Shown piece by piece: positions 1 through 64,000 of a stretch of 64,000 bases of DNA. The stretch's first letter is position 1, and every line of letters starts with the position of its first letter. Where the stretch lies: positions 3,694,359-3,758,358 of the forward strand of contig NC_087075.1 of NCBI RefSeq assembly GCF_026151205.1, in the 5' to 3' direction. The position numbers and the translations under genes were made by a program. The notes beneath the pieces are model-generated. The model made no database searches. It was not told where the DNA came from and saw only the letters and a list, made by a program, of their open reading frames with translations. The stretch comes from Bolinopsis microptera (Eukaryota; Ctenophora; Tentaculata; Lobata; Bolinopsidae).

Positions 1-1450
1 ATTTTTCAATTTTGTGCCCTGTCCGCCCCCTATTATAAAACAAAAAATTTCGACAACTAAAAACACAGTAAAAAAAATATGCAATATAAATTTAAAATTT
101 TAAATTTTTTACTGGAAATTATCCCCAAAAATAAAACGTGAAACCCAAAATTTTTTCCCCGATAAAATGACCCCAAAGGGTTCCCCAAGGCAAAAAAAAG
201 AGTCAAAGACAAAGGGTTTTGCGATCGGGTTTTTTTAAAAATAGGGTAGCTGTGCGACCGTACTGGGGGGGTGGCCCCCCAAAACGTCCCTGCGAGACTG
301 TTATCGCCCCCTTTGAGTCTTTGACTATTTTGCGAAAAATTTATTTTCGTGATAATCTGAATTATATTTTTAAAATTGGTTTGCGCGCCCCGCGGCGCTA
401 AAAACCATCCAAAGGGTACATTTTAATTTCTCATTTTGAAACCCAATAGGCACTAATTGATACCCAAATTATTATTTTTTTTGAGTTAGTTTTACTTTTT
501 GAACAGACCCGGGTTGTCGGACCCCAATAAACAATAACTTTAGGGTTTTTTTTTGGTATACAAAAATTTTAAAATTAAATTTGTTTTGGAATTTATTTAA
601 AACCGGGGGCGGTGTTTGGGGCATTTCGGCATGTCACTTCGCCATATTTGCATGTTTATATGAACAGTAAAGACTGGGCCGTCCCCAGGTTAATTGACGA
701 TGTCAATTCATGGCAGCTCGGCGCGGCACAGTAGCGCATCTTGCCGATCTAGCGCGGCACAGTAACGCATCGCGCTACAATCCCCAGGTTGTATGGAATA
801 TGATAAATACGCTATCACGGATCAGGAAATTGAGCGGCCATCCACAAAAGAAAAGCGGCCCGCATTTCTTGTTGCTTTCGCAAATTCAACGAATTGTTAT
901 CTCGTGCTTCGTTTCTAAAAACTCTACCATGATAATACTTGTTAAAAGATCTGTAGTGTTGTAATTAGTTTAAAAACTTGACGGATGTTACTCGTCTAAA
1001 TTTCTTCGAAGTAGCGCAGCGCCGCTTTCTTCTCGAAATGTTGGCCCCGACGGCAATTTGTTTGGGAAGGAGCGGCGCCGGGCCAGATCATTAACTTTTG
1101 GTAATTTAAAAACAAAAAAAAAAAAATTACATTTAAACAAAAATTTTTTAAAATAAACCCCCCCCAACTTTTCCCCCCCCCCCCCCCAAACTAAAAAAAT
1201 TTTTTCCCCGACGCCCACGTGCAAATTGGTAAAAAGAAAAAGGTTTGGAAAAAGGAAACCCCTGGAAACCGATAAATTTTTGAAAATTTTTTTAAAAATT
1301 TTGGGCCCTGGGAAAGTGGATTTTTCCCGGTTTTTGTCTTAGTTCAGAAAAAGATTAAAATTGGCACTTGCTCAGTGCCTTCTCAAACTAAAAAAACCAA
1401 ATCAAATTCAAGAGTATCTTGTTTTTTAATTTTTTTTTCCCCCAAAGATA
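1..1450. other. Low-complexity, homopolymer-rich region without a gene
   Basis: The stretch is dominated by runs of three to eighteen identical bases (for example the C run near 1160-1187 and many blocks such as AAAATTTTTT), unlike the rest of the window. No open reading frame with a recognisable product is visible. Between about 690 and 790 lies a piece of a dispersed repeat that recurs at 11545-11665 and, inverted, at 11290-11350 (shared words GCAGCTCGG, GGCACAGT, GCATC and GCCGATCTA). I infer either degraded repeats or poorly polished consensus near a contig end. Confidence 0.5.
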
Positions 1451-1768
1451 AAAATGTTTTAAAGAAATGCAGCACTTTTCCGTTTTACGTATCATTTTTT
1501 AAAGTGATATCCGGGGGACAGAAGTATGTATAGTAATTTGCGTTGTAAATTTGTTAGTTTTCTTCCGGAATCAGGTCTAGTCACAGGTATTATTCATGAA
1601 ATCGCATTAAGTTCACTTTAGCTTATACCACAAGATGTAAAGTTAGTTAAGACTATAGTACTTAATCACTAATCAGTCCATGTAGCGGTTAATATTCAAA
1701 TATTTACCGTCCACTGTCCAGTTACCATCCAAGGTTACTTATTTTTTAATCGGGTTTAGACTTGGGGT

Positions 1769-1852
1769 TTACCTGGGGACCCCAGGATATTATATTTATG
1801 TTCATAATCATAGAGATTAGGCGGAATGACAGGCTGAGCGCCGCCCAATTAA
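1769..1852 (-). mobile_element. 84-bp MITE, copy 1 of a short GC-rich family
   Basis: The element runs from TTACCTGGGGACC to GCCGCCCAATTAA and is flanked by near-identical 8-bp repeats, CTTGGGGT (1761-1768) and CTCGGGGT (1853-1860), one mismatch. Related copies lie at 11823-11896 and 56174-56266 in the other orientation, sharing GCTCAG, CTGTCATTCCGCCGAATCTC and GGTCCCCAGGTAA. An 8-bp target duplication is typical of hAT-type DNA transposons; the superfamily is inferred. It carries no coding capacity. Confidence 0.7.
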
Positions 1853-1860
1853 CTCGGGGT

Positions 1861-2960
1861 AAGTACTAATAAACCAGTTATTTCAATAAAACAGTTATTT
1901 ATTTTTACGGCACATGCAGTGGAGGCTTGAGGATGTTTCAAGTGCCGAAGGTCGCTCATCGTTGGATATTTTACGAATATATAAACCTACCAAAAATATA
2001 AAATTAAAACTAACAAAAATATGGAACATGGCTCGAGTGTGGGGTGTTTGGTTGAATATTGAGTGAGACGTACTAGTATAGAGAATGAGCTGTTTAGCTA
2101 GACGACAGGAAAATCTTTAAGTTAAACAAGATCTCATATTGAGCTATCTGCGATTGCCTGTCAGAATCTTGCGTAGTTTTTAAACATCATATTAACTTAT
2201 GAGATAAGTTGTAGGAGATATGAATTGATGTTTCAACCTGGTCTAGAATGTGTTATCATGTGGCACGGAGTCCAATAACCGTGAATAAACGTATCACATG
2301 GGGTGGTAGTAGCACTAGCAGGTGCCTGATTGTTGATCTTGTGCATTCTAACAGTCTAGAAAGAAAACTTCCAGTACCACCCCCCCCCCCCCGGCCCCAG
2401 TAGCCTAGTTGGTAACTAGTTGGTAATTAGTTGGTAATTAGTTGGTAACTCATACTGTTACTAATCTACAACGGGTCTTACAATTTCATATTGCGCTATG
2501 ATCACACCAGTGCACAGTGGCAGTGGAGCTAATGATTCTTTGTTTGCTCTAACCAGAGCCCTCTCGCTTGCAGTACACAGTAGCGCGCGTCACGCAATAC
2601 GCGTATACACATGGCTATGTGAAATTCTTTGTCATGAAGTTCGAATCTTTTGCCGCTGTGTGCAACAGTACTACTACTAGTAGTTCCTAGTTTAGTTCAA
2701 TTTGTTATCATATTTTTGTTCTAAATTTGCATTTCTGCATAACAAATGTTTTAACACTATCTTATTATATTATATAACTTTATTCAAATCAAAAATAGAA
2801 CATAAAGAACATCTTGATGACCTGATAAGTCACCAAGAGAAAAATATAAATACAGAATAAACTAAATCATGCTTAACTCTCTCCATGCTTTTCTATCTGT
2901 GGCTAAAAGTCTTAAATGGTATAAATCGTCTATATTTACAAGTTTAAAGTTTCTGTCACT
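1861..2960. other. Intergenic DNA with dispersed repeat piece
   Basis: No gene is recognised. Positions 2549-2624 hold one copy of a dispersed repeat (starting CTAACCAGAGCCCTCTCGCT and ending ATGGCTATGTGAA) that recurs near 12700-12780 and 13017-13160. A tetranucleotide-like stretch built on TTGGTAACTAG lies at 2408-2450, after a C homopolymer at 2380-2392. Confidence 0.4.
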
Positions 2961-2961
2961 T

Positions 2962-3290
2962 AAATCGTTCAAAATAGTTTTAACAAGTTTGACTGGTGTC
3001 GTCCGACTCTACCTCTCATCAAACTCTGACTCTCTACAGCAAAATGTAAGGCAAGCGGGGCAGGTGAGTTATTATCACTGCGGAGGATGTGACCGAGCAT
3101 TCTCCAGTCTCCACCGTGCACGAGCAACACGCTCACTTAGTGGAACAACTTCGCAGCGTTTGTATAGAGTCACATTTCGTATGACATTAGGGTAGGTCAT
3201 GCCGATGATCGTACGGAGATGATTCCTGTGGCAGACATCAAGTTTTTGAAGGAGTTGTTTAGATGTTGCCCAACTGCTGCAATTCTTCTT
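2962..3290 (-). pseudogene. LINE reverse-transcriptase C-terminal fragment
   Basis: Read on the minus strand from about 3265, the translation runs LLQKLDVCHRNHLRTIIGM, then TYPNVIRNVTLYKRCEV, VPLSERVARARWR, and after a one-base frameshift MLGHILRSDNNSPAPLAL and GRVGRHQSNLL. This is the familiar end of RTE/CR1-type LINE proteins, just downstream of the RT thumb, where a chain of Leu/Arg-rich helices ends in a WRxxGHxLR motif. The fragment has a frameshift and no upstream RT core, so it is dead. A related upstream piece lies at 10246-10638 in the same orientation; both contain the word CAACTGCTGCAATT at the place where they would join, suggesting one family. Confidence 0.7.
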
Positions 3291-3565
3291 CTTTTCTTCT
3301 TTTGATTGGTCGGCGTCGACTGTAAGCCTTCCTTGCGGTGGCTTTCACAACGCGTCCCCATTCTCCAACTCCTGCTGCTGGAGAGAGAGACTCCCAAATT
3401 ATATACCATAAATATATTATACATAGATATCGACAACAGACTCCGAGAGTCTTGAAGTGCTGTTACCACCGCCCCTGGTTGCAACCCCTTACGGGTTAAC
3501 GATGGGGAGACAGGGACTTCCAGGGACGGTCAGTGCCTAGAAAAACTGTAAGAGTCCTATTTGTG
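3291..3565. other. Non-coding stretch downstream of the LINE
   Basis: Sits between the LINE 3' end and the older LINE fragment. It includes CTTACGGGTTAACGATGGGGA around 3488 and CT-rich sequence. I see no gene. It may be the 3' untranslated region of the minus-strand LINE, but no poly(A) or target duplication could be placed. Confidence 0.3.
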
Positions 3566-6500
3566 TTAGTGGTTAATGGGATCCTCGAAAAGATCCTCCT
3601 TTAGTAGTCTATTGGTTGCCTCGATAAATTTTATAACCGTACTAATTCTAGCTGATACTATGTCTTCCCAGGTTAGAAATATATTACCGAAATTCTTAGC
3701 CTAATGGTCATGTATCCTATACAGTGACACATGAAGTGTTCCGAGGTTTCTTCCTCTTCTGGACAGTGTTCACAGCGGGGGGATGTGAAATTGTTTGCCT
3801 TGTATTGGAAGTAGGCTAGGGGGCTATGTCCTGTGAAGAGCCAGGTTAGCCATCTTTGATGATTTCCTGCAAGTCCAAGATTCCTGTATTTATATTTGGT
3901 GAGTAGGATTGTTAGTGGTATTTTCCTTTTCTCGCTCAATGCCGTGTTCCTGTATCTACGAAGATGAATTCCGTGTAAATACTCCTTTACTGCCGTCTTA
4001 ATTGCTCCTTCGGATATGCTGATGAAGGGTTCAGGACCTAGAGCGATTGTGAGTGATCCTTCTCTGGCTAGTTCATCAGCTCTTTCGTTTCCTGGAATAC
4101 CTGCATGTCCTGGGACCCACCTGACATTGACAGAGTGGGTTTGTCCTAGTTTGTTAAGGTAGTTAATGGTATCAAGAACTAAGTTAGATGTGACCGTGTG
4201 GTGTGTGACTGCTAGGATTGCTGCCTGTGAATCTGAAAAGAATGTTATACTCCCAGGTTCTGAAATATTGATAGTTGCCCAGTGAGCTGATGTGTTGAGA
4301 GCAAACAGTTCACACTGGTATACCGTTGCATTAGTGCCTAGGTGGAAACTTTGTCTCTGGACCTCGATTGCGTTTCTTATTACGCAGTAACCTGCACCTG
4401 AGAACTGTTCTATTTTTGAGCCGTCTGTGAAAATAGCCCAATGTGTTGCTGGGGTGATTCCGACCTGCTGTGTTGCTTTAGACCGCTCCTGTATTATTGT
4501 TTTAAACTTCCGATCCAAAACTGTGGTAGTTTCGATAATGTCCGTAATTTTACATTTCATCGCTGGTATGGTTGACATAGCTTTGTCCAGATTGTATGCA
4601 TGGGACTTACAGTTTCCTGTTCTGCTAAACTGGTAGTTAGAATTCCAATTACCGTTAATTTTGAGTCTCCGAGCTGAAAGTATGGCCAGTTCCTTGAGTT
4701 TTAGATCAATGGGTTTGATTCCTGCCATGATTTCCAAGTTTTCTAGTGGTGTACTTTTGAGTCCTCTCGATATCATGATACTAGCGTGTCTCTGAATTGC
4801 CTGCATCTTGGTCTTTAGGTATTGGGCTTCGTCTATTCTATGCTGCCATGCGAATGCAGCGTAACCTAGAGAAGGGAGAATAATTTGGTTATATATCCAT
4901 CTCGTCCCTGTAGGTGTAATACCCCACGTTTTGCCAACTGCTCTGTTGCATGCCTGAAGATGTTGTACCGCTTTGTTACATTTCACCTGAATATGCTTCC
5001 CCCATGATAGTTTGCTGTCAATGGTTACTCCTAGATAGACTGTATCAGTTACCTGAGGAACCTGATTATTACCTACCATTAGTGGGTTAGTAAGCATATT
5101 ATCCCTTTTATTTGTAAAAAGGATTGCCTTAGATTTTAACGCACTAAGTTTGAGACCTTTACTGGCACACCACCTGTTGATGTTAGTTAGATGCCGTTGA
5201 GAAATTTCCTGAACCGTAGTTTTACAAATTCCGCTGATTAGTATTACCAGGTCGTCCGCAAAGGCTTGGACAAAACTAGTGTGTATTCCTAGTGAGCTGA
5301 GGAAAGTGTCCAGCGTTATGTTCCATAGAAGTGGGGACAGAACTCCTCCTTGTGGACTTCCTTTAGTTGCTTTCTTTGTGGTATCGTGACCACAGTATGT
5401 GACTGTGATCATCCTGTTACTTACCATGTAGTAGATCCAGTTTGTGATTGTTTCCGGAATCCCTGCTTGTAACAGTGCATCTTTGATTGCCTGAAAACTA
5501 ATTGCATCAAATGCCTGTTCGATATCAAGAAAGATTCCAAGAGCATAATTTCCTGTTGCCACGGCGTCCTCAATTTTCCTTGTTAGTATATGTATTGCTG
5601 ATTCTGTTGATTTCCCTTTCCTGAAACCGTGTTGACTCTTAGTAAGTTTCGCTGGGATCTTGAGGTCCTGTTCGAGATACCAGAGGATAAGTCTTTCTAG
5701 AAGTTTCTGGAAACAGGATGTTAGTGAAATTATCCTGAATGCCTTGGGGTTTGTGTAATCTGGTTTTCCAGGCTTCGGGATTACACAACCTGTTGTTGAT
5801 TGCCACGAGGTTGGTGTACAGCTTAGAGCTAATGAATGGTGGAAAATCATTCTTAGAGGGTCCTTTATTTTATTCCAAGCTTTTATGATCATCTCATTTC
5901 TAATTCCGTCTGGACCTGGTGATTTGTTCATGTTAAGATCTTTTACTGCCCGATTGAAGCGATGTGGTGCCGTAATCTTGAGAATCATTGCAACATCTGG
6001 TGCACTCTGCTGTGTTGGCAGGGCTGGGCTACCGTCCGATGGTATGAGAGCATCGGTGAGTACCTGTAGAGTTTCCTGGGGTGAGTTAGTTAAAGTACCG
6101 TCTGGTTTCCTTAAACTATTGAGCGAGCCTTGTGTTCCGTTATTTCCTAGAACTTTATGGATACGTGATAAAGCAGGGATCTTGGTAATATTTCCTGTGA
6201 ATTGTTTCCAATTTTGTCTTTTCGCCGTTCTGATGAGGTTTGCATATCGTCTGTTAGCTTCAGCATAAAGTTCCCAGTCCGGGCTGTTTCTCTTTCTGTT
6301 AAATTTACGTCGCAGGGCTTTTGCCGTCTGCTTGGCTTTCGTCAGTTCAGCATTCCACCACGGTACAGTCGATCTTCTTGTGCCTCTTGTCAGAGGGCAT
6401 GCTAGCTCAAAGGAGCGCAGAAGGGTGTTGGAGATAAACAACTGTCTGTCATCGAGATCCGCCGATGTAACAACCGGTTTAAACCAGAAGGGGGTGTTAT

Positions 6501-7260
6501 CGAATGAGGAGGAAACTAGCGTCTCATAAAGTTGCCAGTCACATTTCGCCGGACTGCGTGACGCAAAACTTGTTCTGTTACCTAAATCTAGGGAATAACA
6601 AATAGCTTCGTGGTCCGATAGTGATTTACCTTGATCTACTTTCCAGTTATGGATTAAGTTGATCCCTGCTAGATTGCAGATAGTAAGATCTATACAGGAA
6701 CTCCCTCTACTGCCTACAAAAGTGGGTGTTGTGCCTGTGTTACAGATTATGAGATTATTTGCGTTTAGTACCTGCAAAAGTTGTTGACCTCTGTTGTTTG
6801 TGTTTGGGTGTCCCCAGGCCGTGTGGTGAGCATTGCTGTCCACTCCTAGAACCAGAGGTAACTTTTCCTTATCTGTAAACCGTGCTACCCTGTCAATTAT
6901 ATCGGATGAAATGTTCTGTGTTTGGTCCAAGTAAAGTGATCCTAGTACAATCGACAGTGAGCTGTTGATCCTACTTCTAATAAAGATAGAGTCAGCAGAG
7001 GAGAAATGTCCTAGTGTCATAGAGTTTCTAGCTAGATCCTTTGGTAGGATAGTAGCCACTCTGGCTCTGTCCTGACTAAAGGGAACGAACTGTTTGTGAG
7101 TTTTGGGGACGTTACTAATACTCCCTTTCCTAAGCTGAGGTTCCTGTATTAATAAAATCTCGTGTTGTTTAACCTCCTTTAACAGTGCTGAGGAGGCAGT
7201 GATGCGTTTACCTAGGTTAACCTGTGTAATGCAGGTAAGAAATGAAGAAGTGCTAGCCAT
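3566..7260 (-). CDS. LINE ORF2: endonuclease, reverse transcriptase, RNase H
   Basis: Non-LTR retrotransposon polyprotein that nicks target DNA and copies its own RNA. Open from 7260 to a stop at 3673 (1195 codons). About residues 30-225 form an APE-type endonuclease (LLIQEPQ, LGVDSNAHH, SDHEA). The RT core follows: FRIISLTS, QHGFRKGKSTES, the first catalytic Asp in LGIFLDIEQAFD, GSPQGGVLSPLLW and the second catalytic pair in FADDLV. An RNase H domain has its D-E-D-D set visible in FTDGSK, QCELFAL, FFSDSQA and GNERADELA. A cysteine/histidine tail CEHC...HFMCHC closes the protein. Near 3700 the frame shifts: another frame continues AKNFGNIFLTWEDIV... to a stop at 3566, which looks like the original C-terminus. 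RNase H places it in the I/R1/LOA-like groups (inference). All catalytic motifs are intact, so the copy is young. Confidence 0.92.
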
Positions 7261-7323
7261 AGAAAATGATAAAAAAGAGAAACAATGCCTATCTAGTACT
7301 AACCCTGAATTACTGCGTGGAAG

Positions 7324-8656
7324 TTATGCTGACTCCCCCTCCGAGGCGTCAGATACGTCCGACTGTGCTTTCCCGTCTTTGTTCATCAGTTTTTTCAGTT
7401 TGTGTTGCCTAGCTGGTGGTGCCTCCTTGAAGGGAGTGCTCGTCCTGGGTGTTGTGGGGGTCGTGGGTGGAGCTGTCGCAACGATTTCCAGTAGCTCGTT
7501 CTCCTGTTCCACGGTGAGTTGTTCCGTAAACAAATCATTCTCCTCAAGAAGCGGGATGGGGAGTCCCGTATCCTCTCCTGTGACGTACCTACAACGTATA
7601 TCCTGCAGCTCTGGCGTCTGTTCTATTATCGTGTTATCATGCCCTACTCCACTCGGTCCTGGTTGCTGGTCTTTCAGCTCATCCCTGAGGGCTGAAATGT
7701 CCGTGTCTGGGGCAATGTACCCTCTTATACCTCGAACAGGGAGTTTACCCCACCTAACCATAAAAAGTCCTATCGGGGACATCCAGTTTTTTGACCGTAA
7801 CCACTCAAATGCCTCCTCGTCAATCTCGAGGTACACGTTCCAGCTTCCTGTGTTCATATTGTCCGGTTTCCAAGCTTTCCTGGAAATCTTGACCTGATTT
7901 TGGCGAACCTCGCCAAATGTCCCTGCAGCGAAATGTTCGTTTATTTTTGGCAGGATACTTTCTGCTGGTCCTGGTAGGAGGGTATGAATTATTCTACCAG
8001 GTGGTTTTTCACCTGGCAGGAAGGCCTCGTACTCTGCCAGCTCGTTTACGGCCTTTTTGTAGAAGGGACCTGCTTTTGGGGTACAACAAATTGCCAGGTG
8101 CATGTGTGATAACCTGGTTCCCTTGTGAGCGATGTCCTCTCCGCTTTTACCTTCCTTCGTAGCCCTAAGTATAGCCTCAGACACCTTAAACTGGACCTCC
8201 CACTGATTCATCCTCGTCATGGGTGTTTTGTCCTTACGAGAGACCTTGATCTCATAGGTCTGGTCTTCTTCCTTCACATACGTAATAGCAGCGTACGTTG
8301 CTTTGAACTTCTCCTGTTTCTCGGCTATTATAGTCGTCCTTGATGAACCTGGCCTGTTGAGGGAGGGGGGTTTGTAGGAGGGCACTCGTTGTGAGATGCC
8401 TTCCTTAGTTTTTATGACATTTACATGCCCGTCCTTATCTCGTTTCCGCCTAATGTATTCTCGTTCCGATGCTGTTCCTCCTCCTTTATTCCTGTTCACC
8501 TTCTGCTGTTTTTTCCTTTTCTCCTCTGCTCTTTCTTCTTCCTCTTGTTTCTTCTTCTCCTTACGCTGTTTCTCCTTCCCGGCCCGCTGCTCCCTTAGCT
8601 ACCGTCCACTCATCCCAATCGTCTGACTCCCGCTCTCTTTTGCGTAAATCCGACAT
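7324..8656 (-). CDS. LINE ORF1 (frameshifted near its 5' end)
   Basis: First ORF of the same retrotransposon, ending 63 bases before the ORF2 start. The main open frame encodes a basic, lysine/glutamate-rich N-terminal stretch (KEKQRKEKKKQEEEERAEEK), a central region with WEVQFKVSEAILRATKEGKS and HMHLAICCTPKAGPFYK, and an acidic, proline-rich tail. The likely start is the ATG at 8656 (MSDLRKRERESDDWDEWT), which runs into a stop near 8560 in its own frame; the downstream frame has a stop just upstream of LREQRAGKEK, so one base was lost or gained near 8590-8600. ORF1 proteins of this kind usually bind RNA and act as chaperones; I recognise no zinc knuckle here. Position and orientation, not a domain, support the call. 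Confidence 0.75.
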
Positions 8657-9189
8657 GCTGGAAGAGAGAAGGTTTGAAAGGTGTGACCTATTCTATTATA
8701 AAGCTGACTATGTTGCCGAGTTTAACTATCGAGTGATATGATAAATGTTTTCTGAAGTTTTTAGGAGGCCGAGATAAGTAAGAGTTCTGTAGAGAAATAA
8801 TATCAGTAATATAAGATATATAATATCGTATTTTCTTCCTTCGCCTGAATTCCTTTGTTCTTTGAAGTGTCGGTCCGTGCGCGTCCGCAGCTAGCTCTGG
8901 TAATTTGTTGGAACCGAGGGTGTATTTGTCCTGCTTTTGTCTAGACTTGGTCACCGCGCGTTCCGTGTATTAGGAAGTAGATTTGGTACCAGATGCGTGT
9001 GCGGCTGCTTTGTCTCTTCCCGTACTCTTCAGGATGTCCTTATAATGATATTTCCCAGAGGAAGTGATTATATCCCGATTAGTGGGGTAGATCCTTAAAG
9101 CGTCCTATATACTTTACAAATGAATAAGTGTTCTATTTATGTAAAACTTATAGCCTGTCTAACAGAGAAGTACCTGTACAATCTCCTTA
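8657..9189 (-). other. Probable LINE 5' untranslated region
   Basis: Sequence between the ORF1 start and the tandem monomers. No open reading frame with recognisable content. By position it is the 5' leader of the minus-strand LINE; where the element ends is not resolved because no target duplication was found. Confidence 0.35.
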
Positions 9190-10075
9190 GCCCTAGGTTA
9201 TGTACGACCGACCTATTAAATATGATAATTCCTGGTGTTACACATGAGGTGTAACCCTGTGTTAGGTGTTAATTCCGAAAGTTACCCTTACTAAATTTCC
9301 TATGTTAGGTGTTAATTCCTAGTGTTACACGTGCGGTGTTATCCTAGGTTAGGTGTTAATTCCGGGAGTTAAACGTAATATAAATTCCTATTTTAGGTGT
9401 TAATTTCGAGTGTTACACGTGAGGTGTAACCCTGTGTTAGGTGTTAATTCCGAAAGTTACACTTAATAACTGTCCTATGTTAGGTGTTAATTCCTAGTGT
9501 TACACGTGAGATGTTATCCTAGGTTAGGTGTTAATTCCGGGAGTTAAACGTAATATAAATTCCTATGTTAGGTGTTAATTTCGAGTGTTACACGTGAGGT
9601 GTAACCCTGTGTTAGGTGTTAATTCCGAAAGTTACTCTTAATAAATTTCCTATGTTAGGTGTTAAATCCTAGTGTTACACGTGAGGTGTAACCCTGTGTT
9701 AGGTGTTAATTCCGGGAGTTGAAAATAGTATAAAATCCTATGTTAGGTGTTAATTCCGATTGTTACACGTGAGGTGTAACCCTGTGTTAGGTGTTAATTC
9801 CGGGAGATAAACGTAAGATAATTCCTATGTTAGGTGTTAAAACTGAGTGTTACACGTGAGGTGTAACCCTGTGTTAGGTGTTAATTCCGGGAGTTAAACG
9901 AAGTATAAATTCCTAAGTTAGGTGTTAATTCCGAGTGATACACGTGATGTGTAACCCTGTGTTAGGTGTTAATTCCGGAAGTTACACTAAATAAAAATCC
10001 TATGTTAGGTGTTAATAAAGAGTGTAACATGTAAGGTGTAATCCTGGGTTAGGTGTTAAAACTGGGAGTTAAACG
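9190..10075. repeat. Tandem array of ~88-bp monomers
   Basis: About ten monomers, each containing TTAGGTGTTAATTCC and most a GTGTTACACGTGAGGTGTAA word. Neighbouring monomers alternate in their middles (GAAAGTTAC against GGGAGTTAAACG), giving a two-monomer higher-order period near 178 bp in the first half. The array starts about 530 bases upstream of ORF1 of the minus-strand LINE and may be part of its 5' end or an unrelated satellite. Confidence 0.85.
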
Positions 10076-10245
10076 AGAAAAAGAATCTGAGAGGATAACT
10101 GTGAACTACCTGAAGAGGGTGAAGTTGCCTGAGGGAGAGACCGATTTGCTGCGGTTCTATGTTAGTTTTGGCTATGATTGCCTTCCTATGATATAGAGAT
10201 GGCTGAACCCTTCCTTTACATAGCTTAAGATCTATGTACCCCCCG

Positions 10246-10638
10246 TTAGAGCCACCCACCCCACACCGCGTGGAGGTTCGGAGAGGATTTTGTGGGGCAA
10301 CTGCTGCAATTATACATCAGTATTGAAACAACTTGTGCTTCATATATCTTGAGTCGAATCTTCAAAGGTATACGTCTACCTTGTTCCCAGACTTTTTTGT
10401 AGTTCTGAAAAGCAATGTTAGCAAGTATACATCGTCTCTTGACATCTTCGATGCTACACAACTTAGAGCTTAAAGAGATAGATGACCTCCAAGGTTCTCT
10501 ACCTCTGAGTGTCTCTCCTTTGTCATCAACCTCGTTCTTGCCGGCCAGATAGAAGTGGGTGAACTCGGTTTTTGACTCATTGACAAAAAGATTCCACTTT
10601 TCCAATATCTCTTTACATATTGGCAACAAAGACTCCAA
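10246..10638 (-). pseudogene. LINE reverse-transcriptase thumb fragment
   Basis: The minus-strand frame reads LLPICKEILEKWNLFVNESK, then CSIEDVKRRCILANIAFQNY, KKVWEQGRRIPLKIRLKIYE and AQVVSILMYNCSSC. This is the region just after the catalytic FADD box of RTE/CR1-like reverse transcriptases, including the (D)xKRRxxxAxxAFxxL segment and the LKxRLxxYxAxVxxxLxY segment. The catalytic core upstream is missing, and the frame runs out at the C-terminal side where the fragment at 2962-3290 would continue. Confidence 0.7.
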
Positions 10639-10964
10639 ATTTTTTAAACACTATCTATTCAATTTGATTGCGGAATTGTCGCGATCATGATACAAAATGA
10701 GTGGAAACATTAACAATAAACAATATGCGATGTTGCGTGCAATTTTAAATATTAATTATTCTGCGTGTAATCATGGATTATTCTTTTGTCAGAAAAAACT
10801 CACCACAGATTGTTCGCCAAGCTTATTGCTTTCGTAGAGCAAATAGACCTAGAGGATGGCTATTCGAAACCTTAACCCTATAGTCTCTACACTGACCCCA
10901 TGGCCATATGAACTTAATAACCCGGCCCAATTCACAAACTAGAACTTGAGCACATGCTAAAACC

Positions 10965-11068
10965 TTGTCATACGTTGTATGACCCGCCGCGCACGAGTGC
11001 GCGGCTCCCCCTGTATCGTCAGGACGATACCATAGTGAAACGACCGTGGGGGTCGCAACGTGATACAA
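10965..11068 (-). mobile_element. 104-bp hairpin micro-MITE, copy 1
   Basis: Begins TTGTCATACGTTGTATGAC and ends AACGTGATACAA. The first 53 bases or so from GTCATACGTTG are identical to the reverse complement of the copy at 12232-12307. It includes the 18-bp hairpin CCGCGCACGAGTGCGCGG. Relative to the other copy it has an extra ~28 bases (AGGACGATACCATAGTGAAA region). Flanks CTAAAACC and CTGACAAC match at only five of eight positions, so its target duplication is decayed or absent. Confidence 0.6.
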
Positions 11069-11822
11069 CTGACAACTAAAACCCGGCCTTAACAGTAATA
11101 CTAACACTAGCCCTAACGAGTGATACAAATCACCATCAAGGTATAACTTAAACTAGAAGTTATTATACATCCAGAGAAAACTTTGACGGAATAAAAACGT
11201 TGAAAATGCCCTACCGGATATACGCGCATTAAATAATTCTTCTCGCGCAACCATTACTATGAATATAGACTACATACAGACTAGCTTTGGTAGATCGGCG
11301 AGATAAGCAATAAGATGCACCACTTAACTGGGCGAGATGCACCACTGGACCTCACCGAGCAGCTAATAATTGAAATTGTGAATCAAAATAACATGGTGTC
11401 CCCAGGTAACATTCCGAGCCTCAGGCTAGAAAGGTGCTGCAAGAGTCATTTTTCATTTTTACTGTAAAGATCAGTCTATCTATAAATGAGCTGTTTAGAA
11501 ATGAGCCTCATGTAACGACACACTTCAGCTTCAACCTTTGATTCACGATGTCAATCCTTCGCAGCTCGGTGAGGCACAGTGGTGCATCTCGCCGATCTAC
11601 CGATCTTGCGAGAAGCATTATTAGATGCGCGCGCGACCCAGTAGTGCATCGCGCTACAACTTCAACCTTTGCCATCCGCTCCTCTTTTGGAGGTAAATCA
11701 GGCCCAGGTGCTTCAATTTTTGGAGGACTTCGCGGCTTCGACGCGCTTCGCAGAGCAACGATCTCGACGGATTGACATCGTCAATCAACTTTAATTTTAA
11801 AACCATGCCAACCAATCAAATT
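11069..11822. repeat. Inverted and dispersed repeat cluster
   Basis: Positions 11291-11350 (GTAGATCGGCGAGAT, GATGCACCACT, CTCACCGAGC) are the imperfect reverse complement of 11555-11600 (GCTCGGTGAGGCACAGTGG, ATCTCGCCGATCTAC), giving a large foldback. The same words occur at 700-790. No gene is seen; the structure suggests a non-autonomous foldback element whose ends I could not define. Confidence 0.5.
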
Positions 11823-11896
11823 TTACTGAGCCGCGCTCAGTCTGTCATTCCGCCGAATCTCTATAAAGAATATAATAGCCTGAGGTCCCCAGGTAA
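11823..11896 (+). mobile_element. Short GC-rich MITE, copy 2
   Basis: Starts TTACTGAGCCGCGCTCAG and ends GAGGTCCCCAGGTAA; shares CTGTCATTCCGCCGAATCTC with the copies at 1769 and 56174. No convincing flanking duplication remains. Confidence 0.6.
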
Positions 11897-12231
11897 TTGT
11901 TTTCTATAAATCGAGAAGCTGTGAAAATATTCACAGTACCAACTTTGTCATACCTTTTTGGAAAGATCAATGAGTTTCGCCTAAGTGCCATATTTGATGG
12001 TGCGCGGCTTTTGGAGTAAAATTAAGTGTAAAAATCGCGTAATTTGACGAAATTTGTTGATTTTTGTTTTATTATTCTGTCATATCTCCGGTTCCTAATT
12101 ATGAATCATGCTAAAAATTTGTCTGATCCTTTTAATCATACTTAACTACTGAACTTTAATTAATTGGGAGAGATTGGCCTTGATTAAGAGGTCTAAAAAG
12201 GTCTAAAAATGACAAAATAGGTATAAATTCG

Positions 12232-12307
12232 TTGTATCACGTTGCGACCCCCACGATACAGGGGGAGCCGCGCACTCGTGCGCGGCGGGTCATACAACGT
12301 ATGACAA
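12232..12307 (+). mobile_element. 76-bp hairpin micro-MITE, copy 2, with 8-bp TSD
   Basis: The element runs TTGTATCACGTTGCGACC...CATACAACGTATGACAA and is bounded by a perfect 8-bp duplication TAAATTCG (12224-12231 and 12308-12315). Inside are two strong local hairpins: CCCCC/GGGGG around ACGATACA, and CCGCGCAC facing GTGCGCGG. A third partial relative (GTCGCGACGTGATACAA) lies at 13287-13303. The 8-bp duplication suggests hAT mobilisation; no protein is encoded. Confidence 0.75.
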
Positions 12308-12315
12308 TAAATTCG

Positions 12316-13300
12316 TTGATAACTCAAATTCTGACCATGACCGAAATTGCTTAAACTAATTTAGGTCCAGTAAAACATAAATGTTTAAAATTGAAAATAA
12401 GCTGACAAAATTTTAACAAAATTGTTATATGGGAAGTATTATTACTTTTTGATTGTTCCGAAATAATGTGCTGGCCGAAATACGAGCTAAAAAACCATTC
12501 AATGGCCAGCGCGCGCGTCTTACAGTTGATGGCGCACGGCCTAATCCTTGTCATACTGCATATACGTACGTTGTACTATAGGTAGGTGCTCGACTGTATT
12601 AGTCATGTATCGTGGACATAATACGTATAAATCAAGACGCTTGCATATAATGAACATAATGACACGGGTGCAGAGTTGAGTCTGTACGGAACCTTGCTCT
12701 AACCAGAGCCCTCTCGCTTGCAGTAGCGCGCTTGTGAAACAAGCGCGTCACGCAGTACGCGTAGGCACATGGCTATGTGAATACGGAACCTAGTAGTTTC
12801 AGATCCTTGTTTAACTTGCCGTACAGCAAGGTCATCCACTACTTTAGCCCGGCGAGGTACATAACTCCCTCTACAACTCCATATCAAATGTTTCATATAT
12901 ACTAGCCAAGTTCACAAGATATATCCTTGTGTTTGAGAAGAGCTCGTTAGAACTGATTCCTTTCCCTTCAGTATGACTTAGTGAATCGACAATGCACAGG
13001 AGGATCAGGACTTGCTCTAACCAGAGCCTTGCACTAACCAGAGCCCTCTCGAGTCTCGCTTGCAGCTAGTAGCGCGCGACCGCCGAAGGCGGCAAAGGAT
13101 ATATTCTACTTGTGAAACAAGTGCGGTACGCAGTACGCGTATACATATGGCTAGGTGAAGATCAGGACTATAGTGCAAAGAAACTGCTGCTAAACTCTTG
13201 CTAACTGCTGCTGACTGCTGCTAACTGCTGCTAACTGGGCGCGCGCTACTAGACTGCAAGCGCAAGGGCTCTGGATAGAGCAAGAGTCGCGACGTGATAC
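12316..13300. repeat. Region of dispersed short repeats
   Basis: Holds two direct copies of a repeat beginning CTAACCAGAGCCCTCTCG (12706-12783 and 13017-13160, the second containing an internal duplication of its first 20 bases) and an inverted piece at 13240-13285 (GCGCGCTACTAGACTGCAAG). All end near ATGGCTATGTGAA or ATGGCTAGGTGAA. (CTGCTAA)n lies at 13190-13235. No gene recognised. Confidence 0.5.
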
Positions 13301-13303
13301 AAT

Positions 13304-13955
13304 TTGCACCTCAAGGATGGTGCAAGACTGGACATCAGTGCGAAGTCGTTTTGGTCGCCACTGGACAGGGCATTCATAGATGTAAGGGTAATTCACCCTC
13401 AAGCCCAGTCCAACAGTGACAAGAGCATCTCGCAGATGTACCAATCTCACGAGAAAAGCAAAAAACGTGAGTACAATGACAGAGTCCTCAATGTTGAAAA
13501 GGCTACCTTCACGCCACTGGTGTTCAGTACTACAGGAGGAATGGCAACTGAGGCTTCACAGTTCCTAAAACATCTCGCTGAAAAGATCAGCCTGAAGAAA
13601 GGCCAACGGTACTGTGATGTGATGTCATTTGTCAGACGCAGACTGCGTTTTGATCTACTCAGAACCTGTTTAATCTCTATCAGGGGGTACAGAGGTACCA
13701 GAACCCTTCCACCCACGGCAATAAGTGATTTGGACCTTAACCTGATCAACACTCTTAAACCCTAAAAGGTTATGGAGTGCTCTAGTTGGATGGGGGTCTA
13801 AACTGCTTTTTGTTGTGATGTGATTTAGTGGATTTTATATATATTATTACAAAGGGTTTTATTTTTACCTTTGTACCATTTTTACAGAATTTTTATATAG
13901 GGTCATTGCTATATTATGTGTATATTGTTTGAATATTTTTATTTAAAAAAAAAAT
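13304..13955 (+). mobile_element. 5'-truncated retroelement 3' end with coding tail
   Basis: The frame to 13765 encodes LKDGARLDISAKSFWSPLDR, AFIDVRVIHPQAQSN, YQSHEKSKKREYNDRVL, FTPLVFSTTGGMATEASQFL and GQRYCDVMSFVRRRLRFDLL. I recognise this as the C-terminal domain found behind the reverse transcriptase of some invertebrate LINE-like proteins; the DxxA.GFW...AFxDVRV spacing suggests a nuclease-type fold, which is inference. After the stop come 190 bases and an A run (13945-13954). The 14-base word ATTTGCACCTCAAG occurs directly before the coding start (13302-13315) and directly after the A run, so this is a 5'-truncated insertion with target-site duplication. The upstream RT is absent. Confidence 0.75.
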
Positions 13956-14273
13956 TTGCACCTCAAGTGGGAGGGATATATTATTCAAAATTACCTGTAT
14001 ATTAATACAATTTTTGCTACATGTGTATACCTCTCGTGCACACCGGCGCACGCTCAAAAGGGGTTACAGCGTGTGTCAATACAATTTATACGGATGATGA
14101 TTAATCACTCTACACTTGACTGTCGCATGACTTTTTCAATTTGTTCTCTAGCTGGTCCTGAACGACTATTCGAAACATTGACACTTTAATCTGACCCTAA
14201 CCCAATCCTTAACAAAAGCATTTGCTGAAACCCTAACCCTAACGAGAAATTAAATTAACTTCCTTATATACGG
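13956..14273. other. Interrupted repeat and telomere-like words
   Basis: Positions 13973-13990 (GGGATATATTATTCAAAA) are the reverse complement of 14290-14310, the 3' end of the next LINE fragment, so a second piece of that family probably sits here in plus orientation, split by the retro-insertion. CCCTAACCCTAACGAG at 14240 resembles a telomere word, but a similar stretch at 10860-11120 shows it is part of a dispersed repeat. Confidence 0.35.
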
Positions 14274-15110
14274 TCATATTACGAGACAGTTTTGAATAAT
14301 ATATATCCCTATTCGCCACTCTGCCAGCGTTGTCAAATTGAAGAGATCCAGTCTACGGCTGTATGGAAGAGTACCCACCTCATCAATAAGACAAGTAAAC
14401 TGCCTCTGGCCGACGCTCTCCAGCTCCAAAACAGTCCCCCAACTTCCATGAGCCGCAACTGAATTCCACAATTAAACACAATACTCAAGATGAGGTCTTA
14501 TCAAAGCTTTATAAATAGCTATCATTCGTTCTCTAATAACTAAATTCCTTACAATCCAGCAGATCATACGATTTGCTTTAGAAATATATGCCTTTATCTG
14601 TTCATTCCAAAGCAAGGAGCTATGGGTAATAACCCCCAAATCTTTTTCCTGTGCAGATACTTCTAGTTCTACTCCATTTACAATATAGTTTAAGTTAGGA
14701 TTATTATTCAGATCAATATGAACTACTTTACACTTGGCAGTATTGAAGTTTAAGTGCCAACTGCCGAATACTCTCCCAAATTTCGTGTTCTAAAATATCA
14801 TCAGATACACTCCCATGGTTAGCTGCATTACAAACTAACTTGAGATCATCTGCAAATAATTTAATCTTATTTTTAACAATGTCAGGTAAATCGTTTATAT
14901 AAAGAATAAATAGCAAAAGACCCAATACTGACCCCTGGGGAACTCCAGATAACATGTGTTTCACCTCAGACCATTGTCCTTCTACACAAACCCTCATGGT
15001 TCTGTCTGTCAGAAAGTCTTTTATAACATCTAAAACTTTTCCCTTGACCCCAAACCCCTCCAATTTAGATAGAAGTCTAAAGTAGGGGACTGTGTCAAAA
15101 GCCTTACTAA
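14274..15110 (-). pseudogene. CR1/L2-like LINE reverse-transcriptase fragment
   Basis: Minus-strand translation shows an RT core in pieces: AFDTVPYFRLLSKLEGFGVK with the first catalytic Asp, SGVPQGSVLGLLLFILYIND, IKLFADDLKLVC with the catalytic DD pair, then after frameshifts LGVITHSSLLWNEQIKAYI, SKANRMICWIVRNLVIRERM, IAIYKALIRPHLEYC and RRLDLFNLTTLAEWRIG. The order is that of CR1/L2-type LINEs. At least two frameshifts and missing endonuclease make it a pseudogene. Confidence 0.8.
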
Positions 15111-15259
15111 AAGATCAACAGGAGCACCTTTGTCTAAAATATCAGTAGAATATATTTTATATCAGTAAAATATCAAGAATATTATCAAATGTAGATGTAA
15201 GATCGTGGGCTGTAATTCGTTTCTCTATTTTGTTTGTCCAGGTTTTGTAAACGTGAATA

Positions 15260-15605
15260 ATGGATGATAATGATTTGTTAGACCTACAACAGCAGCAGGG
15301 AGAATCTAGAGTCATTCAACACAGGCCTGCTTCATTAAGAGACCGATTGAACCCACTGGAGGCATACGATAACGTCAATTTTTATCACTGATTTCGTGTC
15401 AAGAAAGAAGGTTTTTTATCATCCTCCAAGCCGTAGAGCCCCTACTTCCTCAGTACAGAAAACAAACCAATTCCCCATTGAGCCTGTTGCAGAAGCTCTC
15501 TGTGCTGTGGCGCAACGGTTTTATGTCACTGAAGCAAAAAAGGGTGCAGCAGCTCGTAAGGAAGAGCTCACCAAAACCAGGGAGGAATGGCTGACATCGC
15601 CGTAG
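15260..15605 (+). pseudogene. Decayed PIF/Harbinger-like transposase, N-terminal part
   Basis: From the ATG at 15260 the frame reads MDDNDLLDLQQQQGES, then RPASLRDRLNPLEAYDNVNF, YH-stop-FRVKKEGF. A second frame gives NQFPIEPVAEALCAVAQRFY. The order RDRxxPLxxYDxxxFYxRFR..K followed by PVxxxLCxxxRFY is the start of Harbinger transposases; the DDE catalytic part is absent. In-frame stops and frame changes make it non-functional. TTA-flanked MITEs at 43510 and 61776 could be relatives of such an element. Moderate confidence only. Confidence 0.45.
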
Positions 15606-17514
15606 CTGATGAAGTGCTGGTGCTTGTAGAGAGCATAATCAATATCAATCAAGGAGCAATGAACCCGGTAAAGTGTGAGTTTGACTCGGACTCCTCCCTT
15701 GGGAGTGTTAAGTAAATTGACCCCTTACCAGAGCTAGAGGTACTTTCCATCTCATTAAGTATTTAGTATGAATTTGAAGATGATCCAAACTATTACTTGT
15801 AAACTGCACCTTCCTCGTTTTTAAACTCAAAGATAACTTATATTAAAACCTTTCAACTCTTTCAGTGTTCATGATATAATAACCTAGCAGTGTAAAGTAA
15901 ATAAACAAAGTATCCCCTCAACACTAGTGCCGCAGCTGATCCAGCTACCCCTTGAGCAGATGTAAGGCCTTTACCTCAGCTGTGATTTCACTGAGAATTT
16001 GGTGGATTCAAAAGGTCCATATAATAGGCATTTCATTTTGTTTAACAGTTCAGTATATTCATAGAGGTATTTTTGTAATTGAAAATGAGAGCCTCCTCTA
16101 GGTACATTAATTTTCCTTCCATGTAGTTACTTCTTTGATATGGAATGGGTATTGTCTTTCACTGCAGGAAATTGTAACAGTTGAAGCTCAAGACTGAAAT
16201 CACAAGTTCTTCATAACTGTTCATGATATTTTTCATATGCTTAAAAATAGGAAGCTTGACATCTGACTAAAAAATTATCTTTGTTTTGTTCTACTACAAG
16301 CACATGCTTTAAATCTGTTGGCTTATGCTTCAGATTCTTCAACATAATTCTCTTAAACTTAGGTATGCTATCCGGGCTTGCGGCTACATCAGGGGCACCA
16401 TGAAGAAGGGCATCATTTAAATTCGATATTGGACAAAGCAAAATTGCTAGTGAAATTTACGTTTTGGAAAATAAATCTGGTGGATTCGTGTAGTTTTATT
16501 GAGTCTCATGATTTGATAGTTCTTTCATTCAAATTCCTGATTTTGGAAAAGAGTCCGAATCTTTTAGCAAGGCCCTACTTACATCAATATACTCATTTAA
16601 ATAAGTTATCCTAAATTAAACATCCTTATTTTGAAAATTTTTTATTAGTAAATGAAAATAAAATAGAGCCGTTCGAAAATATTTCCCTCAGCTGTAAATA
16701 TGAAATTATGATTTATGGGCACCCAAACACGGTAAACACATAGCAAACTGTGTCCGCAATTACTTGAACCCATTACATCAAATATAATTTGAATCCAAAA
16801 TTATTTAAGACCACACAAACAAATGGCAAAGAACTGCAAATATAATTCAGATAAAATTAACAACTTTTTTATAGCCCTACTTTCCTAAATTCTTGATTCT
16901 CAATTCTCATACTAAATTCTTAATCGTATATCAGTAATAATGGCACTAAATAAACTTTAAATAGCTTTTTGAATGGCATTTTATGTTGGGTTATTTTCTG
17001 ATCTAGAATTTAAAGGCAGTAACTGGTAACAGTGCGACTACCTAGACATGTAGCCCTACTGCATTGCTACCCCGTTGCTACCTGGTGTGGCTGACTTTGT
17101 GTTGGTGTTTTAGTGATCTAACTAAACTAAAATTTGAAAATACTTTAGTCTTCTGCGGAGCAATCCACCAATGCGGTTTTTGTGGCTTAAGTTATTTAAT
17201 ATATATAGAAATATTTCTGAAAATCTCAGTATTCTCCTTACACACATCCTTCTCTTTAAAGAAGGATAGCTGCATCGGAATAGAGCTGGTTAACTTTGTA
17301 CATTTTATTGATATCCATTACCTTTTTTACCATAACTCCCTAATTAGCCTAAACCAAATAACTGTATTTTCAGCCTTTTTAATATATTGTATTTCTATAA
17401 TCGTCAAAATCTTTTTGCAGTATTTGTGTAAAAAAATATCAAATTTAGATTATCTTATATAAGAATCACTGCAAACTCATGATTGCTCATGAGATTATAA
17501 CTGCAGGCTGTAGA
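15606..17514. other. Intergenic region and importin promoter side
   Basis: AT-rich, no gene recognised. An upstream in-frame ATG at 17479 precedes the chosen importin start, but a 3' splice-site-like TAACTGCAG ends at 17506, nine bases before the chosen ATG, so an upstream untranslated exon or a trans-splice acceptor is possible. I see no clear TATA box. Confidence 0.4.
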
Positions 17515-20500
17515 ATGGACCTCAGTGAGTTAGAAAACGTTCTGGCAGGAACCCTGTCACCAGATCAGAATATCCGCAAATCCGCTGAACTGCATCTCAA
17601 GAAGGTTTGGTTTTTTCTGGTTATTTTATTTAGTGTAAATAGATTCAATATTCAATTCTATTGAGTGTTGAATAATCTTGTGGCATGATGATTGCAAACA
17701 TCAGTATTGAAGGATTAACAACAATCCCATACAGATAGAACAAGTTCCGACGTTTTGTGTGACTCTGCTGAAGTTGATGCTTACTGAGAGTGCACAGCCG
17801 CAGGCTGTTCAAGCAGGTTTGTTTAGACTATAGTTTAAAATATGTTTACATCTTCACTTTCGGTGTTTACATTATACGTAGGGGGCTGTGGTCAAGGTGA
17901 CAATCCATGAACTGTGGTTCTTTAAATAAGTCTAAACAGTTAACAAAAATGAAACTGAATTAAAAAAAACTTAACTTTTGATATTGGATACTCTTCAGCT
18001 GCGATAAACTTCAAAAATATCGTATCCAAGCACTGGAAGGTACGTGAGGACTGTTTCACTATCAGTGATGTTGATAAGAATATGATACGACAAAACTTTC
18101 TGGAATGTGTTGTCAAGTCTAATGATATGATCAGGTATGTGTTGGCTGGAAGTTTGAGTAGTCAGGAATTTTATAAATGCAATCTCGAATGTTGGTGTCG
18201 ACTGATTTTGTTTAATGAATCATTTTTGTTGTGAACTTTTTAATTCTATACTTGAGTACAATTCTATTTGACTTTCGGGACATGTTATAATCTTACAAAG
18301 CATCACGTTTCAGCTCTAAATTATTTTAGGATTGTTGGCATTTGTAAGATTGATATGTGATAATAATAATAATTGTTGTTCATCATCATTATTTATACAC
18401 GTCAAAAGCTTGTAATAACTACTAAGTATAGCACCATCTAATTTAAAACACAATATTAATAAATACCTGTGAGAGTGAAAATAAAAGAATGAAAGTGAAA
18501 GTGAAACAAAAACCAGCTGTTTTCCACAGAAAACAGTTGTGTGTATGCGCTCAGACGATTGCGCGTGAGGACTACCCGTTCAACTGGCCGGGTATCATGG
18601 ACCAGATAGTTCAGACTTTGTCTGCTGACAGTGCTGCTAGCGCGTGGCTCGCTTCGCTCCTTGTTCTTCATCAGGTCAGTTTGTATTGGTATAAGTGTGG
18701 AACAGGCTCATTTTCCCTTTTGTACAGCTTATAGCCGTTAATTATAGTTCATCTGTGAATCTTCAAAAGGGGGAGGGAGTGGGTATTAATATTAAGCTAC
18801 CCCAAAATTGATATAATTTTGTTATTTCAGATCGTTAAAAAGTACGAATACAAAAAGCTTGAAGATCGAGACGGGCTTAACAAAGCAATGACAGTCGTGT
18901 TACCAGTGTTGTTTGAAAGGTAAGAAATGGAGTACCCTCGGTTTAGGTTTACACTTGGTAAATGGTAATTAACTTAAAGGTACCTTTCATATTATATCTT
19001 AAAGAGTTAAAGGATGATTAGAAATAAAAACTATGTAGTATACAATTTGTGTGGTCAAGAAGTCAAGAGATCAGTTAAATTGACTTAAACAAATAATCAA
19101 ATTAATTTTATCTTGAGTAGTACATGTTTGGAAATCTGAGGAATATTCTGTATACATAATCGTTCTGAAGTATTTTTGTTTAAAATCCAAACTTATTTTG
19201 TATACAAGTATTTAACATTACATTGTTATGCGTGTTCGTTTGTTAACTTTTACCTCTTATTATGAACAGTATACCTTACTACATACCTACTACATACCTA
19301 CTACATACCTACATGACATACATACCACAAACCAGTTATTGGCCCTCTGATATTAACTATTTTGTGCTAAGGACTAAGATCGAGCAGTGTACATTTTCTT
19401 GCTTAGTGCTTACTCTCAAAATGTTGGAAAGGCTTCAAGAACGTCAAATATTACTGACTGTCTTAAGGTTAAATGCACTGAAAGTATCCGTTGATAACTT
19501 GAAAACACGATATGTGTTCGAGAACAGGTGTTTACATTTGTGTTTGACAAAGTTTAAATTCAGGTTGGCGCAATTACACACGGACGATTCAGAACTAAGT
19601 GTAACAAGCCAAAAAATGATACTGAAGATTATCTTCTGTCTCATCCAAGTGAGTGGCCCCACGTTTCTTTGTGAAATTTTATTCATCGGTTGAAAAATTT
19701 ACACGGTTAAAATGTAAATGCCAATTAATTACTGTCGGTAATGATGTCATTCACTGTGGATTTTAGCGTTTGTACATTTATATCTAATTTATAATTATCT
19801 AGTGTAACAGATCTAATTATTGACTGTTATGTAAGGAATTTTCGACGACATCCACCCTATTCTTTAAATTTACCGAGTTTGTACCTGATTTGAGTACAAC
19901 TCAAACACCTTAATTTAAATAGTTATCTTTGATGTAGTTAATTTTGGCGCGAACGCCGTACGCTATTTTACCGGTCCGACGTTTTCGTGACAACATTTAG
20001 CATGAAAGCATGGACCGGCCGCGCGGGCGGGCGCGCCGCGCACACCCAATTTTACGATTTGTCTGAAGCTAGGGCAGTTTACTTACTTTTACTTTCTTAT
20101 TAATATTTTAAGAAGTCTATCGATTTTATAACTTACTGACTGAACAATTCCTTTCAGTTTCGAATGCCGGCGGAGTTGTTCCCGGAACCAGTGTTTGGCA
20201 GACTGATCCAGAACTTGCAGGCTATAATGTCCAGACCTGTTCCTAAAGTAAGAAAATAATTTCCAAAACTTGGAAAACTGTCGTTAAGTTTCAATCCCTT
20301 TTTTTGGTCTATCTATTTCCAAAATCAGACCATCGTTGTTTGTGGAAATAAATATAATTCATTATACCTGTAGTTAGGCAATTACTTTATATCGACAGAA
20401 TGTCACCTAAAGTAAGTAAATAATTACATTATGTTTTGCAGGAAGTGACAGATATCCATGATAAGGATGAACTACCAAACGTAGTTTGGTGGAAACTAAA

Positions 20501-23500
20501 AAAGTGGGCGATGCACTTAATGACGAGAATATTTGAACGATACGGCAACACCACCAACATTTCCAAGGTAAATTTATCATAAGTAACACTACCAACATTT
20601 CCAAGGTAAATTTATCATAAGTAACACCACCAATATTTCCAAGGTAAATTTATCATAAGTAACACTACCAACATTTCCAAGGTAAATTTATCATAAGTAA
20701 CACCACCAACATTTCCAAGGTAAATTTATCATAAGTAACACTACTAACATTTCCAAGGTAAATTTATCATAAGTAACACTACCAACATTTCCAAGGTAAA
20801 TTTATCATAAGTAACACCACCAACATTTCCAAGGTAAATTTATCATAAGTAACACCACCAATATTTCCTCGGTAAATTTATCATAAGTAACACCACCAAC
20901 ATTTCCAAGGTAAATTTATCATAAGTAACACCACCAACATTTCCAAGGTAAATTTATCATAAGTAACACTACCAACATTTCCAAGGTAAATTTATCATAA
21001 GTAACACCACCATCATTTCCAAGGTAAATTTATCATAAGTAACACCACCAACATTTCCAAGGTAAATTTATCATAAGTAACACCACCAACATTTCCAAGG
21101 TAAATTTATCATAAGTAACACCACCAACATTTCCAAGGTAAATTTATCATAAGTAACACTACCAACATTTCCAAGGTAAATTTATCATAAGTAACACTAC
21201 CAACATTTCCAAGGTAAATTTATCATAAGTAACACTACCAACATTTCCAAGGTAAATTTATCATAAGTAACACCACCAACATTTCCAAGGTAAATTTATC
21301 ATAAGTAACACCACCAACATTTCCAAGGTAAATTTATCATAAGTAACACCACCAACGTTTCCAAGGTAAATTTATCATAAGTAACACTACCAATATTTCC
21401 AAGGTAAATTTATCATAAGTGACACCACCAACATTTCCAAGGTAAATTTATCATAAGTAACACTACCAACATTTCCAAGGTAAATTTATCATAAGTAACA
21501 CTACCAACATTTCCAAGGTAAATTTATCATAAGTAACACTACCAACATTTCCAAGGTAAATTCATCATAAGTAACACTACCAACATTTCCAAGGTAAATT
21601 TATCATAAGTAACACTACCAACATTTCCAAGGTAAATTTATCTTAAGTAACACTACCAATATTTCCAAGGTAAATTTATCATAAGTAACACCACCAACAT
21701 TTCCAAGGTAAATTTATCATAAGTAACACCACCAACATTTCCAAGGTAAATTTGTCATTAGTAACACTACCAACATTTCCAAGGTAAATTTATCATAAGT
21801 AACACCACCAACATTTCCAAGGTAAATTTATCATAAGTAACACCACCAACATTTCCAAGGTAAATTTATCATAAGTAACACCACCAACATTTCCAAGGTA
21901 AATTTATCATAAGTAACACCACCAATATTTCCAAGGTAAATTTATCATAAGTAACACCACCAACATTTCCAAGGTAAATTTATCATAAGTAACACTACCA
22001 ACATTTCCAAGGTAAATTTATCATAAGTAACACTACCAACATTTCCAAGGTAAATTTATCATAAGTAACACTACCAACATTTCCAAGGTAAATTTATCAT
22101 AAGTAACACTACCAACATTTCCAAGGTAAATTTATCATAAGTAACACTACCAACATTTCCAAGGTAAATTTATCATAAGTAACACTACCAACATTTCCAA
22201 GGTAAATTTATCATAAGTAACACTACCAACATTTCCAAGGTAAATTTATCATAAGTAACACTACTAACATTTCCAAGGTAAATTTATCATAAGTAACACC
22301 ACCAACATTTCCAAGGTAAATTTATCATAAGTAACACTACCAACATTTCCAAGGTAAATTTATCATAAGTAACACTACCAACATTTCCAAGGTAAATTTA
22401 TCATAAGTAACACCACCAACATTTCCAAGGTAAATTTATCATAAGTAACACCACCAATATTTCCTCGGTAAATTTATCATAAGTAACACTAACAACATTT
22501 CCAAGGTAAATTTATCATAAGTAACACTACCAATATTTCCAAGGTAAATTTATCATAAGTAACACCACCAACATTTCCAAGGTAAATTTATCATAAGTAA
22601 CACCACCAACATTTCCAAGGTAAATTTATCATTAGTAACACTACCAACATTTCCAAGGTAAATTTATCTTAAGTAACACCACCAACATTTCCAAGGTAAA
22701 TTTATCATAAGTAACACTACCAACATTTCCAAGGTAAATTTATCATAAGTAACACTACCAACATTTCCAAGGTAAATTTATCATAAGTAACACTACCAAC
22801 ATTTCCAAGGTAAATTTATCATAAGTAACACTACCAACATTTCCAAGGTAAATTTATCATAAGTAACACTACTAACATTTCCAAGGTAAATTTATCATAA
22901 GTAACACCACCAACATTTCCAAGGTAAATTTATCATAAGTAACACTACCAACATTTCCAAGGTAAATATATCATAAGTAACACTACCAACATTTCCAAGG
23001 TAAATTTATCATAAGTAACACCACCAACATTTCCAAGGTAAATTTATCATAAGTAACACCACCAATATTTCCTCGGTAAATTTATCATAAGTAACACTAC
23101 CAACATTTCCAAGGTAAATTTATCATAAGTAACACTACCAATATTTCCAAGGTAAATTTATCATAAGTAACACCACCAACATTTCCAAGGTAAATTTATC
23201 ATAAGTAACACCACCAACATTTCCAAGGTAAATTCATCATAAGTAACACTACCAACATTTCCAAGGTAAATTTATCATTAGTAACACTACCAACATTTCC
23301 AAGGTAAATTTATCATAAGTAACACCACCAACATTTCCAAGGTAAATTTATCATAAGTAACACCACCAACATTTCCAAGGTAAATTTATCATAAGTAACA
23401 CCACCAACATTTCCAAGGTAAATTTATCATAAGTAACACTACCAATATTTCCTCATATTGTAAAACTGTCCTAATTTGATTTAAACTATCGAGATTTAAC

Positions 23501-26500
23501 GTTTTTTAACGGTGTACGTCCAGATCATATTGATAAATTATTTGATTTTTACAGTTTCATACCTACACTAGATCTCTAACTTTGATGAGCAAACAATTTT
23601 TATGTACTGATAAGTTAAGCTGGAGCTTCCCCTCTTTAAAACGGTTACTTTATTATTTATTAACCGCAGGAATACAAGAAGTTGGGACATTTCTTTTCCT
23701 CTCAATTCGCAGTGCCAGTATTAAACACTCTCTTAGTCTCACTTGCTGAAACCAACCAGGGCAACTTTATGAGTCCCCGGGTACTCCAAGTAAGCATTTA
23801 ATTAAATAAAATTACCAGTATTAATAGGTTAATTATAAAAGTAATTAATTGGATTTGTAGTTAAATACAGGATTCGACTTGATTCGGTTTTGTAATGATT
23901 CTTAAACGGGAAAAATAACAGTTATTCTTTCAGAGAATTCTAGAATATTCTTATCCGGGTAAAATAACAGTCATTCTTTCAGAGAATCCTCGACTACCTG
24001 AAGCTTAGCGTAACAGTGTCAGTAACGTGGAAAGTTCTTAAAACCTCAATCTTGGAGGTTATTCAAAAAGTATGTAAAATCTAAGGTCTCCCTCCTTTAC
24101 TGATATTCAATTTAAATATACATGATATGTTATAACAAAATTGTTGTTTAAATTATAAGAATCAGTAAGTTTACTGATAGTCCTATGATTAATCATCAAC
24201 TTTCAGGTAGTGTTCCCTTTGCTATGTCACACTGACGAAGATGAAGAGTTATGGACAGAGGATCCGTATGAGTACATCCGTATGAAGTTCGGTTAGTTCT
24301 GCTGGAATTTCACTTTCACTTTCACTTTGAGTAGTGAGTACATCCGACAAATAGGAACTTTTCGGGATTATTCAGAATTAACAGTAAAATGAGTGAATTA
24401 GAAGCACACTGTTATTGTACTTAGACCCTTATATTTATCCTGGAATCCATTTTACTCCTCCCACCGTGTACGTAACTCAGGATTTCTTCAGATATATTTG
24501 AGGACTATGTCTCCCCCGTTACTGCTGCACTCAATTTGCTGGAGGAAGTTGTGACGAAAAGAAAGAACATGTTAAATCCACTTTTGATATGGGCAGCTCA
24601 GATCCTAGGTAAACTAGTTTAGTTTGTTATTTAGTTTGTTATTTAGTTTGTTATTTAGTTTGTTATTTAGTTTTTATTTAGTTTTTATTTAGTTTTTATT
24701 TAATGATACTCTTATCCTAGGTAAACTAGTTGTTATAGGTAGTTCCTCAACTTAAAGTTCCATGACTTCAATCTTTATCCCTATTAAAGTCTAGAATACA
24801 ATCTAGACCGTTCCTCCATTTACTTATTTACTAGTCCTCAATTGACATGGCATTTACTGTAGATGTTTAAAATATTTACCCAGGAATACCCTACCCTCCA
24901 TTTGTATTACAGTTGAAGTTTGGTGTGATATTGATAACTATTTTTACAGGAATGTTTGGTGTGATACTAATAACTGTTTTTATAGGAATGTTTGGTGTGA
25001 TATTAGTAACTATTTTTACAGGAATGTTTGGTGTGATACTAATAACTATTTTTACAGGAATGTTTGGTGTGATACTAATAACTGTTACAGGAATGTTTGG
25101 TGTGATACTAATAACTGTTTTTACAGGAATGCCCCCAGAACAATACAACCCACGTGTAAAGGACGGAGCAATGCATCTGATTGGAGCTGTAGCTGAGAAA
25201 CTCCTCAAGAAAGCAGAATACTCCTCCCAGCTAGAGCAGATGCTTCAGGCCCACGTGTACGGGGACTTCAACAGTTCCCATGGTTTCCTCCGAGCACGTG
25301 CGTGTTGGACTATCCAGCGGTTTGCTGCTGCGAAATTCAGTAACCGTGATAACCTGAAGACTGCATTTGAAGGAGTCAGAGTTTTGCTGTTGAATGATAA
25401 GGAACTTCCAGTTACGATAGAAGCTTCCTTCGCTCTGCAGTCTTTACTGCAGGTTGGATTCTGCTTTCAGTACAATGTTAAATTAATCAATACATTGTTG
25501 GCTTTTAGGTTTATTTCAGGTTTTAATACTTAATAAATAATAAGTATGATATAGATTAAAAATCCTCGTTTTTAGAAACAACCAGCAACAAAAGACCTGC
25601 TGGCACCACACGTAGGTAATGTTATACAGAAACTGTTAGTCTCTATAAAAGAGACTGAGAACGAGGATCTCACCTACGTCATGCAGGTAAGTTGGGAAAT
25701 TTTGGGACAATTAATGAGTTGTTATGTAATTGAAGGCGATAATGTCCTTACGCGGTTCAATTATTCTGACTTTAATAAGTTCAAATAAGTTTTTTGAGGA
25801 TAGACCTAACCAGGTTAGACCTAACCAGAATAGATCTAACCTCCTAACGAGGTTTTAACAGCAAAAGTTTCAATTCTCACATATTTAACGATAGAGTAAT
25901 GGATAATATGTCTTTTCGCTATGAACTGTTTTCTTTTTAAACTCTACTAAACGTAAGTATAGTCTGATTTTAAGTTTAATTTTGCCAATATTGTGATCAG
26001 CATATTTCAGGAATTAATAGAGAAGTACAGTGAGGATATACATACTGTAGCTGTTCCCTTGGTTACAGAACTCGTCAAAACATTCCAGGTTTAGATCAAT
26101 AGAACTTATAATGTTTGCCTGGAATGAAAATGCGTGTACGTTATGTTACTATGAGAAAGTAGCACTTTCCCGTCATTCTAATGTTTTGTATTCATCAAAT
26201 TAATCATTAACCTTCTTTAATTAACCGAAATAACAAACTGATAACTTAAATTAAACTTCAGGCAATGTTGGAGGAACTGGCGGAAGCAGAAGACGAAGAT
26301 AACAGCAGCTACAAAACCATGACAGCTATGGGAATACTTAACACGATACAGAATCTACTTTCTGCTGTCTCCCAGAACAAGAAGATCATGCCGAAAATTG
26401 AGAACATTCTCGCAGGTTTGTGGAGCTTTAACGGGTGATGAATAAAAAATGGGACTACATGTTTTAAATTCCTCAGCTTCCACCTGAACAAAATTTTGAT

Positions 26501-29500
26501 ATTTTACCACAACCACCAGTTACTCTGAACGATACTCGAACAGTTTCCGCCCCCATTTGATCAAATTGGTTGATCTTTGTCCCCGATAATGGTCTCGAAC
26601 TAGGGGAGGGGTCCTATAAACATTTTACAGTAAAGCACTGTTCACAGAAGTCGCCTCACAGGTAGTTAAAGCTTCCATACCAACAAATTTTTAGCAGAGA
26701 GTATGCCTAAACTTCCTATCTATCACATCCTAAAGCGATTTTAGCAGCAGAGGTCGGTAGCCAGAGCTACAGAGACAAAAAGGCCATCCTGTATTATAGC
26801 ACTTACGAAAATGACCCAATAGGAACTGCTGGTGAGCCACATAACCGGCACCCTACCGAGATCCCTGGTGATCCGTTTTGGCTGTACTCTCGGTTATATT
26901 TCCAGGGCAGTCACATGACTAAATGTTTGTTGTCTGAAAGGTGTCAAAGCCCCTAAGATTAGAGATAACACCCAAAAATGGGAAGTCGTGAGCAAATTCG
27001 AAAATATGTATAATCTTGACTAAACGCTATATTTTGCTATTGTTGAGAAGAAGTATTTCGGTCTGACTGTTGTCCATACGTCAAGAAGTAGGGAATTGTA
27101 TGCTTAAGACTAGGGTTTAACACCCATCAGCGTAGCTAAAACCAGTTAGAAGATATTTGAGCTCAAAACTACCTGAGGGGTAAAATTTTACCGTGTGAAA
27201 GATCGAGGCTAGGTCAAACTATCGGCTTTAGCATGGTCTATAATGGTACCACGTAAAAATCAAAGTGCTTGGAGCCTTGCCTGGTGTTGTTCCTACAAGA
27301 AAATATCCCCAAAGGGTGGAAGGTGGTTCGTTAGGATGGGGCTAGATCGTATTTTTCTGCGAAAACCACATCTTTACTTGCAGCCCATAGGGTTAATTTC
27401 GTCCCAAAAGTGATCGACCAAAGTAAATTTTGACAATCTCAACCCATAGAGAACTTCTTTAGAGTCCTGGCAACACATGTCCATGCCCGGAATATGGCTA
27501 GCAAGCATACATGGGCCTTAGGGCACAAAAGAAGAGACTGCGCCAACACGATTTTAGGCCCAACTGTACAGACGGATTTTTGAGTTTGAAGAAAGAAGCC
27601 CTCCTGAACCAATCAAAATGGGCTCATGGGCGCTTGTCATTGAACATACTTGTTCAAAATTGCCCGCTTTACAACGCTGTTTCATTGGTTTGAACCAAAA
27701 ATAGTTTTATCGACACTAAAAAGACCCTTGAAAAAAGTCCCATTTTTTAGTAATCACCCGTTAATCGTGGCTCTTCTATTTGCTTATTTTAGTACTTAAT
27801 TAATTTTAGAGCGAATATTGACGTATATCTATAGGTTTATACTTCTGTACTTCTATAGTGGTGACTGGTGTATGTAGCAGTATCGGTACTCTATTTCAGA
27901 GCTAATATCTACTATAAATTATAGAGCCAATATCTACCTACTATTTATTTCAGAGCTAATATCGACAGTACTAAAAGGTGGAATAGTCGACTATTACGAG
28001 GAGATATTTCAGATGATCCAGATCTTGACAGCTCTTCGTGTAACATCTGTGATGTGGAACGTGCTCTTCCAAATGTTAGTCAACTTAGTAAATTAATCAC
28101 TTAGTAAATTAATCACTTTGTAAATTAATCACTTAGTAAATTAATCACTTAGTAAATTAATCACTTAGTAATTAATCACTTAGTAAATTAATCACTTAGT
28201 AATTAAGCACTTAGTAATTCATCACTTAGTAATTAATCACTTAGTAATTAATCACTTAGTAATTAATCACTTAGTAATTAATCACTTAGTAATTAGTCAC
28301 TTAGTAATTAATCACTTAGTAATTAATCACTTAGTAATTAATCACTTAGTAATTAATCACTTAGTAATTAATCACTTAGTAATTAATCAATTAGTAATTA
28401 ATCACTTAGTAATTAATCACTTAGTAATTTGTAGCTTTATAACTTAGTATGATGATTATTTATATATATAGTAATTACAGCTTGTTCGGGGTTTCTACCA
28501 ATTTCTTATAAAAAAGTAAATTTTTATAGAATAGATTTATTAGTTTTCACTATTAAACAAAGTAAGACAGCATATTTTAAACAAACTAATTGGTAAATGA
28601 TAAATTTCACATTAGTCAATGTAATTAAAATTCCAAGTCCCTCTATGGAAATAATTATTTAATTTCAAAACTGTTTAAAAATATTCAACTCGACTCCTTC
28701 TAATATAACAAACTGCAAATCGAAAAATTCGAATGTAAGAAAATTAACAGAGTTTATACGGAATATTAACGGTACGATTTCGAAATATAAAAACCGCTAG
28801 CAAAAGATCATTCTATAATCTATTAGTGATTCAGATTGTCTATTAGTATTACTGATTGAGGTTTTGTGTTAGTACGGCAAAATTAACCACAAACCATATT
28901 TTAAATTCAGGTGAATTAGGTATGTAACGTAACAGCAATAGCAGCAAATCTGGGGAAACTTTGAAATACACCAATTTGAAGCATTTAACCCCCCCTTAAA
29001 AATCAAAGATTATGAATTTTAGTAATCTGATTATTTACATAGGTCCAAAAATGTCATAGCTTCATGATAGTGCAACGAAAAAAATCTCAGAACATTTTGG
29101 TGCTGAGTTAGGTGGTTAAGTAGTCGAAAAATGACTGATTTGTTAGTGGACATTTTTTATACCTCTAACACCCAAACCCTTACTACAGTGAAGATATAAG
29201 TACTACAGTTAATATTGATGGTCATTATTGAACAAAAATGGTTCATTGACACATAGTTGAAGAAGGAAATTAAAAAAATTAATAAATGTGGTCTGTGGAG
29301 TGGTTTATTTGTTTATGTTATAGTGTACGCGTGCGCGCGCTAGCGCGTACTTAACCATCTGTAGGCCAACATATTTAGTCTAGGCTTAAATTCTTTATAT
29401 ATTATGTCACCACTATGGTGCCCAATACTTTTAGTGAAGGTTTGATGTAGAACAGTTAACCACCAACTGTGGTATATCAAAAAAACCATGTTTGTACGCG

Positions 29501-32500
29501 TGCGCGCGCGCTAGCGCGTACTTAACCACCTGGTATGGCACAGCATTGAAATATCACCATAATTTCAAAAGCAGAGGTCACCATTCAGGTGCCCAAAACT
29601 TTTGACTATGGTCCCAATACCATAAAACCTTAGATGTGGCCTCAATGTGGTTAAAACATGTTTATTTTGGACTTTCGGTCAACAGAAGCCATCACAAATT
29701 AACCATTATTCAGCAACCTCCGAACTTTTTGTGCCTTATTTTGTTTTGATATTTGATTATGAGAGATAGCTGGAGGATAATAAGTGATTTTAAAGATAAT
29801 GCAACAAAATGTGTGGCCGTATGGTGGTTAAAACGACCAAAAACACTGATTTTGGTCAATTTTAGACCTTTATTAACCATGATGGACGCAACATAGGACT
29901 CAGCAATGTTTCTGGTCATATAAATGAGCAGGTAGTTATATCTAGATAATGTAGCATGGCCAGCTATAGCTTTACAAAGCTAATATGTGCTCTAAAAATG
30001 GTTAATTAGTGCAAATATAGGGTATTTTCGAGACATTTTAACCACCATAGCTGCACATTGATCATAATGCATGAACTTGGGGTCAATTATGCATTTGCAA
30101 ACAATTATACACTCATTTGGATAGCAAACCATTATCTGAAGTTCATATTGTGGTTAATTTTCACTTTAATAGATGCCTTGTTCAACAGCCTAGCAAGTAA
30201 TATAGCCCTTTTAACCACTTTTATGACAACATTTCTTGATAAATTTTATCAAGACCCTTCAAATGTCCTTTGTTGACCATAAAATGTTGACTAAAATCAT
30301 TAATAATGTTTTGATTGGTGGTTAACAATAAATTTTGACATTTTAACCATCTTTTTAGTACTTTTTACGAATATTAACCACCTCAAATCAACCATACTAT
30401 TAAATTGCACATTTGTGATAAAAAATTATCATCCATGCACAAATGAACAACCAAAATATACATCTATAATCAGAGCAATATTTATAGCTCACCGTTCATC
30501 TTCAATTTAACCACCATTAGGACCACAAAATGCCCCCAATGAGGTTTGAAAACTTTTGTGATAGTTGCACCATGATATGATCTCAATATAATGACTACTC
30601 AGTTCATAATATCATATCTCAAAATGGTGGTTAACCCTAAAACTGGTATTTTAACCACCATAGTGGCCACATAGATGACCCATTAACCACAATTATTCAA
30701 CATGACCGTACTGCAGTGTTTTGTGCGCCAGAAAAACATCACTCCAACATTGAGATTAACCACAATGAGCTGCAACATAATGTTGAAGTCAACATACTCA
30801 AATTGTGTGAAAAAAGTCAATGTCCACCAAGTTTCCCCAGATTTGCTGCTATTGCTGGTAACTTTTATTTAAAATTAACCAATATAAGTTAAACGCAATA
30901 ATAAGTTCATGTTCGAAGTAAATTAGGTTCATATAGTTCCTCAATCGTTATCTATGAGCTGATCGTACTTTTCGTCTATCTGTGTCTCGTTTGTTCGGCC
31001 CTCTTATCGCATCCTGGAATAATTATCATTCTAACTGTTTGAAATTAAATTAAATATATCAACTAACAACATTTATCACACAGATGCTAAAGTTAGGAAC
31101 AAGTAACAAATTTCAAAAATTTGCGAGCAAAAACAATAGTGTACCTGCGAAGTGTTTCCAGTGTTAGTTTGAATAGTTCGCACACCGGTCTTCACCGTCG
31201 TTGATCTGATCGAGGAAGCGTATCATTACCTCCGTCATTCTGATCCCTTCGGAAAATTCTGAAATATTTTTTACAATGATTATTCAGGACAAGATGAAAA
31301 GTTCAATTACAACTTTTAAAGCTCTTACATAGAAATTAATGAAATAATGGACTATCAATCAATGATATAATTTATCTTGAGATAAATAATAATGATATTA
31401 TTATAGAAACAAATTACCAAGGTTTTGCATGCTCTTGCGCAGAACTTCTAGTTTTTTGCCGGTAATCACTGCTTCAAAGAACGTTTCCGACTCTAGCATA
31501 TCCCAGTGATTAGTTATGGTGGTATTCAGGAGACAATTCATGGTAGCGTTGGCAGACTCTCCCAGCAGACCTTTGACATGTTCGAGCTGTACTTGAGTTT
31601 TGTTGAGAGTTCTGGTGGTGCTGTTCAGTTCTTTTGTCGTAGTTTCCAATTCCTTGGTCGTAGTGTTTAATTCCTCAGCCACCGTGTCCAGTTCTTCTAT
31701 TTTCATCTGTTGTTGAGTCTCCGAGACGTTCAGTTGCTGGGTTTTGTTCTCCAAATCGGCTCGGAAAGTTTCTTTTTCTTCCTTTGTCTGATCAAGCTCC
31801 CTCGTTGTTTCGTTAAGTTGTTGCTCTTTGTTCTCCAGGTCAGCAAGTGTGTCGTTAAGCTTCTCTTCTGTCTGTTGAAGTTTTCCCTGCATCGTTTCCA
31901 AGGAATCTAGCAGCCCGCTGATGGCGCCTGCACTACTACACCCACTTTCAATCTCCGTTACAGTTCCAGTCCTTGTTTTTAGGAGAACGTCGTCCCACTT
32001 AATGGCTCTAACCTCACCGTAGAGTTCCTCAACTACAGAGCACATGTCACTTGCCATCTCCTTGATCTCTTCGTCACTCAACTTCTTACTGAACATATTG
32101 AGCTTAAAAATTTCGCCGTTCAAGATATTAACATTATCCATTCCTGTACCCGGCCCTGCTTGCTCGTTACCCAGCACGAGGTACCCTCCTAGTTTCAGAG
32201 TTCTCCCTGCAGGTGTTGCCTTGCTGTCAACTAGTGCACCATTAATGTATACGGTCCTTGTTTGGCTGGTTGCGTCCCAACCTAGACAGTTATGGAACCA
32301 CGTGCCGGGGGTTACGGTATATAGGTTTTTTAGCTCAGCTTGGTCCCCGAATATGGCGGTGCGAGAACCCATATCTGTTATCTGTATCTCGTTGGGTACT
32401 CCACTCACAGCGTATGAGAACCAGGTAGGTGCACGTGCACTTCCCAGTTTTCTTATCCACGAACAAACTGTAAACCCGGTCTCAAATGGCTGCATTTCAG

Positions 32501-35500
32501 GCTGATAAACGATGTAATCGTTTTGTGTTGGACCAAATTTCAGGGCATTAAAACGGTCCCCTCTAGTAGCCAGCAGAAGGAGAGAGAACAGTGTCAGAAG
32601 TAGAAGCTCTTTCATCTTGGTATTTATCTTAGCTAATAGAAACGTGATTACATTCAATTACTTGGTAGGTGTATAGTTTGATATGAATTGTTAAGTTTTG
32701 AAATATAATAATTTCATGAATTGCTGCTCACAAAATGGTTTAACTATTTTAAATCTGAGCGGATTATTTTTCAAATAAGAAGAAGATTGGAAGTTATGTT
32801 AGACCTAAATTAGCATCAAGGAGATTTGCGAACATACGTGCTCATTGTAAAAATCTTGAACGATTGTTACAGGTTATTGTCAGATATTTCTAAAATTATA
32901 TGCGCTGTAAGAACTGAGAAACAGTTTGACTGTATGGGAAAACCTTTGGTTGGGCTTGTCAGAGCAGCTGACTGTACATTATGTGGAAAAATAAGTATCT
33001 TACTGGGATCATTATGACCAAAAAGTAAAAAATGTCGTATACAGATACTCAAACTTGGTGATAAAAATGAAAATAAAAGATCGAGATAAAATTTGAAAAT
33101 GTTAATAGTGCTTAAATCATTACGATCAATTATAATAGAAAATAATAATAAGATAATACAGATATCTGTTAGATTGTTTTATTAATTATAATTTATACAT
33201 ATATTAACTAAGTAACGATAAAAAGTTAAAAAGTCGGTAGTAACAAAATATGAAATTGAATTTGAAGGATAGCAAGAACAGCTAGATCAAGAAAAAAGTG
33301 AAAACAATGTTGAGCAGCCCGACCCAGTCCGCAGACTAGTCCGTAAAATAATTTCCAAGCTATCAATAAATCTATCATGATATTCCCGAGCAAAGTTTAC
33401 CACTAAGCACGTGTAAATCATACATTTTAAACCACACCAAGCAAAGGAATGCACACATTTTTTATATGAAGTGTGAAAAAGTAAAAGGTTATATTTTCAT
33501 GTTATCATAATTATAGACGCTCTGATTGATAACATCAATTAGCTATACGGAAGTGTTGAACAAAAATATATTCCATGATACAAATAAAACAATAAGTTGG
33601 GTTCGTAACCCAACATGCTCCTTACAGAGCACTTCACGAGGGCTCCTGAAAATCAGGAGGGCTCCTGAAAATCTACAAGACAAGAAGATCAGGAGCTGTT
33701 GATAACAACAGATAAGAATCTCCTGATACCTTGTCAGCTTTATACCACTTCGCATCTATCACGTGGTTCTCCGAGCAGGACCCACCTTGTTCAATCATTG
33801 GAATGTTGGTTGAGATTGTTAAGATTCCTGTCTGTCTGTTCTCCAAACTCTGTGAGATATCACCATGGTATTTCTAATAGAACCCTGCTCATGTTTAATA
33901 TTCACAGAGCAGTATAAACGTGACACATAGATACTGATATTGTTTTAGTCTGTGTTTTGAAATCATATTGAAATTGTGCTGCTGTTTTATGTCACGTGAT
34001 GGAATTATCTGGATCTGGTGATCGACTGACTTAACGATATGACATTCCTTTCATTTTAACCCCAAAATTTTACCAAATATGGTGAATTTTTAGAACTACC
34101 CACCTGATGATAAGGTATACCGTCTGCAAAATACTTAGAAATTTTTACTCAGTACTAATTTTGGACGAGAATAGAATTCATCTCCACAAATCTATCAGTG
34201 ATTTGACGGCTGGATTTTATGTCATCGATCTGTTGTTCACAAATCAGGTACAGGAAAATATTTTCAACATTACTCAGTCGTCCCAAGATATTACCTCAAC
34301 CAAGTCACAGCTCTACAAACTAACATCTTACTGTCAGTTTACAGTTGCAGTTTATCACGATTACTGTATCAAACCATGAAATGTATGACAACTGGACGTA
34401 TCTTACTATATATAAAGCGAGACGATAGTTTTAATACTTTCAACACTACTATATAACAAATAATTTGAGAATTGATGTAAATAAATGATGCAAAGACTTT
34501 CGACGATCTAATCACAACCGCTTTCTTTTATTGTGTAGAAGTCCAGCCATGAAATATATATATATATATATCTGTGCCATTTTACTGACACCACGGCATC
34601 AACTTTAACGCGACTTTCCGCATAAACCGTAAAAGATATACAACTGGAACTTTTTTGGCTGGGTCAAATGCTTTAATGGCCTTCAAATCAGCATGAAAAA
34701 ATAAAAAATTGGCCAAGGAATAATGATTTTAGAGCCGAAAATTTGGACCCCCAAGTGGTGTCAAAAACGCCAATTAAATAGGTAATAATTATTTTAGTAT
34801 TTTGAGTCTTGACACCGTTTAGGGTTATATTATACGGGTTCCTGCTAGTATTTATAAACGACTGGTCACTCGACGTTCACTACTGGTCACTAACACGTGA
34901 AAATGAGATTCACCCAAGAATCATCGTCATTTATCAGAATAGACCTCGATGTTTGACATTTGGTAATTGGTTAGCGAAGAAGACGAGCATTGTATATTTC
35001 GTTTCACCACTATTTACCACAAATAAATTCCGAAAAATTGGACCGTACAAACGGATTGTGAAAATGGACAAATCGGCGATAATTCCCCCCCCCCCCCCCC
35101 CGGCCCCTCAACATGCAACCATCTCAAGTTATAGTGAAAGTGAAACAGTCTCTCCTCAGGTACAAGTTATAGTGAAAGTGAAACAGTATATCTCCTCAGG
35201 TACAAGTTATAGTGAAAGTGAAACAGTCTCTCCTCAGGTACAAGTTATAGTGAAAGTGAAACAGTATATCTCCTCAGGTACGAAGCGTTTAAAAACGACG
35301 GTCACGACTACTTTCCAGACATGATGGGAGCTCTACATAACTACGCAACTGTAGACTCCTCCAAATTTTTATCAAACCCTCAATATATTGGTAATTACCG
35401 ATCAATTAGTCGATTATCAATAATTTGTGACGTTTTATTCGGGATTGAATACCAATAATATTTTGGTTGTACCGGGAAAATAAATTGCTCAATATCTGGA

Positions 35501-38500
35501 TTCTTAATGAATATTAATCTTATATGGTTCAAACTTCAAGCAATTATACATCAATTCAGTACTTTTTAATCGATAAAATTCGTGTCCCTACCATGATTAT
35601 CATATGTCATTCTAAAGAGTTTTAAGAAATTATCTTTACAGAGATAATGTACAATATTTCTAAAACGGTACTGAAGAAACAAGAGAGTGAAGATCCACAG
35701 TACAATGCATTGAAGTTGGTGGAGGTTATCATTGTTAACCACAGGTAAGTTAGCCTTAGAATAAGGTTATAATTGTTAACCACAGGTAAGTTAGCCTTAA
35801 AATGAGGTTATCATTGTTAACCACAGGTAAGTTAACCTTAGAATGATGTTATCATTGTTAACCACAGGTAAGTTAACCTTAAAATGAGGTCATCATTGTT
35901 ATTCAAAAAATGGAACCTTATTCTTTGTCGCATTTCTCCCAGGAGGTGACCGGGATTCCCGGTACCGGGAATCCCGGTACCGGGATTGGCAATTTTGAGC
36001 TATCCCGGTCCCGGTCCCGGTCCCGGTCCCGGTCCCGGTAAACCGGGTCAAGTCACATTTTTCATCCCGGTCGCGGTCCCGGTCCCGGTCAAATGCTGAT
36101 TTATGATCCCGGTCCCGGTCCCGGTCCCGGTTAATTCAGGATTCTTGGTCCTGGTCCCGGTCCTGGTCCCGGTCAATCACTCAAATTTGCCGGAATTTTG
36201 ACCGGGATCTTTTACATAATTTCATTCACTGTGATTTTAAGTTTTTACTTTCATTCATTGTGAATTTCATCTTTAAACAACCTCTGAGCCAAATAAAACA
36301 ATGTTTAAAATTGCTAAACAAGTTTAGGTAACTAATATCGTTACATAACTCATAAGTGCAAACTAACATCAAGTTTTCAACTCGGGCTACGCCCAATTGT
36401 CAATTGGAATTGGAGAATGAAACTGTTGAATAATTTGAGGGATCATTGATTGAGGAATGAGGAATGATGGTGAACTTGAGTAATCAGTACATGAACATTA
36501 TTGGTGTAGTACATTAGGCCCATGCCCCATATTGACGGGTTTTTTCTAGTTTTTTCTAATTTAATATTCTAGTTATTACTTATTCAAATTGTTCAATTAT
36601 AATGTAAATGAAAGTTGCAGCTTTCAATATGAGAATACCAGTTTTGGTCCCGGTCATCCCGGTCATCCCGGTCATCCCGGTCAAATCCCGGTCATCCCGG
36701 TCATCCCGGTAAAATTGGATTGTTGGTCCCGGTCCCGGTCCCGGTCCCGGTAAGATAGAAATCACAGAAATTATTGATCCCGGTCCCGGTCCCGGTCACG
36801 GTAAATTGATAATCTCAGTCCCGGTCCCGGTCCCGGTCCCGGTCAAGTCACATTTTGTATCCCGGTCCCGGTCCCGGTCCCGGTCAGGCCTAAAATCATG
36901 TCCCGGTCACCTCCTGATTTCTCCTCACTTAACCGATAAAGGATCATTTAATTAACATAACAAACTATAAAATGTTGCTTATACTGCTCACTGCTCAGAG
37001 GTAAGATATTCAATGTAAATGAATATTAATTAACAAACTAATAAATCCCACCCCCAGAGGCAAGATAGACCACATGCTACACATGTTCATGTCCCTAGCG
37101 CTGGATAAGCTCGCTCAATCAGTCCAGACACAGGAACTTCGTGCCATGGCACTTCTCGTCGTAGTTGCAGGTAAATAGTCAGGTGATGTGCCTGGAGGGG
37201 GATTGGTGACGTCATGTTACGTGGTGTGACGTCATGTTACGTGGTGTGACGTCATGTTACGTGGTGTGACGTCATGTTACGTAACATGGCACTTCTCGTC
37301 GTAGTTGCAGGTAAATAGTCACGTGATGTGCCTGGAGGGGGATTTGTTTTAAAACATATAAGAGATACGAAAAGTTAGTTTTAGCAGGAGCTTTCAAAAT
37401 ACATGTGTAAATCTTCAGCTGATGTGATGTGGGATATAGCCACTCAGCTTACTGTAAAACGGTTCAACACAGGGGTCAACACAGGGGTCAACACAATTTC
37501 GGCTGGGACCGGTTGAGTCCTGTTTTAGGACTCAAATTTGTTATGACACGTGTCATCACGTGTCATAACAAATTTGTATTCACTGGCCCACTCAGTCACT
37601 CTCTATCATTACCTACGTCTATAACCAGATGATTACAATAACTGTTATAGTACTAGTAGATGCGATGACTGAGAAGTTTTTTAAGCTTTAAGTGAAATAT
37701 GATGCGATGATATTTTGTTCTGTCAGCCTATTTTTATGTTCATCCTCCCATAATTACTAGTTCTAATTACCAGCTGTATAATTATTTAGAGTTGTGACAC
37801 AGTCCTTTCAGCTATCTGGTATAACCCGTTACTAGCAATGCACCTGCTGGACAAGTACAAACTACCTAACAGTTCCGAGTCCGTGGTGGAACAGTTCTTT
37901 AACCAGCTTTTCAGTGATGCTGAGGTCTTCATTGGGATACACGACAAGAAGGTGAGTAACAGGAGCAGTGGCGTAACGTTACGCCACTGTAACAGAGTGA
38001 TTACGTAACATTATGTGTCGTAGTTACGACGCCATTTCACGTAATTTCGGGTAATACATAATATGAGTATGACGTCACACCAAGTGACATGACGTCACAC
38101 TTCGTAACATTGTTTTGTTTTATTGTTTTAAAGACCCGAGGGCCACCCTTAAGGGCTTTGAAACCGGTTTATTGACAATGTAATATATAAATAAACTGAA
38201 ATCGTAACATTCATGTCAATACTAACTGAAATAATATAATCTGTAGTTAAAATAATAATACTTACCAAGTGACATGACGTCACATCACGTAACATAACGT
38301 CACAAATCCCCCAGGTAGCAGTACTGGGACTGTGTGAGCTGATAATGCACCCCTCAGCTCCTAAACCATTCGACCATTTAGCGGACAAGCTGATACCGTA
38401 CTTCATAACACTACTCAAGAACCTGAGGGTGGCGTATCAGTTGCGGAGGGAGGAGGAGAATGAGGAGAGTGAGGGGGAGGAGGGGGAGGAGGCAGGAGAG

Positions 38501-39108
38501 GGGGATGAGGAGTTGGAATCAGAAGATGATGAGTGGGATGACGAGGGCACAGAGTATCTTACAAAACTAGAGGAGTTCGTTCCTGGAGACATGTCAGGTA
38601 TTTGAAACATTCCTTCACTGTGTTTCTGTCATTAGAGAAGTATACTCGTATTAGTTTAAAATTCTTGCCGCATTAGTTATTATAAATGTATTAAGAGAAG
38701 GGAAGAAGATGTATTCATTAATAGGTGTGAAGTAAGAATCTTAAATAATAAATAGGTATAAAGAAAATAATAAATATATTTATTAATTAATTATTAAGTA
38801 AGTTTCCCCCCTTTGCAGGAATGTTTGACTTGGAGCACCTGGAATGTTTCGACACAATCCTAGACGACGAGGAAACATCACCATGTGAGTTCACCACATT
38901 CAAGAGATTGTTGGAATTCCTCATGCAGAACGAGGGCGGGCATGAAGTTCTCATGAAGTGTGTGGATGATGATCTTAAGAAGGATATGGAGAGTTTAATT
39001 CAGTATGCGGATAGGGAAACTGATCGGAAACGAAGTGAGATGATCGAAAATCAGGGAGGCTATAATTTTGAGAACTCGTTCGAGGTCCCTTCTACGTTTA
39101 ACTTTTAG
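17515..39108 (+). CDS. IPO7: Importin-7/8 nuclear import receptor, 23 exons
   Basis: Importin-beta family karyopherin that carries ribosomal proteins, histones and SMADs/ERK into the nucleus (family knowledge). Coding exons: 17515-17604, 17735-17816, 17999-18134, 18530-18674, 18831-18919, 19564-19648, 20158-20247, 20442-20567, 23670-23789, 23983-24069, 24207-24291, 24492-24608, 25127-25452, 25576-25686, 26011-26088, 26262-26415, 27954-28074, 35278-35390, 35642-35744, 37058-37170, 37812-37951, 38315-38597, 38819-39108. All junctions are GT-AG, phases agree, and lengths sum to 3084 bases, 1,027 residues; vertebrate IPO7 is about 1,038. Diagnostic words: [91 protein letters not shown], the acidic run near residue 915, and the C-terminus [10 protein letters not shown]...STFNF. 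Many introns carry duplicated splice sites. Confidence 0.96.
20243..20425 (+). repeat. Duplicated 5' splice site in intron 7
   Basis: The exon 7 end and donor, CCTAAA followed by GTAAGAAAATAATT, recur at 20406-20425 as CCTAAAGTAAGTAAATAATT, 164 bases downstream and 17 bases before exon 8. The downstream copy is the closer match to a consensus donor. Confidence 0.6.
20547..23453 (+). repeat. 38-bp minisatellite of ~76 splice-donor copies
   Basis: The unit is AACACTACCAACATTTCCAAG plus GTAAATTTATCATAAGT, spaced exactly 38 bases (donors at 20568, 20606 and on). The first unit begins inside exon 8 of the importin gene: its 21 exon bases encode NTTNISK and its GTAAAT is the true donor. Nearly every unit keeps AAGGTAAATTTATC; variants are mostly C/T in TACC/CACC, and a few CTCGGTAAAT. 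Since 38 is not a multiple of three and each unit has in-frame stops, donors beyond the first would truncate the protein. Confidence 0.95.
23908..23988 (+). repeat. Duplicated 3' splice site in intron 9
   Basis: The stretch GGGTAAAATAACAGTCATTC TTTCAG plus exon start AGAATC (ending 23988) is preceded 49 bases earlier by GGGAAAAATAACAGTTATTC TTTCAG plus AGAATTC. The decoy AG is at 23932-23933, the true one at 23981-23982. Confidence 0.7.
24600..24733 (+). repeat. Duplicated 5' splice site in intron 12
   Basis: The exon 12 end and donor ATCCTAG plus GTAAACTAGTT recurs 112 bases downstream (donor 24721). Between them lies a TTTAGTTTGTTA / TTTAGTTTTTA tandem stretch. Confidence 0.7.
24913..25130 (+). 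repeat. 36-bp array of 3' splice sites before exon 13
   Basis: Six units of about 36 bases (GAATGTTTGGTGTGATACTA ATAACTGTTTTTACAG), each ending in an acceptor: AG at 24949, 24985, 25021, 25057, 25090 (30-base unit) and the true acceptor at 25126. The reading frame of exon 13 stays open through the whole array, encoding repeats of [12 protein letters not shown]. One unit has TATAG rather than TACAG. Confidence 0.9.
26432..27760. mobile_element. 1.33-kb non-autonomous DNA transposon, TTAA target
   Basis: Lies in importin intron 16. The ends are CGGGTGATGAATAAAAAATG and, inverted, CGGGTGATTACTAAAAAATG (about 22 of 25 bases matching), and each end is flanked by TTAA (26428-26431 and 27761-27764). 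A TTAA target duplication is the mark of piggyBac-type and a few other superfamilies; the CGGG start is not classical piggyBac, so the superfamily is open. No transposase frame is present inside. Confidence 0.7.
27891..27960 (+). repeat. Triplicated 3' splice site before exon 17
   Basis: TATTTCAGAGCTAATATCTAC (decoy AG 27899) is followed by ATTATAGAGCCAATATCTAC (AG 27924) and the true TATTTCAG plus AGCTAATATCGAC (AG 27953). The three copies are 25 and 29 bases apart. Confidence 0.6.
28083..28430 (+). repeat. 16-bp minisatellite at the start of intron 17
   Basis: About 22 units of TTAGTAATTAATCAC (early ones TTAGTAAATTAATCAC), beginning eight bases after the exon 17 donor GTTAGT, which itself resembles the unit's CTTAGT. 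The array is perfect over long stretches, so recent. Confidence 0.85.
28933..30857. mobile_element. 1.9-kb DNA transposon with repeated TTAACCA motif
   Basis: Lies in importin intron 17. The left end is CAGCAATAGCAGCAAATCTG GGGAAACTT; the right end is its exact inverse over about 29 bases. Both ends are flanked by GTAA (28929-28932, 30858-30861), a likely 4-bp target duplication. Inside, TTAACCA or TGGTTAA occurs about twenty times in both orientations at irregular 30-130 base gaps. Two copies of a CG-rich hairpin (GTACGCGTGCGCGCG...CGCGTAC) lie near 29325 and 29493. No transposase is encoded. Superfamily not assigned. Confidence 0.7.
31164..32615 (-). CDS. Secreted jellyroll-lectin/coiled-coil protein nested in intron 17
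   Basis: Two exons on the opposite strand inside the importin intron: 32615-31418 and 31258-31164, joined by a GT-AG intron in phase 1, giving 430 residues. The start is the ATG at 32615, whose product begins with a signal peptide ([19 protein letters not shown]). Residues 20-205 form a pentraxin/laminin-G-type jellyroll: [67 protein letters not shown]. Residues 240-370 form a Glu/Leu/Thr-rich coiled coil with many N-glycosylation sequons (NDT, NET, NKT, NTT, NST). The C-terminal exon encodes [20 protein letters not shown]. Likely an extracellular carbohydrate- or matrix-binding protein that oligomerises; the exact function is unknown. Without splicing the first exon would end six residues on (GNLFL). 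Confidence 0.85.
34431..34469 (+). repeat. 39-bp word shared with 44195-44233
   Basis: The words starting TTAATACTTTCAACACTACT and ending AATAATTTGAG are identical over 39 bases in the two places, one in importin intron 17 and one in the last intron of the Pam17-like gene. Flanks differ. Probably pieces of an unrecognised dispersed element. Confidence 0.6.
35122..35281 (+). repeat. Array of four 3' splice sites before exon 18
   Basis: Units GTACAAGTTATAGTGAAAGT GAAACAGT(CTC or ATATC)TCCTCAG of 38-40 bases, with AG at 35159, 35199, 35237 and the true acceptor 35277. Each AG is followed by GTAC as in exon 18, so exon and intron bases are repeated together. The alternating 40/38 lengths break the frame. 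Confidence 0.8.
35722..35890 (+). repeat. Four-copy 5' splice-site array, intron 19
   Basis: The exon 19 end GGTTATCATTGTTAACCACAG and its donor GTAAGTTA recur at exactly 41-base spacing (donors 35745, 35786, 35827, 35868). The true donor is the first. All four are perfect GTAAGT donors. Confidence 0.9.
35940..36916. mobile_element. 977-bp hAT-like element with CCCGGT hexamer blocks
   Basis: Ends are CAGGAGGTGACCGGGA and its inverse TCCCGGTCACCTCCTG, bounded by a perfect 8-bp duplication ATTTCTCC (35932-35939, 36917-36924), as for hAT transposons. Inside both ends are runs of (CCCGGT)n of three to six units, alternating with AT-rich spacers; near 36655 the repeat becomes CATCCCGGT. The AT-rich middle matches the copy at 63042-63649 in the other orientation. 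No transposase. It lies in importin intron 19. Confidence 0.85.
37145..37345 (+). repeat. Duplicated 5' splice site and CRE-like repeats, intron 20
   Basis: The exon 20 end with donor (CATGGCACTTCTCGTCGTAG TTGCAG plus GTAAATAGTCA) and the following CGTGATGTGCCTGGAGGGGG recur 140 bases downstream (donors 37171 and 37311). Between the copies a 20-bp unit containing TGACGTCATGTTACGTGGTG is repeated four times (37207, 37227, 37247, 37267). Confidence 0.85.
37966..37989. repeat. Perfect 24-bp palindrome next to donor
   Basis: CAGTGGCGTAAC followed by GTTACGCCACTG, perfectly self-complementary and starting 14 bases after the exon 21 donor at 37952. It could form a hairpin or cruciform; function unknown. 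Confidence 0.8.
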
Positions 39109-39707
39109 GCAGCGTGATTTATAGCCTCAAGATAAGCTTTATTTTAAAAGTAAATTTGACTTTGGCTGCATTGATGGTATGAAATGATAGAAACGATGTG
39201 GTAGGATTTCCGTTTTTAGAAAAAATAAAAAGCTGAGATTGCTTTTCGATCGGATATAACGATGCTGAATTTATTTTAGGTAGTTGAAAGATAGTCAATC
39301 TGATAAAAAACTTCAAATTGATTGATTACCAAATATGGGGTTTTCCCGGCTGGAAGTCAGTTGAATTAATTTATTTCTCAAGAGCTCTTTGAATAAATGC
39401 ATAATTTTAAGGTTTTTAGACCATTTTAGCAGCTTTTTAAAATCGGCACTTATGTGGCAACCGGCTACCTAAATTAATGGTAGCCGAAATGTTTTTATAC
39501 CCTTTTGTTATTTGTACTTGTAGTCTTCGATGATAATTTAAAATTCTACTTCTATTTTCGTTTCTGTGACCACTAAAATTTGCCATATTTAAACTTTTAC
39601 AAGACGAATAGTTATTACAAATCTACCATGATATTTCTAGATTTATTTAGATTTCTTCATAATGCTTACGACACGACTTTTTTAGGTTCTAGAATGACTG
39701 CTGTACT
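39109..39707 (+). other. Importin 3' UTR and Pam17-like gene promoter side
   Basis: Short 600-base gap between two genes on the same strand. A candidate poly(A) signal GAATAAA is at 39391, and AAAATAAAAAG at 39223. No gene is seen; the promoter of the next gene should lie in the second half. Confidence 0.4.
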
Positions 39708-42700
39708 ATGATTAGAGGAGTCAGACTAACCTCGCTGTGCCGCCAGTACCACCATGTCATCGCTAGAACTCTGTCCGAGAAAGCGTCTGAACCAGTCAGT
39801 TTTGTAAAAGTAAATGAAGATGGGAAAGATCCGGACTCTTTGTCCAAGATTGCTGAGGCCCTGTCCGCAATAAAAGCTGCAAAGCTGGAAATCGTCGAGG
39901 CTATGAATCTAATTGACAAAGAAACAGAGGCTCTCCAAGAGCGTCTTTCTGAGGCGTTAGGTGCAACTGCAACTGGTTTATCCGAGGCTGCTCAAGCAAT
40001 TTCTGCTGCGGCAACCACAGAAGTTGTTGCTGAAGCTGCCGAAGAAATCTCTGCTGTAGCAACTGAAGAAGTTGTAGCTGAAGCAGCTGAAGAAATATCA
40101 GCTGCAGCAACTGAAGAAGTTGTAGCCAATGCCGCGGAAGAAATATCAGCTGCAGCAACCGAAGAAGTTGTTGCTGATGCCGCGGAAGAAATCTCAGCTG
40201 CAGCAACCGAAGAAGTTGTTGCTGATGCCGCGGAAGAAATAACAGCTGCAGCAACTGAAGAAGTTGTAGCCGATGCCGCGGAAGAAATATCAGCTGCAGC
40301 AACCGAAGAAGTTGTTGCTGATGCCGCGGAAGAAATCTCAGCTGCAGCAACCGAAGAAGTTGTTGCTGCTGCCGCGGAAGAAATAACAGCTGCAGCAACT
40401 GAAGAAGTTGTAGCCGATGCCGCGGAAGAAATATCAGCTGCAGCAACCAAAGAAATATCAGCTGCAGCAAAAGAAGAAGTTGTAGCCGATGCTGCTGAAG
40501 AAATATCAGCTGCAGCAACCGAAGAAGTTGTAGCCGATGCAGCTGAAGAAATTTCTGCTGCAGCAACAGAAGAAATTGTAGCCGATGCTGCTGAAGAAAT
40601 ATCAGCTGCAGCAACCGAAGAAGTTGTAGCCGATGCCGCAGAAGAGATTTCAGTAACGGCAACCGAAGAAGTAGTAGCTGATGCCGCTGAAGAAATAACA
40701 GCTGCAGCAACCGAGGAAGTCGTTGCAGATGCTGCTGAAGAAATTTCTGCTGCAGCAACCGAAGAAATTGTAGCCGATGCTGCTGAAGAAATCTCAGCTG
40801 CAGCAACCGAAGAAGTTGTAGCCGATTCCGCGGAAGAAATTTCTGCTGCAGCAACCGAAGAAGTTCTGGCCGACGCTGCTGAAGAAATGTCAGCTGCAGC
40901 AACCGAAGAAGTTGTAGCCGATGCCGCCGAAGAAATCTCAGCTGCAGCAACGGAAGAAGTTGTTGCAGATGCTGCTGAAGAAATCTCAGCTGCAGCAACC
41001 GAAGAAGTTGTAGCCGATGCCGCGGAAGAAATTTCTGCTGCAGCAACCGAAGAAGTTCTGGCCGATGCTGCTGAAGAAATATCTGCTGCAGCAACCGAAG
41101 AAGTTGTAGCCGATGCCGCCGAAGAAATCTCAGCTGCAGCAACGGAAGAAGTTGTTGCAGATGCTGCTGAAGAAATCTCTGCTGCAGCAACAGAAGAAGT
41201 TATGGCTGATGCCGCGGAAGAAATATCAGCTGCAGCAACCGAAGAAGTTCTGGCCGATGCTGCGGAAGAAATATCAGCTGCAGCAACCGAAGAAGTTGTA
41301 GCCGATGCTGCTGAAGAAATCTCTGCTGCAGCAACAGAAGAAGTTGTAGCCGATGCCGCGGAAGAAATATCAGCTGCAGCAACCGAAGAAGTTGTAGCTG
41401 ATGCCGCTGAAGAGATTTCTGCTGCGGCAACCGAAGAAGTTGTAGCCGATGCTGCTGAAGAAATATCAGCTGCAGCAACCGAGGAAGTAGTAGCTGATGC
41501 AGCTGAAGAAATTTCTGCTGCAGCAACCGAGGAAGTCGTTGCAGATGCTGCTGAAGAGATTTCAGTAGCGGCAACCGAAGAAGTAGTAGCTGATGCCGCT
41601 GAAGAATTAACAGCTGCAGCAACCGAGGAAGTCGTTGCAGATGCTGCTGAAGAAATTTCTACTGCAGCAACCGAAGAAATTGTAGCCGATGCTGCGGAAG
41701 AAATATCAGCTGCAGCAACCGAAGAAGTTGTAGCCGATGCCGCTGAAGAAATAAGAGCTGCAGCAACGGAAGAAGTTGTTGCAGATGCTGCTGAAGAAAT
41801 TTCTGTGGCAGCAACGGAAGAAGTTGTAGCCGATGCCGCTGAAGAAATATCAGCTGCAGCAACGGAGGAAGTTGTAGCCGATGCTGCTGAAGAAATTTCT
41901 GCTGCAGCAACCGAAGAAGTTGTAGCCGATGCTGCTGAAGAAATTTCTGCTGCAGCAACTGAAGAAATTGTAGCCGATGCTGCTGAAGAAATCTCTGCTG
42001 CAGCCGAAGAAGTTGTAGCCGATGCCGCCGAAGAGATTTCTGCTGCAGCAACCGAAGAAGTTGTAGCCGATGCTGCTGAGGAAATTCCTACAGCAGCCGA
42101 GGAAGTTGTTGCAGATGCTCCCGATGAAATTTCTGTGGCAGAAACGGAAGAAGTTGTAGCTGATGCTGCTGAGGAAACCTCTGCTGCAGCTGAAGAAGTT
42201 GTAGCCGATGCTGCTGAGGAAATCCCTGCTGCAGCTGAAAATGTTGTAGCTGATGCTGCTGAAGAAATAACTGCTGCCGAAACCGAAAAACCCGTCGCCG
42301 AAGAAGTTATCGAAACTATAACTGAAACCACTAAAAAGGTTGGAGAAAAGGTGGCTGAAAAGTTGGTTGCTGAAGCAGTAACTGATGTTATTAAAGAAAC
42401 TGCATCAATCGCTGCGGCTGAGGTGGCACCAGAAGCAGCACCAGAAGCAGCACTTGAGGCGGCACCAGAAGCGGCACCAGAAGCAGCACCAGAAGCGGCA
42501 CCAGAAGCAGCACTAGAGGCGGTACCCGAAGCAGCACCAGAAGATGCCGTACAAGACGCAGATTTCACAGCGATAGAGGAGGAATCAGCGGCAGGGGTGG
42601 ATGATACCGTAGTGTTGGAGCCTCTCAGTCCACTTCAACCGGTTGGAGAAGCAGCTCTCGCCAGGATATCTGCCATCAACGATGCGTACAGCACCCCTGT

Positions 42701-44456
42701 AGGATATCACCTTCCCATGGGATTCAAGGACTTCATCACCATGAAGAAGAGTCTTAAGATACGACAGCTTGCAATGGTAAGTGGTGTTATTTTATAGTTA
42801 TAAGTCTTATTTTAGTTATCGTAACAACAATAACACCATGAAATAATTCCAAATTACAATCTTTAGTAGTCATTCGATTGTCTCAATGTTGCTGAACAAT
42901 AACTCCTAGCACCCAGAGTCCTATAGCTCTTTATCTCAGGCCTGGTCAGGGTTTGGTGGAGGTGTTCTTGGTTACGGAGCTCTTTCCTATACTTGGTTCC
43001 CGGAATACTTTGGCCCCGAGCCAACTATGATCATGTGAGTTATTTATAGATCCTATGTTAAAAGATAAAAGTTGTGCAATTGTTTTGTATTCGCCAATTC
43101 ATCAATAAACTATCTATTTAACTAGTAATAATTTAATTAATATATCCGCAGGGGTTTTGACTCCCTCGTTATGATAGGAGCGGGTACGGTAACCCTCTCC
43201 ATTTTAACGGGAGGTTCTCTCTTTTACCTCACCTCCAAAACATCTTTACTCCTCTCGAGACGAAGCAAGCAGTACAATGAGGTACTGACATTACTCTACT
43301 TTATTTTAATAATCTACTAAGGACGAGGGGGGAGGGGTGTTCAATGAGGGGGGAGACGGTTGGTGTTCAATGAGGGGGGAGGGGTGTTCAATGAGGGGGA
43401 GGAGGGACGGTTGGTGTTCAATGAGAGGGGAGGGTTGGTGTTCAATGAGGGGGGGACGGTTGGTGTTCAATGAGAGGGGGACGGTTGGTGTTCAATGAGC
43501 GGGGTCTTAGGGGTTGTTCACATATTACGTTATCAGCTGAGGGGGGGGGGGGCGTTTCCGAATGATTACGCTAGTGTAATTTTGACACAATAACTATGTG
43601 TAAAACTGATTACGGAGGGGGGGGGGGGGGGCCGGGGGTAAAAATGTTTTTTAAAAATGATTACGTAATATGTGAACGACCCCTTAGTGTGATTTATTTA
43701 TGATGGCAAAGTTGTGGCGGAGAGGAAGGTGGGTCTATATATTTGAACGGTCCACCAGCAAAACATGGAATGAGAAACAAAAACATAAAAGATTGCTCTA
43801 CAAACCCCCCTGCTTCTAATGGCGTATAAACATTTCTCCTGAATCAAAATGAACCCACTAGTTATAGTGTTCATGTGTTCTTTAACCAATCTTGTTCTCC
43901 GCAGAGATTGCTGGATTTCAACAGGAGGGTGAACTTTCACCGCTGCAGCTCTAGTACTAGCTTATCTGACGATTATTATGGAGAGAAGATCTTGGATCTT
44001 ACTGACTATAGATTCTGGTAATCTCAACTTTTAATAAATCGTCGTATTATGTTCTTTAAATTAATAATTTAAAAGAATTTGATTTTTTTTCTTGAGTCGT
44101 ATTCAAATTTGGCCATAACGAGTTATCTAAAAACCCCTTGCTAATCTCTTCATAACCTTCCGAGTACATATTTACGTTGTGATCCCTCTACGTGTTAATA
44201 CTTTCAACACTACTATATAACAAATAATTTGAGCATGAATAAGAAGTTGTTACTTTGAAACGTCGTTTATCCTAACAGTGCAATATCATTTGTCGCAAAT
44301 CAGAATAATCAGAAACTATTTGGAAAACCCAAAAACTGTCTATTGTCATGTATCACGTTGAGCTTATTGTTTAAATTTTCCAGGGTGAGAAATCAGCAGG
44401 AAAAGAAAAAAGAACTCGCAAAACCAAAGAAATCGCTCTTCAGCAAGAAGAATTAG
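39708..44456 (+). CDS. Pam17-like mitochondrial import protein with giant repeat insert
   Basis: Five exons: 39708-42776, 42910-43034, 43152-43281, 43905-44017, 44384-44456; phases agree and give 1,169 residues. Residues 1-27 (MIRGVRLTSLCRQYHHVIAR) look like a mitochondrial presequence. Residues about 100-855 are ~47 copies of a 16-residue repeat, AEEISAAATEEVVADA. A short APEAAPEA run follows near 905-940. The C-terminal 150 residues resemble Pam17 of the TIM23 presequence motor: GFKDFITMKKSLKIRQL, a first membrane segment (WSGFGGGVLGYGALSYTWF), FGPEPTMIMGFDSLVMIGAG leading into a second, then DDYYGEKILDLTDYRFWVRN and a lysine-rich end. DYYGEKI...YRxWxxxQ is the Pam17 signature as I know it. 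Pam17 helps couple TIM23 to the Hsp70 motor in the inner membrane; the repeat would face the matrix. The assignment rests on motifs, not on a search. The exon 2 acceptor is TCCTAG before CACCCAGAG. Confidence 0.8.
40020..42290 (+). repeat. 48-bp coding minisatellite (~47 copies)
   Basis: In-frame 48-base unit GCTGCTGAAGAAATCTCAGC...GTTGTAGCCGAT inside exon 1 of the Pam17-like gene, encoding AEEISAAATEEVVADA. Units vary mainly at third positions (GCC/GCT, TCA/TCT, GTA/GTT) while the protein repeat is almost constant, which points to purifying selection on the repeat. A few units are 14 residues long (missing AT) near the 3' end. Confidence 0.95.
43321..43505 (+). repeat. G-rich minisatellite in intron 3 of the Pam17-like gene
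   Basis: About eight units of GGTTGGTGTTCAATGAGGGG with variable G tails. TTCAATGAG resembles the preceding exon end TACAATGAG, so it may have been seeded by the exon boundary, but here the splice donor GT is not kept. Confidence 0.7.
43510..43683. mobile_element. 174-bp MITE with TTA target, copy 1
   Basis: Ends GGGGTTGTTCACATATTACG and inverse GTAATATGTGAACGACCCC, flanked by TTA on both sides (43507-43509, 43684-43686). A TTA target and a GGG/GGC start fit PIF/Harbinger or ISL2EU-type elements. The inside shares GATTACGCTAGTGTAATTTT GACACAATA with the copy at 61776-61959. Two G runs of 13-14 bases are probably expanded or miscalled. Confidence 0.75.
44195..44233 (+). repeat. 39-bp word shared with 34431-34469
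   Basis: Identical 39-base copy of the word described at 34431, in intron 4 of the Pam17-like gene. Confidence 0.6.
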
Positions 44457-44579
44457 AAACTAAGACTCGGGGATGAAGATTGGACTAAATTCACACCACG
44501 TGAGCGCAATTATATTGGTCACGTGTTAGACTCAAGTGAGCTGTTTATACTGAGTATATCAGATGGTAACTATGTTAAT

Positions 44580-44665
44580 TACTATATGGTAGCTAAGCAG
44601 GGAGGGGTTCCAATGGGCCTCTAATTAAGAGGTGCAATGTGAGTTTGATCCCCAACGTTAATTAG
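44580..44665 (+). ncRNA. tRNA-like head (possible SINE) with A and B boxes
   Basis: TAGCTAAGCAGG at 44590-44601 matches the polymerase III A box (TRGCNNAGYNGG) at every position, and GTTTGATCC at 44643-44651 matches the B box with one change. Between them CCTCTAATTAAGAGG can form an anticodon-like stem. The outer acceptor stem does not pair well, so a tRNA-derived SINE head or decayed tRNA is more likely than a working tRNA. Confidence 0.35.
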
Positions 44666-46240
44666 TGAAATTGTGGAGTCACCATCAATTAAGCTGGCTA
44701 ACATTCACCTGAGTTTTATATAAACCGTTTTGTTATAAGAACGGAAATGAAGGCTTCGTCGATAGCTTCATCAGTAATTATCATAATCAAGAAATTAACA
44801 TTAAATTAAATTATTAAATTACTGTAGTGTGATGATCTGGGGCTTCAAGAGTTCGGAGTTATATATATGATAATTTTTGGAACTAATTTATTATTTTGAT
44901 TACCAACATATCTTTGAAAATGTATCGTTCGGTTTTCGTTTTGGTGTTCTATTCTGATCACGTTTTGAACTATTAATGAATGCTAGCAGGGGTGATTATG
45001 TTCATGCTGCTTCGGTTTTTCAATCGAAAATCATTAACTTTCAAGTCGTTTAATTATATTAGTTAAGGAATTTTACTAGAAAGTGATTATGTCAGCATAC
45101 GTCTTATTATTTATACTTTTATACGCCGATGAGAAAAAGTGAAATTCGTTATTTCGTTCTTAGAAAAATAAATTAATTTCAATAGGAAAAAGTAAAGCCG
45201 TTAACTTTAAGATAAAAACGACACAACATTTTACCCTCAAAACCTCTGTAAGGAGGGCTGGAATTGTAAGGATTTCCAGTTTCGCATCTTTATTGGTCTC
45301 TTAGAAACTTAAAGTAATTTTATCTTTGCATACAAAGGTACAAAGATACCAAATGAAATTAGCGTTCATTTGTTTTTTTGTGAAAAATTCTGGGATATTC
45401 ACTCTTAAATATTTTTACATGATATACTACAGATATATATCTGCCTCGTAAATTTAAAATATTCAACAACGCAAAACCAGGAGATCTTTTGTGAAACACA
45501 CTAGAAACTCCTTAACAACGCCTTAACAACGCCTTAGCAACGCCTTAGCAACGCCTTAACAACGTCTTAATAACGCCTTAGCAACGCCTTAGGAACGCCT
45601 TAGGAACGCCCGAGTAACTAAAATAAGATAAATTACTAATAAACACTTGTCATGAAATAACTGTAAATTTATCCCTCAAAATGAACTAGAACTGTTGGAG
45701 CCGGGGAAGAATACCATTTTCCTTCCCGTACTAATTGACATCGCCTCCCCGCCGGTAATCCAGCACATAATCCTACCAATGATCAGTAGTTTCCCGGTTT
45801 AACCTCCAGATGATTCGTTATAAACAGTTAGTTAGCTTTTAACCAACGTCAGTGATCCGTTTGATTAATTAATTGATTAAACTCACATTGTAAAATATTC
45901 TGACACTGGTGTACACCCAAGTTTTATGATTTTTAATTTCATTTTGAATCTAGTTTTATCATTTTGAAGAGTTTCGATTTCATTTGAAGAGTTTCGCTTT
46001 CATTTGAAGAGTTTCTCTTTCATTTCCGTCCTTCACTGACCTCAGCTGAAGTTCCCATGCCCGCTCCAATAAATCGAGTATATGTTGTTATGAACTAATT
46101 GACCTCAAGTCATAAGCTTCTATCTTCACTTCCTAACTCAACCTCCATAATTTGAACTAGAGCACAACCAATTCAACCACATTATATACACCACAAGATC
46201 AGCCTAGCAACGGCCATTAACCAGCCACTGACAAGCCCCC
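44666..46240. other. Intergenic region between Pam17-like and Ly6-like genes
   Basis: Tail-to-tail gap. AT-rich, with an 11-base tandem repeat (AACGCCTTAGC, about ten units) at 45510-45610 and a triple TTTCATTTGAAGAGTTTCG near 45970-46020. No gene is recognised. Confidence 0.45.
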
Positions 46241-49200
46241 CTAGCCGTACACTAGGAAGTAAGTTAAGAAGATAATGGTCGAGAGCAGGGTCTGGGCGGC
46301 TCCGTTAGCGCCGACTGGCGGCGCTATCACACGGTCTCCTCCGTTACACAGTGGTTTATCACACAACCATGCGTCGCAAGGCTTGTTCTTTAACGGTTCT
46401 GACTGACTGCATATCTCCGCTGTTGGGGTGGGTGCAGGTTAATTATAAGGTTGAATAGTTGTCTTATTAATGAAATATGCAATTAATTAATTATATAATT
46501 AATTGATTATACTATTAATTTATTATTGGAATTATTTTAAAAGCAAATCAAGAACTAACGTATTATGAGCACGACGTTTATAATTGATATTTTTAATATT
46601 TGTTATATTGTATTGTACTATATTGTAATATATTGTATTGTATTGTATACTGTATTGTATACTGTATTGTATACTGTATTGTATACTGTATTGTATACTG
46701 TTTTGTATACTGTATTGTATATTGTATTGTATACTGTATTGTATACTGTATTGTATACTGTGTTGTATTGTATACTTATTGTATTGTATACTGTATTGTA
46801 TTGTATATTCTATACTACATTGTATATTGTATTGTATGTACTGTATTATACATGTGTATTATATTGTATTGTATATTACTGACCTGCTACTGAGCTCTTG
46901 TGGGGAGTACACTCTCTTATTATCTTAATTTCACCGTTCTCCTCATACTTTATCTGAAAATGAACTAGTTACTAGTAGTTGGTTATAGTTACTACTACTT
47001 GTAGTTACTACTACTATACTATTAGTTACTACTACTATACTATTAGTTACTACTACTATACTATTAGTTACTACTACTATACTATTAGTTACTACTACTA
47101 TACTATTAGTTACTACTAACTTGTAGTTGTACTACTACTATACCAACTATTAGTTACTACTATACTACTAGTAGTTACTAATACTATACTATTAGTTACT
47201 ACTAACTTGTAGTTGTACTACTACTATACCAACTATTAGTTACTACTAAGTACTACTTAACCACTAACCGGATATACATGGCTTACAGAAAAGCACAATG
47301 TAATAACCTCTAAACAATTTGAAGATGTACTGAGCATTTCACTTTTGATAATGTACTCATAATGGACAAATCTCTTCATTAAATAATGCATAATCTGTCA
47401 AGGTTGTTAAATACGTCAAATTTTCGTGAAATAATACGACGTATTCGGTTCTAATAAAGAATACGTCGTAATACGCCGTAATACGGTAATTTCTATGGAT
47501 TGTTAAATACGTCCACGAATACGCCATAATACGCCGTAATACGCTGATTTGTCAAAGACAAAATTAAACATTACAGCTGCGCGCCACCCTCATCATTGAT
47601 CATGCATTAAAGGAGTGCAGTTATACATGATAACTTAAATTTGTAATCAAATTTCATGGATAATCCGATAAGCAAACAATTTTTTGCGCGCACGACACAC
47701 CTTTTCGTAATACGTCAATTTTCGAGGATTAATACGTATTCGTATTCCAATACGTATTCCCTCCTAATACGTATTTAACAACCTTGTTAAATCTGTAACG
47801 AGTTGTTACTGGACAATGCACACCCAGACATCCAGTTACACAACATGTGATTACTGTTACTTCAACATCATAGCCAAATTGGAAGCAAGACTGTTTAGCA
47901 GTAATACTAGTAATATTAGTAATATTAGTAATATTAGTAATATTAGTAATATTAGTAATATTAGTAATATTAGTAATATTAGTAATATTAGTAATATTAG
48001 TAATATTAGTATTAGGATTATAATTAGTAGTATAATTACCTTAGCACACTTCTTGTAAGCACATTTATCGTCTATCTCTTCACAAACATCAGAGTCTTCC
48101 TTTTGTTACACATCTGTAGCAGGCAAAGTTCTCATTGTCTGATGTATCATCTGAAACACAAGGATTTATTAATTATTTGTACATTTCCTCTGAAACACAA
48201 AGATTTTTTTACTCGTCATGTCATAAAATATGTACATTGTACAAGGATTTATTTTACACTTCATTTGTCGTGAGGTTTGTAACATGCTCTAGATATTCAG
48301 TATTCTGATTCACACATGTAACATTCTCATTTCTCTGTCTTGGTAGAATGAGGTAACACTAAATAATTGCTGTCTACAATTTTGCAGACAATTCACAATT
48401 TCTAAAATTCTCGCGGTTAAAACAGCTCGTCAACATATTTTGCACAAATTTATAAATAAAGACGTGAATATACAGCAAATTAGTTCTCAAAGGAGGTTTA
48501 ATTGTAATAGTTAGAGGCCAAGCGGGCGCCAAAATCGAATTGCTCGATACATTACGGCACGTGCATATTCGTGCATGATTTACCCGCCTACGCGCGTGCA
48601 TATTCGTGCATTTACCTGGCTGTGCACGAGGAATTCCAACTTCCCAGAGTATCACAAATATGGGTACTATTTCAACTATCCTCATGTTTTATAATGTAGC
48701 TGTCTCGTAACCGTACCATAGCACTACATTCCTGCACAATCCTTGATTACATTAATATTTAACAAACTAATATAATATACATTATTAAGGAGCTACTGTA
48801 CATTAATATTGTCAGTTAATTTAACAAACTATTTTACGTATTAGCATACTGCCTTAGCATCAAATTACTTTTAACCATCGTTTTATTAATTATTTTAATA
48901 GCAAGTTAAAAAACAAAGCAGAGACTATTCTGAACGGCTAATAGCCATATAACAGCCGGTCGGTACCTACTTGCCGGGTGAACATGATATGACTCCGACC
49001 TTGTTAATTGGTGGTGACAGTGCGATTCTAACAATGGTTTCAACTTTCACGGTGTTAATGTTATCATACTAGAAACAGCCGTATGAAACAGGTTGATGAA
49101 GGAGTAAAAGAGTGAATGTGAAGATTTAGACGGCCCTAGTAATATAGAAACCACCCGAAGTAGACAGTAGACACTGAAACCGTACAATGTTAGTGTGTGG

Positions 49201-51554
49201 TAAAGTAGTGCACAACTGGGGAAATTAAGGACTCTTTTTTAACAGTTTGAATTGTAATCGATTGTAAAAAGAGACAACTAAATAAAGAGCCGGATTATGA
49301 TAGCTGTTTCAATTAATAACGAAAGTATTGTAAAAAGCAGATAAAAAAATAAACTGGCTGAAATTGTAAATTAATTTAAAGTTTAAACTGAACAGACAGA
49401 TTGAAATAGACAGAAACTACTCGGCTCTTAACCTCTGTCACAGCTATACTACAACCAACACTCACAAGAACTCTAAGGTTTACTAATTATACAAAACATT
49501 ATTTATGCAGCATAGTAACTGAGCTTATACCCGCAAAACACAACGTCAAGAGGAGGTGTCATTAATCGAGACAATCAAAAGCTGGCCATCAAGCCCCTAT
49601 CAAACCGGAAAATCCCTAATTAGACAAATTCACAGTTACAATTGCTGGGTAGCATGCTTAAAATATTTAATATTATACGGGGTAATATGCACTTTATCCT
49701 AAGTAGTTATAAGAAGACGACTGTAATTAGTGGGAGAGAGAGGTTTTCTAGAATATATAAATTATCACTTTCTTATCTTAAGAACGGTATCCACGTGGTA
49801 TCATTGTCATAGCAACCAATCCTATCACGTGATACTCACACGTCAAACGTCACAATCACAACTCAGAGCTATCAATATGCCCAGAATGATAAAGTATCTT
49901 ATATATGTACCATTCATTCCACTTGATGTATGACTTGGCACGTGTCCAAAACCGTGGTTCGTATTGGTCAGGAAGCTCAGGTTATGGTAACGTGCCAGGT
50001 CAGGTTTTGGACACGTGCCAAGCCAGGAAGGATTGCAATGTTCATATCTCCCCTCCCATTGACAAATACCACGCGTTTCTCCCTGCTCATGGCTATAATT
50101 ACACTTGCATTGTTTTACCCACTAGTGCGTGCAGCATGACCAGTGAAACTCATTGGTTACTCAGACAATAGAAGCACTGTGATTCCTTTCAGAATTATTA
50201 GCATACAATGCCACTAATGAAACCATAGCTGTATCAAAACTGTACAACAGTAGGTTCCCAGTCCTTCACCTCAAACAGCCATTACTCAGAAGCCATCAAG
50301 TCTAAAAAACTTTTGGCCAATGAATTTTGTTGACCAAAAAATGCAGATAATAGCATGTTCTTCCATTGATCAGTTAACCACGTGACACACGCCGTGAGAT
50401 TGGGTAAACAACTAGTTCTATACAGTCAGCTGGGTACTCAAAGAAATAGCTACAAAATATATCAACTCTAATTTGCTCATGAAATATGCACTATTTGATC
50501 GACAGAATTCCCTAGAATCTAGGATATAACACTATAATATATAACATATGATGTGTCAGTACTCAATTTGAACACAACAGCAGCCCTCGCTCAACAAGGC
50601 TTCCTCTTATCGAAGTAATACCCGCTCTGGTATGTACAACAACCCTCCAATAGGCAGGAAGTTGGGATTTTAAGAGAAGGTAAGAAAATATGTTCCTGTA
50701 GTATGTTGTATCGTGGATAAATAAGGACTTGTGGTAGGTTATAGTGGACAAATAAGGTCCTGGTATAACACCGTACTTTTCGAGTGATGTTATCTGGCTT
50801 TATCTAAGAGACAAAAAACTGGGAGGGGGCGATCAAAGTGTCTGAATATTGATGTTTTTTGCGTACTGGTCAAAATAGAAAATATCACAAATTCATTTCG
50901 AGTGTTTCTTCCAATATTTGTAATGAACAGTTAATCAAAGGAGCTTATTGGAATAACTGCATATTGTGTTTTGAAAACAAACTCAAATGAAACTAGAACC
51001 CCTGTATAAAAGGGTATTAAGATAAGATGTCTTATCTAAAAGTTAAGACTTGCTCTTGAAGCTTGACCGGGTATATGTGTTAGGATCGAGAAGAGACATG
51101 AACAAACACACACACCCGCACCAGCCAACTCATCCTCACCAATCAGCTGACTCGGTTTGTGTCACGTGACTTATTCCAGCCAAACACAAGCCGTTATCCC
51201 CTCTCTCTGACCTGTGACGGCTGATTAATTGAGCAGAGAGGGCACGTGGGCGAAATAACGGCTCCTGATTGGTGGAGAGAGGTCATGCGTCACAAATAAA
51301 GCCATATGATTGGTCAATAAAGAAGAGTCACGTGGCCATTAACCCAGTAGAATTTGTAGTAATAACGGTAATTTCACAGTTACCGTCTCTAAAAGTAGGC
51401 GGTGAGTGTTTGTTAAAGTAAGTAGGATCAGATCTTTCTGAATCTTGTTTCCATCACCTTCTTCAAATCCAAACGAGCTTAGAGATAAGAGATAAAGTAT
51501 AAGACCGTATGATAAAATTGTTAAATTGATAATAACATTGTTAAATGTAACCAT
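46241..51554 (-). CDS. GPI-anchored Ly6/three-finger protein, four exons
   Basis: Minus-strand exons: 51554-51458 (signal peptide MVTFNNVIINLTILSYGLIL YLLSLSSFGFEE), 48150-48040 (DTSDNENFACYRCVTK... EDSDVCEEIDDKCAYKKCAK), 46953-46884 (IKYEENGEIKIIRECTPHKS) and 46419-46241 (EICSQSEPLKNKPCDAWLCD, KPLCNGG, then a hydrophobic tail TLLSTIIFLTYFLVYG). Phases 1, 0, 1 agree. The cysteine order CxxC...C...C...C...C...C...CxxxxC...CN is that of Ly6/uPAR three-finger domains; the tail after APPVGANGAAQ is a GPI-anchor signal, so the mature protein sits on the outer cell surface. Exon 2 has one extra base near 48098 (after VTK), which stops the frame at CTC TGA: a pseudogene or a sequencing indel. Without it the product would be 151 residues. 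Exon 1 is the least certain. Confidence 0.65.
46600..46875. repeat. TATTGTATACTG microsatellite
   Basis: Twelve-base unit TATTGTATACTG with TATTG variants, about 22 units, in the last intron of the Ly6-like gene, ending a few bases downstream of the donor at 46883. Confidence 0.85.
46970..47250. repeat. TACTACTACTATACTATTAGT minisatellite
   Basis: 21-base unit repeated about five times cleanly and then as longer variants with AACTTGTAGTTGTACTAC. Located in the intron of the minus-strand Ly6-like gene. Confidence 0.8.
47399..47786. mobile_element. 388-bp MITE with 18-bp inverted ends
   Basis: Starts CAAGGTTGTTAAATACGT and ends with its exact inverse ACGTATTTAACAACCTTG. Subterminal words AATACGCCGTAATACG and AATACGTATTCGTATTCC repeat inside. 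Flanks TAATCTGT and TTAAATCTGT are similar but not a clean duplication. The end sequence suggests a hAT-type MITE; no protein. Confidence 0.75.
47903..48015. repeat. TAATATTAG nonamer microsatellite
   Basis: About 12 perfect units of AGTAATATT, lying within 30 bases of the donor (48039) of the Ly6-like exon 2 on the minus strand. Confidence 0.9.
49934..50022. repeat. 20-bp perfect inverted repeat with 49-base loop
   Basis: Left arm CTTGGCACGTGTCCAAAACC (49934-49953), right arm its exact reverse complement (50003-50022). Each arm contains one CACGTG. The loop repeats GTAACGTGCCAGGTCAGG. Confidence 0.85.
51120..51340. promoter_or_regulatory. Candidate regulatory cluster (CACGTG and CCAAT words)
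   Basis: Within 220 bases are three CACGTG palindromes (51163, 51243, 51329; the first inside the 10-bp palindrome GTCACGTGAC) and CCAAT or its inverse (ACCAATCAG at 51138, GATTGGTGG at 51269, GATTGGTC at 51308). CACGTG binds bHLH factors and CCAAT binds NF-Y in animals. It lies just downstream of the proposed Ly6-like exon 1, so it could be an intronic enhancer or the promoter of an unseen transcript. Confidence 0.3.
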
Positions 51555-54500
51555 AAAACCCTCTAACTGAGGGCCCAAATCTAAACACGTCATTGGATAC
51601 TGATATAGATGATTCATTCACGGATCTCTCAAACATGTATCGCTGTGAAACTAATCAAGACGTAAAACAGTTGGTACAGGATACTGCAGTTGGAAACAGA
51701 ATTAAGCTCAACGTTATTAGAATTTGGTGTATCATATCAACAAGGAATCCAGAGTAATTTGTAAATCTGCATGAGTATGTTTACTGGGTTTAGTAGAATG
51801 TCAGTCGTATCATTTTAAGAAATTCAATAGCAAATAGGTACGTGGTACGTTCATTAGATGGCTTTGTCACACATAAGTGGATTCATTTTGATCAATCTTT
51901 TGAAGTTCAAATAAAATGAAATATTTTATTCGTACCCTCCCTCTGGGAGGCTCAGGTCCCACCTCAATGTTAAATGTTTTGACTTACCACGTTTGCTCTA
52001 AACTTGCTATGAAGACAGTATCTCGACTTGATTGAAGCTGCCGAACCTTCATATTTTAACATTTAACACAAGTCATAATCCGCAATGAAAATCTTCAGTT
52101 CATTTTATTTTTAACTATAATTACAAACAAACGGGGGATTTTGTAAAGAATAAAATTTTATTTAGTTTTAAGATTGTCCGATGGTCGGGTCCTTGCTACT
52201 TATCTGATCAAGAGTCCGTGGTACTAAACAGGAGTAGTTAAGTGTATCTAATTGAAACATAAAACACAGCAAAACGGTCTAGTCAAAAGTGAAAACTGTA
52301 CTTCGAACAGCGTTAGCTTCATTAGTAAACGTCGTTACTGTTTAAAGGTTGCCCACACTCGACCATCACGGATCCTGTCCCAGACTTTATTTTAAACTCT
52401 CAGCTAACTGTTGTAATAACTTAATAAATACTCATTATAGTAAGTAAAATTGTCACACGATTATGTTATCATCAATTAGCTGATCAGTACCTAATGTTAA
52501 AGCATTCTACCGGAAATAAGTTCAGTTAACTAGTATAACGTATATAAAGCAAGATTTAAATGACTCTAACAAGCGAATATAGACCGTTGACACGAAATTA
52601 TGACTTGAAACTATAAAAGTTGGAATATGTTTAAAAACAGAGCAAAGTCGCAAATCCTGCACATTGGCTTATGATGCTACAAACTACCCGGCAATAATTA
52701 TGATTTTCATCACTTCAGAATCTCCGATACATTTTGTAATAGTGTACTGGTGATTGCACAAGCGTACTGGTGATTACACTGGCTTGTGATGCTGCCGGAA
52801 TTACGTGTGTGAACACTGCCGGAACTTGGTAGCAGTACAACTGATAATTTGCACTTATCTAATTGTACTGATCAGTTGACAGGATGTCAGTAAGTTAACC
52901 TTATTTAGTTAATTAATAACTTATTAAGTTAATTAATAACGAGATGTTAATTAAAGTGATGTGACTCTGAACTGGATTGGGGGATAGAGTGAAGTTCGCT
53001 TAAAATTATCAAATCTTACATGAGGTATACGTGTTGACAGAGCCGTTGCTCAGTAACCACGTGACCACTCCATAGCAACCAATCACAGCGCTGGATTAAC
53101 CTCACGTGGTTTTGTGATCCAATAGGGAAAAAATGAGCTAATAAACTTAATGGGGGTAATTTAGTTAATCGTCGGCGGAGCTTGTAGTTTTTCCTAAAGT
53201 ACAGGAGAGGTCTACACCAGGGGTAGTGATGGGTTTGTACCACTGTACCTTTTTAGTGTCCAACTTGACGCACTAATTGAGTTTTAACTTGTGAAATGAC
53301 AGATGTAAACTCTGTAGTTGTAGTAGGTATTTTATTTTTGAAGGCCTAGTTATTGACAAGGTCAACTGTAAAATCAGGCAGTTTTAAACGTTAAATGCTC
53401 AAATGAACATTTGTTTTAATCCGGCTATTATATAAAATATTTTGGTGCAATCATAAAAATATCATAAAATGGGGAAAAAGTTAGGAAGTTCCACAGGGAA
53501 AAATGTCAGTTTTAACAAAATGGTTTTATAAATTCAGCGTGAAACCCGCGCGCACGACAAATACACACCTAGCATGACAAATTAATTTTATAATGAGCCT
53601 GGTAAGGTTAGTAAATAAGCTCTAATCACCACTATAAATTGGTATAATTTCTGTCTCTCTGCAAACTAGTATATAATAATACATCCGTGGCAATTTGACC
53701 TAAAATGACCCAGCCAAGTATATTTGCAGCTATACTATTTTTGACGTGAAGCTTTAGAAGAAAACAAGAATAATTTTAATTTATATTTGTAGTTGGCAAA
53801 GTTAAAACCTGGCTCTTTGTACACATGAACATCAAACGTAGGGGACGACCTGAAAACAACAAGATAATACAGCAGGAAACGCGGACAAAACTAACGAGAT
53901 GTAAAGCCAAAGTGAAGGTAATAATAGTAAAGGTAATAGTAATATAATATAATATTATCAAGCTTTACATTTTAACATCTGTTAAATACATGACGGACTC
54001 TAAAGATGTTCATGTATTCACACCAACAATAAACTAGAATAATATCCAACAGGAATGTTCAGCATAATTAAATATTCACCGTCAGAAATATAAATCCACT
54101 AAATCAAATCTTCACGCCGGAACAACAGTGGTAAAAACAATGAATATGGCGGCTATCTTATACGAAGCTTAATGAAGATATCCTGAAGACCATTCTAGAA
54201 CTTTCTATCACCTAGCGACACCCTCAGCGTCACCTAGCAACATGAACAACCTCATTTAAGTGTACCATATCAATTTAAAAGTTTGTAGAAACGAGAGTTA
54301 TTAATTTATGCATGTTTCCCAATAATGGAACTAAAAACTGAGGCTTGAAAAAACATGAAAATTAACCACTCCCCCCTTGAAAGTATATTTAATTTAATCT
54401 TTTCAAATTGAATTTGAACATGAATAGAACAACAAGTTTCAGTCACAATGCACTGGTCACTAAACGAAGAACAGCAGGAAATGGAATGCAGATATTACAC

Positions 54501-54855
54501 CAGATAGTCTAAGATATGAAGTAAATAATACGGGAGATAAAACCCCACAACAACCTTTTGAACATATTTTCTGAATTTAAGAAATTAAGCTTCATTAGTT
54601 CATTGTTTCTAAATCAAGAACTTGTAAGACATGTCCACTATAATTCAATACAAATAGCCGAGAGGTTAGCTGCAACTGAAGCACTTAGCTGTGAGCTAAT
54701 GCTGGAGAAAATGCCACTTGCTGGAGATAACTTGGACCAATTTGTGATGTATGTGGTTTGAAATTGGCTAAATTACTCTCTTGCTTTGGGAAGTAGAGAC
54801 AATTTAATATGAGGATGAGTGTGCTGCCTCTGTGACGTGTTCTTAGTCTTTGGGA
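51555..54855. other. Intergenic region without recognised gene
   Basis: No gene seen. 53040-53130 has GTTGCTCAGTAACC (resembles an RFX X-box), CACGTG at 53058 and 53103, and AGCAACCAATCAC. A short open stretch at 54640-54765 (IAERLAATEALSCELMLEKM) is not recognised. Confidence 0.35.
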
Positions 54856-54856
54856 T

Positions 54857-55459
54857 GGCTAGTAGTGACTACAGTAGTGACTACAGTCAACAGTAGTGAC
54901 TACAGTAGTGACAACAGTCAACAGTAGTGACTACAGTAGTGACTACAGTATTGACAACAGTAGTGACTACAGTAGTGACAACAGTAGTGACAACAGTAGT
55001 GACTACAGTAGTGACTACAGTAGTGACTACAGTAGTGACTACAGTAGTGACTACAGTAGTAACTACAGTAGTTACTACAGTAGTGACTACAGTAGTGACT
55101 ACAGTAGTGACTACAGTAGTGACTACACTAGTGACTACAGTAGTGACTACAGTAGTGACTACAGTAGTGACTACAGTAGTGACTACAGTAGTGACTACAA
55201 TAGTGACTACAGTAGTGACTACAGTAGTGACTACAGTAGTGACTACAGTAATGACTACAGTAGTGACTACAGTAGTGACTACAGTAGTGACTACAGTAAT
55301 GACTACAGTAGTGACTACAGTAGTGACTACAGTAGTGACTACAGTAGTGACAACAGTAGTGACTACAGTAGTGACTACAATAGTGACTACAGAAGTGACA
55401 ACAGTAGTGACTACAGTAGTGACTACAATAGTGACTACAGAAGTGACTACAGTAGTTAG
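54857..55459. repeat. TAGTGACTACAG dodecamer microsatellite
   Basis: About 48 units of the 12-base word TAGTGACTACAG with single-base variants (GACAAC, TAATGAC, GAAGTGAC). All three forward frames are open over long stretches because the unit has no stop in them; these are not genes. Confidence 0.95.
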
Positions 55460-56165
55460 GTATATATGATTTGTATAATGAGTGGTCCTTCTCCAGGTCA
55501 GGTATTTCGGTCGAATGATTAAACCACTTATCCAACAACTGAACGTGTCATAAAATAAGCAGCAATACTAATAATAAACGTAGTTCTTCTAATATGGGAC
55601 GGCAATTTTAATTAGAAGGAATTATTCAAATCATTTATCGTTTATAATTATTTAGAGGACAGCTTATCTTGCCAGTTATTGAGTTATTGTAACTTAATTA
55701 CAAAAGTGTGAGGTCATTTGGGTTTATCTGTAGTTTGGAGCCTAACTTGGTCAAAGTTTTTAAAAGACTGTAAACATTATCTGTCCTTCAGACAACTGTC
55801 ACGAGGTGTGACAAATGGTCACGTGTGACATATGGTCTGGTCAGTCATGCACAAAATTAGCCATGTACCTGCATTTCGTAGCCCAAAACTTCATGCATGG
55901 AAGATGGGTGATCAAATTCAATCTGATTTTTAATGACTCCGAAATTAAACATTTTTCTATCATAAGTATCTGTCATATTGCGGTTGGTTTAGAATAACAT
56001 TAACACTTTAATTCACGATTCAAAGATTTTGGGGAATGTAACAGGAAAGTATGATAATATAGAGTAAAGACTAAAAAATGTCACCGAATAGACTACCAAA
56101 TTAGACATACAACAGCTGAAAGTTATCCCAACATTAAAATATTAAACGTAGAATGTATACATATT
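55460..56165. other. Intergenic DNA
   Basis: No feature beyond a CACGTG-containing inverted word GTCACGTGTGAC at 55818. Nothing coding recognised. Confidence 0.3.
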
Positions 56166-56173
56166 AACATAGT

Positions 56174-56266
56174 TTACTGGGCGGCGCTCAGCCTGTCATT
56201 CCGCCGAATCTCTATTCGAAAATCTAGCTATTCTATTTATGAATATAGCCTGAGGTCCCCAGGTAA
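56174..56266 (+). mobile_element. 93-bp GC-rich MITE, copy 3, with perfect 8-bp TSD
   Basis: Element TTACTGGGCGGCGCTCAGCC...GGTCCCCAGGTAA between two copies of AACATAGT (56166-56173, 56267-56274). It is the best-preserved member of the family at 1769 and 11823 and fixes the family ends. Confidence 0.8.
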
Positions 56267-56274
56267 AACATAGT

Positions 56275-59200
56275 ATGATAGTTTTCAGCGTTGAAAATGT
56301 TAAATAAGCTCTCCATCACCATGCATGCTGCCAAATTGTCTCTGTAAAAATAACGAACTAGAAGTGTTATAACTAACAATCAACTAAATAGATAGAAAGA
56401 TGGAACAAAACTGAAAACGTACGAGAAAAAGAACACGTTGCTCTCTAATAATCGTGCACTTAAATCTATATCAAATCAATGAGACATTGTGTTCAGTGTT
56501 TATATATCCAGAAAGGACCGTTAAACTCTATAGCACATGTTCTGAGTGGCCCGACTCTGCAGATGAATGGGCCTATAGAATTAAAATTAGATAAAGACAT
56601 TCGGCACTGTCGGCACATGTAACGGGGGTGGGGATCCATTTTTGACGACATTTTCTCAAAACGTGTTGCTTGCTCCCCACCCTAAAATGCTTAAACTGGT
56701 GTTATGTGTCGTGTAATCGTGTGATGTGGTTCCAGCACGCCGGTAAGGCAATTAGTTCGGATAAAGATACCATGTCATATCAGCCATACAGAGTATGAAG
56801 CTAATGTATAAAGAATGAGAAATAGTTTGTGATTATGATATCTCCACATGTCAAAACGGTGTCTGGGTTAGGATGATTTATAGTATGATTTATAAGGCAC
56901 AATGTGACAATGAAATCCAAGGAAGTAAATTTAACCCCCAGTAATTGAAGTACAGATGGTAGCACAACATCAGGGTGGTATCCTGAAGCCACTTCAAATA
57001 GAATCAGGCCATAAATATTTAACAACAACGGCGGTCGTTTGTGTAGACAGATATATATACGGAGATCACGAATCGTAAGAAAATATGAAAAATTAAGTGA
57101 GGGTAAATTGTTTAAACATTTAATCATAATGAATTTTCATAATGATCAGATAATGATACAATTTTATTATGATATTCCATCTCTTTATGTTTGACCTCTT
57201 CTCTAAATATTTTTTACCCCGGATGATGTTGAGGCTGTCCAGTATCATTATACCGCTTACTCCAAGTCTCAACCTGATTCTAGGACACGCCAAGACTAAG
57301 CCCTACGATAAAATCTAAAACAGCGGGGTTCAAATTAAATATCTGACACTGAGAGGAACAATGTTGCCAAGGGAACAGAGAAAGCAGGAAAATGACGGTT
57401 ATACATTTTCAGCCTCGGTGTGGACTGGGGTTCTTGAGGAAGTTTAACAGTCCTAGGTAGGACCTAGTAACTCCGGTACCATAATGTAATTGGTATCACT
57501 ATGTAATTGATATTAATAGCATAAGCCTAGAAAGTGTCAAAATGTCACCTCATTCTGGCCTACAGCTCTGAAACTACTGAAATTCATGGCAATTGATTCT
57601 CCATTTTAACATTTATAATTCTAAATCTTGAAATCTAAGAAGTAGAAATGTTGAAAATTAGAAATGTTGAAAAGTAGAAATGTTGAAAACAGTAACCATC
57701 CAACGGTAACAATCCATCTGATCAGTTATCAGCCTCTAGGATCATGACAGATAATCGTATAAGGTCACGTGGTTATCACGTGGTTATCACACATTTACAA
57801 CCAATAACCTCAGACTTATCTTCCCATGTACCGCATTAATACCCTGCCAACCGGTAACCAGATGATAAGTATTAGTTATCATAGTAACATTAGTAATTAT
57901 GGTATTACCATAGTAACGTTATCAGTTACCATAGTAACATTAGTAAATAGGACAGTAACTTTAGTAACGATAAATTAAATTATACAACCGACTAGTGGCA
58001 TAGTATTTGTCAGGTTGTTGCAAATTTGCAACTAAGTGATAAGCGTACGACGGATCGCGCCACTGAGCTAAATTCCAAGTGCAGATAACCTTATCACATG
58101 TAACTGCAAGAACTAGTTAATCGCGTGCAGTTAGTCACTGTAAGTGACTAACGAAATGCTAACGAAATATGAGATGTTTCACTGCGGATGTACGCTTGAC
58201 ATTTATTTTAACATGGAAACGGACAAGTTGTTGCGAATTTCAATATAACTATCACTAAACTCCCCCACAAATAAGTCAAAAATAGAATTACAACTTAAAG
58301 TTCTGAAGCTGATCTAAATAGTTAATTCAGCTATGACAACAGCAGCACAGACCACTAACGGTTAAATTATATCAATAATCACGAATAAACGTCCTGACTA
58401 TGACTATGAGTTCACATATTCAAGATTTAAAACATACTGACGTTGCACGATGCGTCACTTAACTGTTGCTGAATTTCGTATCTACATCGAATATATATGG
58501 ATTTGATTATCAGTACACTATTACTACTACTAGGGGTTGAGGTGCATCATGTCCCTCGTCTAAACGTAAGAATATTTCTCCTTTTGAAAAAAATAGTTCT
58601 ATTACTAAATACTAAGTAATAGTTCCCCTTACTAAACCATAAAAGCACTGACGTCACGTCTCCGAAAGTAGGACAATTGTCTTACAGAAATAGAAAGTAA
58701 CAAGGCGACGAGTAACCAGGCGACGAGTAATAACCGGCTATACAAAACGCGGCTAAGTGAAGCCCTGTATCGGCTCAGGAATATATATATGCTTGACAAG
58801 AACGACGCTCCAATTATATGCAATAGCATGAACATAATATCACACAATATATGTTGATTGTGTGATATGTGGATAATAATTAGGCTGCATTTGTAGGGGC
58901 TGTTAGGTGGGCTGGCGGCGAATAAAAGGTGTTTTGGGTGATGGAAAGGTAGCATAATTACCAGGCTGAAGCTAGCTTTACCGGGCTAAAGCTAGCTGGC
59001 TGGCAGCTGCATGTAGGACTAGGAGTGTACTGTGTAGTCTGGCGTTCACTATAGGGAAGCAATCACAGTGCTCAGCGCCTCACGGTTTTGAAATTGTAGC
59101 TTCATTTTAACAGTTGTGTTAATGTTACGTGTTATGACTAAACTATGTAAGGACTGCAACAGCTGTGATTTAACAGTTGCGAAATATAGGACATAGGTGT

Positions 59201-59660
59201 TGGTTATGACTTGTTTGGGTTGTTTTTAACAACCCGGTTGGTCCAACCTGAAGACTAAAGTGAAACCCTCTGTCGCCGCAATCCTACTATACCTACCATA
59301 GCTGAGTACTTCCTTAATTGTAACCTACCGTTGAAACTACCCGAATATTCGACATATGGCGGAAATGGCTCTGGTAGTAACTATAAACGTTTCCATTTTC
59401 AAGGCGACAAATTTTCTCGGAAACCGTTTTCAAATCGATTAAATCGTGCCTTGAACAGTTAAACAGACGTTAGCTAGACGTTTGTGAATATATGAGACAA
59501 GAGAAACGCCACTTGAATAGGACATGAGGAGGACGTCTCGGTCCTCGGACTGTAATATAACACATTAACAGAACTACGATAATATACGACATACGAAACA
59601 ACCTACAAAATACATCAGTACCTTGTTAACAACAGTAGATTTGTAGAACAACGCTACTAA
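56275..59660. other. Intergenic DNA with small repeats
   Basis: No gene recognised. Small tandem pieces: GTAGAAATGTTGAAAA near 57645-57690, and ACCATAGTAACATTAGTAA near 57880-57960. Paired CACGTGGTTAT words lie at 57766 and 57777. Confidence 0.35.
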
Positions 59661-59663
59661 AAT

Positions 59664-60255
59664 ATTAATACAGCTTCAGCAGAAAAATAGAAAAATAGAA
59701 AAATAGAAAAATAGAAGATAGAAAAATAGAAAAATAGAAAAATAGAAAAATAGAAAAATAGAAAAATAGAAGATAGAAAAATAGAAAAATAGAAAAATAG
59801 AAAAATAGAAGATAGAAAAATAGAAAAATAGAAAAATAGAAAAATAGAAAAATAGAAAAATAGAAGATAGAAAAATAGAAAAATAGAAAAATAGAAAAAT
59901 AGAAAAATAGAAAAATAGAAGATAGAAAAATAGAAAAATAGAAAAATAGAAAAATAGAAAAATAGAACAGTACAACATAAGAAAACACAACAAAACAACG
60001 CTACTATAATACAGCTTCAGCAGAAAAATAGAAAAATAGAAAAATAGAACAGCACAACATAAGAAAACACAACAAAACAACGCTACTTATATAATACAGC
60101 TTCAGCAGAAAAATAGAAAAATAGAAAAATAGAACAGCACAACATAAGAAAACACAACAAAACAACGCTACTATAATACAGCTTCAGCAGAAAAATAGAA
60201 AAATAGAAAAATAGAACAGCACAACATCAGAAAACACAACATAACAACGCTACTG
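59664..60255. repeat. AAAATAG microsatellite in a higher-order repeat
   Basis: Heptamer AAAATAG runs (with GATAG interruptions) sit inside a longer unit that starts CAGCTTCAGCAGAAAAATAG and continues AACAGCACAACATAAG, AAAACACAACAAAACAACGC. The long unit occurs four times (59670, 60012, 60100, 60181); the first has a greatly expanded heptamer run. Confidence 0.9.
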
Positions 60256-61775
60256 CAGAACAGTAGAAAAACAGTGTCAGCAGAACAGTATAACAGGAGG
60301 AAAACGCTATAACAGCAGTGCGAAACTGAGAGTAACAAAACTACTACAGTACAACAGCCAATTCAAGAAAAAGTGTGACATGGTAACCTCAAGCGCACAC
60401 CAAGTCCCGCCACACTCCTCTAACAGTTGACAGGTCCTCAGGAAATCTAATTCCATGGAATTAGATTCCAGTGGCAGAGATTTGTTCTGCTATTAAACAT
60501 ATATACTCCGGAAAATAGCTACTATTTGTCAGTCTTTGGCTGTCTGAGTCTCTGTGAGTTCCGCGTCTGCAATTAACTAATTAAGACTAATTAACTAATT
60601 AAGACTTGGTACACAAGATATTATCTTCACTTTTCACTAGACAAAATCAAATGTCGTAAGATGAGTTGAGAAGAACGTAAATTAATTACACGTGAACGCC
60701 ACCATTTATGCAAGTGTATGTAGATGTGATATCCTGCATCTGCTCATTAAGATGGGTACCCGCCACCCATCAATAACCAAGAGGTAATACTATCACTACT
60801 TGCTTATAAACAATAATGATATACAATTAAAGCTAAAAAAGGAGCCAGGCTGCAATACAGACACTTTCACATAACAAGAAATCACACGAGCTCTCAAAAC
60901 CGGAACGGACAAGAGATTAATATAACAGAACACCAGATCGTGCTAAATATACCCTGCTAATAATAAATAACGAGGTGATCTGATACTCTCTCCACCAATC
61001 TGAGAGCAGTGTTGTGGTCACGTGACACAAACTGACCAATTGAGGGCCGTTAGAACTTATGATATCTAACGTGTAGCAATGCTTCCTGTAGAGTGTCGTG
61101 TCTGCATGCAAGAGCGGGAGGGAGGGAAGAGTGTTGTATTTATTATAAAGGAGTGTGAGAGTTTCCTCTATCTTATAGTTATATATTAAGAAAGCAGTGT
61201 CGATCTATACAAAGGGTACATTGTGAATGTGTCAAAGAGACATACTATAAGTATAGGGATGTGATGCTAGAAGCAAATTATGCAATGTTTGGTCGGGTTA
61301 AAGTTATTGCCAAATTATAATTTATGCTGAGTTGCATAACAGAATGGACATGATTATCTGAATGAGGTCGTTAGGTCCACGAAATGAATAATTGATCATG
61401 TGACGTGCGCATCTGAGCATGACATTTGCATTCGAGGAATTGACTTGGTTTGGAATCACTTACAGTTACACGTGCAGCGCGGCTGTGTCTTTTATAATTT
61501 TATTTATTTCAACGATAATCATTGTAGACATCAAAACATATGTTGACGCTTTAACCACTAGGCACTAACGCTGCCAAATTTTGTGCAGCTGTACCTAAAG
61601 TAAGTAATTCGCAGTTCGCTTTATTTTAATTGTAATTGGAGCCACCCAAGCGAACCGAACTATAAGTATAAGATGTAAAATTTTACCATTTACAATCTAC
61701 TTTTAACTTAAAGTTAAACTTAAAGTGAATCGAACCTGTACAAAAGTTTAACACGGAATATATTCTATAGAGTTA
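60256..61775. other. Intergenic DNA
   Basis: No gene recognised. GAGTCTCTG and TTAATTAACTAATTAAGACT duplications near 60570-60605, CACGTG words at 60689, 61019 and 61469. Confidence 0.3.
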
Positions 61776-61959
61776 GGCGTCGTTCACATATTGATATTAG
61801 TATTACGTTCAGCCGAGGGGGAGGGGTTTCCAAATGATTACGCTAGTGTGATTTTGACACAATATAGGCATAGCTTAGTGTAAAACTAAAACTAAAACTG
61901 AATACGGAGGGGTGTTAAAAATTGTCCAAAAATTGATTACGTAATATGTGAACGACCCC
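61776..61959. mobile_element. 184-bp MITE with TTA target, copy 2
   Basis: Starts GGCGTCGTTCACATATT and ends GTAATATGTGAACGACCCC, flanked by TTA (61773-61775, 61960-61962). Shares GATTACGCTAGTGTGATTTT GACACAATA with the copy at 43510. Confidence 0.8.
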
Positions 61960-61962
61960 TTA

Positions 61963-63041
61963 GATCATATTTTATACAAAATACGTTCTCTATTTCGATG
62001 GTACTCGCCATATAACTATATATTCGGTTTCGCAACACTAATTATAAAATTACTAATTGCTATAATTACTTGCTAATTGCTATAATTACTTGCTAATTAC
62101 TATACTGATCATCAAAGTATCTGAAAACTAAACCTAGCACGAATTAAACTGTGATAATCCACGATGTGTAGAAGAACAAAAGTATGCAAGGTTGCACAAT
62201 TACAAATATAATGTACACTCATGCACTGCAGCTTATGTTTTAATGCAGTTGGCAACATCAAAAGTATCTAAAATTACACAGCCCGTAAATAGTTCACCAT
62301 CTATCATAATATAAATCTAATTTATTCCGAACATTCATTAATTGCAACTTCCCACAGGCTTCAATCTTGTGTACAATTCGTGCATTAATTGTAGCAACTT
62401 TTAAACATGACAATCGGATTTAATTGTTATTTAATTGGATTTAATTGTGCTAAATTCAAGATTTAAATCTTAATCAGGGAAATCTGATGATCTTTAATTT
62501 AAGAACATGATGTTGCACTGAATGATTGTAAGATGATTTCAAGACGAATTTCTATGCCAAAGTGCAACCAGGATCTGTCGTATGGCCAGGAAACGTTGCT
62601 GCAATGAGAGTATAAACAACAAATAATGGGAGTAATTTTTGATGATCTGAGATGGTAATTTTAACAGACAACAACGAAGAAATTCAAATATTAGTTTATT
62701 TATCTTTGATTACAGTTAAAATCATGTAGGTGCCAATATGCTGACTTTGATTTGGGTACCATTAATTATAATTTGATGAAGCACTTTAAATTGCCACCAG
62801 GTTGCTATTTGCGAAGAATATTTACTAAAGACAGTTATACTGATAACTTGATTTGGCAGAGAAAAGTGAAAACCATTTCCTCCCACCTAAATTCATGACA
62901 AATATAAACTACCACAATAGCTTCGGAGAGAAAGAAAGGTACATGAAATGAAATGAGGTATTTATATCCCGCTCATATGATTAACCAACAACACAAGGAA
63001 GGTGGTTAACCATGTCAGAGCGGCGGATTGTATCTTTTTCC
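61963..63041. other. Intergenic DNA
   Basis: Contains a short tandem TTGCTATAATTACTTGCTAA at 62055-62100 and otherwise no recognised feature. Confidence 0.3.
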
Positions 63042-63649
63042 CAGGAAGTGACCGGGACATGATTTCAGGCCTGACCGGGACCGGGACCGGGATACAGAAT
63101 GTGACTTGACCGGGACCGCGACTGAGATTATCAATTTACCGGGACCGGGACCGGGACCAATAATTTCTATCTTACCGGGACCGGGACCGGGACCAACAAT
63201 CCAATTTTACCGGGATGACCGGGATGACCGGGACCAAAACTGGTATTCTCATATTGAAAGCTGCAACTTTCATTTACATTATAATTGAACAATTTGAATA
63301 AGTAATAACTAGAATATCAAATTAGAAAAAAACTAGAAAAAACCCGTCAATATGGGGCATGGGCCTAATGTACTACACCAATAATGTTCATGTACTGATT
63401 ACTCAAGTTCACCCTCATGGTCATAATTTATTACTCAAACTTGTTTAGCAATTTTAAACATTGTTTTATTTGGCTCAGAGGTTGTTTAAAGATGAAATTC
63501 ACAATGAATGAAAGTAAAAACTTAAAATCACAGTGAATGAAATTATGTAAAAGATCCCGGTCAAAATCCCGGCAAATTTGAGTGATTGACCGGGACCGGG
63601 ACCAAGAATCCTGAATTAACCCGGGACCTGGAATCCCGGTCACTTCCTG
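63042..63649. mobile_element. 608-bp hAT-like element with ACCGGG blocks, copy 2
   Basis: Ends CAGGAAGTGACCGGGA and inverse TCCCGGTCACTTCCTG, flanked by CTTTTTCC (63034-63041) and CTTTTTTCC (from 63650), an 8-bp duplication with one extra T. Inverted relative to the copy at 35940, with which it shares the AT-rich middle (for example AATATGGGGCATGGGCCTAA); it is shorter by an internal deletion of about 100 bases and has shorter hexamer runs. Confidence 0.8.
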
Positions 63650-64000
63650 CTTTTTTCCATTTGAGACAGTAATCAAACTGGTCAGCCTGATATTATAGTC
63701 GTAAAACTGTAAAAGGTAGTCGTCTTACGAACCAGCCACATTATTAAGGACCGGACAAGATGAGCACAAGATGAATAACAAAAGGCACGCTGGACGCCTG
63801 GACTCTTACACGACTAGGAAATTTAACAATTTGTAGTACTTATAACCACTCACGAAGCAATATCCTTAACATCAGCATTACAATGGAAGTTTGCTACTTA
63901 CTATTTATTTTGGAGCATGCAACTTTCAAGTACACTAAATTTTTAGGAAATGGCGGAACACGGACCAATTGACTGATGATTTGGTTTTGGGGGAAAGAAA
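63650..64000. other. Window end, no recognised feature
   Basis: No gene, repeat or element end recognised in the last 350 bases. Confidence 0.3.

Follow-up and report, generated by a model that had tools for sequence, protein, structure and literature searches.

Tandem duplications across exon/intron boundaries of an importin-7 gene in the ctenophore Bolinopsis microptera

The importin-7 locus and its duplicated junctions

The window considered here is the whole stretch of 64,000 nucleotides that was analysed, positions 3694359-3758358 of contig C4 in a 264.65-Mb, 232-contig assembly of Bolinopsis microptera (Ctenophora, Lobata). Its plus strand carries an importin-7 gene (17479..39108) with 23 exons and 22 introns. 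Our exon model starts at 17515, and the ATG of the public protein lies at 17479. The model (17515-39108) encodes 1027 amino acids without a frameshift and is 100% identical to the public protein P0001, 'importin-7-like [Bolinopsis microptera]', the sole difference being 12 extra residues at the start of the latter. Hence the annotation and the model share all 22 introns. The product has an importin-beta N-terminal domain (Pfam IBN_N), and among solved structures Xenopus importin 7 is the nearest to it in sequence (825 bits). A second copy of the gene was not found with a 401-base query around exon 13. The importin N-terminal domain gave two equal-scoring matches, one on contig C44 (L001) and one at 6.70 Mb of C4 (L002), possibly reflecting a leftover haplotig.

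Several other elements are present in the window. A single-exon gene of the pentraxin/laminin-G-like type (31401-32657, minus strand; Pfam Pentaxin, 2e-16) is nested, on the opposite strand, in importin-7 intron 17. Its product has a coiled-coil-like tail, and inspection by eye alone suggests a signal peptide. Long reading frames of a LINE-type retrotransposon, in which reverse transcriptase and RNase H can be recognized by eye, occupy 3673-8598 on the minus strand. Arrays rich in TCCCGG lie at 35949-36910, within importin-7 intron 19, and on the opposite strand at 63079-63233, near the end of the window; they probably belong to one dispersed element family. The other multi-exon gene of the window (39708-44456) is a Pam17-like mitochondrial import gene whose first exon (39708-42776) contains dozens of copies of a 48-bp coding repeat (EISAAATEEVVADAAE).

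Each importin-7 intron, together with 60 nt of exon on either side, was compared with itself, unguided by any earlier list. A junction was called duplicated if a repeat crossed it by at least 4 nt on both sides and an image of the junction lay inside the intron. Nine of the 44 junctions behave in this way: the 5' splice sites of introns 7, 8, 12, 19 and 20, and the 3' splice sites of introns 9, 12, 16 and 17. This is exactly the set named in an initial annotation of this DNA, and the copy numbers that we measured span the same range as given there, from 2 to about 76. The list is unchanged at minimum scores of 13, 14 and 16, while at 18 intron 7 is lost. Dinucleotide shuffles of the importin-7 intron interiors, in which 8 bases at the start and 20 at the end of each intron were preserved, gave no junction duplication in 60 trials.

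The upper end of the range is found in intron 8 (20547..23454; this and the following features are all on the plus strand). Here a 38-bp unit, made of 21 exon and 17 intron nucleotides, is repeated about 76 times, and each copy carries a 5' splice site. The 76 copies fall into 17 distinct unit types and differ from one another by point changes. At the 5' junction of intron 19 (35722..35901) there are four copies of 41 bp that include 20-23 exon nt. Intron 20 (37145..37344) has two copies of its 5' junction (26 exon and 34 intron nt) 140 nt apart, and the 5' end of intron 12 (24602..24731) has two copies of 7 exon and 11 intron nt, 112 nt apart. In both of these a short-period array separates the two junction copies, with a 20-bp period in intron 20 (37206-37282) and a 12-bp period in intron 12 (24618-24702). 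In intron 7 (20242..20425) the 5' junction, represented by 6 exon and 14 intron nt, recurs once, 164 nt downstream (20406-20425). This duplication was recovered as claimed, but it amounts to a 20-nt match with one mismatch and, with a score of 17, is the weakest of the nine. The two copies in intron 7, at the 5' end of intron 12 and in intron 20 are not arranged head to tail.

As for the 3' junctions, that of intron 12 (24918..25131) is present in six copies at 36-nt steps (one step is 33), in each of which a polypyrimidine tract is followed by AG and 5 exon nt. Intron 17 (35125..35281) has four copies of 38-40 bp, forming a 78-bp pair, with 4 exon nt. Two copies lie 49 nt apart in intron 9 (23898..23987; 36 intron and 5 exon nt). 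The two clear copies in intron 16 (27892..27963; 8 intron and 10 exon nt) are 54 nt apart, and a decayed third copy can be read between them by eye. The duplicated blocks had been described as straddling the junctions. All nine do so, but the exon part is merely 4-5 nt long in the 3' splice-site copies of introns 9, 12 and 17.

Of the array units, those of introns 8 and 17 were searched, and both match strongly at the importin-7 locus only. Four weak matches to the intron 8 unit occur elsewhere, at 73-75% identity. Dispersed arrays on contigs C3, C12 and C13 (loci L030-L033) were considered as a source of the intron 8 unit and rejected; the resemblance, about 21 bits per period, was judged to be due to chance. 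A separate 15-bp array of about 23 copies (28083-28429) begins close to the 5' splice site of intron 17, 9 nt after the final base of the exon, and leaves out the exon.

Repeats and junctions within and beyond importin-7

The 22 introns of importin-7 contain 22 local repeat families, nine of which are junctional. If every family is positioned randomly inside its own intron, 2.09 of the 22 are expected at junctions (P = 1.4e-6 with an exon overlap of at most 30 nt; with 60 nt allowed, 2.26 are expected and P = 3.1e-6). Because the gene was noticed for this very pattern, these P values are optimistic. The excess is also weaker by another measure, since 5.5 of 44 junctions would be duplicated if they were struck as often as interior intron positions are crossed by repeats, as against the nine seen. 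Repeat families number 1.2 per kb of intron in importin-7 (22 in 18.5 kb); in a 200-kb sample of chromosome C1, the figure for 80 introns is 0.40 per kb. Arrays elsewhere in the importin-7 introns had been described as few, which is not the case: 13 of the 22 families are non-junctional, most of them with short units. Among the families with an aligned unit of at least 30 nt, six of seven are junctional.

Our sample outside importin-7 comprised the 200 kb of C1 and smaller pieces elsewhere. It is not random, because loci were fetched for resemblance to the arrays (L030-L033) or for helicase matches (L034-L036, L041 and L042). For gene prediction we trained a simple finder on the genes of the window; depending on settings, it recovers in its own training region 23-26 of 27 known exons with 26-36 predicted. 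When retrained on its own output it drifted to 'genes' made of transposons and repeats, and the later counts come from the window-trained model. At the main setting it predicted 24 genes with at least four exons on C1. Seven C1 predicted proteins, taken whole or in part, were compared with Pfam; all seven have a match at an E value of 0.001 or better, and six at the curated cut-off. In total there were 131 introns outside importin-7 (80 from C1, 42 and 9), that is 262 junctions. Sixteen of the 42 come from the stretch to the left of importin-7, where the gene models are mostly doubtful.

Five junctions were flagged in these 131 introns and two of them were accepted. In one (L033) a 53-nt exact match crosses a 3' splice site at a distance of 68 nt, in a predicted gene without a Pfam match. 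The other (L042) belongs to a DEAD-box helicase (PF00270, 1.4e-34), where an array with a 29-bp unit carries the exon end and the 5' splice site; 16 of its inner copies were flagged. Two flags were not accepted by eye: one, to the left of the window, is a coding microsatellite with a 9-bp unit, and the other lies in L035 (score 16). The single flag on C1 at the main setting sits in a false gene (126799-141142). Another scan of C1 gave two flags in 52 introns, judged by eye to be simple or coding repeats. A laxer one flagged 22 junctions, spread over 13 of 132 introns; 12 of those 13 introns are part of the same array misread as a gene at 126799-141142, and the remaining one is the undecided case at 79696-82942 of the sample that is described below. 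None of the eight junctions of the Pam17-like gene is duplicated. Counting accepted junctions, importin-7 has 9 of 44 and the rest of the sample 2 of 260 (Fisher P = 6e-7; the intron of the false C1 gene is omitted).

The same random placement was applied to the families outside importin-7. For this purpose the false C1 gene was dropped together with four families and one intron (leaving 24 of 28 families), and L035 was retained as flagged. On C1, none of the 24 families is junctional, with 0.97 expected; in 13 other loci (35 introns) three of 14 are flagged, with 1.63 expected. Overall, 38 families in 114 introns gave three flagged as junctional, two of them accepted, versus an expectation of 2.60. 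Outside importin-7, then, junctions are struck about as often as random placement predicts.

These numbers bear on the suggestion, made in the initial annotation, of a process that prefers junctions. Such a preference could operate throughout the ctenophore genome, for instance by transcription-linked breaks or by slippage at exposed splice-site DNA, with importin-7 as a strong case. Within importin-7, a gene picked for showing the pattern, the suggestion finds support, with nine of 22 families at junctions where 2.1 are expected (P = 1.4e-6). A genome-wide preference is not established, because the 38 families outside the gene do not depart from expectation in this way. The repeat-versus-junction comparison that had been proposed for all genes was run on a small sample, where it reveals no general preference; a genome-wide scan for splice-like motifs, with a thin control, leans in the opposite direction.

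In that scan, three perfect copies of CAGGTAAGT at steps of 29-59 nt gave 447 matches genome-wide (154 + 293), and the reversed motif gave none. Single copies number 2462, versus 1212 for the reversed motif. An average 9-mer of the same composition, scaled from a sample without importin-7, would give about 2.8 loci and 24 matches genome-wide, an expectation that is raised because the scaled sample includes loci chosen for their arrays. Among the triple matches listed, about 100 places correspond to about 10 loci, one of which is importin-7 intron 19; one array alone supplies several dozen triple matches. The counts point to an excess of 5' splice-site motifs in arrays and would speak for a preference for junctions, the control being thin (one reversed motif) and the arrays being shown to lie at a junction in intron 19 alone.

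Arrays on C1 with periods of 15-100 point in both directions. Acceptor-like sites are found in 9 of 86 arrays versus 5.6 for shuffled units at a low threshold, and in 4 versus 1.1 at a high one. Donor-like sites are without excess (4 of 86 versus 8, and 1 versus 1.5, respectively). In the stretch that contains importin-7, donor-like sites occur in 10 of 48 arrays versus 5.7 after shuffling, a necessary outcome there. There is also a possible further case at C1:10079696-10082942 (79696-82942 of the sample), where an 81-bp two-copy repeat has a donor-like site at a predicted junction. It has coding scores of 2 and 0 and was not accepted. Taking all this together, we regard junction preference throughout the genome as rather unlikely. 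If it did hold, junction arrays would be found genome-wide in ctenophores, and many genes would have several to dozens of equal, full-strength sites with only the exon-adjacent one being read; we are doubtful about this too. As a separate observation, an array at C8:7268823-7269127 has a 37-bp unit that reads as a 3' splice site running straight on into a 5' splice site (TTATTTCAGGTAAGT), as if an exon of zero length had been repeated.

Choice among the splice-site copies

In P0001, the one annotated protein, the exon-proximal copy is spliced at all 22 introns. All 90 detected inner copies (81 donors and 9 acceptors) retain GT or AG. In 75 of the 81 inner donors the score equals or exceeds that of the real donor, and every one of the 81 would give a premature stop if used. 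The same is true for all four upstream acceptors of introns 9 and 17. The five upstream acceptors of intron 12 are all in frame and open, and would insert repeats of 11 or 12 residues; the single upstream acceptor of intron 16 is likewise in frame and open. P0001 has no insert from the upstream acceptors of intron 12.

Since the inner donors are strong and would truncate the product, and yet only the outer ones are reflected in P0001, the choice must rest on more than the sequence of the site itself. Judging from sequence, exon definition may explain it, or the advantage of the site that is transcribed first. Intron 8, with approximately 76 nearly identical 5' splice sites one after another, is a natural experiment in which sequence cannot decide the choice, and it would separate a first-come choice from exon definition.

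Selection might instead maintain the copies, which would serve as decoys or alternative sites in the tuning of splicing or would give rise to variable inserts, above all the in-frame repeats of about 12 residues from intron 12. The full strength of most inner sites would suit such a role, as would the 36- or 33-nt spacing in intron 12 with its five open acceptors and the open upstream acceptor of intron 16. In the intron 8 array GT is intact in 75 of 75 inner copies, but it is only part of the 24 of 38 unit positions that are invariant, and there are 17 unit types in the 76 copies; the independent changes are too few to decide whether GT is under selection. The inner donors, all of which lead to premature stops, as do the four extra acceptors in introns 9 and 17, argue against decoys, and so does a public protein without the insert. 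The proposal of selection for decoy sites, which also came from the initial annotation, hence fares badly, and we think it very unlikely.

Likeness to mirages and other boundary duplications

The closest parallel that we found is with the 'mirages' of amphioxus, which in the available text of the reports concern Adh3, the globins BflGb6 and BflGb9, PGBD5 and troponin C (PMC3087553, PMC3902484). Mirages are described there as tandem duplications that resemble minisatellites and extend over an exon/intron boundary at either the 5' or the 3' end. Many of their copies contain AG/GT, and mirages are reported not to disturb splicing (PMC3087553, PMC3902484). Haplotype length variation and somatic instability are reported as well. 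As far as these partial texts describe it, the anatomy in importin-7 is the same. Tandem units span the exon/intron boundary at 9 of 44 junctions, and the splice signals exist in many copies, being kept in 90 of 90 detected inner copies. The differences are the phylum, the involvement of nine junctions of a single gene, and the copy number, about 76 in intron 8 as compared to the 3 and 6 units given for two haplotypes of BflGb6. To our knowledge, junction repeats under the name 'mirage' are known only from lancelets. A report of junction repeats in ctenophores was not found in our searches of the open-licence literature. As far as these reach, what is new is that such repeats occur in this phylum, that they affect nine junctions of the same gene and that they attain this copy number.

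We consider it probable that importin-7 has undergone mirage-type tandem duplications which are tolerated, and which are extreme in this gene. Tandem duplications, produced by ordinary slippage or unequal exchange, would have happened to span existing exon/intron boundaries, and several of them would then have expanded as minisatellites. The exon next to the outermost copy remains intact, which would be why they are tolerated. Exon definition, or use of the site transcribed first, would give a normal mRNA, and the inner copies would leave with the intron. One observation counts against this reading: random placement does not explain the clustering in importin-7 (9 versus 2.1). A locally raised duplication rate may be how the gene exceeds what its own repeat content predicts. 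If correct, mirages extend from lancelets to an early-branching animal phylum. Since a chromosome-scale genome exists, it can be settled directly there whether junctions are preferred.

We know of other duplications at exon/intron boundaries. Internal tandem repeats in human segmental duplications have a mean unit of about 30 bp, and some are located at exon-intron boundaries (available text of PMC2812944). According to the same source these can form novel introns and alternative transcripts, whereas the annotated importin-7 transcript is without such a change. ATP2A1 and a potato RdRp variant, the latter with its 3' intron end and exon start duplicated, likewise involve tandem duplication of splice signals (available text of PMC4974935). 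Unlike in these cases, importin-7 gains no intron; its copies lie inside existing introns, at the same end.

The latter point also bears on intron gain by tandem duplication of exon segments bearing AGGT (the Rogers model). AGGT is present in five of the nine duplicated junctions, but it is present in 19 of all 44 as well (15 of 22 donors and 4 of 22 acceptors). The copies sit at one end of an intron rather than one at each end. Since the duplicated blocks contain intron sequence and their copies belong to one end, the introns pre-dated the duplications. The AGGT-centred duplication offered in the initial annotation thus loses its footing, and we find it highly improbable.

An assembly artefact might be imagined, the available text of PMC10232365 describing a wtdbg long-read assembly with gap closing (if it is the same assembly), but this is scarcely credible given that the copies carry point differences, that nine different units are involved and that other loci are alike.
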